DNA of 64,000 nt, taken from NCBI GenBank assembly GCA_947491225.1, contig CANLIE010000001.1, positions 81,747 through 145,746 on the forward strand. Direction: 5' to 3'. Source of the stretch: an uncultured Cellulophaga sp. (GTDB taxonomy: Bacteria; Bacteroidota; Bacteroidia; Flavobacteriales; Flavobacteriaceae). The stretch's first letter is position 1. Each line of letters begins with the position of its first letter. Position numbers and translations under genes: made by a program. Below, piece after piece: positions 1 through 64,000 of the stretch. The notes beneath the pieces were generated by a model, which ran no database searches, was not told the origin of the DNA, and saw nothing but the letters and a program-made list of their open reading frames with translations.

Positions 1-462
1 AGCTCCAGCAGCTACAAGAATCAACCCGTCTACACCAGCCTCAGCCGCTTTCTCTGCATGTCGCTTTTTGATAATATCATGAAAAACTAGCCCTCCATAA
101 CTGTGTACAGCATCTACAACTTGCGACACCGCTCCTAATGATGTAATTATCAAGGGCACTTTATGTTTGATGCACAGCATAAGATCAGCCTGCAATCTTG
201 GATTTGTGGAGTGAACTATTAAATTTACGCCAAAAGGTGCAGCTTTTTTACCAGTTTCTTTTTCAAACTCTTGAAGTTCTGTTTTTATTTGCACTAACCA
301 TTCTTCAAAACCCTCACTTGTTCGTTGATTTAAAGCTGGGAAAGTACCTACGATACCATTTTTACAACATTCTATGACTAATTTAGGTCCTGAAATTAAA
401 AACATTGGAGCCGCAATTGCCGGCAAGGAAAGATCTTTGATGAAAGGTGCTACTGTACGCAT
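1..462 (-). CDS. Nitronate monooxygenase (NPD / 2-nitropropane dioxygenase family), partial: C-terminal part outside window
   Basis: The first 154 residues are present, read from an ATG at 462 towards the window start without a stop; the rest lies outside. The protein starts MRTVAPFIKDLSLP and continues AAPMFLISGP, the first strand and phosphate-side loop typical of the FMN-binding TIM barrel of this family. Further on come GVNLIVH, ITSLGA and EAGVDGLILVAAGAG, which match the successive barrel strands. The family oxidises alkyl nitronates or propionate-3-nitronate with FMN and oxygen, a detoxification role in the cytoplasm. It is divergent from the thioesterase gene at 596, with 133 bp between them. 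The family is clear; the exact substrate is not. Confidence 0.85.
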   Translation of the reverse strand, partial: MRTVAPFIKDLSLPAIAAPMFLISGPKLVIECCKNGIVGTFPALNQRTSEGFEEWLVQIKTELQEFEKETGKKAAPFGVNLIVHSTNPRLQADLMLCIKHKVPLIITSLGAVSQVVDAVHSYGGLVFHDIIKKRHAEKAAEAGVDGLILVAAGA

Positions 463-595
463 TACTATATTTGGTTTTTAATTACTTAAAATGTAGAATT
501 TTGTTGTCATTTTTTAAAGCTAATTGTTTTTCTTTCTCAAAACTATGTTATTTTTATCATTTATTATGCACGCATAACAATTAATTCTAAAAATT

Positions 596-1075
596 ATGTA
601 TTTAAAAGAGTTTGAAATACGGTGGAGTGATATTGATGCTAATTGGCACTTAGCCAATTCAGCCTACATAAATTTTATGAGTCATACACGTATGGCCTAC
701 TTAATAGAATTAGGGATTAACCAAAAGACTATGTCTAATTATAATATAGGCCCTGTAGTTTTCTATGAACATATTCATTACTTTAAAGAAGTCTTTTTTG
801 GAAAACCTATTAAAGTATCTTTAGAATTGATGGGGTTAAGTGAGGATGGAAAATTCTTTGAGTTTCACCATAATTTTTATGATTTTAATGGAAACAATTT
901 TGCTCACTGCGAAATCTTAGGTGCTTGGATAGATTTAAAATCTAGAAGCTTAACTGGCCTACCAGAAGAATTTACATCTGCTTTCTATAAAGTTGAAAAA
1001 GCAGAAAATTTTAAAATCTTGACAAAAGAAGATACCCGTAAATACGCAAAGAAACCTAAAGATTTAGAACTTTAA
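596..1075 (+). CDS. Acyl-CoA thioesterase, 4HBT hotdog-fold family
   Basis: A 159-residue single-domain hotdog protein. The N-terminal stretch RWSDIDANWHLANSAYINF carries the Asp-x-Asp...His...Asn pattern of the 4-hydroxybenzoyl-CoA thioesterase family, in which an Asp near residue 12-14 supports thioester hydrolysis. The later segment with HFKEV-like and SLELMG motifs corresponds to the central strands, and the length is normal for the family. It probably hydrolyses an acyl-CoA in the cytoplasm; the substrate cannot be read from the sequence. Its stop overlaps the stop of the convergent EamA gene by four bases, so no terminator fits between them. The ATG at 596 is the only plausible start. 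Confidence 0.8.
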   Translation: MYLKEFEIRWSDIDANWHLANSAYINFMSHTRMAYLIELGINQKTMSNYNIGPVVFYEHIHYFKEVFFGKPIKVSLELMGLSEDGKFFEFHHNFYDFNGNNFAHCEILGAWIDLKSRSLTGLPEEFTSAFYKVEKAENFKILTKEDTRKYAKKPKDLEL

Positions 1076-1977
1076 GCCTGATGTTTTATTTCTCTTTTAG
1101 ACTTTTTGGTTGCTAAATATAATCCTAAAATCACTAAAACTGTGCCTACAATTTTCACTGTAGTTAACTCATCTTTTCCTGTAATTACAGCAAACAAAAT
1201 ACCTATTAAGGGTTGTGCATAAGAAAACGCACTTACTGTAGATGCCTTTAATTGAGACAGACCATACACATTAAACAAATATGTTAAAAACGTAGTGCCT
1301 ATAATTACAAATAAGATAGCACCAATACCATCCATTGGTATTGTGTTCCATTCTATTTCTTTAAATTCAGATATTGTAATTGGAAAACAAATAACAAGAC
1401 CAATAGTAAAAAGCCATTTTAATAGTGTAAACAAATGGTATTTCTCTAATAATTTTTTTATCACTATTAAATAAATACCAAAACTAATTGCATTTATAAT
1501 AAATAAAGTATTTCCTAATGGAATATTAGGAGCATCCTGTCTTAATTCTGCTCCATACAAAATAAGAAACAAAGCACCTATTAACCCTAATCCAATACCT
1601 AAACCTTTTTGTAATGTTATTTTTTCCTTTATAAATACAGCTGACATTACAACCACCAATATAGGTATAAGTGTAATTAGAACGGCACTATTAATTGGCG
1701 TAGACAACTCCAAACCCTTAAAAAAAGTTAGCATATTAATGCCCATACCCGTTAAAGCACATACAAAAAGCCTCCCCCAGTCTGTACGCTCTATTTTTTG
1801 CTTAGGAATAAAAAATGAACACATCCAAAATAAAAAAGATGCGCCAAGCAAGCGTACCATAATAAATCCAAAAGGTTTTATATAAGTAGGCATAACACCC
1901 TTTGCAATAGTATGGTTTAACCCATATATTGTAGTTGCACCAAGACACGCTAATATGGCTAATGTTCTTTTACTCAA
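1072..1977 (-). CDS. EamA/DMT-family transporter (about ten transmembrane helices)
   Basis: A 301-residue integral membrane protein made of two EamA repeats of about five hydrophobic helices each (roughly residues 5-140 and 150-290). The first helix (ATTIYGLNHTIAKGVMP) and the repeat-end pattern (IPILVVVMSAVFIKEKITLQKGLGIG, cut here as two parts PILVVVMSAVFIKEK and ITLQKGLGIG) are typical of drug/metabolite exporters. The substrate is unknown. The start is a TTG at 1977 that overlaps the TGA of the upstream ArsC-like gene (TTGA), so the two genes form a translationally coupled pair. The next in-frame ATG would remove the first helix, so the TTG is preferred. Confidence 0.8.
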   Translation of the reverse strand: MSKRTLAILACLGATTIYGLNHTIAKGVMPTYIKPFGFIMVRLLGASFLFWMCSFFIPKQKIERTDWGRLFVCALTGMGINMLTFFKGLELSTPINSAVLITLIPILVVVMSAVFIKEKITLQKGLGIGLGLIGALFLILYGAELRQDAPNIPLGNTLFIINAISFGIYLIVIKKLLEKYHLFTLLKWLFTIGLVICFPITISEFKEIEWNTIPMDGIGAILFVIIGTTFLTYLFNVYGLSQLKASTVSAFSYAQPLIGILFAVITGKDELTTVKIVGTVLVILGLYLATKKSKREIKHQA

Positions 1978-2327
1978 GAATGTATTTTTTCTTTTGCATT
2001 AGCAATTACTTTTTTACTATTCCCTACAAAAATAGCATCTTCTACCAAAATTACTGGGCGCTTTAAAAAAGTGTAATGTTCCAGTATTAAATCTTTATAA
2101 TCTGCCTCTTGCAATTCTTTTTCACCTAATTGTTTTTCTTTGTACAAACGAGCTCTTTTACTAAACAAAGCTTCATAACTACCTGTTAATTTATACAGCT
2201 CTTCTAACTGGGAAACGGTTATTGCTTCAATCTTTATATCTTGTAATACAAACCCTTCTAAAGGATCTAACTCCTTCAATATTCTTTTACATGTATCACA
2301 TGTGCCTAAATGATAAATTTTTCTCAT
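1974..2327 (-). CDS. ArsC/Spx-family thioredoxin-fold protein with CxxC motif
   Basis: A 117-residue protein starting MRKIYHLGTCDTCKR, with a Cys10-x-x-Cys13 pair at the tip of the thioredoxin-like fold. KRPVILVEDAIFVG near the C-terminus is the conserved cis-Pro/RP region of the ArsC/Spx family. A longer reading from 2396 exists, but its first 23 residues do not match the family, so the ATG at 2327 is chosen. Family members are glutaredoxin-linked arsenate reductases or Spx-like regulators. The CxxC arrangement fits the Spx/YffB branch better than classical ArsC, so arsenate reduction is uncertain. It is coupled to the downstream EamA gene by a four-base overlap. Confidence 0.75.
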   Translation of the reverse strand: MRKIYHLGTCDTCKRILKELDPLEGFVLQDIKIEAITVSQLEELYKLTGSYEALFSKRARLYKEKQLGEKELQEADYKDLILEHYTFLKRPVILVEDAIFVGNSKKVIANAKEKIHS

Positions 2328-2429
2328 CTTTTTTATGTGCTTTTCTATACCTACCTGAGGAATAAAAAATTCTTCTGCAAAGAAACCCAATTTCAATGAA
2401 TTGTACTATTTTTATCGAAAAACATAATT

Positions 2430-2891
2430 TTGGAATATATACTTAACATTGCCCAGCAAAACAGAAAAATTTTATATAAGTTTTTAACTGAAACACCCAA
2501 AGAATCATTACTAAAAATTCCTGAAAACTTTAACAACAACATCTGGTGGAATATTGCTCATGTTGTAATTACACAACAATTGCTAGTGTATAAATTTAGT
2601 AATTTACCAATGATGGTTGATGAAAAGATGGTTGAAAAGTTCAAAAAAGGCTCAATACCAGATGGTATGGTAACAGATGAAGAAATACAACAAATAAAAA
2701 CACTTTTGTTTTCAACATTAGAAAAAACAGAATTAGATTATAAGGCAGGTAAATTTACTGATTATAAAACCTATACCACCAGTGTAAACATAACTTTAAA
2801 TAATGTTGAAGAGGCTATGAAATTCAATAATTTTCATGAAGGCTTACACTTAGGAGCCATACTAGCATTAAAACGCTCAGTAACCAAATAA
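2430..2891 (+). CDS. DinB-like (DinB_2 superfamily) protein
   Basis: A 153-residue helical protein. WWNIAHVVITQQLLVYK near residues 38-54 and NFHEGLHLGAILALKR near the C-terminus place two conserved histidines as in DinB_2/DUF664 four-helix bundles, which usually bind a divalent metal. The family includes bacillithiol- and mycothiol-dependent S-transferases and many proteins of unknown role. The start is a TTG at 2430, since no in-frame ATG lies upstream before the divergent gene and MEYILNIAQQNRKIL is the normal family N-terminus. It is a stand-alone gene with no clear functional link to its neighbours. Confidence 0.7.
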   Translation: MEYILNIAQQNRKILYKFLTETPKESLLKIPENFNNNIWWNIAHVVITQQLLVYKFSNLPMMVDEKMVEKFKKGSIPDGMVTDEEIQQIKTLLFSTLEKTELDYKAGKFTDYKTYTTSVNITLNNVEEAMKFNNFHEGLHLGAILALKRSVTK

Positions 2892-2955
2892 TTAAGGCAA
2901 TACTTCCTACTTAACATTTGGATAAAGAAGTAATGGTCATTTTAGCCTATTAAAA

Positions 2956-3726
2956 ATGAACATAAAATTACTAATTGGGATTACCTTATTTTGTTTTAAC
3001 TTTAATTTAAATGCCCAAAACAACATCTATGTTGAATATTATGACAATGGAAACACTAAGGCTAAAGGATTTAAAGACAAAAAAGGAGTAGCTTATGGAA
3101 GTTGGACCTACTACAGAAATGATGGTTCCAAGGACGTAGAATTAACTTTTAACAAACTGGGCAAGCCACAAGGCATATTTATTATGTATTATGATAATGG
3201 GCAGGTGCAAACCAAAAGCAGTTATTCTGGAAAAGGATTTTATGAGATGGATGGATTTTACGAAAGCTACCATAGAAACGGACAATTAGAATCTAAAGGA
3301 GAATACAGAAACAACAAAACCATTGGCAAATGGATTCACTATTATGAAAATAGCAGTATTGAATCTAAAACCACATACGATTCATTAGGAATTATACAAA
3401 AAAATTGTTCCTTTTTTAACAACGGACAATTGCGCTTAAACGCCACATACAACAGCAATGGGAATTTTACAGGAAAAATGACCATATATTACAAAAATGG
3501 GCAAAAAAGATTAGAACAGCACTATAATGAAAAGGGTGACAAAATAGGTACTTATAAATCTTTCTATGAAAACGGTCAGCTAATGGAAATTGGTGACTAT
3601 GCTGGCACAAACTATTTTCAGAAGAAAGGAACTTGGGTAACATACTATAAAAATGGACAAGTAAAGACCAAAATAACCTTTGATTCTACTGGAAAAAGCA
3701 TTAGCTCCACAAAAGAAGACAAGTAA
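2956..3726 (+). CDS. Secreted YwqK/MORN-like repeat protein
   Basis: A 256-residue protein with an N-terminal signal peptide ending in LNAQ near residue 21. The mature part holds about nine repeats of the form YY.NGQ...K..Y (for example YYDNGQVQTKS, YHRNGQLESKGEY, FYENGQLMEIGDY, YYKNGQVKTKITF), each about 23-25 residues. This is the MORN-variant repeat of the YwqK family, which builds an elongated beta sheet. Database names often call it an antitoxin, but nothing here supports a toxin-antitoxin role. It is probably periplasmic or surface-located and its function is unknown. A shorter relative lies at 40033-40383. Confidence 0.75.
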   Translation: MNIKLLIGITLFCFNFNLNAQNNIYVEYYDNGNTKAKGFKDKKGVAYGSWTYYRNDGSKDVELTFNKLGKPQGIFIMYYDNGQVQTKSSYSGKGFYEMDGFYESYHRNGQLESKGEYRNNKTIGKWIHYYENSSIESKTTYDSLGIIQKNCSFFNNGQLRLNATYNSNGNFTGKMTIYYKNGQKRLEQHYNEKGDKIGTYKSFYENGQLMEIGDYAGTNYFQKKGTWVTYYKNGQVKTKITFDSTGKSISSTKEDK

Positions 3727-3801
3727 AAAAATAAACTACTAAACATAAGGTTTCATAAAAAATGCCAATATAGCCTAGAAACTAGTTAAAAAATACCTAT
3801 A

Positions 3802-4539
3802 TTACATTTTATACTTCAATATTTCTTTAACTTCTGCATAAGGTATTACTACTTCTATTTGTCCGTCTGCATAAGATGCTACTTCATAAGCGTTATACAA
3901 TAGTTTTACTCCTTTTTTTGTAAAACCAATATTTTTTGGAAGCGTAAATTTCTCTTCCTCAAACATAAAACCTGTATCATTTATGGGAACATCTAACGGA
4001 ATTTTCTCTTGCTTCCTAAATTTAATATTGGCAAGTTCCAAAAAAGCATCATTGTCTATAAACAATTCTTCATTAGTAATGTATTTCCCCTTTTCTTTAT
4101 CAAAATTTAAAAAGCTAGTAGATTCATATCCATGAGCGCCTCCAGTATAAACATAAGATTTTAAAACTATGGTTAATATGGTATTATTCTCAAAGAGAAT
4201 CTCTCCGTTTACTTTTGCTTCCCAACGTGCAGAATGGTCTTCAAATTTTTCTTTTACATCATAAAATTCAGTCTTAAACGACTTTATAGCCTCGTTAATA
4301 TTATTAACTTTAACATCTTCTGGAAAAATTAAAAGTGCTATTATTCTTTCTTCTATTGTATTGTTAATGACTTTTGAAACCTTATTATCATTTGTTGCTT
4401 TTGGAACGTTTATAATTACCAAAGGAGCATCAATATCTTTCTCATTAGAAAAACTTAACATATCAAAAGAAATCAACTTTTTGTTTTGACAGCTAACTAA
4501 AATCATTAAAAAAAGAGATAAGAAAAATTTATGATTCAT
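3802..4539 (-). CDS. DUF4163/DUF3298-type lipoprotein (RsiV-like C-terminal domain)
   Basis: A 245-residue predicted lipoprotein. From the ATG at 4539 the N-terminus is hydrophobic and ends in the lipobox LVSC with Cys17. The middle part and the segment YVYTGGAHGYESTSFLNFD are characteristic of DUF4163 followed by DUF3298, domains also found in the extracytoplasmic part of the lysozyme-sensing anti-sigma factor RsiV. There is no transmembrane anti-sigma part here. A longer reading from 4650 would run into the region upstream of the trans-sulfuration enzyme and spoil the lipobox, so it was rejected. It is divergent from the gene at 4613. The function is unknown; lysozyme or cell-wall interaction is a family-based guess. 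Confidence 0.7.
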   Translation of the reverse strand: MNHKFFLSLFLMILVSCQNKKLISFDMLSFSNEKDIDAPLVIINVPKATNDNKVSKVINNTIEERIIALLIFPEDVKVNNINEAIKSFKTEFYDVKEKFEDHSARWEAKVNGEILFENNTILTIVLKSYVYTGGAHGYESTSFLNFDKEKGKYITNEELFIDNDAFLELANIKFRKQEKIPLDVPINDTGFMFEEEKFTLPKNIGFTKKGVKLLYNAYEVASYADGQIEVVIPYAEVKEILKYKM

Positions 4540-4612
4540 AATAAAATAAGATTGTATAACGGCATTGTATTCTGCAAAGATAACAATACATTTGTCTTCT
4601 AATAAGATAAGA

Positions 4613-5767
4613 ATGAGTAAAAATAATTTAAAATTCAACAGCAAAACCATACATGGAGGGCAACAACCAGATAAAGCTTATGGAGCTGTTATGCCCCCTA
4701 TTTATCAGACTTCAACTTATGCACAATCTTCTCCAGGAGGCCACAAAGGATTTGAGTACTCTAGAAGTGCAAACCCTACAAGAACGGCATTGGAAAATTC
4801 TTTAGCTAGTATAGAAAATGGCAATTACGGACTAGCTTTTGGTAGTGGTTTAGCAGCTATAGATGCTGTCATAAAATTATTAAACCCAGGTGATGAAGTA
4901 GTTTCTACCAATGATTTATATGGTGGAAGTTATCGCTTATTTAAAAAAATATTTGAAAAATATGGGATTACTTTTCATTTCATAGGAATGGAGAACGCTG
5001 CAAGCATTGAAGACTATATTAACAGCAAAACTAAACTTATTTGGATAGAGACACCTACTAACCCAATGATGAACATCATAGACATTACTGCTGTTAGTAA
5101 ATTAGCAAAAAAGCATAGTGTACTACTAGCTGTGGATAACACTTTTGCCACACCTTATTTACAAACTCCTCTTGATTTAGGTGCAGATATAGTGATGCAT
5201 TCAGCCACCAAATATCTAGGAGGACATAGTGACGTTGTTGTAGGAGCATTAGTTGTAAAAGATAAAGAATTAGCAGATGAATTATATTTTATTCAAAATG
5301 CCAGTGGTGCAGTTTGTGGCCCAATGGATAGCTTTTTGGTGCTACGTGGCATAAAAACACTACACGTAAGAATGCAGCGCCATTGTGAAAACGGAAAAGC
5401 AATAGCTAACTTTTTACTTAACCATCCTAAAGTAGAAAAAGTATATTGGCCTGGTTTTAAAAACCATCCCAACTATGAAATAGCAAAAAGTCAAATGAAG
5501 GATTTTGGTGGAATGATTTCTTTTATTCCAAAGGGCAGTAGTTATGAAGATGCTATTAAAATAGTAGAAAAATTAAAAGTTTTTACTTTAGCAGAATCTC
5601 TAGGTGGGGTAGAAAGTTTAGCTGGTCATCCTGCAAGTATGACCCATGCAAGTATTCCTAAAGAAGAGCGTGAAAAAAGCGGTGTTGTAGATGCTCTAAT
5701 TAGGTTAAGTGTTGGGATTGAAGACCAAGAAGACTTAATTGAAGACCTAAAACAAGCCATAACATAA
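4613..5767 (+). CDS. Cystathionine gamma-synthase / gamma-lyase type PLP enzyme
   Basis: A 384-residue fold-type I PLP enzyme of the Cys/Met metabolism family. Visible landmarks are TIHGGQQPD at the start, YSRSANPTRTALE (substrate and PLP phosphate contacts), FGSGLAAI, DLYGGSYRLF, AVDNTFATPYLQ and SATKYLGGHSDVVVG, in which Lys200 forms the Schiff base. The C-terminal part SLGGVESLAGHPASMTH is diagnostic of the gamma-synthase/gamma-lyase branch. It acts in trans-sulfuration between cysteine and homocysteine; sequence alone does not separate metB-like from mccB/CGL-like activity. ATG 4613 is chosen because the 16 residues upstream in frame are atypical. Confidence 0.88.
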   Translation: MSKNNLKFNSKTIHGGQQPDKAYGAVMPPIYQTSTYAQSSPGGHKGFEYSRSANPTRTALENSLASIENGNYGLAFGSGLAAIDAVIKLLNPGDEVVSTNDLYGGSYRLFKKIFEKYGITFHFIGMENAASIEDYINSKTKLIWIETPTNPMMNIIDITAVSKLAKKHSVLLAVDNTFATPYLQTPLDLGADIVMHSATKYLGGHSDVVVGALVVKDKELADELYFIQNASGAVCGPMDSFLVLRGIKTLHVRMQRHCENGKAIANFLLNHPKVEKVYWPGFKNHPNYEIAKSQMKDFGGMISFIPKGSSYEDAIKIVEKLKVFTLAESLGGVESLAGHPASMTHASIPKEEREKSGVVDALIRLSVGIEDQEDLIEDLKQAIT

Positions 5768-5865
5768 GATTTAATTTATCAAAAAGTAAAAAAAATGAAG
5801 GTTAAATTATATAAATAGTATAATTTTGCCGTTATATTTTCATCTCAATAATTTAAAAATTATAA

Positions 5866-7218
<1,353 letters not shown>

Positions 7219-7240
7219 CAACATCTTTTATAAAATTATT

Positions 7241-7274
7241 AAACTCCATTAAGATATCTTAATGGAGTTTTTTT
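7241..7274 (+). terminator. Rho-independent terminator after gdhA
   Basis: A perfect 30-base palindrome with arms AAACTCCATTAAGAT / ATCTTAATGGAGTTT is followed by a run of T. It lies 22 bases behind the gdhA stop and separates it from recO. Confidence 0.9.
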
Positions 7275-7352
7275 ATCCACATACTAAGGGAAACTTCATT
7301 AAGGAATTCAGAAACATTCAAATATGTATATTTGCATTAACAACACCCAACA

Positions 7353-8072
7353 ATGCAAGTGACTACCAAAGCAATTATACTTTCTTCATTAAAATATGGA
7401 GATACTAGTTTAATTGTAAAAGCGTATACATTTTCTGACGGATTAAAATCTTATTTACTAAAAGGAGTGTTATCCTCTAAAAGAGGAAAAGTAAAAGCAG
7501 CTTATTTTCAACCATTAACACAACTGGAACTTGTTGCTATACATAAAAACAAAGGTACTCTTGAAAACATTAGGGAAGCAAAAACAAGTTATCATTACCA
7601 GACCCTACATTCTAACATCATAAAAAATACAATGACTCAATTTTTAGCAGAAATGTTAGGTAATTGCCTGTTAGAAGAAGAACCCAATGAAAGTTTGTTT
7701 TATTTTATAGAAGCATCTTTACAGTGGTTAGATACACATAATGAGGTTGCTAATTTTCATCTCTTTTTTCTATTGAATATAACTAAATATTTAGGTTTCT
7801 ATCCAGATATAAATAATAACAATTATTTGTATTTTGATTTAGTTGAAGGAAATTTTACTAACTCCATTAATACAAACCCAATGATAAAAGAAGATAATTT
7901 AAATTATTTTAAAACCCTATTAGGCATAAATTTTGATGAAATACATTCTGTGAAAATGAGTCAAAATAATAGGCAAGAATTATTAAAATCACTTATTCTT
8001 TATTTTAAATTACATTTGCAGGGGTTTAGGAAACCAAAATCCCTTGCTATTTTAAATGAAATTTTCCGCTAA
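7353..8072 (+). CDS. recO: DNA repair protein RecO
   Basis: A 239-residue protein. The N-terminal OB-fold begins TTKAIILSSLKYGDTSLIVK and continues GLKSYLLKGVLSS, the standard RecO start. The helical C-terminal domain follows, with the pattern FLLNITKYLGFYPD. RecO works with RecF/RecR in loading RecA at gaps and annealing SSB-coated strands. The four zinc-binding cysteines of some RecO proteins are absent, as is usual in Bacteroidota. The next gene begins one base after the stop, so the TonB receptor may be co-transcribed. Confidence 0.9.
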   Translation: MQVTTKAIILSSLKYGDTSLIVKAYTFSDGLKSYLLKGVLSSKRGKVKAAYFQPLTQLELVAIHKNKGTLENIREAKTSYHYQTLHSNIIKNTMTQFLAEMLGNCLLEEEPNESLFYFIEASLQWLDTHNEVANFHLFFLLNITKYLGFYPDINNNNYLYFDLVEGNFTNSINTNPMIKEDNLNYFKTLLGINFDEIHSVKMSQNNRQELLKSLILYFKLHLQGFRKPKSLAILNEIFR

Positions 8073-8073
8073 T

Positions 8074-10485
8074 ATGCAAAAATCAGTTATTATTCTTTTT
8101 TTTTTAATTTTTCAAGGTATCATAGCTCAAAAAATCATCATTCTAGACTATGAAACTCAAGAGCCCTTACCTGATGTCGCAATTTTTAATTCAGACAAAA
8201 GCAAAACTGCTCTTTCTAGTATTGATGGTACGGCAGATTTAACGCTTTTTAGTAAAAACGAACATATTATTCTTAAACACATAGGTTATCAAACCAAAAG
8301 AACAACAAAAAATAAACTCTTAAAATATGGAAACGTAATTCATTTAATCTTAACAGCAGAGGAATTAGACGGTGTTATTATGTCTGTTTCTAAATGGGAG
8401 CAACAGAAAAAAGATGTTCCACAAAAAATAGTGTCTATAAATTCAAGAAACATAGCTTTTACAAATCCACAAACCTCAGCAGATTTGCTTCAAAATAGCG
8501 GAAAAATATTTGTGCAAAAAAGTCAATTAGGAGGAGGAAGTCCAATGATAAGGGGTTTTGCAACAAATAGATTACTAATTACAGTAGATGGGGTTCGTAT
8601 GAATAATGCCATCTTTAGAGGAGGGAACATTCAAAATATAATATCCATAGACCCCTTTACCATAACAAACACAGAAGTTATTTTTGGACCTGGATCTGTT
8701 ATTTATGGTAGTGATGCAATAGGAGGTGTAATGAATTTTTATTCCAAAAAACCAAAATTTTCTACCTCAGAAACTCCAACTTTTTCCGGAAGTACAACCT
8801 ATAGAATATCTACAGCTAATAAAGAAAATACCACACACTTAGATCTAGCTTATGGAAAACAAAAATGGGCTTTTTTAAGCAGTTTTACTTATAATGATTT
8901 TAACGACTTAAAAATGGGGAAGTATGGGCCAGATTCCTACTTAAGAACCAATTATGTAAATAGTACAAATAGCATAGACTACCTTGTAAAAAACAAAAAG
9001 CCCGAAAAACAAATATCTACAGATTACAATCAAATAAATCTTATGCAAAAAATTGCATACAAGCCAAATAATAATTGGGATTATGATTTAGGATTTTTTT
9101 TTTCAGAAACATCCAATTACAATAGATATGACAGGCTTATTAGACCCTCAAAAGATGGTAATGGCCTACGCTCAGCAGAATGGTATTATGGCCCGCAACA
9201 GTGGTTTATGAGCAACTTTCAAATGCAACACTATAGTAAGGGAAGGTTTTATGATAGATTAAAAATAATAACCGCTTATCAACACTTTAAGGAAAGTAGA
9301 AATGACAGAAATTTTGACTCATCAATTTTAAGCACCACTAAAGAAAAAGTAAATGCCATTTCTACCAACATAGATTTTGAAAACAAGAGAATAGGAGATT
9401 TACGCATTTATTACGGCTTAGAATACTTATTTAACAAAGTATACTCCAATGGTTTTGAAACCAATATTGAAACAACTAAAACTTCCAATGCCGCTTCCAG
9501 ATATCCTGATGGTTCAACTTGGCAAACAACGGCAGGATATATAAATACAGAATATAAAGCAAAACCCAATCTAACCTTATTATCTGGGTTAAGATATAGT
9601 CACGTCTGGATTGACGCTATTTTTGATAAAACATTTTACCCTTTTCCTTTTAATGATGCAAATTTAAACACTGGAGCCTTAACTGGCAGCATTGGCTTAA
9701 GCTGGTTTCTAAAGGAAAGCCTTCAAATTACATTTAATGGAGCCACTGGCTTTAGAGCACCAAACATTGATGACATTGGTAAAATTTTTGATTCTGAGCC
9801 TGGTTCCGTTGTTGTTCCTAATCCAGATTTAGAAGCAGAATATGCTTATAATGTTGATTTAGGTGTTCAGAAAAACTTTAATGACAGGTTAGTCATTACT
9901 GGATCTGCTTTTTATACCTACTTGGTAGATGCCTTGGTTAGAAGAGATTTCACTTTCAATGGAGTCTCAGAAATAGAATACCACGGAGAGTTAAGTAATG
10001 TACAAGCAATACAAAATGCTGCCAAAGCTTATGTGCATGGGATTGAATTTGGGCTAGATGCTTTTTTTACTGAAAATTTATCCCTTTCATCTAACCTAAC
10101 AATAACAAAAGGTTTAGAAGAAGAAGAGGATGGAACAGAATCTCCTGGAAGACACATTGCTCCTACTTTTGGTAACATCCATTTAATCTGGAAAAATGAC
10201 AAACTAAAAGCAGACTTATTCTTGAATTTTAATGGAGAAGTATCATATGACAACCTATCATCATCCGAAAGAAGTAAAAATTATATCTATGCTACAGATA
10301 AAAATGGTAATCCTTACGCACCAAAATGGCAAACTTTAAATTTGCACACTAGTTATCAACTAACAAATAAAATAAAAGCAACTCTTGGCTGGGAGAACAT
10401 TACAAACCAACGATACAGAACTTATTCTTCTGGTATTGCAGCACCAGGAACAAATTTAATTTCTTCAATTAATTATCAATTTTAA
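8074..10485 (+). CDS. TonB-dependent outer-membrane receptor, HmuR/hemoglobin-receptor-like
   Basis: An outer-membrane receptor of 803 residues from the ATG at 8074. It has a hydrophobic signal peptide ending near GIIAQ, a short CarboxypepD_reg-like domain (about residues 20-105), and a plug domain with KIFVQKSQLGGGSPMIRGF, LLITVDGVRMNNAIFRGGN and VIFGPGSVIYGSDAIGG. A 22-strand barrel follows and ends in INYQF with the terminal aromatic. The plug pattern fits the HmuR/HemR branch, which takes up heme or iron complexes, but no heme-handling genes are adjacent, so the ligand is open. A longer start at 8056 would overlap recO and puts charged residues ahead of the signal peptide. A bidirectional terminator follows. 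Confidence 0.82.
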   Translation: MQKSVIILFFLIFQGIIAQKIIILDYETQEPLPDVAIFNSDKSKTALSSIDGTADLTLFSKNEHIILKHIGYQTKRTTKNKLLKYGNVIHLILTAEELDGVIMSVSKWEQQKKDVPQKIVSINSRNIAFTNPQTSADLLQNSGKIFVQKSQLGGGSPMIRGFATNRLLITVDGVRMNNAIFRGGNIQNIISIDPFTITNTEVIFGPGSVIYGSDAIGGVMNFYSKKPKFSTSETPTFSGSTTYRISTANKENTTHLDLAYGKQKWAFLSSFTYNDFNDLKMGKYGPDSYLRTNYVNSTNSIDYLVKNKKPEKQISTDYNQINLMQKIAYKPNNNWDYDLGFFFSETSNYNRYDRLIRPSKDGNGLRSAEWYYGPQQWFMSNFQMQHYSKGRFYDRLKIITAYQHFKESRNDRNFDSSILSTTKEKVNAISTNIDFENKRIGDLRIYYGLEYLFNKVYSNGFETNIETTKTSNAASRYPDGSTWQTTAGYINTEYKAKPNLTLLSGLRYSHVWIDAIFDKTFYPFPFNDANLNTGALTGSIGLSWFLKESLQITFNGATGFRAPNIDDIGKIFDSEPGSVVVPNPDLEAEYAYNVDLGVQKNFNDRLVITGSAFYTYLVDALVRRDFTFNGVSEIEYHGELSNVQAIQNAAKAYVHGIEFGLDAFFTENLSLSSNLTITKGLEEEEDGTESPGRHIAPTFGNIHLIWKNDKLKADLFLNFNGEVSYDNLSSSERSKNYIYATDKNGNPYAPKWQTLNLHTSYQLTNKIKATLGWENITNQRYRTYSSGIAAPGTNLISSINYQF

Positions 10486-10502
10486 GAAAGTTATAATCAT
10501 AA

Positions 10503-10534
10503 AAAAGCTCGATTATTAATTTAATCGAGCTTTT
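10503..10534. terminator. Bidirectional terminator between convergent genes
   Basis: Arms AAAGCTCGATTA and TAATCGAGCTTT surround a short AT loop, with A and T runs on the outer sides so that it can work on either strand. It lies between the TonB receptor (+) and the small lipoprotein gene (-). Confidence 0.85.
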
Positions 10535-10552
10535 AAATTCATATACTATAAT

Positions 10553-10996
10553 TTAACTTGTCATTTTAGTTGCAAGTTCTTGCAATTCTTTAGCTTTAGC
10601 TGTCATATACTCAGTTAATTTCTTAGCATCATCAGCAGAAAGATTTTTCATAATCTCTTGAGATTTAGTTGCTAATTCTTGTCCTTTTGTACCAAGTTCA
10701 GCAAAAGCAGTCATATCTTTACTCTCAGCAGCTTTCTTGTATTCAGCTACATATTCGTTATATGTTTTTACATATTCAGTTACTGCAGCATCATCAAAAC
10801 TAGGAATCCCATCTACTAATTCTTCAACAGATTCTTCTGTTTTTTTAACAATCTCTTCAGCCTTGTTTGCTGTTTCTTCTGTAGCTTTTTCTACCTCTTC
10901 AGTAGTTTTTTTAGCTTTATCATTAGCTTCCTTACAAGAAACAAATGAGATACTAAAAGCTAACATTAATGCCGAACCTAAGATTAATTTTTTCAT
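10553..10996 (-). CDS. Small lysine/glutamate/alanine-rich lipoprotein
   Basis: A 147-residue protein with a lipoprotein signal peptide and lipobox FVSC (Cys21). The mature part opens with a heptad-like Lys/Glu/Ala-rich helix (KKTTEEVEKATEETANKAEE), likely a coiled coil, followed by a second helical segment after the turn VDGIPSFDD. There is no enzymatic motif. Comparable short helical lipoproteins are common in Flavobacteriaceae and are assumed to sit on the periplasmic face of a membrane. Its function is unknown. It is convergent with the receptor gene and is expected to use the terminator at 10503-10534. Confidence 0.65.
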   Translation of the reverse strand: MKKLILGSALMLAFSISFVSCKEANDKAKKTTEEVEKATEETANKAEEIVKKTEESVEELVDGIPSFDDAAVTEYVKTYNEYVAEYKKAAESKDMTAFAELGTKGQELATKSQEIMKNLSADDAKKLTEYMTAKAKELQELATKMTS

Positions 10997-11324
10997 TTTT
11001 TTTAGTTTTTATTATGTTAAACCTAATATACGTATTAAAACCTATTTTAGATGTGCAAACCTAAAAAAAAATAGTATTTCTAATAATAAAACATAAAAAC
11101 TCCAATTATTATTTAAAATATAACGCTCTACAAACGTTAAAAATTTATCTAATTTCTTAAAGCAGAAGCTTTTTTTACCCACAAAACAAAGATTAACTAA
11201 TCTAAATTTTATTAAAAAAAGGAAAGCAATAAAAAGAACACGCTTTTGTATTTTGAAAAAACTATTATTCATTCAAAATTTACTAATTTTGCAAACTTAA
11301 AATGTAGTACCAGAAGCACTTAAT
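10997..11324. other. Intergenic region with divergent promoters; ileS -7 box candidate
   Basis: This 328-base AT-rich gap separates the lipoprotein gene (-) from ileS (+). On the plus strand TAATTTTG at 11284-11291 matches the Bacteroidota -7 consensus TAnnTTTG, 33 bases before the ileS ATG. The nearest upstream TTTG (11252-11255) is 28 bases away, which is longer than the usual spacer. No gene, tRNA-like fold or T-box-like element was seen. Confidence 0.4.
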
Positions 11325-14300
11325 ATGAAGTTTGAGGAATATAAAGGATTAGATTTACCAAAGGTAGCAGAGAACATACTTGAGTATTGGAAAGAGAACA
11401 ACATTTTTGAAAAAAGTGTTACCAATAGAGAAAGTGGAAAAGGGTATGTATTTTTTGAAGGACCACCTTCTGCAAATGGTATGCCTGGTATACACCACGT
11501 AATGGCTCGTACCATTAAAGATATTTTTCCTCGTTACAAAACAATGAAAGGTTTTCAAGTAAAACGTAAAGCTGGCTGGGATACTCATGGACTACCCATA
11601 GAACTTGGCGTAGAAAAAGAATTAGGTATTACAAAAGAAGACATTGGAGTAAAAATATCCGTAGAAGAATACAATGCTGCTTGTAAAAAGGCTGTAATGC
11701 GTTATACTGATGTATGGAATAGTATGACAGAAAAAGTTGGGTATTGGGTAGATATGGAAGACCCGTACATTACCTATAAACCTAAATATATGGAATCTGT
11801 TTGGTGGTTACTTAAACAGATTTACAATAAAGACCTTATTTACAAAGGATATACCATACAACCATATTCTCCTAAAGCTGGTACTGGACTTAGTTCTCAT
11901 GAGCTAAACCAACCTGGCACATACCAAGATGTTACAGACACAACGGTTACTGCACAGTTTAAAGCCAATAAAGAAACTTTACCAGATGCTTTTAAGAACA
12001 TTGAAGGCGATGTTTATTTCTTGGCCTGGACAACAACACCATGGACATTACCATCTAACACAGCGTTAACGGTTGGTTCTAAAATTGAATATGTTTTAGT
12101 CAAAACTTTTAATCAGTATACATTTAAGCCTACCTATGTAATTTTAGCTAAAAACCTAGTAAGCAAGCAATTTAGTGGCAAGTTTATAGCAACAGAAAGT
12201 GATGACGACTTTATAAACTACACTTCTACAGACAAAAAAATACCGTATAAAGTAATAATTGAAGTAAAAGGTAAAGATCTTGTAAATGCTACCTACGAGC
12301 AGTTAATAGATTACGTATTACCCTATCAAAATGCAGAAAATGCATTTAGAGTAATTGCAGGTGATTTTGTTACTACAGAAGATGGTACAGGTATAGTACA
12401 TACAGCCCCTACTTTTGGTGCAGATGATGCTTTAGTTGCCAAACAAGCAATACCAGAAATACCACCAATGTTAGTGCTAGATGAAAATGACAATCCAGTT
12501 CCTTTAGTAGATTTACAAGGTAAATTTAGAAAAGAACTAAAAGAATTTGGCGGCAAGTATGTTAAAAATGAATATTACAATGACGGTGAAGCACCAGAGC
12601 GTTCTATTGACGTAGAAATTGCCATAAAATTAAAAGAAGAAAATAAGGCCTTTAAAGTAGAGAAATACGTGCATAGTTACCCTAATTGCTGGCGTACAGA
12701 CAAGCCTATATTATATTACCCTTTAGATTCTTGGTTCATTAAGGTAACAGATGTTAAGGACAAAATGTTTGCTTTAAATCAAACCATAAACTGGAAACCC
12801 AAATCCACAGGAGAAGGGCGTTTTGGTAATTGGTTAGCAAATGCAAACGACTGGAATTTATCTAGATCCCGTTATTGGGGTATTCCTTTACCAATCTGGC
12901 GTACAGAAGACGGCAAAGAAGAAATAATCATTGGCTCTGTAGCAGAATTAAAAGAAGAAATGGCTAAAGCATTACAAGCTGGCGTTCTTGAAAAGGACAT
13001 TTTTGAACATTTTGTTGTAGGCGATATGTCTGAAGAAAATTATGATAAAATAGATCTTCACAAAAATATTGTAGATCAAATTACATTAGTTTCAGCTAGT
13101 GGGAAACCAATGAAAAGAGAAAGTGACCTTATTGATGTATGGTTCGATAGTGGCTCTATGCCCTATGCCCAATGGCACTACCCATTTGAGAATAAAGAAT
13201 TAATAGACAACAATGAATCATTCCCGGCAGATTTTATAGCTGAGGGCGTAGACCAAACGCGTGGTTGGTTTTATACATTACATGCAATTGCCACAATGGT
13301 ATTTGATTCTATTGCATATAAAAATGTAGTTTCCAACGGATTGGTTTTAGATAAAGAAGGTAAAAAAATGTCTAAGCGCTTAGGAAACGCTGTAGACCCT
13401 TTTGAAACTATGGAAGCGCACGGCCCAGATGCCACACGTTGGTATATGATTTCAAATGCAAATCCTTGGGATAATTTAAAATTTGATGTAGAAGGAATTA
13501 CAGAGGTAAAAAGAAAATTCTTCGGCACTTTATACAACACCTATTCCTTCTTTGCCCTATACGCAAACATTGATGATTTCTGTTATGCAGAGGTAGAAAT
13601 TCCTTTAAATGAACGTCCAGAAATTGATCAGTGGATTCTATCAGAATTACATACCTTAATAGCAAACGTAGATCAAGCATATAACGATTATGAGCCCACC
13701 AAGGGCGCAAGGTCTATTTCTAATTTTGTACAAGAAAATTTAAGCAATTGGTATGTACGTTTATGTAGAAGACGCTTTTGGAAAGGGGAATACCAGCAAG
13801 ACAAGATATCTGCATACCAAACACTCTATACGTGTTTAGAAACAGTAGCAAAACTTTCTGCACCAATAGCACCATTTTTTATGGACAGGCTTTACAAAGA
13901 TTTAACACAAACAACCAAAAAAGAAAATGCCGAAAGTGTACATTTGGCTGATTTTCCAGTGTATGATAAATCAATAGTAAATAAAGAATTAGAGAGCAAA
14001 ATGGAAAAGGCACAGACTATATCTTCATTGGTACTCTCCATTCGCCAAAAAGAAAAAATAAAAGTACGCCAACCACTACAAAGAATAATGGTACCCGTAC
14101 TAGACGAAAAACAAAAGCAAGAAATAGAAGCTGTAGCAGATTTAATAAAGTCTGAGGTAAACGTAAAAGAAATAGAATTATTAGACGATGCTTCTGGAAT
14201 CTTGGTAAAACAAATAAAACCAAACTTTAAGGCTTTAGGTCCTAAATATGGACAGGATATGAAGCTAATTGCCAATGGCATAAGTCAATTAGGGCAAGAT

Positions 14301-14726
14301 GATATCCAAAAAATTGAACATAATGGCGAAATAATTATTGAAATTAATAATAAAAACATTAATTTACAGTTACAAGATGTAGAGATTTCTTCTCAGGACA
14401 TTGAAGGTTGGTTAGTTGCCAGTTCAGGAAATCTAACAGTAGCTTTAGATGTAACTATAAGTGAAGATCTTAGAAAAGAAGGAATTGCTAGAGAACTGGT
14501 AAACAGAATTCAAAATCTAAGAAAAGAATCTGGTTTAGAAGTAACTGACAAGATTGACATTAAGATATTAAAAGATGGTTGTGTAGAAAATGCAGTCGCA
14601 AACAACTTAACTTATATAAAAACAGAAACATTAACAGCAGAATTAAATTTTGAGGAAAAACTTGACAATGGTATAACGATTGCCTTTGATGAAGTAAACA
14701 CAAAATTGTTTATCCAAAAACATTAA
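11325..14726 (+). CDS. ileS: Isoleucyl-tRNA synthetase
   Basis: A full-length 1133-residue class Ia synthetase charging tRNA-Ile. The N-terminal signature PPSANGMPGIHHVMARTIKD (residues 47-66) contains the HIGH-equivalent motif. The editing domain includes WTTTPWTLPSNTAL and GTGIVHTAPTFGADD. The KMSKR loop reads GKKMSKRLGNAVDPFET near residues 678-694, and the anticodon-binding helical domain follows. The length and absence of a C-terminal zinc finger fit the eukaryote-like, mupirocin-tolerant type common in Bacteroidota (inference from length and C-terminus). The next gene, the DksA-like protein, begins five bases after the stop, so the two are co-transcribed. Confidence 0.96.
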   Translation: MKFEEYKGLDLPKVAENILEYWKENNIFEKSVTNRESGKGYVFFEGPPSANGMPGIHHVMARTIKDIFPRYKTMKGFQVKRKAGWDTHGLPIELGVEKELGITKEDIGVKISVEEYNAACKKAVMRYTDVWNSMTEKVGYWVDMEDPYITYKPKYMESVWWLLKQIYNKDLIYKGYTIQPYSPKAGTGLSSHELNQPGTYQDVTDTTVTAQFKANKETLPDAFKNIEGDVYFLAWTTTPWTLPSNTALTVGSKIEYVLVKTFNQYTFKPTYVILAKNLVSKQFSGKFIATESDDDFINYTSTDKKIPYKVIIEVKGKDLVNATYEQLIDYVLPYQNAENAFRVIAGDFVTTEDGTGIVHTAPTFGADDALVAKQAIPEIPPMLVLDENDNPVPLVDLQGKFRKELKEFGGKYVKNEYYNDGEAPERSIDVEIAIKLKEENKAFKVEKYVHSYPNCWRTDKPILYYPLDSWFIKVTDVKDKMFALNQTINWKPKSTGEGRFGNWLANANDWNLSRSRYWGIPLPIWRTEDGKEEIIIGSVAELKEEMAKALQAGVLEKDIFEHFVVGDMSEENYDKIDLHKNIVDQITLVSASGKPMKRESDLIDVWFDSGSMPYAQWHYPFENKELIDNNESFPADFIAEGVDQTRGWFYTLHAIATMVFDSIAYKNVVSNGLVLDKEGKKMSKRLGNAVDPFETMEAHGPDATRWYMISNANPWDNLKFDVEGITEVKRKFFGTLYNTYSFFALYANIDDFCYAEVEIPLNERPEIDQWILSELHTLIANVDQAYNDYEPTKGARSISNFVQENLSNWYVRLCRRRFWKGEYQQDKISAYQTLYTCLETVAKLSAPIAPFFMDRLYKDLTQTTKKENAESVHLADFPVYDKSIVNKELESKMEKAQTISSLVLSIRQKEKIKVRQPLQRIMVPVLDEKQKQEIEAVADLIKSEVNVKEIELLDDASGILVKQIKPNFKALGPKYGQDMKLIANGISQLGQDDIQKIEHNGEIIIEINNKNINLQLQDVEISSQDIEGWLVASSGNLTVALDVTISEDLRKEGIARELVNRIQNLRKESGLEVTDKIDIKILKDGCVENAVANNLTYIKTETLTAELNFEEKLDNGITIAFDEVNTKLFIQKH

Positions 14727-14731
14727 AAACT

Positions 14732-15115
14732 ATGGCGCAAGAATTAAACGTTAGATACGGAGATAAAGATCTTGAAGAATTTAGAGTTCTTATTTCTGAA
14801 AAAATAAAAAAAGCTAAAGAGCATTTAGAATTATTAAAAAGTTCTTATATGAATGATGGTAATAATGGCACAGATGACACATCACCAACATTCAAGGCAT
14901 TTGAAGAAGGTTCTCAAACAATGAGTAAAGAAGCTAATACACAATTGGCTATTAGGCAAGAAAAATTTATACGTGATCTTAAAAACGCCTTATTGCGTAT
15001 AGAAAATAAAACATACGGAGTGTGTAGGGTCACTGGTAAACTAATTAACAAAGAGCGGTTAAAATTAGTGCCACACGCCACACTAAGCATTGAAGCTAAA
15101 AATATGCAACAATAA
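14732..15115 (+). CDS. DksA/TraR-family protein with degenerate zinc finger
   Basis: A 127-residue protein with an N-terminal coiled-coil helix pair (about residues 10-90) and a C-terminal segment YGVCRVTGKLINKERLKLVPH in the place of the DksA C4 zinc finger. Cys98 is the only cysteine in the whole protein, so the four-cysteine zinc site is lost and presumably replaced by packing. DksA proteins bind RNA polymerase through the secondary channel and work with ppGpp. The position between ileS and lspA is a familiar arrangement in Flavobacteriaceae. It is likely co-transcribed with ileS and ends in a compact terminator. Confidence 0.8.
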   Translation: MAQELNVRYGDKDLEEFRVLISEKIKKAKEHLELLKSSYMNDGNNGTDDTSPTFKAFEEGSQTMSKEANTQLAIRQEKFIRDLKNALLRIENKTYGVCRVTGKLINKERLKLVPHATLSIEAKNMQQ

Positions 15116-15116
15116 T

Positions 15117-15142
15117 AAAACGCCCTTTAAAGGGCGTTTTTC
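15117..15142 (+). terminator. Rho-independent terminator after the DksA-like gene
   Basis: The perfect palindrome AAAACGCCC TTTAAA GGGCGTTTT followed by T lies directly after the stop codon and ends the ileS/DksA-like transcript. It also argues against starting the next gene at 15090. Confidence 0.88.
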
Positions 15143-15152
15143 AATACAAGAA

Positions 15153-15773
15153 ATGAAATCGTTTTTATTAGTGATAACCATATTATTTGTCAACTCCTTA
15201 TGTTGTCAAAAGATTGTGAAAAAATCTTTACTGAATACTTCCATTTCTCTAATTAATATTAATGCTGAAAATTGTTTTCAGATATCATTAGAAACGACTA
15301 ACACTAATCAAATAATTGTTTCTGCAACTATAGATGGTGAGTATCAAAAAGATTTAGCATTACAAATAAAAGAAGAAGGCCCAACTGTTTTCGTTAGCGC
15401 TGGTTTTAACCCTAACTTCAAAAATCCAAATGATAAATTAAGTGCACACAAAGTGGTTTCCATATCATTACATATAAAACTTCCTGCAAATAAAAACATA
15501 AATCTTTACGGAAAAAGTTCAAACATAAATGTAACAGGTAACTACAAACAACTAGATGTAAGTCTATATGATGGTTTTTGTAAGCTAAGAAACATTGGTG
15601 GCATTATCACTGTAAAAACACAAAACGGCAACATCTTTCTAGAAAATAAAAATGCAACAATAAAAGCAACTTCTAAATATGGAGAAATATATAACACTAA
15701 AATTCCTAAAGGAAAAGGAATTTTTAATCTATTAACCATAACAGGAAACATACATATTACTAAAACCAAATAA
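15153..15773 (+). CDS. Secreted DUF4097-like beta-repeat protein
   Basis: A 206-residue protein from the ATG at 15153, with a signal peptide ending near LCCQ. The mature part consists of short beta-strand repeats such as HIKLPANKNINLYGKSS, ITVKTQNGNIFLENKN and TSKYGEIYNTKIPKG. This is the pattern of DUF4097/head-GIN adhesin-type beta-helix proteins, and no catalytic motif is visible. A longer reading from 15090 overlaps the DksA-like gene and crosses the terminator, so it was rejected. It sits between a terminator and lspA and may be co-transcribed with lspA (33-base gap). Confidence 0.65.
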   Translation: MKSFLLVITILFVNSLCCQKIVKKSLLNTSISLININAENCFQISLETTNTNQIIVSATIDGEYQKDLALQIKEEGPTVFVSAGFNPNFKNPNDKLSAHKVVSISLHIKLPANKNINLYGKSSNINVTGNYKQLDVSLYDGFCKLRNIGGIITVKTQNGNIFLENKNATIKATSKYGEIYNTKIPKGKGIFNLLTITGNIHITKTK

Positions 15774-15806
15774 TTGCCTATTTTTGCCAAATCTATCTTG
15801 TAAAGA

Positions 15807-16448
15807 ATGAGTTTAAAAAAATCCCTTTTAGTTGTTATACTAATATTAATAGTAGATCAAATAAGTAAAATATATGTAAAGACAAACTTTACCTACCAAG
15901 AATCTGTTGACGTTTTTAGTTGGTTTAAGATACTTTTTATTGAAAATGAAGGTGCCGCTTGGGGTGCAAAATTAAGTGACATTTTTCCAATCTCTGATAG
16001 TACAGGAAAACTAGTCTTAACAGTTTTTAGGCTGTTTGCTGTAATTGGTATTGGTTATTGGTTATATGATACAATTAAAAAACAATTACCAAAAGTACTT
16101 ATTCTTGCTGTTTCATTGATATTTGCTGGGGCACTTGGTAATATAATAGATTCTGTTTTTTATGGTCTTATTTTTGATGAGAGTTACGGAAAAGTAGCCA
16201 CATTATTTTCAGATAATCCCTATAGCAGTATGTTTCACGGAAAGGTTGTAGATATGTTATATTTTCCTATAATTCAAGATGCTGTATGGCCATCTTGGGT
16301 TCCATTTTTTGGCGGTAATACTTTTAGTTTTTTTGAGCCCGTATTTAATATTGCAGATACGGCAATTAGCACAGGTGTAGGAATGCTTTTGGTATTTAAC
16401 AAAAAAGCATTTGGGTCTAATAAAACTGAAAAATCTTTAGAGGAGTAA
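15807..16448 (+). CDS. lspA: Lipoprotein signal peptidase (signal peptidase II)
   Basis: A 213-residue inner-membrane aspartyl protease that cleaves prolipoproteins after lipidation. Conserved boxes are IVDQISK in helix 1, NEGAAWG (residues 47-53), GALGNIIDS (108-116), HGKVVDMLYF with catalytic Asp149, and FNIADTAISTG with catalytic Asp184. It is about 50 residues longer than the E. coli enzyme because of an insert between the GNIID and VVDM boxes, which is normal in Bacteroidota. The gene serves the many lipoproteins seen in this window. Its 3' end overlaps that of the convergent cyclo-ligase gene by 32 bases. Confidence 0.95.
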   Translation: MSLKKSLLVVILILIVDQISKIYVKTNFTYQESVDVFSWFKILFIENEGAAWGAKLSDIFPISDSTGKLVLTVFRLFAVIGIGYWLYDTIKKQLPKVLILAVSLIFAGALGNIIDSVFYGLIFDESYGKVATLFSDNPYSSMFHGKVVDMLYFPIIQDAVWPSWVPFFGGNTFSFFEPVFNIADTAISTGVGMLLVFNKKAFGSNKTEKSLEE

Positions 16449-16980
16449 CACAATAATCCAAAGGAATATCACTTTCATATACATCATTGATTTTCTCTTC
16501 AGGTTCAAAAAAAGACAACCCTACTTTTTTAACTTCTGGTTTACAATTTGCTAGAAATTGATCATAAAAACCTTTTCCGTAACCAATTCTATTTCCAGTT
16601 TTATCATAAGCCAAAAGCGGTATAAAAACCACCTCCATTTTTAATGCATCAATCTCTATACCATCTACAGGTTCTGGCACATTAAAACTATTCTTTTTTA
16701 TAACAGTGCTATCAGTAAGTAAAAAATTGGTTAGCGTATTGTTCGCATTCATTTTAGGTAAAATTACATTCTTATCTTTCCCTTGCAGAAGGGTAAGAAT
16801 ATAACTTGTGTCTATTTCCTTTTTCTCAACTATGGGTAAAAAAAGATGATAATAGCTAAAATTCCAAATGGGTAATTTTAATAATTGATTGGAGATTTCT
16901 AAACTTTTATCAGATATTTCAAAGTCAGATAGTTCATCTCTTAACTTAAGGTATTTTTTACGTAATTCTTTTTTAATCAT
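16417..16980 (-). CDS. 5-formyltetrahydrofolate cyclo-ligase
   Basis: A 187-residue cytoplasmic enzyme converting 5-formyl-THF to 5,10-methenyl-THF with ATP. The N-terminus KKELRKKYLKLRDEL is the standard basic helix. The core GNRIGYGKGFYDQFL with following KVGLSFFEPE is the family signature and nucleotide site, and PLDYCVTP closes the fold. It overlaps lspA tail to tail. Directly upstream on the same strand lies a possible 28-codon membrane peptide gene (17002-17088), which would be its operon partner. Confidence 0.92.
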   Translation of the reverse strand: MIKKELRKKYLKLRDELSDFEISDKSLEISNQLLKLPIWNFSYYHLFLPIVEKKEIDTSYILTLLQGKDKNVILPKMNANNTLTNFLLTDSTVIKKNSFNVPEPVDGIEIDALKMEVVFIPLLAYDKTGNRIGYGKGFYDQFLANCKPEVKKVGLSFFEPEEKINDVYESDIPLDYCVTPLKIFQFY

Positions 16981-17001
16981 TAGTGAACCTTATAGCCTAA
17001 T

Positions 17002-17088
17002 TTATTTTCTAGATGTAATAGCTTCATATATAACTACAAAAATCATCAATATTATATAAACACCCATAGCAACTACATATAACTCCAT
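17002..17088 (-). CDS. Possible 28-residue single-span membrane peptide upstream of the cyclo-ligase gene
   Basis: The reading starts at an ATG at 17088 and ends in TAA at 17002. The peptide is MELYVVAMGVYIILMIFVVI followed by YEAITSRK, a single hydrophobic helix with a basic C-terminus that would stay inside. It ends 21 bases before the cyclo-ligase ATG. A promoter-like TTTG / 19 bases / TAGTTTCA lies just upstream (17104-17134). It could be a real small membrane protein or a translated leader. No homologue can be named from the sequence alone. Confidence 0.4.
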   Translation of the reverse strand: MELYVVAMGVYIILMIFVVIYEAITSRK

Positions 17089-17103
17089 ACATTAATAAGT
17101 TTA

Positions 17104-17134
17104 TGAAACTAATGTATATAAAAAATAATTCAAA
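17104..17134 (-). promoter_or_regulatory. Candidate promoter for the small membrane peptide / cyclo-ligase unit
   Basis: On the minus strand TTTG (17131-17134) is followed after exactly 19 bases by TAGTTTCA (17104-17111), close to the Bacteroidota pattern TTTG-N19-TAnnTTTG. The predicted start of transcription would lie about ten bases before the ATG at 17088. Confidence 0.4.
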
Positions 17135-17332
17135 TCATCGATAAAATGCAATATTTTATCGACATATTGGGTTTTAACACGTTAAATATTATATAAAAAA
17201 CAGATTTTTCTGAAATATACATATAGTATTATCAATACAAGCATAAAAGCTAAAAATAGCATAAATTTTGTGACGATCAAGAAAAACTTGGTAATTTCAC
17301 TATATCAATTAAAAAGTGATTAATTTTACTTA

Positions 17333-19123
17333 ATGTCTCAGGAAATTTCCATAAAACTACAATTAAGCACACTACCCACCAACCCAGGTGTATATCAATT
17401 TTATGATGTAAATGAAAAAATATTATATGTAGGTAAGGCAAAAAATTTAAAAAAAAGAGTAACCTCATATTTTACAAAAAAACATGAGTATGGAAAAACA
17501 AAGGTCTTAGTTAAAAAAATAGTACACATAAAACATATAGTTGTGCCAACTGAATCTGACGCTTTATTGTTGGAGAATAATTTAATCAAAAAATATCAGC
17601 CCAGATATAACGTACTATTAAAAGATGACAAAACATATCCATGGATCTGTATAAAGAATGAACGCTTTCCAAGAATATTCTCAACCAGAAACCTTATAAA
17701 AGATGGCTCAGAATATTTTGGTCCTTATACAAGTATGAAAACTGTTAGAGTCTTATTAGATTTAATAAAAAGTGTTTACCCATTACGGACTTGCAATTAC
17801 GACTTGTCTAACGAAAAAATAAATGCTGGCAAATATAAAGTTTGCTTAGAGTACCACTTAGGAAACTGTAAAGGTCCTTGCGAAGGTTACCAATCTACTG
17901 AAGAATACCAGAGACAAATCATTGAAATAAAAGAAATTGTAAAAGGAAATTTTAAATCCTCCATACACTATTTTAAAACACAAATGAAGTTTTTAGCTTC
18001 AGAAATGAAGTTTGAAGAAGCTCAACAGGTTAAAGAAAAGATAGAAGTTTTAGAAAATTATCAAGCAAAATCTACCATTGTAAATCCTAAAATAAATAAT
18101 GTAGATGTTTTTTCTATTGTTTCTGATGAGAGCTTTGCGTACATAAACTTTTTACAATTATCGTATGGCGCAATAATAAGATCGCACACACTTGAGCTAA
18201 AGAAAAAATTAAATGAGTCTGACGAGGAGTTACTTCAATTGGGTATTATAGAAATAAGACAACGCTTTAAATCTTATTCTAAAGAAATATATTTACCATT
18301 CCCAGTAGTAGTAGACCAAGACTTAAAAGTTACAATACCAAAATTAGGCGATAAAAAAAGAATCTTAGAACTCTCTGAAAGAAATGCAAAGTACTTTAGA
18401 ATGGAGCGTTTTAAACAAATAAAAGTTACCGATCCAGACAGACATACCAGTCGTATTATGGCGCAAATGAAAAAAGATTTGCGTTTATCTGAAGAACCCA
18501 GACACATAGAATGTTTTGACAACTCAAATATACAAGGTACAAATCCTGTTGCTGCTTGCGTAGTATTTAAAAACGGTAAGCCTAGTAAAAAAGAATACAG
18601 GCACTTTAACATTAAGACAGTAGTTGGTCCAGATGACTTTGCCTCTATGGAAGAAGTTGTATACAGACGATATAAAAGATTACAAGAAGAAGAAAAAACC
18701 TTACCACAACTTATTGTCATTGATGGCGGAAAAGGACAGTTGTCTTCTGCTCTTAAAAGTTTAGACATTTTAGGTTTACGAGGTAAAATTGCTATCATAG
18801 GTATTGCAAAAAGATTAGAAGAAATTTATTTTCCAGGAGATTCAATTCCATTATATTTAGATAAGAAATCTGAAAGCTTAAAAATTATACAACAATTACG
18901 AAATGAAGCACATAGGTTTAGTATAACTTTCCATAGAACAAAACGGAGCAATGCAGCCATAAACTCCGAGCTAGAAAACATAGATGGGATTGGAGAAAAA
19001 ACTACTATGGAACTTTTAAAAAAATTTAAATCTGTAAAAAGAATTAAAGAGGCAAGCATAGAAAAATTAGCAGAAATAGTAGGAATTTCAAAAGCTCAGA
19101 AAATATATGACACTTTTCATTAA
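17333..19123 (+). CDS. uvrC: Excinuclease ABC subunit C
   Basis: A 596-residue nuclease subunit that makes both incisions in nucleotide excision repair. The GIY-YIG domain starts at TNPGVYQFYDVNEKILYVGK (residues 16-35). A UvrB-binding UVR motif with FEEAQQVKEKIEVLENYQ lies near 225-242. The RNase H-like C-terminal nuclease domain has HIECFDNSNIQGT and LIVIDGGKGQLSSAL with catalytic acidic residues, and the protein ends in helix-hairpin-helix repeats (DGIGEKTTMELLKKF). It overlaps the patatin gene start by 17 bases, which suggests translational coupling. Confidence 0.96.
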   Translation: MSQEISIKLQLSTLPTNPGVYQFYDVNEKILYVGKAKNLKKRVTSYFTKKHEYGKTKVLVKKIVHIKHIVVPTESDALLLENNLIKKYQPRYNVLLKDDKTYPWICIKNERFPRIFSTRNLIKDGSEYFGPYTSMKTVRVLLDLIKSVYPLRTCNYDLSNEKINAGKYKVCLEYHLGNCKGPCEGYQSTEEYQRQIIEIKEIVKGNFKSSIHYFKTQMKFLASEMKFEEAQQVKEKIEVLENYQAKSTIVNPKINNVDVFSIVSDESFAYINFLQLSYGAIIRSHTLELKKKLNESDEELLQLGIIEIRQRFKSYSKEIYLPFPVVVDQDLKVTIPKLGDKKRILELSERNAKYFRMERFKQIKVTDPDRHTSRIMAQMKKDLRLSEEPRHIECFDNSNIQGTNPVAACVVFKNGKPSKKEYRHFNIKTVVGPDDFASMEEVVYRRYKRLQEEEKTLPQLIVIDGGKGQLSSALKSLDILGLRGKIAIIGIAKRLEEIYFPGDSIPLYLDKKSESLKIIQQLRNEAHRFSITFHRTKRSNAAINSELENIDGIGEKTTMELLKKFKSVKRIKEASIEKLAEIVGISKAQKIYDTFH

Positions 19124-21389
19124 AAAACACAAAGCTATACTAACATTAGTCTTTATATGTATAAGTGTTACAGTTAGTGCTCAAAATTCTAATTCTAATG
19201 ACAGTCTAAAAGTTGGTCTGGTCTTGAGTGGTGGTGGTGCCAAAGGTCTTGCACATATAGGAGCATTAAAGGTTATTGAAGAATCTGGAGTAAAAATAGA
19301 TTACATTGCGGGTACAAGTATGGGAGCAATAATAGGTGCATTGTATGCTTCTGGTTACTCTGCAAAAGAATTAGATTCCATTTTTAACAGTACTAATTTC
19401 TCCAAGTTAATTCAAGACAACTTGCCAAGAGGAGCTAGGACATTTTATAACAAAGAAGATAATGAACGTTATGCCTTAAGTTTACCTTTCAATAACTTTA
19501 AACTGTCTTTCCCATCAGCCATCTCAAGTGGTCAAAACATCTATAATTTATTAGTACGTTTACTTTACCATGTTAAAGATATAAATGATTTTAATAAATT
19601 ACCCATACCATTTTTTTGTATTGCTACAGATGTAGAAACAGGTAAAGAAGTTATTTTAAACAAAGGCTACTTGCCAGAAGCAATAATGGCCAGCGGCACT
19701 TTCCCCTCTTTATTTGAGCCTACTGAAATAGATGGAAAAATACTTATAGATGGAGGCGTTGTAAACAATTACCCCATAAAAAAACTTAAAAAATTAGGTG
19801 CTTCCATAGTAATTGGTGTAGATGTACAAGATGGGCTAGCTAAAAGAGAAAATTTAAGTTCTGCAACAAATATTTTGTTACAAATAAATAACTATAGAAC
19901 TGTTGGAGATATGGAAAAAAAATCTAAAGAAACAGACATCTATATAAAGCCCAATATAGATGAGTTTTCCGTAATAGATTTTGCACTTGGAAAAACTATA
20001 ATAGATAACGGAGAAAAAGCAGCGAAAACTAAATTTAATGAATTAAAAGAATTGGCAAAAAAACAGAACACAAGCCAATCTTATAGGAAACCTATAAAAG
20101 CAACAGAATCTTTAGTGATCAATAAACTAACCTTAGAAGGGCATAAAGATTATACTAGAGCATATATTAAAGGAAAATTAAGATTAGATTTAAACAAAGA
20201 AATTTCATTTAATAAGCTACAGCAAGGTATAAATAATTTGGCTGCCACAAATAATTTTAACACAATAAGATATAATTTATTTTCTTCCGAATCCATTGAT
20301 TCTGATGAAGAAGAATTAAATCTTAAATTAAAATTAAGAGAAAATAAAGACAAAATATTTTTTAAAATGGGCGTACATTATGATGATTTATACAAAAGTG
20401 CCGCAATAATAAACCTTACCAAAAAAAATCTTTTCTTACAAGATGATGTAGCTTCTTTTGATTTTATTTTAGGAGATAACGTTAGATATAAAATGGAGTA
20501 TTATGTTGACAAAGGTTTTTACTGGAGTTTTGGACTTAATTCTATTTACAACAAATTTAATTCAGAAATAGACTATAATATTATTAAATCTAATTTTGAA
20601 GTTCCAAATGAAAACATAAACAACATTAATTTGGATGTAACATCTCTTACCAGCCAAGTTTATCTACAAACCGTATGGAATGAAGAGTTTGCTCTTAGCC
20701 TTGGTGCTGAGCATATGTTCCTAGAGCTAAGCACCCGGACATTGGAAAGTAAGAATCCCAATTCCTTATATGATAATAACTTTAGGACGGTTTTTGAAAA
20801 AAACGATTATTACAGCAGTTTTGGAAAGTTAAAACTAGACACTTATAATGATAAATATTTCCCATCAAAAGGATTATATCTTAATGGTGATTTTCATTTT
20901 TATATGTTTTCATCAAAACACAATAATTTTAAAGAATTTTCTATTACTCAAGGAAGTGTAGGAACTGCATTTTCAATAACCAAAAAATTATCTCTAAATT
21001 TAGAAACAGGTGGTGGTTTTAAATTAGGAATTTCTAATGTAAAATCGTTAGATTTTATCTTAGGTGGTTTTGGAAATGATCTACACAACAGTTTTGTTCC
21101 GTTTTTAGGCTATGACTTTCTTAGCCTAACAGGGAATAGTTACATAAAAGCATACGGAAGGTTAGATTATGAATTTAGCCCAAAAAATCATTTACTCTTA
21201 GCTGCGAATTTTGCAAATATAGATGATGACATATACAGAACAGCAGAATGGTTTACGCTACCTAGTTATAGAGGCTACGGAGTAGGTTATGGTTTAGAAT
21301 CATTTATTGGTCCTATCCAAATTATATATTCTTGGTCCCCTGAGAGAAGTAAAGGAATTTACTTTTTTAGTATAGGGTATTGGTTTTAA
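19107..21389 (+). CDS. Patatin-like phospholipase fused to POTRA and BamA-type barrel (PlpD-like, type Vd autotransporter)
   Basis: A 760-residue protein with a signal peptide ending VSAQ near residue 26. The patatin domain (about 35-310) contains the oxyanion loop SGGGAKGLAHIG, the nucleophile elbow GTSMG with Ser71, and the DGG box with Asp215, so the Ser-Asp dyad is intact. A single POTRA-like segment (about 335-410) and a 16-strand surface-antigen barrel follow and end in IGYWF. The architecture is that of PlpD/FplA, in which the barrel displays or secretes the lipase across the outer membrane. In Bacteroidota such proteins are common, but their substrates are unknown. Confidence 0.85.
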   Translation: MTLFIKKHKAILTLVFICISVTVSAQNSNSNDSLKVGLVLSGGGAKGLAHIGALKVIEESGVKIDYIAGTSMGAIIGALYASGYSAKELDSIFNSTNFSKLIQDNLPRGARTFYNKEDNERYALSLPFNNFKLSFPSAISSGQNIYNLLVRLLYHVKDINDFNKLPIPFFCIATDVETGKEVILNKGYLPEAIMASGTFPSLFEPTEIDGKILIDGGVVNNYPIKKLKKLGASIVIGVDVQDGLAKRENLSSATNILLQINNYRTVGDMEKKSKETDIYIKPNIDEFSVIDFALGKTIIDNGEKAAKTKFNELKELAKKQNTSQSYRKPIKATESLVINKLTLEGHKDYTRAYIKGKLRLDLNKEISFNKLQQGINNLAATNNFNTIRYNLFSSESIDSDEEELNLKLKLRENKDKIFFKMGVHYDDLYKSAAIINLTKKNLFLQDDVASFDFILGDNVRYKMEYYVDKGFYWSFGLNSIYNKFNSEIDYNIIKSNFEVPNENINNINLDVTSLTSQVYLQTVWNEEFALSLGAEHMFLELSTRTLESKNPNSLYDNNFRTVFEKNDYYSSFGKLKLDTYNDKYFPSKGLYLNGDFHFYMFSSKHNNFKEFSITQGSVGTAFSITKKLSLNLETGGGFKLGISNVKSLDFILGGFGNDLHNSFVPFLGYDFLSLTGNSYIKAYGRLDYEFSPKNHLLLAANFANIDDDIYRTAEWFTLPSYRGYGVGYGLESFIGPIQIIYSWSPERSKGIYFFSIGYWF

Positions 21390-21777
21390 AGGTCTAAAAA
21401 TAAACTTTGCCTCTATATGATTAATAAATTCGTAATTCATTGATTTTTATGATATTTGTAAATATTAATACAAAAATTATGCTTCAATTAAGAGTTGATA
21501 TTACTGCTCACTTAAGAGCAATGTGGTAAGTGTCCATTTTACAATGTTAAAAATTAGTACTTATATTATATAAAACCTGAGTTTGATGTAATAAAATTTA
21601 TGTTTATCTAAATGATTTTTTACAGAAAATTGTATTTAAAGACAAGTGAATTTAAAAATAAAAGCATAATTTTAATCATCTCACTAATACGAATTAATCA
21701 ATTTGACGACTTTTTAAATCAAATTCTTAGATTGAACTCAAGTTAAAACAATGTTTTCATTTTATAACTAAAAAATT
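21390..21777. other. 388-base intergenic region upstream of hppD
   Basis: The region is AT-rich, with no terminator hairpin that I can identify for the upstream patatin gene. A possible 16-codon reading (21479-21529) is annotated separately. No clear TAnnTTTG box was found near hppD, so the promoter is not assigned. Confidence 0.45.
21479..21529 (+). CDS. Possible 16-residue leader peptide upstream of hppD
   Basis: The reading is ATG to TAA and encodes MLQLRVDITAHLRAMW, ending in a tryptophan codon. An A-rich stretch precedes the ATG, as in typical starts of this genome. It lies 249 bases before hppD in an aromatic amino-acid catabolism neighbourhood. No attenuator hairpin pair is visible behind it, so a regulatory role is only a possibility and chance is an adequate explanation. 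Confidence 0.2.
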   Translation: MLQLRVDITAHLRAMW

Positions 21778-22938
21778 ATGTCAAAAGAAATAAAATCAGT
21801 TAATTACGGATTAGAAAAAATATTTGAAGGGGCACAAGATTTCTTGCCATTATTAGGAACGGATTATGTAGAATTTTATGTAGGAAATGCAAAACAATCT
21901 GCCTACTTCTACAAAACAGCTTTCGGTTTTCAATCATTAGCTTATAAAGGTTTAGAAACTGGATCTAAAGACTCTGTAAGTTATGTAGTAGTGCAAGATA
22001 AAATTCGCTTAGTCTTAACTACACCTTTAAACAGTAAATCACCTATAAACAATCATATAGTAAAACATGGTGATGGAGTAAAAATAATAGCACTATGGGT
22101 AGAAGATGCTCGTAAATCTTATAAAGAAACTATAAGTCGTGGAGCAAAGTCTTATATGGAGCCCACTGTTGAAACTGATGAACACGGAGAAGTGGTTAGA
22201 GCTGGGATTTACACTTATGGAGAAACAGTACATATGTTTGTAGAACGTAAAAATTATAATGGAGAATTTTTACCTGGTTTTAAAAAATGGGAATCAGATT
22301 ACAATCCAACACCAGTTGGCTTAAAATACATTGACCATATGGTTGGTAATGTTGGCTGGAACCAAATGAATGTATGGGTAAAATGGTACGAAGATGTAAT
22401 GGGTTTTGAAAACTTTTTGTCTTTTGATGACAAACAAATTCACACTGAATATTCTGCATTAATGAGTAAAGTAATGAGTAACGGAAATGGGCGAATTAAA
22501 TTTCCTATTAACGAGCCCGCAAAAGCAGCAAAACGTTCACAAATAGAAGAATATTTAGATTTTTATGAAGGTCCTGGAGTACAACACATTGCTGTAGCAA
22601 CTGATGACATCATTGGTACTGTAAGCCAATTAAAAGCACGTGGAGTAGAATTTTTACCACCACCACCGCAAGCATATTATGATCAAATTCCCAACAGGTT
22701 AGGAGAACATAAAAAGATGATGAAAGAGAGTATTGATGATTTACAAAAATTGTCAATTATGATAGACGCAGATGAAGAAGGCTATTTATTACAAATCTTT
22801 ACAAAACCAGTAGAAGACAGACCAACACTATTTTTTGAAATTATTCAAAGAATGGGAGCTCGTGGCTTTGGTGCAGGAAATTTTAAAGCCTTGTTTGAAT
22901 CCATAGAAAGAGAACAAGCAAAAAGAGGAACACTTTAA
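21778..22938 (+). CDS. hppD: 4-Hydroxyphenylpyruvate dioxygenase
   Basis: A 386-residue non-heme Fe(II) enzyme making homogentisate in tyrosine/phenylalanine breakdown. It has two vicinal-oxygen-chelate domains. The C-terminal one supplies the iron ligands His187 (YIDHMVGN), His270 (GPGVQHIAVATDDI) and Glu354 (LFFEIIQRMGARGFGAGNFK). The spacing of 83 and 84 residues is close to that of characterised bacterial HPPDs. The C-terminal GFGAGNFKALFESIE gating helix is present, so the enzyme looks complete. Homogentisate dioxygenase is not next to it in this window. A structured downstream region and terminator follow. Confidence 0.95.
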   Translation: MSKEIKSVNYGLEKIFEGAQDFLPLLGTDYVEFYVGNAKQSAYFYKTAFGFQSLAYKGLETGSKDSVSYVVVQDKIRLVLTTPLNSKSPINNHIVKHGDGVKIIALWVEDARKSYKETISRGAKSYMEPTVETDEHGEVVRAGIYTYGETVHMFVERKNYNGEFLPGFKKWESDYNPTPVGLKYIDHMVGNVGWNQMNVWVKWYEDVMGFENFLSFDDKQIHTEYSALMSKVMSNGNGRIKFPINEPAKAAKRSQIEEYLDFYEGPGVQHIAVATDDIIGTVSQLKARGVEFLPPPPQAYYDQIPNRLGEHKKMMKESIDDLQKLSIMIDADEEGYLLQIFTKPVEDRPTLFFEIIQRMGARGFGAGNFKALFESIEREQAKRGTL

Positions 22939-23062
22939 AAAATAATCTTTATTTTTTGAGATTTACCAAATTTTTTCATCAAAATATAAAGTACTGTTAA
23001 GAGTTTAGTTAAAGTAAGTTAAAACTTATTAATACATTAATATATTATAGTATTTTTAACCC

Positions 23063-23118
23063 TGCAAGGGGTGGTTCCCTTGCAACTTTAAGTATTGGTT
23101 TTTCATAATTTAAAGTTG
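23063..23118 (+). other. Two consecutive hairpins in the hppD 3' region
   Basis: The first hairpin has arms TGCAAGGG (23063-23070) and CCCTTGCA (23077-23084) with loop GTGGTT. The second uses CAACTTTAA (23083-23091) and TTAAAGTTG (23110-23118). A third, T-tailed hairpin follows at 23133. The first lacks a T tract, so it is not itself a terminator. The set could be an mRNA-stabilising 3' structure or a small RNA. Confidence 0.45.
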
Positions 23119-23132
23119 GTTGGTTATTTAAG

Positions 23133-23164
23133 AAAAGCCTAGTTTTTAAGCTAGGCTTTTTTTT
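23133..23164 (+). terminator. Rho-independent terminator downstream of hppD
   Basis: Arms AAAAGCCTAG (23133-23142) and CTAGGCTTTT (23151-23160) with an eight-base loop are followed by more T. It is about 195 bases behind the hppD stop and before the DUF3108 gene. Confidence 0.85.
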
Positions 23165-23252
23165 ATACAATACTTTGGAACAAAAGTTGTTTAAATAAAT
23201 GTAAAGACAATAGATTATTTTTTCAATTTTAGTAATTTTACACCCAAAGGAT

Positions 23253-24032
23253 ATGAGAAAAATATACACTTTAATTCTAATAGTAGCTGCTTTTACAGTT
23301 AATGCGCAAAAAAGCGAAAGTGCATTTAAAGATGGTGAGTGGCTAAAATTCAGATTGCATTATGGAATATTTAATGCGAGTTATGCTACACTTCAAGTAA
23401 AAAACGATAAAATTAACAACATTCCTGTTTATCATGTTATAGGAAAAGGTAGAACTACCGGATTAGCAAGGATCTTTTTTAAAGTTGATGATCTTTATGA
23501 AAGTTACTTTGATAAAAAAAACGGCAGACCATACAAATTTGTTAGAAAAGTAAGAGAAGGAAGTTATACTTTAGATTTAGATATAGATTTTGACTACACA
23601 AATAAAAAAGCAATATTAAATGACAAGAAGAAAGATAAAAAACTTGATTTTAAAATAAAAGATAATATTCAAGATTTAATATCTGCTTTTTACTATTTAA
23701 GAAACAATTTCAAAGCTAAAGATTTAGTAGAAGGAGAATATATTGAGTTAGATTTATTATATGATGATGATGGCATTTTTAGATTTAAGCTTAAATATTT
23801 AGGAAAAGAAGTATTAAAAACTAAATATGGCAAAATAGAATGCCTTAAATTTAGACCTTATGTAGAGTCTGGAAGAGTTTTTAAAGAACGAGAAAGTTTA
23901 TCATTATGGGTTTCAAATGATGACAACAAAATTCCTGTTAGAATAAAAGCAGATTTAGCTATAGGCTCCTTAAAGGCTGATTTAGATGGCTATGCTGGAC
24001 TAAAACATCAGTTTAAAATAATAATGGATTAA
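23253..24032 (+). CDS. DUF3108 domain-containing secreted protein
   Basis: A 259-residue protein with a signal peptide ending FTVNAQ near residue 19. The mature part (DGEWLKFRLHYGIFNASYATLQV, here shortened to the landmarks DGEWLKFRLHYG and FNASYATLQV) and the later LKYLGKEVLKTKYGKIECLKF match the DUF3108 family of periplasmic beta-rich proteins. The LolA/LppX-like fold is a family-level guess. No catalytic residues are evident. It lies six bases ahead of the tryptophan dioxygenase gene and starts an apparent operon running to pgi. The shared operon does not reveal its role. Confidence 0.75.
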   Translation: MRKIYTLILIVAAFTVNAQKSESAFKDGEWLKFRLHYGIFNASYATLQVKNDKINNIPVYHVIGKGRTTGLARIFFKVDDLYESYFDKKNGRPYKFVRKVREGSYTLDLDIDFDYTNKKAILNDKKKDKKLDFKIKDNIQDLISAFYYLRNNFKAKDLVEGEYIELDLLYDDDGIFRFKLKYLGKEVLKTKYGKIECLKFRPYVESGRVFKERESLSLWVSNDDNKIPVRIKADLAIGSLKADLDGYAGLKHQFKIIMD

Positions 24033-24037
24033 CCTTA

Positions 24038-25003
24038 ATGAATAACAAAGAAAAGATAGCATCTCAACTTTTAAAATTAGAAGAAAAATATAAAGGTTCT
24101 GGACAAGATCTTAGTTCTTATCTAGATGGTTTACTTTACGAAAAGTACCTTACTTATTGGGATTACATTCATTTAGACACTTTGCTAAGTTTGCAAATAC
24201 CCAAGACTCATTTTCCTGATGAAGAAATTTTTATAATGTATCATCAAATTACTGAGTTATATTTTAAATTAATCTTACATGAACAAAAACAGATTGTAGA
24301 CGATAAGTCTCAAAATGTTAATTTTTTTATAGAAAAAGTAAATAGGATTAATAGTTATTACAAAGTCCTTATCTCTTCATTCAGTATTATGATTAACGGT
24401 ATGGATAGAGAGCAATTTTTAAAATATAGAATGGCATTGTTACCAGCAAGTGGTTTTCAATCTGCGCAATATAGAATGATAGAAATTTATGCTGCTCCAT
24501 TAGAAAACTTAGTACACAAAACCAAAAGAAATCAATTTTCATCAGATAATAGCATAGAAGAACTATATAAAGAAATCTATTGGAAAAATGGAGCTACCGA
24601 TAAAGTTACAGGAGAAAAAACACTTACCTTAAAGCAGTTTGAATATAGATATACACCTCGTTTAATACGTATTGCCAATCAGGTAAAGGAAAATACTATT
24701 TATCATAAATACTTAGCCCTGCCAAAAGAAAGCCAAGAAAACGAAGAATTAATTAAGGCATTAAAAGCCTTAGATAGTAATGCCAACGTAAACTGGCCTT
24801 TAATGCATATGGGTTCTGCGTATAGATATTTAGCAAAAGAAAAAAAACCAATAGATGCTACTGGTGGTACAAATTGGAAAGATTATTTACCGCCTAGTTA
24901 TCAAAAAGTAGTATTTTTTCCTTATTTATATACAAAAGAAGAGTTAAATAATTGGGGAAAAGAATGGATAGACCATATCTTTAACCCTGAAAAAATTAAG
25001 TAA
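24038..25003 (+). CDS. kynA: Tryptophan 2,3-dioxygenase
   Basis: A 321-residue heme enzyme opening the indole ring of tryptophan to N-formylkynurenine. The block IMYHQITELYFKLILHE (residues 67-83) forms the substrate pocket. In VNWPLMHMGSAYRYL (251-265), His257 is at the position of the proximal heme ligand in characterised bacterial TDOs, and ATGGTNWKDYLPPSYQK is the C-terminal substrate loop. Near hppD it forms an aromatic amino-acid catabolic pairing. No formamidase or kynureninase is present in the window. The stop overlaps the start of the M23 peptidase gene by one base (TAATG). Confidence 0.94.
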   Translation: MNNKEKIASQLLKLEEKYKGSGQDLSSYLDGLLYEKYLTYWDYIHLDTLLSLQIPKTHFPDEEIFIMYHQITELYFKLILHEQKQIVDDKSQNVNFFIEKVNRINSYYKVLISSFSIMINGMDREQFLKYRMALLPASGFQSAQYRMIEIYAAPLENLVHKTKRNQFSSDNSIEELYKEIYWKNGATDKVTGEKTLTLKQFEYRYTPRLIRIANQVKENTIYHKYLALPKESQENEELIKALKALDSNANVNWPLMHMGSAYRYLAKEKKPIDATGGTNWKDYLPPSYQKVVFFPYLYTKEELNNWGKEWIDHIFNPEKIK

Positions 25004-26280
25004 TGCAGAAATTTATTGCCTTTCTACTAACAATAGTATGTTTTATTTCTTGCAAAGAAAGCAAGATTAATGAAAATAGAGATAATCTACCAGAAGTAGT
25101 AACCATTGAAAAGCCCATAGCTGCTTTAGAATATGGATTTAATCTAAATGATTTTACTGTTTTAAAAGACACTATAAAAAAAGGAGATACTTTTGGAGAA
25201 TTAATGATTAAGAATGAAGTAGATTATCCAAAAATCTATAAAATATCTCAAGAATACAAAGATAGTTTTGATGTTCGCAAAATTCCTCCAGGTAAACCAT
25301 ATTTAATATTAAAATCCAAAGACACTACAGAAGCTACTCAAGTCTTTATCTATCAAAATGATCGCATAAATTATACAGTCGTAGATTTTAGAGACTCTGT
25401 AAATGTTTACAAAAAGAAAAAGAAAGTAACCTATAAAGAAAGAGAAGTATCTGGAGTAATCTCATCATCATTATCCGAAGCAATCTTAGAGCAAGGTATA
25501 GACTATAATATCACCAACAATTTATCCGAAATATATGCTTGGTCTATAGATTTTTTTAGGTTACAGAAAGGAGACAAGTTTAAAGTTATATATAAAGAAC
25601 GTTATATAAATGATTCTATCTATGCAGGCTCAGAACCTATTGAAGCAGCATATTTTGAACATAACGGAAAACCTTTTTATGCTTTTGAATATGTTACAGA
25701 TTCCGTAAATAAAATTTCAAACTATTATAACAAAGAAGCAAATAATCTACGTCGTGCTTTTTTAAAGGCTCCAATTAAGTTTAATTACAGAATATCTTCT
25801 CGTTACAACTTAAAAAGAAGAATTAAGTACTATGGTTATAAAGTAAAAGCGCATAAAGGAACAGATTATGCTGCTGCAATAGGAACGCCAATAATTGCCA
25901 CAGCAAATGGTACTGTTGTAGAATCTACCAGACGTGGTGGTAATGGTAAATATGTAAAGATTAAACACAATAGCACTTATAGTACCCAATATTTACACAT
26001 GAAGAACAGAAATGTAAAAAAAGGACAACACGTTTTACAAGGAGATGTAATTGGTTGGGTAGGAATGACTGGTAACTCTGGTGGGCCTCACGTATGCTAC
26101 CGCTTCTGGAAAAATGGACGACAAGTAGACCCATTACGTGAAAAACTACCCGCTGCTGAGTCTATAGCAGACAGCTTAAAAACAAATTATTTAGAATACA
26201 TAGCGCCTAAAATAGACCAATTAGAAAAAATAGAGTTTCCTAAAAAAATTCAAATAGAAGAAACCGTAACCAATCTTTAA
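25003..26280 (+). CDS. M23-family metallopeptidase lipoprotein (LytM-type endopeptidase)
   Basis: A 425-residue envelope protein with lipobox CFISC near residue 17. The N-terminal half (about 40-250) resembles the OapA/LysM-like and linker regions of YebA/ShyA-type endopeptidases. The C-terminal LytM domain has zinc ligands His284 and Asp288 in AHKGTDYAAAIGTPI, then STQYLHM and GGPHVCYRFWKNG with His363. All zinc-site residues appear present, so it is likely an active peptidoglycan cross-link endopeptidase anchored to a membrane. It starts on the stop codon of kynA and is followed two bases later by pgi, so it lies within an operon. Confidence 0.88.
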   Translation: MQKFIAFLLTIVCFISCKESKINENRDNLPEVVTIEKPIAALEYGFNLNDFTVLKDTIKKGDTFGELMIKNEVDYPKIYKISQEYKDSFDVRKIPPGKPYLILKSKDTTEATQVFIYQNDRINYTVVDFRDSVNVYKKKKKVTYKEREVSGVISSSLSEAILEQGIDYNITNNLSEIYAWSIDFFRLQKGDKFKVIYKERYINDSIYAGSEPIEAAYFEHNGKPFYAFEYVTDSVNKISNYYNKEANNLRRAFLKAPIKFNYRISSRYNLKRRIKYYGYKVKAHKGTDYAAAIGTPIIATANGTVVESTRRGGNGKYVKIKHNSTYSTQYLHMKNRNVKKGQHVLQGDVIGWVGMTGNSGGPHVCYRFWKNGRQVDPLREKLPAAESIADSLKTNYLEYIAPKIDQLEKIEFPKKIQIEETVTNL

Positions 26281-26282
26281 GA

Positions 26283-27929
26283 ATGGCACTACAGAATACC
26301 AATCCAACTAAAACTAATGCTTGGAAAAAACTTCAAAAAAATTATGACAAGACTAAAAATTTACTACTAAAAAATTTGTTTGAAGAAGATGTAAATCGTG
26401 CCAAAAAATTTACAGTACAGAACGATGATTTTTTATTTGATTATTCTAAAAATAGAATAACAGAAAATACCATAAAATATTTATTGGAGCTAGCCAATGA
26501 GGTTAATTTAAAAGAAGCCATAGAGAGTTACTTTAAAGGTGAACCCATAAACCAAACTGAAAATAGAGCCGTATTACATACTGCTTTAAGAGCCAAACAA
26601 TCAGATACCATTTTAGTAAACAGAGAAAATATAATACCAGAAGTTTATGCAGTAAAAGAAAAAATTAAAACGTATACTAAACGTATTATTTCTGGAGAAA
26701 ACAAAGGGTACACAGGAAAACCGTTCACAGATATTGTAAATATTGGCATTGGTGGGTCAGATTTAGGACCCGCAATGGTCGTAGATGCTTTAAAATTCTA
26801 CAAAAACCATTTAAAAATGCATTTTATCAGTAATGTAGATGGTGACCACGTATATGAAATACTTAAAGAGTTAAACCCTGAAACCACTTTATTCATAATA
26901 ATTTCCAAATCATTTACAACACAAGAAACACTAAGTAATGCTACAACCATTAGAAAATGGTTTTTAAGATCCGAATTTAAAACCAAAGAAAGTGATATTG
27001 CCAAACATTTTGTAGCCGTATCAACAAATGCTAAAAAAATTGCAGATTTTGGTATTGATGCTAAAAATGTATTTCCTATGTGGGACTGGGTTGGCGGAAG
27101 ATTTTCTTTATGGAGTGCCGTTGGCTTAAGCATAGCATTATCTATTGGGTTTGCAAATTTTGATGCGTTATTAATGGGAGCAAATGATATGGATGAGCAT
27201 TTTAAATCAACCGATTTTTCAGAAAATATCCCTGTTATTTCTGCACTGTTAAGTGTTTGGTATAATAATTTTTATAACGCAGAAACAGAAGCTATCATTC
27301 CATACTCCCAATATTTAAGTAAATTTTCTACTTATCTACAACAAGGAATTATGGAAAGTAATGGCAAAAGTGTAGATAGAAATGGTAAAACCATAGATTA
27401 TCAAACAGGAACAATAATATGGGGAGAACCAGGGACAAATTCTCAGCATGCGTTTTTTCAGTTAATTCATCAAGGAACAAAAATTATTCCAGTAGAATTT
27501 ATTGGCTTTAAAAAGTCATTATATGGTAATCAAGATCATCAAAATAAGTTAATGGCAAACTTTATTGCACAAACTGAAGCCTTATTAAATGGGAAAACAA
27601 GTGAAGAAGTAATTTTAGAATTAAAGACAAAAAAGTTATCTACAAAAGAGATAAAAAAATTGTACCCTTTTAAGGTATTTGAAGGCAATAAACCTACAAC
27701 TACAATACTAATAGACAAACTTACTCCTAAAAGTTTAGGCAAATTAATTGCCTTATATGAACATAAAATATTTGTACAAGGTATTATTTGGAACATTTTT
27801 AGTTACGATCAGTGGGGGGTTGAGTTAGGAAAACAATTAGCAAATAATATCCTTAATGACTTAACTACTGAGAAAAATGAAAAGCATGACCCTTCTACAT
27901 TAAATATTTTGCGAAATTTTAAGAACTAA
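26283..27929 (+). CDS. pgi: Glucose-6-phosphate isomerase
   Basis: A 548-residue cytoplasmic glycolytic enzyme. Landmarks are NIGIGGSDLGPAMVVDAL (substrate phosphate loop), SKSFTTQETLSNA, DWVGGRFSLWSAVGLSIAL (family signature 1), GEPGTNSQHAFFQLIHQG with the catalytic His, and FSYDQWGVELGKQLANNI (signature 2 with the catalytic Lys). Length and all active-site segments are as expected. It is the last gene of the run DUF3108, kynA, M23 peptidase, pgi, and is followed by a 171-base gap containing the promoter of the next TonB receptor. Confidence 0.96.
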   Translation: MALQNTNPTKTNAWKKLQKNYDKTKNLLLKNLFEEDVNRAKKFTVQNDDFLFDYSKNRITENTIKYLLELANEVNLKEAIESYFKGEPINQTENRAVLHTALRAKQSDTILVNRENIIPEVYAVKEKIKTYTKRIISGENKGYTGKPFTDIVNIGIGGSDLGPAMVVDALKFYKNHLKMHFISNVDGDHVYEILKELNPETTLFIIISKSFTTQETLSNATTIRKWFLRSEFKTKESDIAKHFVAVSTNAKKIADFGIDAKNVFPMWDWVGGRFSLWSAVGLSIALSIGFANFDALLMGANDMDEHFKSTDFSENIPVISALLSVWYNNFYNAETEAIIPYSQYLSKFSTYLQQGIMESNGKSVDRNGKTIDYQTGTIIWGEPGTNSQHAFFQLIHQGTKIIPVEFIGFKKSLYGNQDHQNKLMANFIAQTEALLNGKTSEEVILELKTKKLSTKEIKKLYPFKVFEGNKPTTTILIDKLTPKSLGKLIALYEHKIFVQGIIWNIFSYDQWGVELGKQLANNILNDLTTEKNEKHDPSTLNILRNFKN

Positions 27930-28100
27930 AGCTTCTTTTCTCTTCTACTAAATGCTGCTGATAACTTGTTGTGTATCAGCTATATTTTATTTTTTTTATA
28001 TTATTTTCGTGTAGACTAATTTAACATTCTATTAACGTACACGTAATAGTAATTACTCACATTTGTGCCGTTATTAAAAAACTAAAGAACACAAAAAAAG

Positions 28101-30869
28101 ATGAAAAAAAAGTACTTTGTTTTAGTCGCATTTTTATGGGCGACATTCGCATTTTCGCAGGGAACCATTACTGGTAAAATTTTGGATGGTGATTTAGGAG
28201 GCCCTCTTTTAGGAGCAAGTATAGTTGTTAAAGGAACAACTAACGGAACCGCAGCAGATTTTGACGGTAATTTTACTTTAAATGTTTCTAAAAATTCAGG
28301 AACGCTAATTATATCATATATTGGATATCTATCTAAACAAATAAACTACACTAACACTGGCAATGTTGGCTCAATAATCCTTGAACCAGATTCACAAGCA
28401 TTAGAAGAAGTGATAGTAGTAGGTTCTGGTGTAATAGATTTAGCTAAAGAAAGGGAAACTCCTGTTGCTGTTAGTACAATAACTGCCAAGGAAATTCAAC
28501 TTAAAGTAGGAAATATGGAATTCCCAGAAATTCTTAATTCAACCCCCTCTGTATATGCAACCAAGCAAGGTGGAGGATATGGTGATTCTAGAATAAACCT
28601 TCGTGGTTTTGACCAACGAAATACGGCTGTAATCATTAATGGTCAACCAGTTAATGATATGGAAAATGGATGGGTATATTGGAGTAACTGGGCTGGATTG
28701 TCTGATATTGCATCCGGAGTACAAGTACAAAGAGGGCTTGGTGCTTCTAAATTAGCTGTCCCATCTGTTGGAGGTACAATGACGATAGTTACTAAAAGCA
28801 CGGATAAAGAAGAAAGTGGTTTTTTTAAAGCTTCAATTGGTAATGATTCCTATTTAAAAACAGCAGCTGCATATAATACTGGAGTTAATGAAAAAGGATG
28901 GGCTACTAGTGTATTACTAAGCAGATGGAACGGAGATGGTTATGTAGACGGAACTAAAGGAGAAGGATATTCTTATCTTTTTTCAATTGGTTATAAACCT
29001 TCTGATGTTCATGCATTCAATTTTACTTTTACTGGTGCTGGTCAATGGCACAATCAAAGAAGTCAAGATCTATCCATAAGAGATCATTTGAATTTTGGAG
29101 GAGATGATTTTAGAAAATTCAATGCTGATTATGGAAAATTAAATGGAGATGAATATAGCTTTAGAAGAAATTTCTACAATAAGCCTATAGGCACTTTAAA
29201 CTGGGATTGGAACATTAATAGTAAATTATCATTATCTACATCATTATATGGCTCTTGGGGTCGTGGTGGAGGCACTGGATCCAGAGGACGTAATTTTGGA
29301 ATATACCCATTTAGAAAAGACTTAACAGAAGCAATAGCTGATGGGAATTTAGGTTATAGAACAGCACAAGGAACTATAGATTTTAATGCTATTGTTGCAA
29401 ATAATAAATCAGGAACAACATATACTGTACCTGGTTCTTATGAGGATATGATTTTGGGATCCAATGGTTATTCAAATGAAGGTGTAAACAGCAATGTAGC
29501 AATTAGAAGATCGTCTATGAATTCTCATAACTGGTATGGAGTAATTTCTAACCTTAAGTATGAACTAGGAGAAAATTGGACCATTGGTGGCGGAATGGAC
29601 TTAAGAAATTATAAAGGATACCATTATAGGGTTATTAATGATTTATTAGGCTTAGATGGATACTACAGTACAGGTAACAAAAATTTAACCAATGGACTTG
29701 TAATAACAGAAACTATAAAAGCTTCGCCTTTCAATGATACTGGCCTTAATGGAAACAAAATAGATTACTATAGTGTTGGAGAAGTAAAGTGGGCAGGATT
29801 CAATGGTATAGTTGAGTACAATACACATAAAGATTTGTCTGCTGTATTACAATTAGGATTATCTAACCAAAGTTATAGAAGAATAGATTATTTTGACCAG
29901 CCAAACAATGTAAAAAGCGACAAAGAATCTAAAACAGGTGGCTATGTAAAAGGTGGTGCCAACTACAATTTAAATGATACTCATAATGTATTTTTTAACT
30001 TGGGGTTAATAAAAAGACAACCAACTTTTGATGCCATATTCCCTAACTTTGCAAATATAATAAATGAAGATGCCAAGAACGAAACTATTTCATCTTTTGA
30101 AGTAGGGTATGGATACAGATCTTCTTTTATTAATGCAAACCTAAACTTATACACTACAACTTGGAGTGATAGATTTGTCTCTAAATCTATTAGAGGTGTT
30201 GATGGTATTGATGATGGTACAGCTACATTTACTGGACTTAAGCAGGTACACTCAGGCATAGAGCTAGATTTTATTATGAGACCCATAAATAAGTTAAGAG
30301 TTGATGGTATGCTATCAATTGGCAATTGGAATTATAAAGATAATGTTACTACTAATGTTTTTAACAGTAGCAACACTTTAGTTGATAGCGCTACATTATA
30401 TGTAGATGGAACCAAAGTTGGTGATGCAGCCCAATTCACTGCAAGTTTAGCAGCTGATTATGAGATTATTGAAAACTTAGGCATAGACTTAGCATGGAGA
30501 TATGCTGCTAATTTGTACTCAGATTTCTCTTTTCAATTAGACACAAGAAACTGGGCTAATGATGCACAATTCTTATCTCCAAACAACAAAGGTGCCTTAA
30601 AGTTGCCTAGTTATGATTTATTTGACCTAGGTCTAGATTATAAATTTGGTATAACTAATTCATCTGACTTAAACATTCGTTTAAATATTAATAACTTATT
30701 TGATACTGAATATATCTCTGAAGGTAGTTCTAGTATTTATACTAATGATACTGCTCCTGCCGTAAACCCTAATACTACTGTATCTACATATAAAGGTATA
30801 GACACAAGAAACTTAGTGTGGTTTGGATTTGGAAGAACGTTTAACTTAAGTGTTCGCTACAATTTTTAA
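28101..30869 (+). CDS. TonB-dependent receptor with carboxypeptidase-like regulatory domain
   Basis: A 922-residue outer-membrane receptor. The signal peptide ends AFSQ near residue 20. A CarboxypepD_reg-like domain (about 22-100; GTTNGTAADFDGNFTL, ISYIGY) and a TonB-box-like acidic stretch (LEEVIVVGSGV) follow. The plug domain has NLRGFDQRNTAVIINGQPV and ASGVQVQRGLGASKLAVPSV, and the large barrel ends VRYNF. It is not of the SusC type, since there is no SusD next to it and the plug motif differs. The substrate is unknown; iron complexes are the usual ligand for FecA-like proteins of this kind. A strong terminator follows. Confidence 0.85.
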   Translation: MKKKYFVLVAFLWATFAFSQGTITGKILDGDLGGPLLGASIVVKGTTNGTAADFDGNFTLNVSKNSGTLIISYIGYLSKQINYTNTGNVGSIILEPDSQALEEVIVVGSGVIDLAKERETPVAVSTITAKEIQLKVGNMEFPEILNSTPSVYATKQGGGYGDSRINLRGFDQRNTAVIINGQPVNDMENGWVYWSNWAGLSDIASGVQVQRGLGASKLAVPSVGGTMTIVTKSTDKEESGFFKASIGNDSYLKTAAAYNTGVNEKGWATSVLLSRWNGDGYVDGTKGEGYSYLFSIGYKPSDVHAFNFTFTGAGQWHNQRSQDLSIRDHLNFGGDDFRKFNADYGKLNGDEYSFRRNFYNKPIGTLNWDWNINSKLSLSTSLYGSWGRGGGTGSRGRNFGIYPFRKDLTEAIADGNLGYRTAQGTIDFNAIVANNKSGTTYTVPGSYEDMILGSNGYSNEGVNSNVAIRRSSMNSHNWYGVISNLKYELGENWTIGGGMDLRNYKGYHYRVINDLLGLDGYYSTGNKNLTNGLVITETIKASPFNDTGLNGNKIDYYSVGEVKWAGFNGIVEYNTHKDLSAVLQLGLSNQSYRRIDYFDQPNNVKSDKESKTGGYVKGGANYNLNDTHNVFFNLGLIKRQPTFDAIFPNFANIINEDAKNETISSFEVGYGYRSSFINANLNLYTTTWSDRFVSKSIRGVDGIDDGTATFTGLKQVHSGIELDFIMRPINKLRVDGMLSIGNWNYKDNVTTNVFNSSNTLVDSATLYVDGTKVGDAAQFTASLAADYEIIENLGIDLAWRYAANLYSDFSFQLDTRNWANDAQFLSPNNKGALKLPSYDLFDLGLDYKFGITNSSDLNIRLNINNLFDTEYISEGSSSIYTNDTAPAVNPNTTVSTYKGIDTRNLVWFGFGRTFNLSVRYNF

Positions 30870-30887
30870 CAATTGAAATTTAAACTT

Positions 30888-30913
30888 AAAACCCGCTTTT
30901 TGCGGGTTTTTTT
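30888..30913 (+). terminator. Rho-independent terminator after the TonB receptor gene
   Basis: Arms AAAACCCGC and GCGGGTTTT with a TTTTT loop are followed by more T, 18 bases behind the stop codon. Confidence 0.9.
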
Positions 30914-30953
30914 ATGATTTTTCATTACTTTTAAAAACTAAACAAACTACTAT

Positions 30954-31391
30954 ATGTACCAAACTATTTTAAACTTACATTCTTATTTTGCATTTGCTGT
31001 ATTAACAATTCTATTTTTGGCGGTAGCCAATGCAATTTCTGGACTAATGGGCAAGAGAGATTTTAACTTAAGCAAAGACTTTAGAATTTCTTTGTTTGCT
31101 TTAATACTGTCTCATATACAACTACTTATTGGGTTAATTCTATTTTTTGTTTCTCCTAATGGATTAAACGCTATTAAAACAAATGGTATGGGTGGTCTAA
31201 GTTCTGCTGCTCGCCTTTTAGCCGTAGAGCATCCATTTATAAATATCATTGCTCTTGTTTTAATCACAATTGGTTGGTCTAAACATAAAAAAGTTATGGA
31301 AGGCAGTAAAAAATTTAAACGTATTGCCATATTTTACGGACTAGGTTTACTTTGTCTTTTAAGTAGAATTCCGTGGGGACAATGGTTTTAA
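30954..31391 (+). CDS. Four-helix membrane protein (often labelled cytochrome b-like)
   Basis: A 145-residue protein with about four hydrophobic helices (near residues 10-30, 47-65, 90-108 and 122-138). Histidines lie within or beside helices: LHSYFAFAV, LSHIQLLIG and VEHPFINI. That arrangement could bind heme, and such proteins are often named cytochrome b in databases, but no diagnostic cytochrome motif is visible. It ends in RIPWGQWF. A terminator separates it from the receptor upstream. The function is unknown. Confidence 0.6.
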   Translation: MYQTILNLHSYFAFAVLTILFLAVANAISGLMGKRDFNLSKDFRISLFALILSHIQLLIGLILFFVSPNGLNAIKTNGMGGLSSAARLLAVEHPFINIIALVLITIGWSKHKKVMEGSKKFKRIAIFYGLGLLCLLSRIPWGQWF

Positions 31392-31835
31392 AAACACCAT
31401 ATTTATTGTAACAAAATCAACTAAAAAAGCAAGTGGCTTGTTTCATCAGGACAAACTCATACTTTTTTAAGATAATAATATAATTAGTTGGTTTTCAGTT
31501 GCTTAAAAATAATTTTTATTTGTATATTATACTGACAATCAAATACTTAACACGATGAAATAATAAGCATTTTCAACCCAAAAAATTCATTAGATTAGTT
31601 TTATTAAAGGTGTAAAGTGTTAATTTTAAGCATCAAAAAGAAAAAATAACACTTTTTAATTATACCCAAAATGAGTACTAAAAATACGGTATTTTACTGA
31701 TACATAGTTGTGTTTCTGTTGATTTTTTCAGTTTGATAATTACATTAGCATTCAGCCAGTCCTAAACGGAACCTAAAGGTGGACAAATACACTGTAATTG
31801 TATTTATATATTGTTGTACACCGTTTTTATTCAGC
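31392..31835. other. 444-base non-coding region bordering an accessory patch
   Basis: I see no gene here. The region is AT-rich with scattered stops in all frames and ends near 31810 in TGTTGTACACCG, which resembles the degenerate ends of the intergenic repeats seen at 32441-32596 and 41091. No terminator hairpin is clear. Confidence 0.4.
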
Positions 31836-32399
31836 TTAAAATCTATATCCAATTCGTAAATGTAAATTCAAAGCTGCTTCACTTTCATTTTCAAAAAATC
31901 CAGCTTGTTTTGCAAAAACATATTTATATCCAATTCCAATTCCAGTTTCATAAGTCAAATGTTTTCCAATGTTTCTCCTTATTCCCCAAGTTGGAATTAT
32001 AGAGATGTCACTAATTACCCTAACATTATCCTTATTTGAAATAATAAACCAATCTGGATGATAACTAGTTTTTAGTGAAATGAAATTTCCGCTATTTCCA
32101 TCAATTCTTCTTGATTTACTGAGTCTTTTATTCAGATTGTAATATAATTTTGGTTCAAGAGTTATAACAGGTGTCATTAAAAATCCAGTTCCTTTATAAA
32201 AATCACCTCCCCAAATTCCGCTATCAAGACCAATTTCAGAGCGCAATGCAATTGAATTTGATAATTTTGTTTCGTTATGTACCCAAATTCCTAAAAACCC
32301 AGTTTGTATTCCATAAGTTGATTGTTCTACACTTGCGTTTTGTGATTTTACGATTAAAGTTAGTCCGCAGAAAGTTAAAGTTAATAAAACTCTTTTCAT
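31836..32399 (-). CDS. Predicted outer-membrane beta-barrel-like protein, unknown function
   Basis: A 187-residue protein with a signal peptide ending VKSQ near residue 20. The mature part alternates hydrophobic and polar residues in strand-sized blocks (YGIQTGFLGIWVHNETKL, SIALRSEIGLDS, TPVITLEPKLYYNL, YETGIGIGYKYVF) and ends in LHLRIGYRF, with a C-terminal Phe typical of outer-membrane barrels. The length allows about eight strands. No family can be named with confidence. It is flanked by non-coding repeat-like DNA on both sides, which fits a recently acquired accessory gene. Confidence 0.6.
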   Translation of the reverse strand: MKRVLLTLTFCGLTLIVKSQNASVEQSTYGIQTGFLGIWVHNETKLSNSIALRSEIGLDSGIWGGDFYKGTGFLMTPVITLEPKLYYNLNKRLSKSRRIDGNSGNFISLKTSYHPDWFIISNKDNVRVISDISIIPTWGIRRNIGKHLTYETGIGIGYKYVFAKQAGFFENESEAALNLHLRIGYRF

Positions 32400-32440
32400 T
32401 TTAATTGTTTTTTTGAGATTAAAATATTGTAGGTATTTAT

Positions 32441-32596
32441 CAAGAACTATACCGCTTCGTATATGTTATACAATGTCTTGGCTATGAGCAGTTTTATGAG
32501 TTAACACTTAACCTTGCAAGTAGAAACTAAGTTAGAAATCTGCAAGGATTTTCAAAAGTAGACGAGAACCAGCAATGAACTATACATTGTATTGCC
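32441..32596. repeat. Degenerate flavobacterial intergenic repeat unit
   Basis: The unit runs from ATATGTTATACAATGTCTTG to CTATACATTGTATTGCC. The ends share the similar blocks TATACAATGTCTTGGC and TATACATTGTATTGCC in direct order, around about 110 bases without a gene. Inside, CTTGCAAGTAGAAA and AATCTGCAAGGATTT give an inverted pair (CTTGCA / TGCAAG). Such units typically separate hypothetical genes in flavobacterial genomes. Assignment to a named mobile element is not possible. Confidence 0.4.
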
Positions 32597-32604
32597 ATTA
32601 GTTT

Positions 32605-33414
32605 TTATATTTCCATTTCTACCATTTCTGCTCTTGCTCCAAATCGGATTGGTAAGATACTTGTTCCAATTCCTTTTGATATATACATTTTCGGTTCAGA
32701 TTCTTTATACCAACCCTTTAAATATTTTCCACTTCCTTGAGGCTTAAAAGGAACAATTCCTAAAAATGTAATTTGTCCTCCGTGAGTATGTCCAGAAAGC
32801 ACTAAATCAATATTTAAATTCTCTTTTTGTCTTGTGATTATATCTCTGTATTCAGGACAATGTGATAAAACAATATTGGTTTCAGTTTCCTTTAGATTCT
32901 CAATAGCTTTTATAAAATCGGCATTTCCTCCAACTAAATCGTCAATTCCAATTATTGATATTTGACGGTTTTTTATTGAAATAGTTCTACTTTCGTTTAT
33001 CAATAATTCACAATTATTTTTTGAATAAACGTTTTTAAGTTCAATCAGATTAACATTACCCCAATATTCCCAATTTCCTGTTATCGCATACTTTTTGATA
33101 GATTTATCAATTAATTTAAGGAATTCATTAAGAGATTTTATTTTTTCTGTTTTATCAACAGAATCTCCAGTTATAAATATTAAATCAGGTTTTATTGCGT
33201 TTATTTTTTTCGCAATAGATTTGTGAAAGTATTTTAATTGGTCAAAATTTAAATCTGAAATTTGAATGATTTTTATTTTGTCTTTTTCCAATTTTGAGAT
33301 GTCAAAGTAATTCCAGTCAATTATATATTTCTCAAACCAAAGTGAGTCCAAAAGAACTAATCCAATTGAGGTTAAAATTCCTCTTTTAATAAATTTTCTT
33401 CTGGTTAAGTTCAT
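32605..33414 (-). CDS. Metallophosphoesterase-fold protein with altered metal-site residues, twin-Arg-like N-terminus
   Basis: A 269-residue YaeI/YkuE-like calcineurin-fold protein. The N-terminus NLTRRKFIKRGILT is followed by a hydrophobic stretch, resembling a twin-arginine signal. Metal motifs in order are ISDLN (usually SDLH), TGDSVD, TGNWEYWG (usually GNHE), LSHCPE and SGHTHGGQ. The first-motif His and the catalytic His of GNHE are therefore replaced by Asn and Trp, while the other motifs are intact. It may be a phosphodiesterase of altered activity. The ATG at 33414 is preferred over the preceding GTG. It lies in the accessory patch on the minus strand. Confidence 0.75.
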   Translation of the reverse strand: MNLTRRKFIKRGILTSIGLVLLDSLWFEKYIIDWNYFDISKLEKDKIKIIQISDLNFDQLKYFHKSIAKKINAIKPDLIFITGDSVDKTEKIKSLNEFLKLIDKSIKKYAITGNWEYWGNVNLIELKNVYSKNNCELLINESRTISIKNRQISIIGIDDLVGGNADFIKAIENLKETETNIVLSHCPEYRDIITRQKENLNIDLVLSGHTHGGQITFLGIVPFKPQGSGKYLKGWYKESEPKMYISKGIGTSILPIRFGARAEMVEMEI

Positions 33415-33601
33415 CACTTCTCAAATATCTAGTCCTGAAATATGGTTCAATGTCATTAAGTTAAGCTATTTCTAAATAGCATCTCATTAATTTTTAGTCA
33501 CTTGATATTTTGTTGTTTTTCTTCTTCATTAAAACAAACAAATCTTAATTTTCTTTTACAATAAAATCAAACTACAAATACTGTTAAAATTAAAAACATA
33601 C

Positions 33602-34075
33602 TCATTTTTTCCAATTTTTATAAGGTTCTTTGCTTAATTGTGAATTATAATATTTTACATCTCCTGTGACTTCTTTTCCTAACCAATCTGGTTTAAAAAA
33701 ATGTTCACCTTCTTCTTTCAATTCTACCTCAGCAACCACAAGTCCTTCATTATCTCCGTAAAATTCATCAATTTCATAAATATGGTTTTCAACAGGAACA
33801 TCATATCTTATTTTGCTTATAACACCTTTTTCACAAATAAGTAATAGTTGTTCAGCATCTATAACTGTTATCTCTTTTTCCCATTCAAACCTAGTAGTGC
33901 CAGAATCATTAGAAATTCCCTTTACCGTTAAAAAACCTTTATCACCCTTAATTCTAACTCTAACAATTCGTTCAGGATCTGTATTTAAAAACCCTTGTAT
34001 GATTCGTTTTTTATTAGTTACTTTATTTTTATAGGCATCAGATTTTACTAAAAACTTACGTTCTATTTCTAACAT
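33602..34075 (-). CDS. CYTH domain protein (triphosphate tunnel metalloenzyme)
   Basis: A 157-residue single CYTH domain. It starts MLEIERKFLV, the ExExK signature at the mouth of the eight-strand tunnel. VRVRIKGDKGFLTVKG and TRFEWEKEI supply the basic and acidic tunnel residues, and EIDEFYGDNEGLVVAEVELK is the later metal-binding block. Family members hydrolyse tripolyphosphate or act as class IV adenylate cyclase or thiamine triphosphatase. The short stand-alone bacterial form is most often a tripolyphosphatase. It is divergent from dinB with 57 bases between the starts. Confidence 0.88.
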   Translation of the reverse strand: MLEIERKFLVKSDAYKNKVTNKKRIIQGFLNTDPERIVRVRIKGDKGFLTVKGISNDSGTTRFEWEKEITVIDAEQLLLICEKGVISKIRYDVPVENHIYEIDEFYGDNEGLVVAEVELKEEGEHFFKPDWLGKEVTGDVKYYNSQLSKEPYKNWKK

Positions 34076-34121
34076 ATTATTCTACTCTCATATTATTAAT
34101 TTCATCAATCTAAATATACCT

Positions 34122-34129
34122 TAAATTTG
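34122..34129 (+). promoter_or_regulatory. Candidate -7 promoter box for dinB
   Basis: TAAATTTG fits the Bacteroidota -7 consensus TAnnTTTG exactly. It lies only three bases before the chosen ATG of dinB, so a transcript from it would be nearly leaderless. No clear -33 TTTG was seen, hence the low confidence. Confidence 0.3.
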
Positions 34130-34132
34130 TGT

Positions 34133-35230
34133 ATGGTTACGGATTTCCCTTTACGAAAAATTATTCATGTGGATATGGATGCTTTCTATGCTTCAGTAGA
34201 ACAGTTAGACAATCCTGATTTAAAAGGAAAACCTTTGGCTGTTGGTGGTGCAGAAAAAAGAGGTGTCGTTTCTGCAGCCAGTTATGAAGCCCGTAAGTAT
34301 GGTGTACGCTCTGCTATGAGCGGTTATATAGCCATACGTAACTGTCCTGAATTAATTTTTGTGAAACCCAGATATGCCAGATATAAGGAAATATCACAAA
34401 AAATAAGAAGCATATTTTATGACTATACAGACTTAGTAGAGCCATTATCATTAGATGAGGCATATTTAGACGTAACTATAAATAAAAAAGGAAACCCCTC
34501 TGCATCTTTAATCGCCAAAGAGATTAGAGAACGTATTTTTAATGAACTAGGTCTTACTGCATCTGCGGGCATATCTATAAACAAGTTTATTGCAAAAGTA
34601 GCAAGTGATTATAATAAACCAAATGGGCAAAAAACTATAAACCCTGAAGAAGTGATTTCCTTTTTAGAAGAGTTAGAAATTAGAAAATTTTATGGTGTAG
34701 GCAAGGTTACAGCTGAGAAAATGTATAGTTTAGGTATATTTACAGGTAAAGATTTAAAGCAAAAAACCATTGCCTTTTTAGAAGAAAATTTTGGCAAAAG
34801 TGGCGCTTATTATTACCACGTGGTTAGAGGCATTCACAATAGCCCGGTTAAACCCAATAGAATTCCAAAATCTGTAGGAGCTGAACGTACATTTAACGAA
34901 AACCTCAGCAGTGAAATATTTATGCTGGAAAAATTGGAAAATATAGCTTCTGAATTAGAACGACGACTTAAAAAAAGTAAAATTGCAGGGAAAACTATCA
35001 CGCTAAAAATTAAATACAGTGATTTTACCTTACAAACACGTAGCAAAACAATACAGTATTTTGTTTCAGATAAAAATTTAATTTTAGAAACTGCAAAAGA
35101 CCTACTATATCAAGAAAGATTGGAAAACTCAGTTCGCTTATTAGGTATCTCATTATCTAATTTAAATACAGAAAATAAAAAAGAAACAATCCATAAAATG
35201 GTTAGCGTACAATTAAAATTTGAATTTTAA
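34133..35230 (+). CDS. dinB: DNA polymerase IV (Y-family translesion polymerase)
   Basis: A 365-residue polymerase. The palm motifs are IIHVDMDAFYASVEQ (first catalytic Asp) and LSLDEAYLDVT (catalytic Asp-Glu). YEARKYGVRSAMS is the finger region contacting the incoming nucleotide, and GISINKFIAKVASDYNKPNGQ and GVGKVTAEKMYSLGI carry the palm end and helix-hairpin-helix thumb. The little-finger domain follows. Length and motifs are complete for an active error-prone polymerase; a typical C-terminal clamp-binding peptide is not obvious (the end is VQLKFEF). The ATG at 34133 is chosen over a TTG six bases upstream. Confidence 0.95.
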   Translation: MVTDFPLRKIIHVDMDAFYASVEQLDNPDLKGKPLAVGGAEKRGVVSAASYEARKYGVRSAMSGYIAIRNCPELIFVKPRYARYKEISQKIRSIFYDYTDLVEPLSLDEAYLDVTINKKGNPSASLIAKEIRERIFNELGLTASAGISINKFIAKVASDYNKPNGQKTINPEEVISFLEELEIRKFYGVGKVTAEKMYSLGIFTGKDLKQKTIAFLEENFGKSGAYYYHVVRGIHNSPVKPNRIPKSVGAERTFNENLSSEIFMLEKLENIASELERRLKKSKIAGKTITLKIKYSDFTLQTRSKTIQYFVSDKNLILETAKDLLYQERLENSVRLLGISLSNLNTENKKETIHKMVSVQLKFEF

Positions 35231-35257
35231 CAGAACAAGTTTAACCTATTTTAACGG

Positions 35258-35285
35258 TTTGCCAACTAATAATCTATTAACTTTG
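35258..35285 (+). promoter_or_regulatory. Candidate promoter of the peroxiredoxin gene
   Basis: TTTG (35258-35261) and TAACTTTG (35278-35285), the latter a perfect TAnnTTTG, are separated by 16 bases, slightly short of the usual spacer. They lie 35 bases before the ATG, which gives a plausible short leader. Confidence 0.5.
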
Positions 35286-35320
35286 TAGGATTAATGGATT
35301 ACTAATTTAAAAAACAGAAA

Positions 35321-35959
35321 ATGGCAACAATAAGATTGGGTGATGAAGCCCCAAATTTTACAACAGATAGTTCCATAGGAACAATAAACTTGTATGATTA
35401 TCTAGGTGACAGTTGGGGTATTCTTTTTTCTCATCCGGCTGATTTTACTCCTGTTTGCACAACGGAATTAGGTACAGCCGCTAAGTTCAAGGATGAGTTT
35501 GACAAGCGTAACGTTAAAATGATTGCACTAAGTGTAGATGGCGTAGCATCTCATAAAGAATGGATAAAAGACATTAATGAGGTACAAAATACCACTGTTA
35601 ATTTTCCAATAATAGCTGATGAAGATAAGAAAGTATCTACTCTATATGATATGATACACCCTAATGCAGATAGTAACCTAACAGTACGTTCAGTTTTCAT
35701 TATTGGAGCTGATAAAAAGGTGAAGCTAACCCTTACCTACCCTGCTTCAACTGGTCGTAATTTCTATGAGTTGTTACGTGTAGTAGACTCATTACAACTA
35801 ACTGCTAATCATAAAGTTGCTACTCCAGCTAACTGGAAAAATGGGGAAAATGTAGTTGTAAGCCCTGCAATAACTACTAGTGATGCTAAAAAAATATTCT
35901 CTAAAGGGGTTGAAGAAATAAAACCGTATTTAAGGATGACGCCAGATCCAACAGTTTAA
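35321..35959 (+). CDS. Peroxiredoxin, Prx6 (1-Cys-like) family
   Basis: A 212-residue cytoplasmic thiol peroxidase. The peroxidatic Cys46 sits in HPADFTPVCTTELG, with the family Pro, Thr and a later Arg (TVRSVFIIG) completing the active site. The AhpC-TSA domain (about 5-145) is followed by the 1-Cys Prx C-terminal domain (about 160-205; YLRMTPDPTV). There is no second cysteine, so reduction must come from an external thiol. It reduces H2O2 and alkyl hydroperoxides. It stands alone, with its own promoter candidate and terminator. Confidence 0.92.
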   Translation: MATIRLGDEAPNFTTDSSIGTINLYDYLGDSWGILFSHPADFTPVCTTELGTAAKFKDEFDKRNVKMIALSVDGVASHKEWIKDINEVQNTTVNFPIIADEDKKVSTLYDMIHPNADSNLTVRSVFIIGADKKVKLTLTYPASTGRNFYELLRVVDSLQLTANHKVATPANWKNGENVVVSPAITTSDAKKIFSKGVEEIKPYLRMTPDPTV

Positions 35960-35973
35960 AATACAATAAATAG

Positions 35974-36005
35974 AAAGGTATAAGCTAATTTAGCTTATAC
36001 CTTTT
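35974..36005 (+). terminator. Rho-independent terminator after the peroxiredoxin gene
   Basis: AAAGGTATAAGCTAA and TTAGCTTATACCTTT form a long near-perfect palindrome ending in T. It lies 15 bases behind the stop codon. Confidence 0.88.
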
Positions 36006-36063
36006 ATAAAACCTTTCTACCATCTAAAAAATTAATGACTCTGGAGCCATAAAACGCATTTTT

Positions 36064-36300
36064 TTAGGAATGGATTATTTGTATTATTGTAACTCCTTCA
36101 TCATTTAATCCTTTAAAAATTTCCATAATTTCTTCTCCTTGTATAGAGTTTAAGCTTCCTGTTGGCTCATCTGCCAATATAAGTTTTGGAGTAGAAATTA
36201 ATGCTCTAGCCATACACCTACTAATTTTTGTTGCCCTCCACTTAACTGACTAGGGAATAGTTTTTGTTTGTCAACAATACTAAATTTTTTAACACCCTGA
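36064..36300 (-). pseudogene. Remnant of an ABC transporter ATP-binding protein (MacB/LolD-like)
   Basis: On the minus strand a decayed C-terminal half of an ABC ATPase can be read. One frame gives KLFPSQLSGGQQK, the ABC signature. After a frameshift near 36213-36230 another frame gives RCMARALISTPK, LILADEPTGSLNS (Walker B) and GEEIMEIFKGLNDEGVTIIQ, then IIHS and a stop at 36064. The Walker A half is missing and the upstream end merges into a REP-like repeat. The order SGGQQ, ARAL, LADEPTG, TIIQxxH is diagnostic. It resembles the ATPase of macrolide/lipoprotein exporters, and no permease is nearby. It is non-functional. Confidence 0.75.
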
Positions 36301-36327
36301 GTTCGGTCTAAGAATTTGATTTTAAAA

Positions 36328-36414
36328 AAAAGCTGTCATATTGAGAGATTTTTCATAGTGAAACTAATAAAAATTGTATCGCCCTTTCGGCAAGCTTAAG
36401 ATGACAAAGCTTTT
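36328..36414. repeat. REP-like imperfect palindromic element
   Basis: The ends AAAAGCTGTCAT (36329-36340) and ATGACAAAGCTTTT (36401-36414) are inverted copies differing by two inserted bases. The interior contains a CGCCCTTTCGGCAAGCTTAAG segment split here as CGCCCTTTCGG and CAAGCTTAAG. This looks like a flavobacterial GTCAT...ATGAC intergenic repeat. It abuts the ABC remnant. Confidence 0.5.
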
Positions 36415-36641
36415 GGTTTAAAATTTACTTGTCCTCGATACAATTTTCTATCGAAAATCACTTAGCCTGACATAAACTTTCTTACATAGGACTCAGGTTT
36501 TGAAGCTCAGCTGCACTATCGAGAATAGGTTTTTAGTACTGTAATGCTAGTTTTCAATACAAAATTCTTATCAGAGTTTCACTCAAACCAACGTATTTCA
36601 GATGAATAAAACTCAGGTTACTAAGTCCTAATAATAAAGCA
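36415..36641. other. Non-coding DNA with further repeat fragments
   Basis: No gene is visible. CTCGATACAATTTTCTATCG (36434-36453) contains a short inverted pair (CGATA/TATCG), and GGACTCAGGTTTT and AAACTCAGGTT recur at 36488 and 36610. These look like worn repeat pieces. Together with the ABC remnant this makes a decaying segment between the peroxiredoxin and TPR genes. Confidence 0.4.
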
Positions 36642-37448
36642 TTAAGAGGTAAATAACTTCTTTTTAAAAAGCAATAAATCTTCCATATAAATTTGCCGTA
36701 AAGTTTCAACATAAGGTCTTTGGTTATAAAAACCTAACTTAAAATCTTTTATAGCTTCTTCAATATAGGTTTGAGCTTCATTCTTATTTCCTTTTTCATA
36801 AAGTATTATGGCTTTGTAATACTTTGCATCTGCGGACTGTTTAAAATAATAAATGATTTTATTAAAATCCCTGAGTGCTAATTCATAGTTTTTAGATTCA
36901 TAGTATGCAATTCCACGATATAAAAAAGCATTTATCTCTACCCAATCTTCTCCTGTATCTTCTGTTTCTTTTTTTATATGCTTGTTCCAGTATGCTATTG
37001 ATTTCTCATAGTTACCTAACCCTAAATAGGCAATGCCGCGCCAATAATCTACACTATGACCTTGTGGGTAATCTATAAAATTTGGAGTTAATGTATCCGT
37101 AGCATCAAAATCTGCAATTGCTTTTTTATAATCTCGATAGAACCATAAATAATTATATCCTCTATATCCTTGCCAACTAATTGGATCTTTTTGTATGGCT
37201 TTTTCCATATGCTTTTTCCAAAGATGTGGAATACCTCTTTTAAGATAAGGAATAGACAATTCCCTGTAAGCTTCTGCATTGGTAGAATCCAATTCCACTG
37301 ATTTTGATAATGCATTTAAACTTTGAGCACTTCCTTGATAATATTTTCCAAATTCTAATATTTCCTTGGCTTGTTCCTTTTGTTTCTTACATGAGAACAG
37401 GCAAAAGATGATGATAAGGCTAAGGAATAATTTCTGTAATCTCACCAT
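36642..37448 (-). CDS. TPR-repeat lipoprotein
   Basis: A 268-residue predicted lipoprotein with lipobox LFSC (near residue 20). Tetratricopeptide-type helix pairs fill the mature part: ALSKSVELDSTNAEAYRELS, MEKAIQKDPISWQGY, YWRGIAYLGLGNYEKSIAYW, FLYRGIAYYESKNYELALRD and AKYYKAIILYEKGNKNEAQ. This makes about five to six repeats. TPR proteins act as protein-binding scaffolds and there is no catalytic domain. Its first 29 bases overlap the upstream TonB-C-like gene, so the two are translationally coupled and probably act together in the envelope. Confidence 0.78.
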   Translation of the reverse strand: MVRLQKLFLSLIIIFCLFSCKKQKEQAKEILEFGKYYQGSAQSLNALSKSVELDSTNAEAYRELSIPYLKRGIPHLWKKHMEKAIQKDPISWQGYRGYNYLWFYRDYKKAIADFDATDTLTPNFIDYPQGHSVDYWRGIAYLGLGNYEKSIAYWNKHIKKETEDTGEDWVEINAFLYRGIAYYESKNYELALRDFNKIIYYFKQSADAKYYKAIILYEKGNKNEAQTYIEEAIKDFKLGFYNQRPYVETLRQIYMEDLLLFKKKLFTS

Positions 37449-37971
37449 TTTCTATTCTATAAGATATGTACATATATGAATCTCTAAATTCTTCTTGAAC
37501 ATAATTAGGATTCCATTTTTTTAATTGAGTTGTTATTTTCAGCAATTGCTTTACCAAGTCTTTATTGAAAGGTTTTGGGTTTAATTCCAAATCATTTTCA
37601 TGAAAAACATACCGCCCTGCCTCTCCTTTGCAATTAATTATAAACCTAAAGTTTAAATATCCTGAATCTGAATATCCTTTATTTACATAATTGGAAAGAA
37701 CAAACTTTCTTAAACCATTCTTCCCTTCACTGTATGTTGCTCTTTCTGGATTATAATACTGGAATATTCGCTTTTCATCACAGAGGTAAAAATTATCATT
37801 AAAAATAGCCTCTTTAGGGTTAATATATTCTGCGGAATGGCTGTACACATTTTCATTAGGAATAAATTTGTGCTTATATGTGTAGTTTGTGTAAGCCAAT
37901 ATACAGACAAAAATGACTAAAAGACTTATTAACACATAACCTATGGCCTTAAAAACTTTCTTTGGTTTCAT
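37420..37971 (-). CDS. Membrane-anchored protein with TonB-C-like domain
   Basis: A 183-residue protein from the ATG at 37971, with one N-terminal transmembrane helix (about residues 8-30) and a periplasmic part. The C-terminal block NFRFIINCKGEAGRYVF, then LLKITTQLKKWNP and SYMYISYRIENGEITEI, follows the pattern of TonB C-terminal domains in Bacteroidota (VxFxINxxGxxxxxxI, then W.P.). There is no proline-rich spacer, so it is not a full energy transducer. It overlaps the TPR lipoprotein gene downstream. The function is unknown; an envelope partner role is an inference. Confidence 0.6.
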   Translation of the reverse strand: MKPKKVFKAIGYVLISLLVIFVCILAYTNYTYKHKFIPNENVYSHSAEYINPKEAIFNDNFYLCDEKRIFQYYNPERATYSEGKNGLRKFVLSNYVNKGYSDSGYLNFRFIINCKGEAGRYVFHENDLELNPKPFNKDLVKQLLKITTQLKKWNPNYVQEEFRDSYMYISYRIENGEITEIIP

Positions 37972-37984
37972 TAATTCAAAATAA

Positions 37985-38011
37985 CAAAAAAATCCCACTA
38001 GATGCGGGATT
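37985..38011 (-). terminator. Terminator of aspS (minus strand)
   Basis: Read on the minus strand, AATCCC and GGGATT arms form a hairpin at 37991-38011 followed by a T run. It lies 32 bases behind the aspS stop and overlaps the region just ahead of the TonB-C-like gene start at 37971. Confidence 0.75.
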
Positions 38012-38042
38012 AGTTTATAAACGGTTATGTTAAAGGTACAAA

Positions 38043-39791
38043 CTACAAATTAAGCTTTAAACTTAATTCTTTTAGTTGTTCTTCATTAATTGGTGCTGGT
38101 GCGTCTATCATTACATCTCTACCACTATTATTTTTAGGAAAAGCAATAAAATCTCTAATGGTTTCTTGCCCGCCCAATATGGCAACCAATCTATCTAAGC
38201 CAAAGGCTAAACCACCGTGTGGTGGTGCACCATATTCAAAAGCATCCATTAAAAACCCAAACTGTGCCCTTGCTTCTTCTTCTGTAAATCCTAGGTGCTT
38301 AAACATAGTGGCTTGTATTTTTTTATCGTGAATACGAATGGATCCTCCTCCTATTTCATTTCCATTTAAAACCAAATCGTATGCATTGGCCTTAACATCT
38401 CCTGGCTTAGTATCTAACAATTCCATTTGTCCTGGTTTAGGAGATGTAAATGGATGGTGCATTGCATGGTAATGTCCTGTTTCTTCATCTAACTCCAACA
38501 ATGGAAAATCCATTACCCATAATGGTGCAAACTCGTTTGGTTTACGTAAGCCTAAACGCTCTGCCATCTCCATTCGTAACGCACTTAATTGTGCTCTTAC
38601 TTTATTTTTGGCTCCTGACAATACGCAAATTAAATCTCCTTTTTTGGCTCCTGTTATCTCTGCCCACTTTGCTAAATCTTCTTGACTGTAAAACTTATCT
38701 ACGGAAGATTTAAAAGTACCATCATCATTACAACGACAATAAACCATACCAAGTGCTCCCACTTGTGGACGCTTTACCCAATCTATTAACTTATCTATTT
38801 CTTTACGTGTATACGTATTAGCACCAGGAACTGCTATACCTACAACTAATTCAGCAGAATTAAATACTCCAAAATCTCTATGTTGTGCAACTTTGTTCAA
38901 TTCTCCAAATTTCATCCCAAAACGAATGTCTGGTTTATCGTTACCATACAAACGCATAGCATCATCATACAGAATTCTTGGAAATTTATCTATCTCTACA
39001 CCGTTTACTTCTTTTAGTAAGTGCCGAGTCAACCCTTCAAAAACATTTAGTATGTCTTCTTGTTCTACAAACGCCATTTCGCAATCTATTTGTGTGAATT
39101 CTGGCTGTCTATCTGACCTTAAATCCTCATCCCTAAAACATTTTACGATTTGAAAATATTTATCCATTCCACCAACCATCAACAATTGTTTAAACGTTTG
39201 TGGTGACTGCGGAAGCGCATAAAACTGACCTTTATTCATACGACTAGGAACCACAAAATCCCTTGCTCCTTCGGGAGTAGATTTTATTAGATAAGGTGTC
39301 TCTACTTCTATAAACCCTTCTTTAGATAAAAAATTCCGAACCTGTTGTGTTACTTTATGTCTAAAAATTAAACTATTCTTAACTGGGTTTCTTCGAATAT
39401 CTAGATAACGATATTTCATACGAATATCTTCTCCGCCATCAGTATCATCTTCTATAGTGAAAGGCGGCAACAATGCTTCATTTAAAATAATTAGTTCAGA
39501 AACCAAAATTTCAATATTTCCGGTAGCAATATTTGAATTTTTAGAAGCTCTTTCTATAACAATACCTTTAACCTGTATAACAAATTCTCGTCCTAATTTT
39601 TGTGCACGTTCCATCATTTCTTTAGGAGTGCGCTCCTCATCAAAAACCAATTGAGTTATACCATAACGATCTCTTAAATCTACCCAAACAATAAAGCCCT
39701 TATCCCTTGATTTTTGCACCCACCCAGAAAGAATTACCTCTTTATTAATGTGTATTTCATTTAACTCACCACAATTATGACTTCTGTACAT
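38043..39791 (-). CDS. aspS: Aspartyl-tRNA synthetase
   Basis: A 582-residue class IIb synthetase. The OB-fold anticodon domain starts [19 protein letters not shown] and includes [20 protein letters not shown]. Class II motifs are visible as [18 protein letters not shown], the motif 2 loop [18 protein letters not shown], and motif 3 [15 protein letters not shown]. The bacterial GAD insertion domain lies in the middle. A longer reading from 39887 adds 32 hydrophobic residues that do not belong to the family, so the ATG at 39791 is used. AspRS charges tRNA-Asp in the cytoplasm. It is a single gene with its own terminator. Confidence 0.96.
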
Positions 39792-40032
39792 ATAAATTAC
39801 ATTTAAAACCCCAAATTTAAGAAGTATTGTGAAGTATAAAACTATTATAAGTTTAGTTTTTGTATTTATTATTTGTATAAATATCAATAATTCAAAATAT
39901 TTACTTATCTGAAAATCAGTATATTAATTTTTTAATGTAAATTTAATGTTAAATTAATGTATGTTTATTGTAAAATAAATTGTACATTTACATTATTAAT
40001 GTTAAGTAAATAATAATTAAAACCTACATACA

Positions 40033-40383
40033 ATGAAAAAAACAGCACTAATATTCGTATTCATATTTTCAATAGCTATAGTAAACGCTCAAGAGACTAA
40101 ACCCGTTTTTGAAAAAGTTAAGAACAAAGTAAAAGCTACTTATTTCCACGATAATGGAGCAATTGCTCAAGTGGGATATTTTCTTGATGGAAAACTTGAA
40201 GGCGAATGGAATATGTATAGCCCAGAAGGAAAAAAAATAGCTAAAGGAAACTACACTCAAGGGAAAAAAACAGGAAAATGGTTCTTTTGGGAAAATGCAA
40301 TATTGCAAGAAGTAAATTTTGAAGATAGCAAAATTGCTAATGTTACCAAATGGAATAGTGAAGGGACATTGGTTTTTAACTAA
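40033..40383 (+). CDS. Short secreted YwqK/MORN-like protein
   Basis: A 116-residue protein with a signal peptide ending IVNAQ near residue 19. It carries three MORN-like repeats: ATYFHDNGAIAQVGYF, GEWNMYSPEGKKIAKGNY and GKWFFWENAILQEVNFE. This is a shorter relative of the protein at 2956-3726 and is a common small secreted type in Flavobacteriaceae with unknown function. It is followed by an unusually long, perfect terminator stem, which suggests a strongly expressed single-gene transcript. Confidence 0.75.
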   Translation: MKKTALIFVFIFSIAIVNAQETKPVFEKVKNKVKATYFHDNGAIAQVGYFLDGKLEGEWNMYSPEGKKIAKGNYTQGKKTGKWFFWENAILQEVNFEDSKIANVTKWNSEGTLVFN

Positions 40384-40428
40384 CCATACTATAAATCCTA
40401 AAAAAATAGTTACATTTTTTAAAGGATT

Positions 40429-40484
40429 AAAAATAGTTAAATCTCAGATGAGGTAAGTCTTATCTGAGATTTAACTATTTTTAT
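40429..40484 (+). terminator. Long-stem terminator after the YwqK-like gene
   Basis: A 21-base perfect stem runs from 40429-40449 to 40462-40482, with arms beginning AAAAATAGTTAAATCTCAG and ending CTGAGATTTAACTATTTTT, around a 12-base loop. It is A-rich before and T-rich after, so it can act in both directions. Confidence 0.88.
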
Positions 40485-40570
40485 ATGTTTTTATTTTAGT
40501 ATTTGTTCTAATGTTATCATTGCAATGCGGTCTTTTAGTATTGTAAATGTTAATATTTTTGATTGAATGC

Positions 40571-40684
40571 CTGTATTTAGCTATATGATTAACACGTTAC
40601 CCTGAATTTATTTTAGGATCTCACATTATTGTATTGATTTAAAGCATTATGCAATTCTGAAACAAGTTTAGAATGGCGTACACT
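40571..40684. repeat. Degenerate flavobacterial intergenic repeat, copy A
   Basis: The copy contains CCTGAATTTATTTTAGGATC (40610-40629) and TTCTGAAACAAGTTTAGAAT in opposite orientation, the two halves of a worn palindromic repeat of the CCTGAA...TTCAGG kind. The same order of blocks (CTGTnTTTAGCnATAT, AATTTATTTnAGG, TCTGAAACAAGTT) is found in copy B at 41763-41864. No reading frame is present. Confidence 0.6.
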
Positions 40685-41111
40685 TTAAGTTTATGAATCT
40701 TTACGGGCATACAATACCATTGCATATATTACTGCTTTTTGCATCGTTATTATATCTAATTTTCAAGTATTTATTAAAGATTAATCAACTTTATACAGTT
40801 AAAAATGTATTAAGTATTTCATTAATCTATTTTACAATAGTATTTTAGCATAAGCCATAAGATTCTGAATCACATCAAAAAAATCGTTTTTTTAGAAAAA
40901 AGTAGATATTCTTTTCATAAGTCCGTTTTTATTAAGGTGTTTGTTTAAATATTCAAATGGGTAGGTTTAAATATACTATAATTGTCTAGCGTATAATTTC
41001 ATTGCAGTTTATACACAATAGCAAAATAAATCACAGAAAAAAATTCACGCTAATTTTTGTAAGTATGCTAGAACTGGCAATAAATTATATAAGGGTGTTG
41101 TAGCACGGTTT
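40685..41111. other. Non-coding DNA between repeat copy A and the small lipoprotein gene
   Basis: No gene is seen. The end of the region carries AAGGGTGTTGTAGC (41091-41104), whose reverse complement recurs as CACTACAACACCTT (41782-41795) on the other side of the gene at 41112-41540. That gene is therefore bracketed by inverted copies, like an inserted cassette. Confidence 0.45.
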
Positions 41112-41540
41112 TTAATATTTATACAATATTTCATCATTAGAATTAGTAATGTTCAGTAGTACTTGATTTCCGTCAATTTGTAAATTAGAAATATCGAAAC
41201 TCAGCTCTTTTGTAATAAATGCTGTGCATGCTTCTCCATTCTTTAAGGATAATCTTAAATTTCTTTGTGCTGGATTTGATTCCATTATATCTTCTGAGTC
41301 AATGAGTTTTAATTCCCAAGTATCCCCACTACATCCACTTGAACTAAAGTTTATTTTAAGGCAATTTTCGGTTATTTTTAAACTATTAATTGTTAATTGG
41401 TCAGATGGTGCATTTGCATATTCCTCCGAACTTATTAGGGTTTTTAAATCACAAGCCATTGAATTGTTACTATCATCATTAGTACAACCTGTTGTAATAA
41501 AAATAATTCCTAAAACCATTAGTAAACTTAATTTTTTCAT
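41112..41540 (-). CDS. Small lipoprotein of unknown function
   Basis: A 142-residue predicted lipoprotein with lipobox ITTGC (Cys near residue 19) followed by an acidic linker TNDDSNNS. The mature part contains four further cysteines (MACDL, TENCLK, SSGCSG and GEACTA) and alternating beta-type segments such as CLKINFSSSGCSGDTWELKL and LSFDISNLQIDGNQVLLNI. No known family signature is visible. It is bracketed by degenerate repeats and runs opposite to the copper/nos region, so it is probably an accessory gene not belonging to that operon. Confidence 0.6.
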   Translation of the reverse strand: MKKLSLLMVLGIIFITTGCTNDDSNNSMACDLKTLISSEEYANAPSDQLTINSLKITENCLKINFSSSGCSGDTWELKLIDSEDIMESNPAQRNLRLSLKNGEACTAFITKELSFDISNLQIDGNQVLLNITNSNDEILYKY

Positions 41541-41762
41541 AAATTCTGTTTTATTTTTAGATGTAATAATTGTGGAATGGTTGCGTCACATACATTACAG
41601 AATAGTCTAGTATAAAAATGGTACTGGAGTGATGTGCGGAACTTTTACTCTTTTATGCTCTGCATATCCAACAAATTAAAGTTCCTTATCATTTTACAAT
41701 ATAGATCTGCTTTATAAATTAGTGAACAGATTTATCTTTACTGAATAAAACCTATTGCGTGT
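41541..41762. other. Non-coding DNA upstream of the small lipoprotein gene
   Basis: The stretch presumably contains the promoter of the gene at 41112-41540. No other gene or hairpin was recognised. Confidence 0.35.
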
Positions 41763-41864
41763 CTGTTTTTAGCAATATAATCACTACAACACCTTAAATT
41801 TATTTCAGGGGGCATATTGCAGAAGATTGGTTTGACTCTGAAACAAGTTCATAATAACGCTCTC
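41763..41864. repeat. Degenerate flavobacterial intergenic repeat, copy B
   Basis: CTGTTTTTAGCAATATAATC, AAATTTATTTCAGGGG and ACTCTGAAACAAGTTCATAA match copy A (40571-40684) block for block. The two outer halves (TTATTTCAGG and CTGAAACAAG) are inverted relative to each other, as in a stem. The copies are far too diverged to be recent. Confidence 0.6.
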
Positions 41865-41913
41865 CTTAACCTTAACATTGCTTAACGGACATACAATTGC
41901 AATTTAATACAAA

Positions 41914-41957
41914 TTGACATTTATCATATTTATACCCATATAAATATTGTTATTTTG
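41914..41957 (+). promoter_or_regulatory. FNR/CRP-like site and -7 box ahead of the copper module
   Basis: TTGACATTTATCAT (41914-41927) matches the FNR consensus TTGAT-N4-ATCAA at eight of ten positions. TTATTTTG (41950-41957) differs from TAnnTTTG at one base. The distance from palindrome centre to the box is 29.5 bases, exactly that seen at the nos operon promoter (45791-45836). The predicted +1 falls near 41960, about 42 bases before the ATG at 42002. Confidence 0.55.
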
Positions 41958-42001
41958 TAGAGTAAATGAGTCTACTTATTATGACCCATAACTAAGAATA
42001 A

Positions 42002-42376
42002 ATGAAAAGTTTTGTAATCTTATCAGTAACTTTCCTTATGCTTATAAAGCCTTTATGGCCTGTAGCAGAGTATGTTATTAACTATGATTACATTTCTAAT
42101 ATACTTTGTGAGAACAAAGATAAGCCTAATCTTAACTGTAATGGCAAATGTTATTTAGTAAAGCAATTATCCAAAGAAAACAGTAATTCCAATGATAATC
42201 CATTTAATGAACAGCTTAAAGCTGAAATACTAAATATTATATTTTTTCAATCTTTAACCAATTTTAGTTTTGGAATTGTTAATGAGAACCACCTAAAAAA
42301 TAATTTTAGAAATCCTAAAACTTTAATAGTAGGTTCATACATAGCCGAAAGTTTACAACCTCCTGAGTTTTACTAA
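42002..42376 (+). CDS. Small envelope protein with LCEN...CNGKCY cysteine motif, copper-module associated
   Basis: A 124-residue protein with a hydrophobic N-terminus (about residues 3-20) ending KPLWPVAEYVINY, then ILCENKDKPNLNCNGKCYLV with three cysteines near residues 36-50, and a C-terminal SLQPPEFY. The cysteine arrangement could bind a metal such as copper. I recall similar short proteins beside TonB receptors in Bacteroidota, but they carry no accepted name. It is the first gene behind an FNR-like promoter and precedes an OprC-type copper receptor, so a role in copper handling is inferred. Confidence 0.6.
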   Translation: MKSFVILSVTFLMLIKPLWPVAEYVINYDYISNILCENKDKPNLNCNGKCYLVKQLSKENSNSNDNPFNEQLKAEILNIIFFQSLTNFSFGIVNENHLKNNFRNPKTLIVGSYIAESLQPPEFY

Positions 42377-42460
42377 TTCAATTCTCAGAAATACAACTCG
42401 CACACATTATGGTTCTGGTTGTATTCAATTTTTTTTTTGAATTAGTTAAAACACACAGCA

Positions 42461-44527
42461 ATGAAAGCTCATATAACTGTGCCCTCTTTAAATGTTATTA
42501 AAGAGATACAAGCACGTATGGTAATATTACTATGCCTTGCATTATCATTTCTTATGGTAACTTTTACTGTAAATGCTCAAAAAGTGATTACAAAATCTCA
42601 AGATACCATACTACCTCTCATTACTCTAAATGAAGTGATCTTGATTTCTGCAAAGCAAGAATTGCAATACCAAAAACAATACAAACCATTATCTTCTTTA
42701 GATGAATATTTAGAATTTTCAAGAAAAGTAGATATGATTAAACGTGGGGCTTATGCTTGGGAACCTACGTTAAACAATATGACTTCAGAAAGATTATCTG
42801 TTACTATTGATGGTATGAAGGTTTTTGGCGCTTGTACTGATAAAATGGATCCAATAACTTCCTATGTAGATGTATCTAATCTATCTAAAGCACATATCAT
42901 ATCTGGTCAAAAAGGTGCAGCGTATGGATCTACAATTGGAGGTGCCATAAATTTGGAACTAGATAAAAGTAATTTTAAAGGAACTGGCTTTAAAGCTAGT
43001 ATAGAAAATAGTTATGAAACCAACAATAAGCTTAAAGTTATAGGGGCTGAAGCAAATTTTTCAAATACTGATTTCTATGTAGATAGTGATATTGTTTATC
43101 GTAAAGCAGAAAATTATAGTGACGGAGACGGGAAAGAAATAGCCTTTTCTCAATATGAAAAATACAACGTTTCAATAAATGGCGGATATAAAACAAACCC
43201 AAAGAATGCAATAACCGCAACTCTTATTTTTGATGAAGCCCATAACATAGGTTATCCTGCGCTACCAATGGATGTTTCATTGGCACGTGCACTTATTACA
43301 TCTATAGGTTTTGAAAATGATAGTATTGGTGCTTTTAGCAATTTTAAATCCAAAATATACTATAATACGGTTACCCATATAATGGACGATTCTAAGCGCC
43401 CAGACGTTCCCATAAGAATGGATATGCCTGGTTGGAGTGACACTTATGGTTTTATGTCTGAAGCCAAACTAAAAACTAAAAAACATTCTTTCTTATTAAA
43501 ATGGGATGGTTTTTATAACCAATCTTTGGCTGAAATGACAATGTATCCCAACAATCCTAATGAAAGGTCTATGTTTATGTTAACCTGGCCAGACATTCGT
43601 ACATTAAACTCAGGAATTTACGCTGAAGATGATATTTCTTTTAAGAAAAGTAGTTTTAATATCTCTACTAGAGTTGCAATACAAAACAGTACAATTGCAG
43701 ATGAATTTGGATTAAATAGCCTTAAAATATTTTATCCAAACATAAACAAAAATCAGGTACGAGTATTAAAAAGTCTATCAGTCCAATGGCATAAAAATTT
43801 TGTCCCTTATAGACTAAACTTTGGGTTGTCTTATGGAGATCGTGCCCCATCTGTATCAGAAGCATATGGCTTTTACCTTTTTAATAGTTTTGACAATCAT
43901 GACTATATTGGAGACCCAAAACTAAAGAATGAAGAATCTTTAGAGGCAAATGCTAAAATTTCTATAGAGAAATCCAATTATGAATTAGGAATAGAAAGCA
44001 CGGCTTTTAGAATGCCTAATTATATAATTGGAGAGATAGACACATCATTAAGCACAATGACTATTGGTGCAGATGGTGTAAAAATTTATAAAAATCTTAC
44101 TTATGCCAACCTTATAAATGTTGCTATAAATGGACAATATAAAATATTTCCTGAATTGGTTTTAGACGGACAGGTTTCCTATCATAGAGGAAAAGACAAC
44201 AAAAATAGAAACTTACCCTTTATTAGTCCGCTATCTTATAGCTCATCAATACAATACAACAAAAAAAGATTTTCTGGAACATTTAAAATTAGAGGAGCTG
44301 CAAAGCAAGTTAATTTTAACTCAGATTTTGGGGAAGATCAAACCTTGGCTTATACTGTATTCTCATTAAACTTTGGAAAAACCTTTTATCTAAATAACGA
44401 TTTAGTATATGCAAAAATGGGCGTTGAGAATCTTTTTGACAAAAAATACTCTACCTATACCGATTGGAAAAATATTCCTAGAATGGGGCGCAATTTTTTT
44501 ATAACACTAACCTATTCAATGTACTAA
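42461..44527 (+). CDS. TonB-dependent copper receptor (OprC/NosA type)
   Basis: A 688-residue outer-membrane receptor with a signal peptide ending TVNAQ near residue 40, plug and barrel, ending FFITLTYSMY. The plug carries VFGACTDKMDP with Cys125-x-x-x-Met129, and the barrel has THIMDD with His306-x-Met308. This CxxxM plus HxM pair, about 180 residues apart, is the copper site described for Pseudomonas OprC, where the spacing is nearly the same. NosA, the related receptor, is linked to nitrous oxide reductase assembly. The neighbouring nos operon needs about 12 copper atoms per NosZ dimer, so copper uptake fits well. Confidence 0.85.
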   Translation: MKAHITVPSLNVIKEIQARMVILLCLALSFLMVTFTVNAQKVITKSQDTILPLITLNEVILISAKQELQYQKQYKPLSSLDEYLEFSRKVDMIKRGAYAWEPTLNNMTSERLSVTIDGMKVFGACTDKMDPITSYVDVSNLSKAHIISGQKGAAYGSTIGGAINLELDKSNFKGTGFKASIENSYETNNKLKVIGAEANFSNTDFYVDSDIVYRKAENYSDGDGKEIAFSQYEKYNVSINGGYKTNPKNAITATLIFDEAHNIGYPALPMDVSLARALITSIGFENDSIGAFSNFKSKIYYNTVTHIMDDSKRPDVPIRMDMPGWSDTYGFMSEAKLKTKKHSFLLKWDGFYNQSLAEMTMYPNNPNERSMFMLTWPDIRTLNSGIYAEDDISFKKSSFNISTRVAIQNSTIADEFGLNSLKIFYPNINKNQVRVLKSLSVQWHKNFVPYRLNFGLSYGDRAPSVSEAYGFYLFNSFDNHDYIGDPKLKNEESLEANAKISIEKSNYELGIESTAFRMPNYIIGEIDTSLSTMTIGADGVKIYKNLTYANLINVAINGQYKIFPELVLDGQVSYHRGKDNKNRNLPFISPLSYSSSIQYNKKRFSGTFKIRGAAKQVNFNSDFGEDQTLAYTVFSLNFGKTFYLNNDLVYAKMGVENLFDKKYSTYTDWKNIPRMGRNFFITLTYSMY

Positions 44528-44624
44528 TTCAGTATACCTAAAAGATATAATTTTTCAATAAAAACAAATAATTAAAAATAAGACAAACAGACAACTGTTA
44601 GTCAGAAAAATAAAAATATAAATT

Positions 44625-45476
44625 ATGAAATCATTTAAATTAATACTAGTAGCGATAATCTTATCAGTAACCTTTTCTTCATGTACCAAAGATGACGATT
44701 CTTCGGTTGACAATGAGAATCTTTTGGCAAATTACACCTTACTTAAAACACTAAAATCTAATAACTACAATATTGAAGTATATTCTGAAGAAGAAGAATT
44801 TACCGTTGGTTACAATGAGCTTTTTATTCGTATTAAAGAAGGTACAAGTGAAAACTATCTTCCAAATGCAGAATTTTCGTGGAAACCCATTATGCATATG
44901 ACACAAATGGTGCACTCTTGTCCAAAATCAGAAATTGTTAAAATAAAAAATGAATCCATATACAAAGGCTACATTGTGTTTCAAATGCCAGGCAACACAG
45001 ATGAATATTGGGAGCTTACTATAAATTTTAGTATTGATAACAAGGAATACAAAGCTACGACTCAAATAGACGTTAAAGCCCCATTAGATGATAAGCGCAG
45101 AGTAAATACTTTTATGGGTAGTGATGATTCTCGTTATGTATTGGCAATGCTGCCCATAAACCCAAAAGTATCTTTAAATGATTTTTCTGCTGTACTTTTT
45201 AAAATGGAAAATATGATGAATTTTCCCATAGTTGAAAATTATAAAGTAATGTTAGACCCAAGAATGCCAGGAATGGGTAACCATAGTTCTCCTAACAATG
45301 TTGATTTAATTTATGACACTAATGATAAAACCTATAAGGGTAAATTATCATTAACAATGACTGGTTACTGGAAAATAAACTTAAAATTAATAAATGATGT
45401 AGCAGAAACTATAAAAGGAGAAGACATTACGGAAGAAAACCCAGAAAGTAGCCTCTTTTTTGAATTAGAATTCTAG
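44625..45476 (+). CDS. Met/His-rich lipoprotein with YtkA/FixH-like domain, probable copper protein
   Basis: A 283-residue predicted lipoprotein (lipobox FSSC, Cys20) with an acidic linker. Two beta-sandwich-like halves follow. The segment FSWKPIMHMTQMVHSCPKSE (about 84-103) is packed with Met, His and Cys, and MLDPRMPGMGNHSSPNNV (about 208-225) resembles the D-x-x-MPxMxxHxxP signature of YtkA-like proteins. These residues are well suited to bind copper in the periplasm. It follows the copper receptor in the same direction and likely hands copper onward. The exact partner is unknown. Confidence 0.65.
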   Translation: MKSFKLILVAIILSVTFSSCTKDDDSSVDNENLLANYTLLKTLKSNNYNIEVYSEEEEFTVGYNELFIRIKEGTSENYLPNAEFSWKPIMHMTQMVHSCPKSEIVKIKNESIYKGYIVFQMPGNTDEYWELTINFSIDNKEYKATTQIDVKAPLDDKRRVNTFMGSDDSRYVLAMLPINPKVSLNDFSAVLFKMENMMNFPIVENYKVMLDPRMPGMGNHSSPNNVDLIYDTNDKTYKGKLSLTMTGYWKINLKLINDVAETIKGEDITEENPESSLFFELEF

Positions 45477-45790
45477 GTCTTTTTTCTATTAATTGAAAAA
45501 GCTATTTAATGATCTATTAAGAAAATCATTCTAAATTTATTTCAAAACCTCAGCATAGAATTTTAAAGCCTGAGTTTAATATAAGAAAAGTTAAATTCTT
45601 ACATTAAACTCAGGCTTAAAGTGTTGTAAAAACTAAAACTTCTAGAACTCCTAAAACTCAGGGAGTCAAAATTTTAGTTAGCCTCCTAGCTTACTTCTTT
45701 AATTAATATTCCACAAATAGTGTTGCCTTATTATAACAAATATTAATTCTCTTTATCCTTGAACAAGAATAAAAGACCTTTTTATCCCTA
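45477..45790. other. Intergenic region between the copper module and the nos operon
   Basis: There is no gene. The region contains the 15-base inverted repeat listed separately and AT-rich sequence leading to the FNR-like site at 45791. Confidence 0.5.
45566..45617. terminator. Long inverted repeat, probable terminator of the copper module
   Basis: AAGCCTGAGTTTAAT (45566-45580) and ATTAAACTCAGGCTT (45603-45617) are perfect inverted copies. The inner ATAAGAA / TTCTTAC nearly extends the stem. It starts 90 bases behind the last gene and has only short T/A tails, so it may be a bidirectional terminator or a worn repeat. Confidence 0.5.
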
Positions 45791-45808
45791 ATATGATATA
45801 AATCATAT
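45791..45808 (+). promoter_or_regulatory. FNR/CRP-family operator of the nos operon
   Basis: ATATGATATAAATCATAT is a palindrome with the core TGAT-N4-ATCA, the FNR/NNR-type half sites. Its centre (45799.5) lies 29.5 bases before the TAnnTTTG box, which puts it near -41 from the expected transcription start, the class II activator position. Confidence 0.7.
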
Positions 45809-45828
45809 TTTTCTCTATAATCTACAAT

Positions 45829-45836
45829 TACCTTTG
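45829..45836 (+). promoter_or_regulatory. -7 promoter box of the nos operon
   Basis: TACCTTTG is an exact TAnnTTTG match, 28 bases before the ATG of the cytochrome c gene. No good -33 TTTG lies at the usual distance, which fits an activator-dependent promoter. Confidence 0.65.
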
Positions 45837-45863
45837 ACTTATAAACTTTAAAACAATCATAAA

Positions 45864-46367
45864 ATGAAAATAAGTATTACAAGTTTAGTAATGGTACTTT
45901 TTATACTTCTGACAAGTTGTGGAGGTAAAGAAGAAAAAAAAGAAGGTTTTAGTGTTGATCGTTCAAAAAAAACTGAAAAGCCTACTAAGGTAGCTCCAGT
46001 AAGTAATGAAGTTCCCGCTTCAAAACGTGTTATTCTAGAAAACAAAGGTGTGGGACAAATTAAATCTATTACACTTGACGCAGAAATAGATACAAAAATG
46101 GCAAGTGAAGGTGAGGCAATTTTTAAAACCAACTGTTCTGCTTGTCATAAAATAGAGAAACGTTTCATAGGTCCATCACCAAAAGGAATTCTAGAAAGAA
46201 GAAGCCCTGAGTGGATTATGAATATGATACTGGATCCAAAATTAATGACAGAAGAAGATCAATGTGCTAAAGATTTGTTAATTGAGTTTAATGGAGCTGC
46301 AATGGCTAACCAAAACCTTACTGTAGAACAAACCAGATCTATTTTAGAATATTTTAGAACCCTATAA
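45864..46367 (+). CDS. Cytochrome c lipoprotein of the nos operon
   Basis: A 167-residue periplasmic monoheme cytochrome. Lipobox LLTSC (Cys19) is followed by a long charged linker. The heme attachment motif CSACH is at residues 91-95 within AIFKTNCSACHKIEK, and the later FNGAAMANQNLT likely supplies the axial Met. As first gene of the nos operon it is the probable electron donor to NosZ, taking the place of the NosR/NosC systems of other bacteria (inference from position). It follows an FNR-like promoter and is 11 bases ahead of the fasciclin gene. Confidence 0.88.
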   Translation: MKISITSLVMVLFILLTSCGGKEEKKEGFSVDRSKKTEKPTKVAPVSNEVPASKRVILENKGVGQIKSITLDAEIDTKMASEGEAIFKTNCSACHKIEKRFIGPSPKGILERRSPEWIMNMILDPKLMTEEDQCAKDLLIEFNGAAMANQNLTVEQTRSILEYFRTL

Positions 46368-46378
46368 ACATAGAAGTT

Positions 46379-46957
46379 ATGAATACCAACAACCTTAAAT
46401 CTTTGATTGGTTCTTTTTTGATAATGCTTTTTATTTTAAGCTGCAAAAATGAACCAAAAACAGAAAACACTTCCGTTCCTAAAACTACTGAAACGGAAAA
46501 TACAGAAAAGAAAGGTCAAGCCTTTATCGAAGATGATGGGTCTACACCCAATGTCCTACAAATAGCCATAGGTTCCCCAGAACATAGCACCTTGGTGACA
46601 GCAGTACAAGCAGCAGATTTAGAAAATTCACTTGTTAATGCAGGGCCTTTAATGGTTTTTGCACCAACCAATAAAGCCTTTGATGCATTACCAGCAGAAA
46701 CTGTAAAAGATTTATTAAAACCAGAAAACAAAGCTACTTTGGCCAATATTTTAAAACATCATGTTACTGCTGGCAACTATACGATAGACTTCTTAAAAAA
46801 ATTCAAAAAATTGGGTCAAGCAAATGATCAAAATACAACAGTAGAAGTAAAAGGGAATGATGTTTATGTTGGCGGCGCCAAGATTATTGCAAGTATTCCT
46901 GCTGGTAATGGAATAGTACACGTAGTAGATAAAGTGATTATTCCGCCTTCAAAATAA
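46379..46957 (+). CDS. Fasciclin-domain lipoprotein of the nos operon
   Basis: A 192-residue protein with lipobox LSC (near residue 22) and a Thr/Glu-rich linker. One FAS1 domain follows, with PEHSTLVTAVQAADLENSL, GPLMVFAPTNKAFDALP, LKHHVTAGNYT and NGIVHVVDKVIIPP, the standard H1/H2 boxes of fasciclin proteins. FAS1 domains mediate protein or surface contacts, and a link to nitrous oxide reduction is not established. Its place between the cytochrome and nosZ suggests it helps dock or stabilise the envelope NosZ complex (inference). Confidence 0.88.
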   Translation: MNTNNLKSLIGSFLIMLFILSCKNEPKTENTSVPKTTETENTEKKGQAFIEDDGSTPNVLQIAIGSPEHSTLVTAVQAADLENSLVNAGPLMVFAPTNKAFDALPAETVKDLLKPENKATLANILKHHVTAGNYTIDFLKKFKKLGQANDQNTTVEVKGNDVYVGGAKIIASIPAGNGIVHVVDKVIIPPSK

Positions 46958-46990
46958 GTACAAATTAAAGACAACTAAAAATCATTGAAA

Positions 46991-48955
46991 ATGAAAAAGT
47001 ACAATTATTATTTATTAACGCTTATTGGGGCAGCTGCATTACTTAGCAGTTGTGGCAATCAAAATGGTGGCGGCAAATCCTCTAATGGAGCCTTATCCTC
47101 AAGTGCTGCAGAAAAAGTATATGTAGCTCCAGGAGAGCAAGATGAATTTTATGCATTTATGTCTGGCGGATATAGTGGAAACCTAACAGTATACGGTTTA
47201 CCATCTGGTCGTATGTTTAAAGAAATCCCAGTATTCTCTCAATTTCCAACTTCTGGATATGGTTATTCAGAAGAAACAAAACCAATGTTAAATACCTCTT
47301 TTGGATTTGTACCATGGGATGATGCGCACCACCCAGATATTTCACAAACCAAAGGAGTCTTAGACGGAAGATGGATTTTTATAAACGGTAACAACACACC
47401 CCGTATAGCTAAAATTGATTTAACAACTTTTGAAACCACCGAAATAATTGAAATTCCTAATAGTGCAGGGAACCATAGTTCTTCATTTATAACGGAAAAC
47501 ACTGAATATGTAGTTGCTGGCACACGTTTTTCCGTTCCAGTTCCACAAAGAGATATGCCTATAAACGAGTATAAAGGAAACTTTAAAGGAGCGTTATCAT
47601 TCATAAGCGTAGCTCCAGATGATGGTAAATTAAACCTTGAGTTTCAGATAATGATGCCTGGGTTTAACTATGATCTTTCTCATCCAGGTCGTGGAAAATC
47701 TCACGGTTGGTTCTTCTTTACAACTTACAATACTGAGGAGGCAAATTCGCTTTTAGAAGTTAACGCTTCACAAAATGATAAAGATTTTATTGCTGCCATT
47801 AATTGGAAAAAAGTAGAAGAATATGTAAAAAATGGCGGTGGCGAAAAAATGCCCGCTAACTATGCACATAATGTTTATGATGAGCATACACACACAGCTA
47901 CTTCTACTATGAAAAAAGAAGTAATAACTGTTGATCCTACCAAAATACCAGGCGCAGTATTCTTTTTACCAACACCTAAGTCTCCTCATGGCTGTGATGT
48001 TGATCCTTCTGGAGAATATATCATTGGAAACGGAAAATTATCAGCCGATTTAACAGTGCATTCTTTTGATAATATGATTGCTGCTATTGAAGGCAAAAAA
48101 TTTGATGGAGAAGCGTACGGAATTCCTATTTTAAAATTTGAAGATGTGCTTGCCGGAACTGTTAAAAGTGGTGGTTTAGGTCCACTGCATACAGAGTTTG
48201 ATGGCAAAGGAAATGCATACACTACATTTTTTATATCATCAGAAGTTGTAAAATGGAAACTAGGCACTTGGGAAGTATTAGATAGAAAACCAACTTTCTA
48301 CTCAGTAGGACACTTAATGATTCCTGGAGGAAACTCAGCCAAACCTTATGGAAAATATGTAGTAGCTATGAACAAGATTACAAAAGATCGCTACCTACCT
48401 ACAGGTCCAGAACTGGAACACTCTGCTCAATTGTATGATATTACAGGAGATAAGATGGAGCTAATTTATGATTTTCCAACGCATGGAGAACCACACTACG
48501 CTGCTGGTATTCCTGCTGAACTTTTATCCTCTAAATCTAAAAAAATATATAGATTAACAGAAAACAAACATCCTTACGCTGTTTTAAGCCCAGATAAAGC
48601 TAGAGTAGAACGTAATGGCAAAGAGGTTCACGTTTATATGTCTATGATTCGTAGTCACTTTACACCTGATAATATTGAAGGAATTAAGGTAGGAGATAAA
48701 GTATATTTTCATATTACAAACCACGAACAAGATTTTGACGTACCACACGGCTTTGCTATGATAGGACAGAATACTTCTGAATTGTTAATTATGCCTGGAC
48801 AAACCAAAACATCACTTTGGGAACCTAAAAAAGAAGGTATATGGCCATTCTATTGTACAGATTTCTGCTCTGCTTTACACCAAGAAATGCAAGGTTACGT
48901 AAGAGTATCAGCTGCAAACTCTAATGTGCCACTAACTTATACACTAGGAGAATAA
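46991..48955 (+). CDS. nosZ: Nitrous oxide reductase, clade II (Sec-dependent, lipoprotein type)
   Basis: A 654-residue periplasmic copper enzyme reducing N2O to N2. The signal peptide is Sec/lipoprotein type with lipobox LLSSC (Cys21), not the Tat type of clade I. The seven-bladed propeller carries CuZ histidine blocks such as WDDAHHPD, GNHSSSF, PKSPHGCDV and HGEPHYA. The cupredoxin domain holds the CuA ligands His586 (VPHGFAMIG), Cys622, Cys626, His630 and Met633 in CTDFCSALHQEMQGY, so all visible copper ligands are intact. The ATG at 46991 is used rather than a TTG six bases upstream. A terminator hairpin follows the gene. Confidence 0.96.
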   Translation: MKKYNYYLLTLIGAAALLSSCGNQNGGGKSSNGALSSSAAEKVYVAPGEQDEFYAFMSGGYSGNLTVYGLPSGRMFKEIPVFSQFPTSGYGYSEETKPMLNTSFGFVPWDDAHHPDISQTKGVLDGRWIFINGNNTPRIAKIDLTTFETTEIIEIPNSAGNHSSSFITENTEYVVAGTRFSVPVPQRDMPINEYKGNFKGALSFISVAPDDGKLNLEFQIMMPGFNYDLSHPGRGKSHGWFFFTTYNTEEANSLLEVNASQNDKDFIAAINWKKVEEYVKNGGGEKMPANYAHNVYDEHTHTATSTMKKEVITVDPTKIPGAVFFLPTPKSPHGCDVDPSGEYIIGNGKLSADLTVHSFDNMIAAIEGKKFDGEAYGIPILKFEDVLAGTVKSGGLGPLHTEFDGKGNAYTTFFISSEVVKWKLGTWEVLDRKPTFYSVGHLMIPGGNSAKPYGKYVVAMNKITKDRYLPTGPELEHSAQLYDITGDKMELIYDFPTHGEPHYAAGIPAELLSSKSKKIYRLTENKHPYAVLSPDKARVERNGKEVHVYMSMIRSHFTPDNIEGIKVGDKVYFHITNHEQDFDVPHGFAMIGQNTSELLIMPGQTKTSLWEPKKEGIWPFYCTDFCSALHQEMQGYVRVSAANSNVPLTYTLGE

Positions 48956-48981
48956 TCTTAATAGTCTGTTTATTTCAAAAT

Positions 48982-49018
48982 AAAAGCGGGCTGCGTTCTA
49001 GGATCAGCCCGCTTTTTT
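48982..49018 (+). terminator. Hairpin terminator within the nos cluster, after nosZ
   Basis: AAAAGCGGGCTG (48982-48993) and CAGCCCGCTTTT (49005-49016), plus TT, form a strong GC-rich terminator. As the nos genes continue downstream, partial read-through or a second promoter is needed. It may set nosZ in excess over the accessory genes. Confidence 0.85.
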
Positions 49019-49071
49019 AAACTAAAAAAACCATAACCAATAACTAAGTCTAAATTTTAACATTAAAAGCT

Positions 49072-49692
49072 ATGAAAAAAGCAAGTGTACTAATGATTAT
49101 TGGCCCGTTACTTTTCTTGGGGTTATTTGCTTTTCCATTATGGAATATAATGCTTGGAGCTCCCCAGTATCCTGAGCCATTAGGAATGAACATACATATA
49201 GATGGTATTCGTGGCGCATCAGAATTTGACATTCAGAACATAGACGGACTTAATCACTATATAGGTATGCGTAAACTACCAAAAGCAGAAGATATGTGGG
49301 AGTTTAGTACTTTTCCCATAGTAATTGGAGTAATGATTGCGTTGGGTGTACTAATAGGAATACTGGGCTTCTTTAAAAAAGTAAGCTATAAATGGTTTAT
49401 GGGATGGTTTCTGTTAATGTCCATTTTAGGAATCCTTGGTATGTATGATTTTAATGCTTGGATGGTAGATTATGGTACAAACCTTGACCCCAATGCAATT
49501 ATGAAGTTAGCAAACCCAGATGGCACTCCTATGAGCTATAAACCGCCGCTTTTTGGACATACAAAGATGCTGAATTTTGATGTTACATCGCTTCCATCTA
49601 CAGGTGCATGGATGATGTTTATTGGTATGATGTTTACTGTTATTGCCTTCTACCTAGGCTTAAAAAGTAAAAGACAATCCACGACTAAATAG
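49072..49692 (+). CDS. Four-helix membrane protein of the nos cluster (NosB position)
   Basis: A 206-residue protein with four predicted transmembrane helices (about 5-25, 82-104, 108-128 and 180-198). A long periplasmic part lies between the first two, with PEPLGMNIHIDGIRGASEFD and LNHYIGMRKL. Met- and His-bearing segments near the membrane (HYIGMRKLPKAEDMW, FGHTKMLNFD) could contact copper or a partner. An integral membrane protein at this place behind nosZ is a known trait of clade II clusters, where it is called NosB in epsilonproteobacteria. Identity with NosB is likely by position but not proven. Confidence 0.75.
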   Translation: MKKASVLMIIGPLLFLGLFAFPLWNIMLGAPQYPEPLGMNIHIDGIRGASEFDIQNIDGLNHYIGMRKLPKAEDMWEFSTFPIVIGVMIALGVLIGILGFFKKVSYKWFMGWFLLMSILGILGMYDFNAWMVDYGTNLDPNAIMKLANPDGTPMSYKPPLFGHTKMLNFDVTSLPSTGAWMMFIGMMFTVIAFYLGLKSKRQSTTK

Positions 49693-49699
49693 ATATGTT

Positions 49700-50128
49700 A
49701 TGAAAAAGTTTTTGCTTGGAATATCTGTTGTATTAACCCTAATAGGATGTAACATAAGTGCAAAACCCATTAATTATGGTTCTGATGGCTGTCACTATTG
49801 TAGTATGACAATTGTAGACAAACAGCATGCAGCTGAATTTGTCACAAAAAAAGGAAGATCCTATGTTTTTGATGCATCTGAATGTATGCTAAACCATTTA
49901 AAAGAAATAGACAGTACAACTGTTGCCCTTTTTTTTGTAAATGATTACAATACCCCTGGGGAATTGATTGACGCTACACAAGCTACTTATCTTATCAGTA
50001 AAAACATTCCAAGCCCTATGGGAGCGTTTTTATCTGCGTTTGCAACAAAAGAAGAGGCAGAGTATGCATTGTCTAAAAGCCATGGAAAAATTTTTACATG
50101 GAAAGAATTATTAAATCATTTCAATTAA
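49700..50128 (+). CDS. nosL: NosL copper chaperone lipoprotein
   Basis: A 142-residue outer- or inner-membrane-anchored lipoprotein with lipobox LIGC (Cys17). The motif GCHYCSMTI with Cys31, Cys34 and Met36 is the Cu(I)-binding signature of NosL. DKQHAAEFVTKKGRSYVFD and ASECMLNHL are the conserved NosL core. It delivers copper to the NosDFY machine for CuZ assembly. It sits eight bases behind the membrane protein gene and ten bases ahead of nosD. Confidence 0.92.
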   Translation: MKKFLLGISVVLTLIGCNISAKPINYGSDGCHYCSMTIVDKQHAAEFVTKKGRSYVFDASECMLNHLKEIDSTTVALFFVNDYNTPGELIDATQATYLISKNIPSPMGAFLSAFATKEEAEYALSKSHGKIFTWKELLNHFN

Positions 50129-50137
50129 CCATTCTTA

Positions 50138-51376
50138 ATGAAGGTCATTCATAAATTATTTTTTATTACTTTACTGCTCTTTGGATATTTCCTCTCAGCA
50201 AAAACAATTATAATTTGTCCTACTTGCAAGGTAAAATCTATTAAAGAAGGTATTGCCATTGCTGCAGATTATGACACTCTTTTAATAAAAAAAGGAACAT
50301 ACAAAGAATACAACATTCAAATAACCAAACCATTAACTTTATTAGGTGAAAATTATCCGGTAATTGATGGTGAAGACAAAGGCGAAATAATTACCATCCA
50401 GTCTAATGATGTTACCATAGATGGGCTCTTTATCATTAACGTAGGTACAAGTTACACTACTGATTATGCTGCTATACGTGTAGTAAAAAGTGAAAATTTT
50501 TTAATTCAGAATGTAGTACTAGAAAAACTATTTTTTGGTATTTACTTAGAAAAATCAAATAATGGGCGAATCTATCATAACAAAATTATTGGTGATGCTG
50601 TAGATGAATATAATTCTGGCAATGGCATACAACTTTGGTATTCAAAAAACATTGAAGTAGAAAAAAACATAGTACAACATGTAAGAGATGGTATTTACTT
50701 AGAGTTCTCAGATAATATTACTATTAAAAAAAATACAAGTACGGACAACCTACGTTATGGACTACATTTTATGTTCTCTAATGATGATGTTTACACAGAT
50801 AATACTTTTGAAAACAATGGTGCTGGTGTTGCAGTAATGTTCTCTAAACGTATAAAAATGAATGGTAATACTTTTAAAAAAAACTGGGGAACAGCAGCCT
50901 TTGGTTTACTTTTAAAAGAAATTACTGATGCAGAAATTATAAACAACACTTTTGAAGAAAATACCATTGGTATTAACATAGAAGGCTCTAATCGTATAAA
51001 TTACACAAACAATAATTTCATAAGAAACGGATGGGCTGTTAAAGTACTTGGTGCTTGCTATACCAATGTTTTTTCAAAAAATAACTTCTTGTACAATTCT
51101 TTTGACATATCCTATAATAGTAAACTAAACGACAATAGTTTTGATCAAAATTACTGGAGTAATTATACAGGTTATGATTTAGATAAAAATGGTATTGGAG
51201 ATATCCCCTATAGACCTGTAAAACTGTTTTCATATATTGTAAATCGCACTCCAGAAACTATAGTACTCCTGCGTAGCTTATTTATGGATATTATTGATTT
51301 TTCTGAGAAAGTATCTCCCGTTTTTACACCAGACAATCTTATGGATGCCAATCCTTTAATGCATAAAAGAAAATGA
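50138..51376 (+). CDS. nosD: NosD, periplasmic copper-site assembly protein
   Basis: A 412-residue protein with a signal peptide ending FLSAK (near residue 22) and a right-handed parallel beta-helix of NosD/CASH repeats. Typical turns include GIQLWYSKNIEVEKNIVQ, GIYLEFSDNITIKKNTST, GLHFMFSNDDVYTDNTFENN (each about 22-23 residues) and NNNFIRNGWAVKVLGAC. NYWSNYTGYDLDKNGIGDIP near residues 345-364 is the NosD-specific block. It works with NosF and NosY to load sulfide/copper onto NosZ. Its stop overlaps the nosF start (ATGA). Confidence 0.94.
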   Translation: MKVIHKLFFITLLLFGYFLSAKTIIICPTCKVKSIKEGIAIAADYDTLLIKKGTYKEYNIQITKPLTLLGENYPVIDGEDKGEIITIQSNDVTIDGLFIINVGTSYTTDYAAIRVVKSENFLIQNVVLEKLFFGIYLEKSNNGRIYHNKIIGDAVDEYNSGNGIQLWYSKNIEVEKNIVQHVRDGIYLEFSDNITIKKNTSTDNLRYGLHFMFSNDDVYTDNTFENNGAGVAVMFSKRIKMNGNTFKKNWGTAAFGLLLKEITDAEIINNTFEENTIGINIEGSNRINYTNNNFIRNGWAVKVLGACYTNVFSKNNFLYNSFDISYNSKLNDNSFDQNYWSNYTGYDLDKNGIGDIPYRPVKLFSYIVNRTPETIVLLRSLFMDIIDFSEKVSPVFTPDNLMDANPLMHKRK

Positions 51377-52083
51377 TAAAAATAGAATTATTACATAAAA
51401 AATTTGGAAAAAACCAAGTACTGACTGGGTTGGATTTGCACATACAGAAAGGTGGTATTTTTGCAATCTTGGGGCCTAATGGTTCTGGAAAAACAACACT
51501 TATAAAAACAATTTTAGGTATGGTAGTGCCCAATACAGGAAATATTTCCGTTTTGGGAGAACCAATTAAAAACAAATGGAAATATAGACAAGAGATTGAA
51601 TACCTACCACAAATTGCTAATTTCCCTGGAAACCTTAAAGTCAAGGAACTTATACGTATGATAAAAGATCTTCGTCAAAAAAGCAGTGAAGAAGAAAAAT
51701 TAATACAATTATTTGCTTTAGAACCTTATTTAGATAAAAAACTGGCGACACTCTCAGGAGGAACAAAGCAAAAAGTAAATATTGTTTTAACTTTTATGTT
51801 TGATAGCCCATTAATTATACTTGACGAGCCAACTACTGGATTAGACCCTCTTGCATTAATCCGTTTAAAAGAGTTAATACAAGTAGAAAAGGAAAAAGGA
51901 AAAACAATATTAGTTACCTCACATATCATGCAATTTGTTGAAGAAGTTGCAGATGAAATTGTATATCTTTTAGAAGGCAAAATATACTTTAAAGGATCTA
52001 TACAAGAATTAATGACCAAAACAAAGCAAACAGATTTTGAACATGCCATTGCGGCCATAGCAACTCCTACTATTTATGATTAA
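51373..52083 (+). CDS. nosF: NosF, ABC transporter ATP-binding protein
   Basis: A 236-residue ATPase. Walker A is GPNGSGKTT (near residues 34-42), the ABC signature LSGGTKQK (near 128), Walker B LIILDEPTTGLDP and the switch His in LVTSHIMQFVEEVADE. With NosY it drives the NosD-linked transfer for CuZ maturation. It overlaps nosD by four bases and nosY by eight, so expression is tightly coupled. Confidence 0.94.
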   Translation: MIKIELLHKKFGKNQVLTGLDLHIQKGGIFAILGPNGSGKTTLIKTILGMVVPNTGNISVLGEPIKNKWKYRQEIEYLPQIANFPGNLKVKELIRMIKDLRQKSSEEEKLIQLFALEPYLDKKLATLSGGTKQKVNIVLTFMFDSPLIILDEPTTGLDPLALIRLKELIQVEKEKGKTILVTSHIMQFVEEVADEIVYLLEGKIYFKGSIQELMTKTKQTDFEHAIAAIATPTIYD

Positions 52084-52858
52084 AATTCTAAAATATAGTT
52101 TTTATGATTTAATGCGTAGCCGTTGGAGCTACATCTATTTTCTATTTTACCTTATCTTAGGTTTTGTACTATTATTTTTAAACAATGATGTATCTAAGGC
52201 AGTAATTACGTTAATGAACATTATCATCATATTAGTACCATTGATAGGAACAATATTTGGTGTAATGTACTACTACAATTCTAAGGAATTTACAGAGTTA
52301 CTTTTGGCACAGCCAATAAAACGGTCGTCCATTTTTTTAGGTCAATATTTTGGAGTAGCAGGCTCACTAACATTAAGTTTGGTTTTAGGCTTAGGTATAC
52401 CGTTTGTTTTATATGGACTTTTTAAAAGCGATGCCATTTTTGATTTTTCATTATTACTGGTAACAGGAGCTTTCTTAACCTTAATTTTTACTGCATTATC
52501 CTTTAACATTGCCTTGTCCAATGAAAACAAAATAAAAGGTTTTGGGTATGCTGTTCTTCTATGGCTATTTTTAGCCGTGATTTATGATGGCATTTTTCTA
52601 ATGTCTCTTATCATTTTTAAAGAATATCCGCTAGATACATTTTCATTAACAGCAACAATGTTAAACCCCATAGATTTGTCCAGAACATTAATTCTACTTA
52701 AACTAGATATTTCTGCACTTTTGGGATACACAGGAGCTGTTTTTAAACAGTTTTTTGGGACCAATACTGGTTTGGTTATTTCTATGGTAATGCTAGTGCT
52801 ATGGACTGCCATTCCTGTTTGGAGATTGTCTTACAAAGCCAACCGAAAAGATTTCTAA
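52076..52858 (+). CDS. nosY: NosY, ABC transporter permease
   Basis: A 260-residue ABC-2-type permease with six hydrophobic segments (about 18-36, 42-66, 88-118, 128-148, 160-186 and 236-254). EFTELLLAQPIKRSSIFLGQ is the coupling region typical of NosY/ABC-2 permeases. It pairs with NosF and carries NosD-linked assembly across the inner membrane. It is the last gene of the nos operon and is followed by a terminator. Confidence 0.92.
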   Translation: MIKILKYSFYDLMRSRWSYIYFLFYLILGFVLLFLNNDVSKAVITLMNIIIILVPLIGTIFGVMYYYNSKEFTELLLAQPIKRSSIFLGQYFGVAGSLTLSLVLGLGIPFVLYGLFKSDAIFDFSLLLVTGAFLTLIFTALSFNIALSNENKIKGFGYAVLLWLFLAVIYDGIFLMSLIIFKEYPLDTFSLTATMLNPIDLSRTLILLKLDISALLGYTGAVFKQFFGTNTGLVISMVMLVLWTAIPVWRLSYKANRKDF

Positions 52859-52893
52859 TAAAATTAAAATTCACAAGACAATATAAAAGCAAA

Positions 52894-52926
52894 AAACCTC
52901 AACTATTTCTAGTTGAGGTTTGTTTT
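52894..52926 (+). terminator. Terminator of the nos operon
   Basis: AAACCTCAACTA and TAGTTGAGGTTT with loop TTTC are followed by GTTTTG. It lies 35 bases behind the nosY stop. Confidence 0.85.
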
Positions 52927-53112
52927 GCTCCCCTTCATAATGTACTATCGAACGAATTGTTTTTGATTATCAAAGAGTTAGCCTAAAAACTATTCTTTAG
53001 TTATATAACTATCTATATTTAACACTTTTGCAGAAATAAAATGATTCATTATTCATAATCTATATGATTTAAACCTATAGTGCTAATTCAAAAAAATATT
53101 CTTTATTTTGAT

Positions 53113-54156
53113 ATGATGAATTTAAAATTACAAAAAAGACACTTTTTGTTTGGGGTACTACTTTCTCTAACAATATTATTTTATTTATGGTCTAAGCTTT
53201 TTTATCTATTTTTATTTTTAATAATTGTTATAGACTCTTTTACTACTAATCTTTCAGTAAAGTTTATCAAAAAAAGACTTTCAATCAAGGTATTTAATAT
53301 TATAAAATATAGTTATCTAATTATAGTGTCAATTTTTATGGCAATATTTATAAGAACTTTTTTATTTGATATTTACTTCGTGCCATCTAGTTCTATGGAA
53401 AAAACATTATCGCCAAATGATTATGTTTTAATAAATAAAATTTCATATGGTGTAAAAGTTCCAAAAAGAATCCAAGAAGTTCCTGTTATTGGTAATTTTT
53501 TCAGAAGAAATGGCAGATTAAATGAGTACGATTTATTTATGCCACTAGGTCCTTTCAAGGATTATAAAAGAGAGGATATTGTTGTCTTTAAATCTATTGA
53601 AGATAATAATGAGTTTTTGGTTAAACGTATAATAGGACTACCTAATGATATACTTACAATTAAAGATTCAAAAGTATTTATTAATGGAGAATATTTAAAA
53701 GAGAAAGACGATTATAGTTATGATTATGTGAATTTTTCTAAAGAGAATAATATAAAGGAAGTAAAAACTTATTCGAATGAAGAGTATCTAAAGTTAGGAA
53801 ATGAAATTAAAAACTCTTTAAAGAGAAATATTAAAAGTGAAGGTAATAGAGAAGTGCTAATATTTCCTACTTATATATCACAAAAAAAACAATGGTCTAG
53901 AGATAATTATGGCAAGATTATTGTTCCTAAAAAAGGAATGAAAATAAAACTTAATAGATATAACTTTGAATTATATAAAGAAATTATATACAGACACGAA
54001 AAAGAAATTATAAGCATTTCTGAGGATAAAACATATACCTTTAAAAATGATTATTTTTTTGTTATGGGAGATAATAGACATAATTCTTGGGATTCTCGCA
54101 ATTTTGGTTTTATTCCGGAGAATTATATTATGGGAAAATGTTTTGTGTTTTTTTAA
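53113..54156 (+). CDS. Accessory signal peptidase I (S26 family)
   Basis: A 347-residue membrane protease. Three hydrophobic segments occur in the first 95 residues. The catalytic Ser94 is in FVPSSSMEKTL, the general base Lys171 in NEFLVKRIIGLPND, and VMGDNRHNSWDSRNFGFIP is the conserved box E. An insert between box D and box E (roughly residues 185-300) carries many charged residues. Catalytic residues are complete. It is much shorter than the housekeeping LepB usual in this group (about 500 residues), which suggests a specialised copy. The ATG at 53113 is preferred over a GTG at 53080. It precedes a secreted-peptide gene, which is its likely substrate (inference). Confidence 0.85.
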   Translation: MMNLKLQKRHFLFGVLLSLTILFYLWSKLFYLFLFLIIVIDSFTTNLSVKFIKKRLSIKVFNIIKYSYLIIVSIFMAIFIRTFLFDIYFVPSSSMEKTLSPNDYVLINKISYGVKVPKRIQEVPVIGNFFRRNGRLNEYDLFMPLGPFKDYKREDIVVFKSIEDNNEFLVKRIIGLPNDILTIKDSKVFINGEYLKEKDDYSYDYVNFSKENNIKEVKTYSNEEYLKLGNEIKNSLKRNIKSEGNREVLIFPTYISQKKQWSRDNYGKIIVPKKGMKIKLNRYNFELYKEIIYRHEKEIISISEDKTYTFKNDYFFVMGDNRHNSWDSRNFGFIPENYIMGKCFVFF

Positions 54157-54417
54157 TAAAACACAATTATTTTATTTTTCTTAAGTTATCTTAGTCATAT
54201 TAATTTTAATTTAAAAAAGCCTATGAAATAAAAAATAAATACAACTTTACAGAAAAGATAATTTATGGATTTGCAAAAAAATAAATAATCTATCGTTATG
54301 ACTATTTTGAGAGACAAATGGTCATTATGTCTTAAAATGCGGCATATCTGTTTAGGCATTTAAAAATAAAAAAGAGTTTATACTCAATAAAACTAATAAT
54401 AAATTAAATATAATAAA
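54157..54417. other. 261-base gap before the peptide gene; probable promoter region
   Basis: The stretch is AT-rich. TTTG at 54269-54272 followed by a TATCGTTA block near 54292 is a weak promoter match. No gene is visible. The presence of a terminator directly behind the following small gene suggests that the peptide has its own transcript starting here. Confidence 0.35.
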
Positions 54418-54663
54418 ATGAAAAAAGCATTTGGAATCATAGCAATAGTAGCTATGTCAATGGCAATTAATATAAATATAGCAGAAGCTAATGATCATTA
54501 TATCTATACATCTTCTTTAAGTGAGGAACCAGGTGGTTGGTTAAGTTTTGGAGACCCAGAAGTAGCAACAGCTACAATGCCTATAGGGATAACATCACAA
54601 GGAGATCAAGTATATGAAGTACATACTTATTGGGACTGTAAAGGATGGTCAGGATCTTGTTAA
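54418..54663 (+). CDS. Small secreted peptide precursor with C-terminal two-cysteine motif
   Basis: An 81-residue product. The first 24 residues form a clear signal peptide (KK at the start, hydrophobic core, AEA at the end), giving a mature peptide of about 57 residues starting NDHYIYTSS. The mature part is acidic and rich in Gly, Ser and Thr. It ends YWDCKGWSGSC, with Cys74 and the C-terminal Cys81 as its only cysteines, flanked by two Trp. They could form a six-residue ring by disulfide. It resembles the small secreted precursor class of Bacteroidota (such as NVEALA-type peptides) in size and neighbours, but the signature itself is not present. Function unknown. Confidence 0.6.
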   Translation: MKKAFGIIAIVAMSMAININIAEANDHYIYTSSLSEEPGGWLSFGDPEVATATMPIGITSQGDQVYEVHTYWDCKGWSGSC

Positions 54664-54682
54664 AATAGAATTTAATATTTTG

Positions 54683-54717
54683 AACCTAGGCATAATTTAT
54701 TATACCTAGGTTTTTTT
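54683..54717 (+). terminator. Terminator directly behind the peptide gene
   Basis: AACCTAGG and CCTAGGTT arms, with inner ATAAT/ATTAT pairing, are followed by seven T in a row. It separates the short peptide transcript from the downstream export genes, as expected for a product made in excess. Confidence 0.88.
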
Positions 54718-54735
54718 AAATGAATAGATTAATAA

Positions 54736-56004
54736 ATGAATAAAATAAAACTACTATTACTAACAATTGTAATGGCTTTCTCATATATGGGATGTGAAAA
54801 CAAATCAAAAGAATATAAAGGTTTAGAGTTTCAAGATTTAAAAATTGAAAATTATAAAGAATTAAAAAGATCTAATCAAAATATAAAGAAATTTAATATT
54901 TCTGTTGAGGAATCTTTTGAAAATAGAGTAAGATCTTCGGTATTAGTAGATACGTGTTACTTCACTCAACTAGAAACCAAATCTGATAACCTAATTGGGC
55001 ATGTAGATGAAATTTTAATCCATGATGATAAAATTTTGGTGATGGATATTTATAAATCTAAATCCATATTTATGTTTAACCTCAAAGGAAAGTATTTGAG
55101 AAAAATAGGAGATGTCGGAGGGGCTCCAGGCGAGTATCCGAGGCCAGAAGCGTTTGATATTGATAAAAGGAATAATGAAATTCTTGTTTTTAATGGAACT
55201 ATTCGAAAAATTTTAAGATATAATTTCAATGGTGAATTTCTAGGAAATATTAATTTAGATTTAGGTTGTAAAAGCTTTAAAGTGTTAGAAGATGGCAATA
55301 TAATGTTATTTAGCGCTGACTATGCCAATACTCATTTGGGTGAAATTCCGAATAGATTGATTTATATTATTGATAAATCAGGAACTTTAATAGGTTATGG
55401 ACCTAAAAGAACTTCAGATTATGAGAAGGTAAGATATAATCTTTCAAATAATTTAATTTCTAAAAATAACGAAATTACATATAGTTATAGGTTTTCAGAT
55501 ACGATTTATAGCATAAATGAGACATTCATTGATGCTAAATATGAAATTAATTTTGGAGATAAAGGCATTGATAGAGAAAAGCTTGGCAACAAAGATTTTA
55601 AAGAGTTTTATAGAATTTTAATGAATGATAAATCACCAATAGCATTTTTCCCAGGTAAACACTTTCAAACCAATAATTATTTATATTTTTCATTTATATA
55701 TAAAGGAAGATCTATTTCTTGTTTTTTCAACAAGCTAAATTCTGAGTTAATTACTGGGGGAAATACAAATAGCCTTAACAGTACATATCCGTTTTTTTCA
55801 GATTTTTCTACGTCAAACAATGACTACTTTATTAGTGCTGTAGATGCGTATGATTTAATTCAATTTGAAGATGCAATGAAAAAACTTGATCCAGATTTGT
55901 ACCACAAACCAATTTATGGAAAAATACGTACCTCAGAAATTAACGAAAAAGATAATCCTATTTTGTTTTTTTATAGACTTAAAGAGGTTTTAAATGAAGA
56001 TTAA
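54736..56004 (+). CDS. 6-bladed beta-propeller lipoprotein (BF2992/PF17170-like)
   Basis: A 422-residue predicted lipoprotein with lipobox YMGC (Cys20). Blade-like repeats run through the protein, for example ILIHDDKILVMDIYKSKSIF, MFNLKGKYLRKIGDVGGAPG, YPRPEAFDIDKRNNEILVF, RYNFNGEFLGNINLD and SFKVLEDGNIMLFSADY. The GxxPGEYxxPxxFxxD signature is typical of this Bacteroidota family. Members often sit next to genes for small secreted peptides and thioredoxin-like proteins; their job is unknown, and peptide binding is a fair guess. The stop overlaps the next gene start by 11 bases, so the two are coupled. Confidence 0.75.
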   Translation: MNKIKLLLLTIVMAFSYMGCENKSKEYKGLEFQDLKIENYKELKRSNQNIKKFNISVEESFENRVRSSVLVDTCYFTQLETKSDNLIGHVDEILIHDDKILVMDIYKSKSIFMFNLKGKYLRKIGDVGGAPGEYPRPEAFDIDKRNNEILVFNGTIRKILRYNFNGEFLGNINLDLGCKSFKVLEDGNIMLFSADYANTHLGEIPNRLIYIIDKSGTLIGYGPKRTSDYEKVRYNLSNNLISKNNEITYSYRFSDTIYSINETFIDAKYEINFGDKGIDREKLGNKDFKEFYRILMNDKSPIAFFPGKHFQTNNYLYFSFIYKGRSISCFFNKLNSELITGGNTNSLNSTYPFFSDFSTSNNDYFISAVDAYDLIQFEDAMKKLDPDLYHKPIYGKIRTSEINEKDNPILFFYRLKEVLNED

Positions 56005-56593
56005 ACCCTTTATATTTTTTTTAATTTCGTTAATAATATTGGTTTTATTATTTCTTTTCTTTGCAAGGGAAGGAATTACTAAAAAACAACAATTGCTCGA
56101 TTATTATGGAATTACAGAAAATCATCTAAAAACAATTGAAAAAGAAGAAGATCTTGAATATAACATTGCATTAAGTAAAAGAATTGAAAATATTACTGTT
56201 TTAGATTCTGAGAATAACACATATTTGCTAAAGGAGTTGTTAAACGAATCTCCTAAAATGATTGTTAAATTTTCAAGTTTGGAATGTTCCTATTGTATAG
56301 AGCATATAATAAAATATACAAAAAAATATGAAGAAAAAATAGGTGTAGATAATATTTTATTTTTAGGTTACTTTACTGGAAAAAAAGATTTTTTAATTTT
56401 TAATAGACTTTACCAATTGGATTATAATGTATTTAGTATTCCAAATAATGGCCTAGATTTACCATTAGACTATTTAAATGAGCCCTACATTGTAATCGTA
56501 GATTCTACATTAATACCTAAAGAAACCTTTGTCCCGATGAAATCTAAACCAGAAAGAACAGAAAAATATTTTAGAGAGAGAATTAGATTTTAA
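55994..56593 (+). CDS. Membrane-anchored thioredoxin-like protein with CSYC motif
   Basis: A 199-residue protein with one N-terminal transmembrane helix (about 6-24) and a periplasmic thioredoxin-like domain. The active-site-like motif is Cys98-Ser-Tyr-Cys101 in KFSSLECSYCIEHIIKY, and the strand before it reads PKMIVKFSS. A cis-Pro-type segment is LNEPYIVIVDS. The CSYC dipeptide is not the usual CGPC or CPYC, so redox strength is unclear. Given its place beside a secreted peptide with two cysteines, disulfide formation or repair is the suggested task (inference). It overlaps the propeller gene. Confidence 0.7.
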   Translation: MKIKPFIFFLISLIILVLLFLFFAREGITKKQQLLDYYGITENHLKTIEKEEDLEYNIALSKRIENITVLDSENNTYLLKELLNESPKMIVKFSSLECSYCIEHIIKYTKKYEEKIGVDNILFLGYFTGKKDFLIFNRLYQLDYNVFSIPNNGLDLPLDYLNEPYIVIVDSTLIPKETFVPMKSKPERTEKYFRERIRF

Positions 56594-56740
56594 TCTAATT
56601 TAAGAAATAGGTTATAAAAATGAAATATTAAAAATTCCTCTTTATAATCAAGAATGAGTGTTAGTTATTACTTATACTCTTAATTTGTAATTCAAGGTTT
56701 TATTAAGTGTTATTTTTAATAAAATCAACTTATATATATT
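56594..56740. other. Gap before the RND genes
   Basis: These 147 AT-rich bases hold no visible gene and probably contain the promoter of the export operon. No strong TAnnTTTG box was found. Confidence 0.35.
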
Positions 56741-57844
56741 ATGTATTCAAAAATTAATTATGTAATGACTCTTTGTTTGATTGTAGGTGCTTTTTGTTTT
56801 TTTAGTTGTTCCAAATCAAAACCAAAAGAAATTAAAGATGTTGTTTTAGAAAAAAAGGAATCCTTAGTAGAAAAAAATGAAGTAGAGATTATTGTTTTAA
56901 AAAAAGAATCTTTTCAAAAAGAAATAGTGAGTAATGGAAACCTTATAGCGAAACAAAAAAATATTTTAAAGTTTGAGATAAGTGAAAGATTAGAAAAATT
57001 GTTTGTTAAAAATGGTGATTTTGTAAAGAAAAATCAAGTAATAGCTACTTTAAACCCCTTTAAATATAAGCAAAGAGTTGATGAGGCAAAACTACAATTA
57101 AAAAAAGCTAAGTTAGAATTTGAAGATATGCTGATTGGTCGTGAAATTTTCACTACTAATAAAGATAGTATCCCTAAAGACATTTACGATATGGTTGCTA
57201 GTCGATCTGGTTATGATATTGCTCTACTACAGTTAAAAACAGCTGAGTTTGAACTAAGATCCACTAAATTGTTAGCTCCTTTTAGCGGTAAAATTGCTAA
57301 TGTTAGAAAAAAGCAATATGAAAATATAGGAGCAGGAGATGATTTCATGACTTTAATTAATGATAAGGAATTTGAGGTTGAATTTCGATTAATTGAATCA
57401 GAAATTAATGATGTAGCTGTTAATGATAATATTCAAATATTACCTTTTGCAATAGATAATGAAATATTTAAAGGTAAAATATCATCTATTAACCCACTAG
57501 TTGATGAAAATGGGACAGTTTTAATTAAAGCACAAGTTAAAAATGATGGGCGATTATCAGAAGGAATGAATGTAAAAGTGAAAATTCAAAAAGAAATTGA
57601 AAATCAATTTGTTGTTCCTAAATCGGCTGTAGTTTTAAGACAGAATCAAGAAGTATTATTTAAAGTGAAAAATAGACGGGCATTTTGGACTTATGTAAAA
57701 ACTACAATGGAAAATAGCACATCATATTCATTAATTGCCAATCCTAATAAAAGTACTGCTTTTTTAAAAATAGGGGATACAATTATTGTGTCAGGAAATT
57801 TAAACTTAGCACATGACAGTAAAATTTTTATAAAGGATAACTAA
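56741..57844 (+). CDS. RND efflux periplasmic adaptor lipoprotein (HlyD/AcrA family)
   Basis: A 367-residue membrane fusion protein with lipobox FFSC (Cys23). The lipoyl/barrel-sandwich halves are visible at VSNGNLIAKQKNILKFEI, SERLEKLFVKNGDFVKKNQV (here in two pieces) and TKLLAPFSGKIANVRKK. The alpha-helical hairpin between them is short (about residues 110-165), and the beta-barrel and membrane-proximal domains follow. It links the permease to the TolC-like protein. Start of a compact operon with the RND permease 15 bases downstream. Confidence 0.88.
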   Translation: MYSKINYVMTLCLIVGAFCFFSCSKSKPKEIKDVVLEKKESLVEKNEVEIIVLKKESFQKEIVSNGNLIAKQKNILKFEISERLEKLFVKNGDFVKKNQVIATLNPFKYKQRVDEAKLQLKKAKLEFEDMLIGREIFTTNKDSIPKDIYDMVASRSGYDIALLQLKTAEFELRSTKLLAPFSGKIANVRKKQYENIGAGDDFMTLINDKEFEVEFRLIESEINDVAVNDNIQILPFAIDNEIFKGKISSINPLVDENGTVLIKAQVKNDGRLSEGMNVKVKIQKEIENQFVVPKSAVVLRQNQEVLFKVKNRRAFWTYVKTTMENSTSYSLIANPNKSTAFLKIGDTIIVSGNLNLAHDSKIFIKDN

Positions 57845-57859
57845 ATCATTACTAATTTA

Positions 57860-60800
57860 ATGGTAAAATTTTTATTGCATAGACCTATTGCTACAATAAT
57901 GTCTACCTTAGGGTTGTTTATTTTAGGCATAGTGGCATTTAACTATATTCCTGTGTCTTTAATGCCAGATATAGATATCCCCGAAATTACTGTTCAAGTT
58001 ACTGCTGAAGATATGTCTGCAAGACAGATTGAAGATGCTATAGTAAAAAAAATACGAGGTAACTTGAAGCAAGTGTCACATATAGATGATATTAAAAGCG
58101 AGTCTAGTAATGGATTAGGGGTTATAAGATTAACCTTTAAACAAGGGACTAATATTGATTATTCTTTCATTGAAGTTAATGAAAAGATAGATAGAGCTAT
58201 GGGAAACCTTCCCAAATCTGTTGAACGCCCAAAGATTATAAAGGCTAGTGTAACAGATGTTCCTGTGTTTTATTTAAATATGAATTTAAAGGAGCAAAGT
58301 ACTAATACTTTAAATGGAACAAAAGAGAAAAAAGAATCTTCTATATCTCAGGAATTTACAGATTTTAGTCGCTTTGTAAATCAAGTTATTCGTAAGCGCA
58401 TAGAGCAAGTAGATGAAGTTGCAATGGTAGATGTTAGTGGATTAACATCTTCTGAAATTTTAATTATTCCTAATCATAAAAAATTAAATATATTAGGAAT
58501 TAATATCAATGATTTAGAATCTGCTATTAAAAAATATGAATTAGAAGTTAGTAATCTTTTAATTAAAGATGGTCAGTATCAATACAATATTCGTTTAGGC
58601 TCTACATTGAATGATATTAATGAAATTAAGAATATTTTTATTAATAATAATAATAAACTATTTCAATTAAAGGAAATTGCAGAAGTGTTAGAGCGACCTA
58701 AAGAACGAATAGGCTTGGTTCTATCAGACGGAAAAGAAGCGGTTACTATGGCTATTATTAAGCAAAGTGATGCCCGCATAGAAGATTTAAAAACGGCTTT
58801 AAATAAACTAATAAATAGATTAAGCAAAGAGTATGATACTATAAGTTTTTCAATTACTAGAGATCAAACAAAACTTTTAGATTACGCTATTAGTAATATT
58901 AAACAAAGTTTATTATGGGGCATGCTTTTAGCATTTGGAGTTATGTTTTTATTTTTAAAAAACGTTAAAGCCCCTCTGTTAATAGGAATATCAATCCCTG
59001 TTTCTATTACTATTAGTTTGTTATTTTTTTATTTATTAAATATTTCCATTAATATCATTTCTCTTTCTGGGTTAGTCCTTGGAATAGGTCTTATGATAGA
59101 TAATTCTATAATTGTTATTGATAATATTACACAGTTTAGAGACCAAAAGTATAGTCTTAACGAATCGTGTATTCTAGGTACAAACGAAGTAGTAAAACCT
59201 CTATTATCATCGGCACTTACTACTTGTGCAGTCTTTTTGCCATTAATTTTTTTAAGCGGTATAGCTGGTTCATTATTTTTTGATCAAGCAATGGCCATTA
59301 CTATAAGTCTATTTGTGTCTTTATTAGTCGCTGTAAGTTTATTACCAGTTATGTATAAACTATTTCATTTAAAAGATGTAAAAGACAAAGGAAGAGTTAA
59401 TAGTTTTCTTAAAAAAACAAATAGGTTAAATTACGCCTCAATATATAAAAAGGGGTTCCGTTTTGTAATGCGGAAACAAGGTTTGTCATGGATTATAAGC
59501 TTATTCTTATTATTTGGAGCTGTTGGTTTATTTACTATTTTACCAAAAGAGCAAATACCAAATTTAACCCAAACAGAAGTTTTACTAAATATAGATTGGA
59601 ACGAACAAATAAACGTTGAAGAAAATAAACGTCGAGTATTAGAATTACTAGCCCCCGTTAAACAGAACTTAGTAAATCATACAGCCTTTATAGGAAGCCA
59701 ACAATTTTTATTAGATAAAGAAGGAAAATCAAGAGCATCAGAAAGTATAATATACTTAAAAGGAAAATCTCCTGAGACAATAAATAAAATAAAAAAAATA
59801 CTATACACTTTTATTGGAGAAAAATACTCTAATGTATCAATAGAATATAAAGAAGTTGACAACATTTTTAATTTAATTTTTTCAAATAAAGAAGCTCCTT
59901 TAAATGCTCGTATTCGAAATGTAAATGATATAGGTGGTGCTCAAAGCGAACAACTAAAAAAAGTCTGGTATCAGATACAACAAGATTTAAATGGTTATAA
60001 AATGAAACCTATTCAATGGCAAGAGCATATTTCGATATTAGTTAATCAAGAAAAATTAATAGCATACGGAATAAATTCAAATGAAATTTATAATGCCTTA
60101 AAAACCGCTTTTAGTGCGCAAGAAGTTACTACTATAATAAATAACCAAAATTTTGTTCCTGTTATTATTGGTAATAATTCTAAAAATATTCGTAAAATTT
60201 TAAATGAGACTACAGTACAATCAAATGATAGTACATCTTTTTATATTAAAGAATTTATAAAAGAAACGCGTTCAGAAAATCTAAAAACAATTACAGGTGG
60301 TATTGAAGGGGAATACTACCCTATAGAATTGGATATTTCTAGCGAGAATATTGATAATACTATTAATACCATAAATGAAACTGTTAACACTAATAAATGG
60401 TATAATGTGTCTTTTACTGGAGCAGTATTTTCTAACCAAAAACTGGTTCAAGAATTAAAAATAATATTACTAATTTCATTAATACTACTTTATTTTATAT
60501 TAGCCTCTCAATTTGAATCTTTTGTATTGCCTTTAATTATTCTATTAGAGGTTCCTATTGACTTAGCAGGAGCATTTCTATTTTTAAAATTGTTTGGAAT
60601 GAGTATTAATTTAATGTCTATGATTGGTATTGTCGTAATGAGTGGAATTATTATTAATGATTCAATATTAAAAATAGATAGTATTATACAACTAGAGAAA
60701 CAAGGGTATTCGTTAATGAAAGCTATATTAGTCGCAGGACAGAAAAGACTTAAACCTATAATAATGACAAGCTTGACAACTATACTCGCATTAATCCCTT

Positions 60801-60958
60801 TACTTTTTTCTAGTGGTATAGGAGTTGAATTACAAGTACCATTAGCTATAGCTTTAATTGGTGGAATGCTATTAGGAACATTGGTAAGTCTTTATTTTAT
60901 ACCACTTTGCTATTACTATTTTGCTAGGAAGTTTGATAAAGGAATTATTAGGAATTAA
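57860..60958 (+). CDS. RND transporter permease (AcrB/MdtB-like)
   Basis: A 1032-residue inner-membrane exporter with the two-fold repeat of a first helix, a large periplasmic loop and a helix bundle. The N-terminus FLLHRPIATIMSTLGLFILG is the standard RND start. The helix 4 proton-relay region reads GIGLMIDNSIIVIDNI, with one Asp kept and the second replaced by Asn, as in many Bacteroidota members. GIVVMSGIIINDSILKID is the equivalent in the second half. It drives export by proton motive force. The substrate is unknown; the peptide of this cluster is a candidate. Confidence 0.9.
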   Translation: MVKFLLHRPIATIMSTLGLFILGIVAFNYIPVSLMPDIDIPEITVQVTAEDMSARQIEDAIVKKIRGNLKQVSHIDDIKSESSNGLGVIRLTFKQGTNIDYSFIEVNEKIDRAMGNLPKSVERPKIIKASVTDVPVFYLNMNLKEQSTNTLNGTKEKKESSISQEFTDFSRFVNQVIRKRIEQVDEVAMVDVSGLTSSEILIIPNHKKLNILGININDLESAIKKYELEVSNLLIKDGQYQYNIRLGSTLNDINEIKNIFINNNNKLFQLKEIAEVLERPKERIGLVLSDGKEAVTMAIIKQSDARIEDLKTALNKLINRLSKEYDTISFSITRDQTKLLDYAISNIKQSLLWGMLLAFGVMFLFLKNVKAPLLIGISIPVSITISLLFFYLLNISINIISLSGLVLGIGLMIDNSIIVIDNITQFRDQKYSLNESCILGTNEVVKPLLSSALTTCAVFLPLIFLSGIAGSLFFDQAMAITISLFVSLLVAVSLLPVMYKLFHLKDVKDKGRVNSFLKKTNRLNYASIYKKGFRFVMRKQGLSWIISLFLLFGAVGLFTILPKEQIPNLTQTEVLLNIDWNEQINVEENKRRVLELLAPVKQNLVNHTAFIGSQQFLLDKEGKSRASESIIYLKGKSPETINKIKKILYTFIGEKYSNVSIEYKEVDNIFNLIFSNKEAPLNARIRNVNDIGGAQSEQLKKVWYQIQQDLNGYKMKPIQWQEHISILVNQEKLIAYGINSNEIYNALKTAFSAQEVTTIINNQNFVPVIIGNNSKNIRKILNETTVQSNDSTSFYIKEFIKETRSENLKTITGGIEGEYYPIELDISSENIDNTINTINETVNTNKWYNVSFTGAVFSNQKLVQELKIILLISLILLYFILASQFESFVLPLIILLEVPIDLAGAFLFLKLFGMSINLMSMIGIVVMSGIIINDSILKIDSIIQLEKQGYSLMKAILVAGQKRLKPIIMTSLTTILALIPLLFSSGIGVELQVPLAIALIGGMLLGTLVSLYFIPLCYYYFARKFDKGIIRN

Positions 60959-60968
60959 AAAAGAGAAT

Positions 60969-62525
60969 ATGCTGAAAAATAATTTTTATAAATATATTAT
61001 TCCTTATCTAAAAAACGAACGTAATGCTCTAAATAGAGTATTTTGTTTTTGTGTTTTGTTTTTTTTCTATAATTATAGTTTTTCCCAATTAGATAATAAC
61101 ATTCTTCTTAACCTCTCAAAAGTAACACTCAATGATATTTTAAATGAAGCAAATAAAAAATCCTTAGATGCTTATAAAGCAAAAAGGAAATATGGAGTAA
61201 ATTATTGGGAATTTAAATCATTTAAATCAAGTTTGTTGCCAAAAATTAATTTTGAAACTAAACCTTTAACTTATAACAAGTCGGTGGTAAAAAGATATGA
61301 TTCGGAACAAAACATTGATGTTTATAGATCTCAACAGAACTTGAATAGCTTTGCCAATATTTCTATTAATCAAAATATTAGGGCAACAGGAACAAGTTTG
61401 TTTATAAACTCAAACCTTAATCGATTAGCCAATTTTGGAGATTTAAATATCGAGAATTATAATGCAACACCATTTAGTATTGGGCTAAATCAACCATTAA
61501 TGGCATTTAATTCTTTTAAATGGGAAAAAAAGATTGCTCCTATTAAGTACAGTCAAGCTCAAAAAAACTATATATATGAACTACAAGCTATTAATTTAAG
61601 ATCGGTACAATTATTTTTTGACTGGGCTTTAGCAAGTAAGAAGCTTGAAATAGCTAAGGAAAATGAGGTTTCAGCAAAAAAACTATTCAGGATAGGTCAA
61701 AAACGATACGAAATTGGGTCTATTGAAAAGGATGATGTTCTTAATTTAGAGTTAGACGTTTATAATTCAAAAACTAGTGTAACTCAAAATGAGCAAGCCT
61801 TAGAAAAAGCAGAATCAGAACTGAGGTTGTTTTTAAGATATGATAACGCTCTTGATAAAATCCCTGTATTACCTGAATTGATATCCGATTTACAAATTGA
61901 TGTTAATGAGGCTATAGATTTAACAGAAGCAAATAATCCCAATAATTTAAACTTGCAATTAAAAAAAATTGAAGCAGAAAGAGATTTAGATAAAGCCGTT
62001 AAAGAAAATCGTTTCGATTTATCTTTAACAGCTAGTTACGGCTTAAACCAACAAGCAAATACATTTAATAATGTTTATAGTAATTTTCTGGAACAAGAAA
62101 TGATAGCTATACAATTTAGTATCCCTATCCTAGATTGGGGAGAACGAAAAGGTAAAATTAAGACTGCTAAGATGAATAAAGAAGTCATTGATGTTGAACT
62201 ACAGCAAGATAAGGAATCATTTAAGCAAGATATTACTTTAAAAGTTATTGATTTTAATCTTCAAAAGGAATTAGTAAATGGTGCATTACGAACTAGTGAA
62301 ATTTCAAAAGAATCTTATGAGTTAACTAAGAAACGTTTTTTATCTGGGCGTATTGATTTATTAAGGCTAGCAAGTGCAAGAAAAGCTTGGCAATCTGCTT
62401 CTGAAAATTATATAAAAAGTCTACAAAACTATTGGACACTTTATTATCAAGTACAACAATTAACTCTTTATGATTTTTTGAATAAAAAAGAATTAACAGA
62501 AGATTTTAAAGTCATTTTGGATTAA
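60969..62525 (+). CDS. TolC-family outer-membrane factor
   Basis: A 518-residue protein from the ATG at 60969; a TTG further upstream would overlap the permease. The hydrophobic segment FCFCVLFFFYNYSFSQ near residues 26-41 ends the signal peptide. The OEP repeats contain LDAYKAKRKYGVNYWEFKS, ALASKKLEIAKENEVSAKKLF, RYEIGSIEKDDVLNLELDVY and TKKRFLSGRIDLLRLASARK, the long coiled helices of the TolC tunnel. LLPKINFET and LSLTASYGLNQQ provide barrel strands. It forms the exit duct of the RND complex. Confidence 0.85.
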   Translation: MLKNNFYKYIIPYLKNERNALNRVFCFCVLFFFYNYSFSQLDNNILLNLSKVTLNDILNEANKKSLDAYKAKRKYGVNYWEFKSFKSSLLPKINFETKPLTYNKSVVKRYDSEQNIDVYRSQQNLNSFANISINQNIRATGTSLFINSNLNRLANFGDLNIENYNATPFSIGLNQPLMAFNSFKWEKKIAPIKYSQAQKNYIYELQAINLRSVQLFFDWALASKKLEIAKENEVSAKKLFRIGQKRYEIGSIEKDDVLNLELDVYNSKTSVTQNEQALEKAESELRLFLRYDNALDKIPVLPELISDLQIDVNEAIDLTEANNPNNLNLQLKKIEAERDLDKAVKENRFDLSLTASYGLNQQANTFNNVYSNFLEQEMIAIQFSIPILDWGERKGKIKTAKMNKEVIDVELQQDKESFKQDITLKVIDFNLQKELVNGALRTSEISKESYELTKKRFLSGRIDLLRLASARKAWQSASENYIKSLQNYWTLYYQVQQLTLYDFLNKKELTEDFKVILD

Positions 62526-62561
62526 GCAATTTGATTCTTGAACATGACATGAAATTAATAT

Positions 62562-64000
62562 ATGAAGTATAAAGCATCTTCTTTTTCTATAATAATATTT
62601 TTTGTTTGCTTATCTATAATAGGTATAGCTTTAACATCTTTATTAAGTGTTCAATTAGTTTCTTCAACAAATCAGAAATCGTTATATGTTAATTTTAATT
62701 GGAAAGGAGCTTCAGCTAAAATATTAGAACAAGAGGTTACTTCAAAGTTAGAAGGACTAATTAATAAAGTAAAAGGAATTAAAGAAATTAGTTCTTTTTC
62801 TAATAAAGGCAAAGGTTCTATAAATGTAAAGCTAAAAAAGAATAGTGACATAGATGCTATTCGATTTGAAATATCAAACTTAATAAATCAAAGTTATAGA
62901 GACTTCCCTAATGGAGTTACTTATCCTGAATTATCTTTTAGAGGAGAGAGTGATAATCAAGCTATTTTGTCATATAGTATAAATGCTGATGAAAGTCCGT
63001 ATTATATAAAAAAATATACAGAAAAAAATATACTTCCACGTTTAACAGGTCTTAATGGAGTAAGTAGTATAAATGTTTATGGGGCTACGCCTTTCGAATG
63101 GAATATTAAATATGATGTAAACAAACTATTTCAGTTAAATATTTCTGTTAATGAAATAGAAAATGCTATAAAAAAATATTTTGTAGAGGAACAACTAGGT
63201 AATGGAACTTTAGTTTCAAATATTGATAATACTAGTTTAAATATTTCATTAACTATAAAGTATAAATCAGATTATAATATTGATTGGGGAAATATTCCTA
63301 TAAAAGACTCTAGTGGAAGAGTTATTTTTCTTAAAAATATTGCTAAAGTCGAGTTTAATGAAGCTTCAATATCATCTTATTATCGGATTAATGGTGAAAA
63401 TTCTATTAATATGGTTGTGTATGCCGAGAAAGGTTCAAATACAATTAATGTAGCTAGAGAAGTAAAAGCAAAAGTTAACCAGTTAGAAGATGAAATACAG
63501 CAGAATTATACATTAAGGTTAGCACAAGATACAACTGAGTATTTAATTGAGGAGTTAAATAAGATTCAAAGAAGAATGTTGTTCTCATTATTAGTTTTAC
63601 TTATATTGGTTCTATTAATAAATAGAAGCTTTAAATATTTAGCAGTCCTTTTCATTGCTATAATAGTGAATTTGTTAATAGCTATTATTTTTTATTATCT
63701 TTTTAAAATAGAGTTGCAATTATATTCCTTTGCAGGAATTACTATTTCCTTTGGGGTAATAATAGACAATAGTATTATAATGATTGATCATTATAACAAA
63801 AGAAAAAACAGAAAAGTTTTTCTAGCAATTTTAGCAGCAACCTTAACTACAATAGGGGCTCTTTTAATTATTTTTCTATTAAGTACAGAACAAAAAGAGA
63901 ATCTGTTGGATTTTGCATTAGTTATAATGATTAATATAGGAGTTTCTCTTTTTGTCTCTTTATATTTTATACCAGCTTTATTAAAAAAAATAATACTAAA
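62562..64000 (+). CDS. Second RND transporter permease, partial (3' end outside window)
   Basis: The reading starts at the ATG at 62562 and runs off the window end, with about 479 residues visible. It shows the RND topology: a first helix (SFSIIIFFVCLSIIGIALTS), a periplasmic porter region with EITSKLEG-like segments (KVKGIKEISSF, INVYGATPFEWN) and the helix 2-6 bundle (RMLFSLLVLLILVLLINRSF, AGITISFGVIIDNSIIMIDH). The helix 4 motif IIDNS again has a single Asp. Sequence identity to the first permease is clearly low. Two different permeases in one operon suggest an MdtB/MdtC-like heteromeric complex. Confidence 0.85.
   Translation, partial: MKYKASSFSIIIFFVCLSIIGIALTSLLSVQLVSSTNQKSLYVNFNWKGASAKILEQEVTSKLEGLINKVKGIKEISSFSNKGKGSINVKLKKNSDIDAIRFEISNLINQSYRDFPNGVTYPELSFRGESDNQAILSYSINADESPYYIKKYTEKNILPRLTGLNGVSSINVYGATPFEWNIKYDVNKLFQLNISVNEIENAIKKYFVEEQLGNGTLVSNIDNTSLNISLTIKYKSDYNIDWGNIPIKDSSGRVIFLKNIAKVEFNEASISSYYRINGENSINMVVYAEKGSNTINVAREVKAKVNQLEDEIQQNYTLRLAQDTTEYLIEELNKIQRRMLFSLLVLLILVLLINRSFKYLAVLFIAIIVNLLIAIIFYYLFKIELQLYSFAGITISFGVIIDNSIIMIDHYNKRKNRKVFLAILAATLTTIGALLIIFLLSTEQKENLLDFALVIMINIGVSLFVSLYFIPALLKKIIL

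Follow-up and report, generated by a model that had tools for sequence, protein, structure and literature searches.

The window, by which we mean the whole 64,000-nucleotide stretch of DNA that was analysed, ends in a cluster whose genes, from the signal peptidase through the second permease (RND2), all have the same orientation. The features are:

52894-52921 (+): terminator-like hairpin 3' of the nos-type genes, representing the left border of the cluster (sequence scan)
53113-54156 (+): accessory signal peptidase of type I, 347 aa; PSSSM and VKR motifs present (PF10502, 135.4 bits; TIGR02227, 136.8)
54418-54663 (+): peptide precursor, 81 aa, ending in WDCKGWSGSC (open reading frame; leader model, E 3.5e-4)
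54682-54717 (+): intrinsic terminator-like hairpin and T run in the gap between peptide and propeller (folding z -3.11)
54736-56004 (+): 6-bladed beta-propeller lipoprotein (DUF5128; profile match and fold match to 4raa)
55994-56593 (+): membrane-anchored thioredoxin/ResA-like CSYC protein (CxxC, ResA fold), the redoxin
56741-57844 (+): RND periplasmic adaptor (MFP; TIGR01730, 152.7 against a cut-off of 94.9)
57860-60958 (+): RND permease 1 (RND1; ACR_tran), 1032 aa (573 bits against a cut-off of 28)
60969-62525 (+): TolC-like outer membrane factor (OEP, 123.2 against a cut-off of 22)
62562-64000 (+): RND2, truncated where the window ends (1041 aa when complete, on the contig)

The full RND2 gene ends near window position 65687, and the query sequence used for the TolC-like protein started one codon early, at 60966. 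The RND operon beside the peptide genes is drug-efflux-like and ordinary in appearance. The original prediction had listed the peptidase, the two-cysteine peptide, the terminator, the propeller, the CSYC redoxin and the MFP-RND1-TolC-RND2 genes, and this inventory held, with each feature at about the predicted place.

The signal peptidase is of type I (TIGR02227 cut-off of 47 in an NCBIfam profile search), and its sequence contains the Ser and Lys motifs PSSSM and VKR, which we take to be catalytic. An alternative GTG start at 53080 would give a protein of 358 rather than 347 aa. A second type I signal peptidase, the only other one of the genome, is encoded on contig C3 in an open frame of 566 aa, and the earlier description of the cluster enzyme as short held only relative to that one.

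The window peptide has a 24-residue leader ending in AEA and a mature part of about 57 aa with two Cys residues. No Pfam or NCBIfam family was matched up to E 1, the PF14055 (NVEALA) cut-off is not reached, and the peptide is recognized by a leader model that was built without it (best domain 5.8e-4). Among the 613 negative entries that served as background, with up to three start choices per open reading frame, the best domain was 0.088 and one negative reached 0.0015 on summed score; a few input leaders had been trimmed too early by the cutting rule. In the usual leader of related loci the A-x-A lies approximately 21 residues beyond the membrane segment, and all 28 other flavobacterial peptides have it 15-25 residues past the hydrophobic segment (28/29 counting the window peptide). 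Only 4 residues separate the two in the window leader, which does not meet this long-arm criterion and is atypical for the system. Ordinary signal peptides are not known to have such spacing, and the long arm may therefore be a job for a dedicated peptidase; the window leader is short and ordinary, so that the housekeeping peptidase could also cut the window peptide.

The hairpin behind the peptide gene (54682-54713, followed by the T run) is folded as well by only one of 200 shuffled sequences. It was not listed by a consensus terminator scan, probably because that scan accepts only loops of up to 8 bases and allows no mismatch. A terminator follows the peptide gene in 24/42 cases in related loci, compared with 66/451 of the other gaps.

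The propeller matches PF17170 (DUF5128; 141.3 bits against a cut-off of 22.9), and at E 0.001 nothing else in the genome matches DUF5128. Its AF2 structure model (pLDDT 86.4) is nearest to 4raa (E 2.5e-20, TM 0.69/0.81), and the propellers of related loci start like lipoproteins, with a Cys that is almost invariant. The redoxin gene, in which the CSYC codons occupy 56285-56296, starts 11 bases before the propeller gene ends. Its product does not reach the Pfam Redoxin cut-off (16.2 against 26.6 bits), and its profile gave only weak thioredoxin matches to the sequences of solved structures (best 0.015). The fold was settled by a Foldseek structure search, which matched the model (pLDDT 88.6) to ResA (E 1.4e-7, probability 1.00), so the protein meets the ResA/TlpA-like test of a thioredoxin fold with CxxC, a motif conserved in all 27 redoxins compared. 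As a query on its own, the window redoxin found matches in 4/397 genomes of the family, including the window's own, and is therefore too divergent to serve as an anchor. Across the related loci the propellers, which belong to the DUF5128, DUF4221 and TolB_like families, fall into three types, each with its own type of redoxin, and 46/49 pairs match. The seeds of these classes came from matched neighborhoods, which makes as many as 13 of the 49 pairs circular; in addition, 124/173 propellers have no recognized redoxin directly 3'.

Comparison loci were selected by the RND1 permease alone, giving a close set of 28 loci with a close permease, the window included, and a control set of 20 different RND loci found in nine of these genomes. 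At least one gene for a signal peptidase, propeller, redoxin, Wzy ligase or transglutaminase-like protein is present in 25/28 close loci and in 0/20 controls. The original prediction would have been refuted had the RND operon occurred mostly alone, and its close relatives rarely do so. Individually, the close loci contain a peptidase (21), a propeller (23), a redoxin (19), RND2 (23), Wzy (16), a small HTH protein (12) and a transglutaminase-like gene (11), and a peptide-like open reading frame with A-x-A is found in 21/28 of them and in 1/20 controls; peptidase, propeller, redoxin, Wzy and RND2 are each absent from all 20 control loci. Three close loci (L032, L034 and L035) show nothing but pump genes in the filtered layout, although the unfiltered table lists a peptidase for L035. 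Linkage weakens with distance, with at least one partner gene in 16/24 distant loci (permease below 1000 bits), and three loci of the phylum sample (L141, L143 and L144) have no partner genes. Loci of Maribellus and Draconibacterium have rows of propellers and no peptides that pass the peptide filter.

Further genes that recur with the set encode a Wzy_C-TPR ligase, a transglutaminase-like protein, DUF1573, a small HTH protein and MG2, and five of six additional Wzy-anchored regions contain propellers. Neither Wzy nor transglutaminase-like genes are near the window cluster, and a search of the genome with the Phocaeicola Wzy query gave nothing at 1e-30; the pump may therefore work there without Wzy, the window copy may have decayed, or the query may be too distant. 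Two other genomes of the genus have no RND1 at 1e-200 and no redoxin at 1e-5, and they also lack a match to the NosY-like neighbor protein, leaving no comparable empty site. The gene set, of which the window has a small version, recurs across the whole phylum and is apparently undescribed. What had escaped the original prediction is the phylum-wide extent and larger size of the set, the type matching of propellers with redoxins, and the unusual nature of the window leader.

In 35 loci we found 55 peptides directly 5' of a propeller or of another peptide, with five peptide genes in L023 and an identical peptide present twice in L059. The filter needs a hydrophobic run, A-x-A and two Cys residues, and thus misses peptides without these while letting through a few chance open reading frames; the L056 peptide resembles a double-glycine peptide. 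Among 29 flavobacterial peptides, leader identity is 0.37 (shuffled, 0.20) whereas mature-part identity is 0.26 (shuffled, 0.24), with 2 to 6 Cys residues. The mature peptides are thus hypervariable, with near random similarity, behind a conserved leader. A conserved gene set with variable peptides is what the original prediction had proposed to look for in gene neighborhoods, and that check was favorable. Divergence follows that of RND1 closely for RND2 (r 0.95), MFP (0.92), TolC (0.94) and Wzy (0.96, n 22), less so for the peptidase (0.69), and much more weakly for propellers (0.28) and redoxins (0.31). No correction was made for species descent, but this pattern is as expected for fixed machinery and exchanged cargo.

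We propose, with moderate confidence, that a modular system of the Bacteroidota serves to mature and export small peptides that evolve fast and contain cysteine, and that the window cluster is a reduced copy of it. The earlier reading, that these genes make, process and export a peptide or else sense it and defend against it, is supported by the comparison, with cleavage, disulfide formation, export and activity still inferred. The terminator is shown and would leave the peptide gene with more transcript than the genes downstream, an effect that is inferred. The N-terminal hydrophobic segment would place the precursor in the inner membrane, and the type I signal peptidase of the cluster would cut after A-x-A, where site and peptidase are shown and cutting is inferred. 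The membrane-anchored ResA-like CxxC protein may then form or correct the disulfide of the peptide as the partner of a type-matched propeller lipoprotein, the pairing being shown and the role inferred. Finally, the MFP-RND1/RND2-TolC proteins, probably an MdtABC-like two-permease pump, are predicted to move the finished peptide across the envelope. In other members the O-antigen-ligase-like Wzy_C-TPR and transglutaminase-like proteins may decorate or cross-link the product. A bolder reading, which we consider possible but less likely than not, is that these loci represent a class of peptide secretion system not yet described and spread across the phylum, in which hypervariable disulfide peptides with A-x-A approximately 21 residues from the membrane anchor, and the NVEALA motif as the cut site, are served by a dedicated peptidase, type-matched propeller/thioredoxin pairs and two-permease RND export, probably for bacterial competition or signalling.

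Among the alternatives, it is unlikely that the cluster serves sensing or self-protection, with the peptide as signal or toxin, the propeller as its receptor or as an immunity protein, and the two RND permeases clearing the peptide from the envelope rather than exporting a product. In its favor, a peptide directly before a propeller is the common arrangement, the propellers are lipoprotein-like, and the small HTH protein recurs in close loci; RND pumps also expel antimicrobial peptides. However, production better accounts for the dedicated peptidase, the redoxin and the multiple peptide genes of a locus such as L023, and no sensor kinase or anti-sigma factor is among the window proteins scanned. 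Also doubtful is that the RND pair carries out a different product, for instance a glycan or glycopeptide whose synthesis involves the Wzy_C-TPR and transglutaminase-like proteins, and that the peptide is its carrier or a structural part of it. The frequency of both genes in close loci (16/28 and 11/28), the divergence of Wzy in step with RND1 and the propellers of the Wzy-anchored regions support this view, but the window cluster has neither gene nearby and its genome gave no match to the Phocaeicola Wzy query. A plain multidrug efflux operon with unrelated neighbors, suggested by permeases of the general ACR_tran family and by the three pump-only loci, is all but excluded by the linkage (25/28 against 0/20) and by the location of the sole DUF5128 gene of the genome in this cluster. 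Chance neighborhood is rejected by the same 28 close and 20 control loci. A phage or defence origin was also rejected, with no peptide match and one weak redoxin match (E 0.078) in PHROGs, and no PADLOC match for any of seven proteins, of which two came from related loci.

The component families are already known, and what we put forward as new is the system, which rests on comparison, its function not being shown. If the peptide export reading is correct, the Bacteroidota, a large gut and marine phylum, have their own route to make and export variable peptides, one that would have been overlooked because the pump is annotated as drug efflux and the remaining components as domains of unknown function. 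The same reading would assign a role to NVEALA peptides and the three propeller families, explain extra signal peptidases, and provide a pool of peptides to assay for antibacterial or signalling activity.

The open-access literature searched, which leaves out most subscription journals and preprints, contains no description of such a peptide system and no papers on NVEALA or DUF4221/PF15869. By title, Pfam accessions and DUF names gave only Plasmodium or profile-method papers there, and none of the '6-bladed beta-propeller' papers, in the part of the matches inspected, concerns such a system. Among the closest known counterparts are the NVEALA (PF14055) peptides of Bacteroidales, which likewise occur beside 6-bladed propellers. 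A Phocaeicola vulgatus plasmid (NZ_CP096966.1) has annotated genes for an NVEALA peptide, propeller, redoxin, lepB, O-antigen ligase and a transglutaminase-domain protein in one run, and its peptide (L002) matches PF14055 (E 1.4e-11, 44.3 bits against a cut-off of 27). No RND genes lie in the 20-kb stretch around that locus, and the pump may therefore be located elsewhere or be dispensable. In contrast to NVEALA peptides, the window peptide has no PF14055 match and no long leader arm. The flavobacterial leader model weakly matched one NVEALA-annotated Phocaeicola peptide (E 0.0035) and did not recover the PF14055-matching one (list to E 4.1). The same parts also occur in one locus-tag run in Bacteroides thetaiotaomicron, BT0662-BT0669, a likeness by annotation without sequence comparison. 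A table of iron-responsive genes lists BT0662 as O-antigen ligase, BT0664 as 6-bladed propeller, BT0667 as signal peptidase I and BT0669 as RND adaptor (PMC10434189); this paper, the only one found for the BT locus tags in the open-access literature searched, gives the genes singly and not as a system in the passages bearing on them.

MdtABC and MuxABC are RND pumps with one adaptor and two unlike permeases. By analogy, the window pump would be of this kind, with one adaptor and two unlike permeases that diverge in step, but the permeases score far below the MdtB/MdtC cut-offs (272 against 1584 and 310 against 1774) and the neighbors differ. Bacteriocin clusters combine a double-glycine leader with an ABC peptidase-exporter, and no peptidase-containing ABC exporter is among the eight cluster proteins scanned. 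The system described here resembles them in having small, hypervariable, cysteine-containing peptides behind a conserved leader, and genes devoted to processing and export, and differs in having A-x-A and a type I signal peptidase instead of a double-glycine site, together with an RND pump.

The gene set around permease 1 is real and is conserved in the related loci chosen by this permease, as the original prediction, which proposed a peptide system and took a conserved set as what would support it, had anticipated. Its features in the window are as follows.

52894-52921: hairpin between a nos-type group and the cluster
+ strand: type I signal peptidase, 347 aa, first cluster gene
+ strand: peptide precursor, 81 aa, after the signal peptidase and before a terminator hairpin
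+ strand: DUF5128 propeller lipoprotein, behind the terminator hairpin
+ strand: membrane-anchored CSYC protein (redoxin), 199 aa, overlapping the propeller gene
+ strand: periplasmic adaptor (MFP), RND permease 1 (RND1), TolC-like protein and RND permease 2 (RND2), in that order after the CSYC protein

RND2 extends past the window end, and the contig contains the whole gene (1041 aa). The genome contains one DUF5128 gene, two type I signal peptidases, the second a 566-aa open frame on contig C3, and twelve ACR_tran matches, which we count as six proteins spread over five contigs; this cluster encodes two of the six. The window copy has one peptide with a short leader, and locus annotation found no Wzy_C-TPR ligase (Wzy), transglutaminase-like or HTH gene in the window; on this basis we regard it as a reduced version of the set. 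In permease 1 (57860-60958) an NDSILKID stretch is invariant in 4/4 orthologues and stands where AcrB carries its TM10 lysine, so the proton relay, judged from sequence alone, may differ from that of AcrB. Upstream lies what we take to be a nos-type (nitrous-oxide-reductase-type) group, named from sequence features (46985-52858; NosZ-like, NosL-like, NosD-like, ABC ATPase and NosY-like permease), which stops just short of the cluster and whose last protein has no match in two other genomes of the genus. In locus L012, two tyrosine-recombinase-like genes (6942-9265) start 2.5 kb behind the second permease and precede a type III-like restriction-modification pair (9457-14957); these genes adjoining the cluster, read from open frames without a family search, are possibly a sign of mobile DNA.

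Permease 1, aligned with three relatives, was the sole anchor of the main comparison. Out of 157 related loci from a scan of named genomes, the 80 best were kept, each with a Bacteroidota name in its title, and in whole-genome samples RND1 matches were found in 17 of 397 genomes of the family (E up to 1e-200) and 13 of 395 of the phylum (1e-180). The 104 loci compared were annotated with profiles from the window proteins and related proteins, and to the close set (permease ≥1300 bits) the named-genome scan contributed 23 loci and the family sample four, besides the window itself. Since many contigs end within a locus and some genes were lost to layout filtering, counts in these 28 loci are lower bounds: at least 21 have the peptidase, 23 RND2, 18 TolC, 23 a propeller, 19 a redoxin and 21 a peptide-like ORF with A-x-A, the peptide lying directly before the propeller in 19 and the redoxin behind it in 18. 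Wzy_C-TPR (16), transglutaminase-like (11), small HTH (12), DUF1573 (8) and MG2 (5) genes also occur. One or more genes of the group peptidase, propeller, redoxin, Wzy and transglutaminase are present in 25/28 close loci, 41/52 loci at 1000-1300 bits and 16/24 below 1000 bits, and in none of 20 control RND loci, hand-chosen from permease places in the window's genome and eight related genomes with the system permeases left out; the controls yielded a single TolC match and a single A-x-A-bearing peptide-like ORF. Only pump genes remain in the filtered layouts of three close loci (L032, L034 and L035), and the L035 peptidase, dropped there, is seen in the unfiltered table. In the family sample both further genomes from the window's genus lack RND1; the distribution of the system is scattered, like that of accessory genes. 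A 66-aa DeoR/HTH_11-like protein behind TolC (L018:7201-7401), of a type present in 12/28 close loci and missing in the window, is a possible regulator.

Among loci with RND1 at ≥1000 bits, distances followed those of RND1 closely for RND2 (r 0.95, n=54), MFP (r 0.92, n=66), TolC (r 0.94, n=33), Wzy (r 0.96, n=22) and the peptidase (r 0.69, n=33), with 0/999 permutations as high in each case. Tracking was far weaker for propellers (r 0.28, n=40, 0/999), redoxins (r 0.31, n=15, 26/999) and transglutaminase-like proteins (r 0.10, n=18, 193/999). Because common species history remains in these figures, they show co-divergence and not joint function.

The repeated unit is a peptide, then a propeller lipoprotein, then a CxxC redoxin. 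The propellers scanned belong to DUF5128 (PF17170), TolB_like (PF15869) and DUF4221 (PF13970), and propeller type matches the type of the redoxin behind it in 46 of 49 neighbours (0/10,000 label shuffles as high), a partly circular figure as up to 13 pairs supplied profile seeds; for 124 of 173 propellers the gene immediately downstream is not a recognised redoxin. The CxxC is invariant in 27 aligned redoxins. The window redoxin falls under the Pfam cut-off, and its predicted structure (pLDDT 88.6) matches ResA-type thiol-disulfide oxidoreductases (E 1.4e-7). For the modelled window propeller (pLDDT 86.4) the closest structure is B. fragilis BF0058 (4raa, E 2.5e-20), followed by NHL propellers and the DUF4221 structure 3s9j. 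In Maribellus (L045) and Draconibacterium (L048), where the peptide filter found no peptide, an MFP-RND1 pair is surrounded by DUF5128-type propellers in rows of eight and nine.

We found 55 peptide ORFs, in 35 loci, that immediately precede a propeller or a further peptide; L023 has five in a row. A hairpin with a T run follows the peptide in 24/42 peptide-propeller gaps of ≥30 bases, versus 66/451 other same-direction gaps of 30-400 bases (Fisher 2.8e-9; from loci fetched by then, including control and some duplicate loci) and 13/840 shuffles; the window hairpin has z -3.11. We infer that the terminator probably serves to yield more peptide than downstream protein.

The 29 flavobacterial peptides share their leaders (mean identity 0.37 vs 0.20 shuffled) and hardly their mature parts (0.26 vs 0.24), which hold 2 to 6 Cys. 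With the cut site set at the last A-x-A within roughly the first 60 residues, followed by one of a small/polar residue set, A-x-A lies 15 to 25 residues past the hydrophobic segment in 28 of the 29 (overall median 21), the sole exception being the window peptide, at 4 residues; overall, 5/46 distinct leaders are short (2 to 4 residues). In an ordinary signal peptide this stretch is just a few residues long, so the long arm could plausibly explain a dedicated peptidase. Two flavobacterial loci in which no propeller was recognised (L107, L108) encode three peptides with (I/V)CKCN(F/I)(W/Y)G(N/K)CKV, two short-leadered; these may be a peptide type of their own.

The reading in which every part has a use is peptide maturation and export, and we lean towards it, with function unproven. 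Two alternatives remain open, namely that the genes serve peptide sensing or immunity, or that a glycoconjugate is exported. The export reading can be extended to a phylum-wide peptide secretion system in which the NVEALA motif of Phocaeicola peptides (PF14055), the end of a leader resembling that of this system, is the cut site. That NVEALA and A-x-A mark the same site is inferred. A leader model from which the window peptide had been withheld found this peptide at E 3.5e-4 (613 negative entries: best single-domain 0.088, one at 0.0015 by summed score); it also picked up a Phocaeicola peptide at 0.0035 and, at 0.03 and 0.1, two further peptides from Bacteroidales; the PF14055-matching Phocaeicola peptide did not appear up to E 4.1. 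The sequence tie to NVEALA is thus weak, with gene order as its main support; this counts against the bolder reading, and we rather doubt it.

Farther off, parts of the set, drawn from peptidase, Wzy, propeller, TolC, MFP, RND1 and RND2, are present in loci of Xylanibacter, Paraprevotella and Prevotella. With the Wzy of a Phocaeicola vulgatus plasmid as second anchor, nine places matched in 7/390 genomes, three within loci L137 and L138; the six further regions have propellers (5/6), a peptidase (1/6) and a weaker RND1-type permease (3/6). On that plasmid, genes for an NVEALA peptide, a propeller, a redoxin, lepB, an O-antigen ligase and a transglutaminase-domain protein form a single run, and the 20 kb covered there contain no RND genes. 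A B. thetaiotaomicron table lists BT0662, BT0664, BT0667 and BT0669 with product names that match the set (PMC10434189). The open-licence literature searched yielded no description of such a system. With its function still unproven, the set is built of parts that each come from a known superfamily, in a combination shared by no peptide-export kind tested or known to us.
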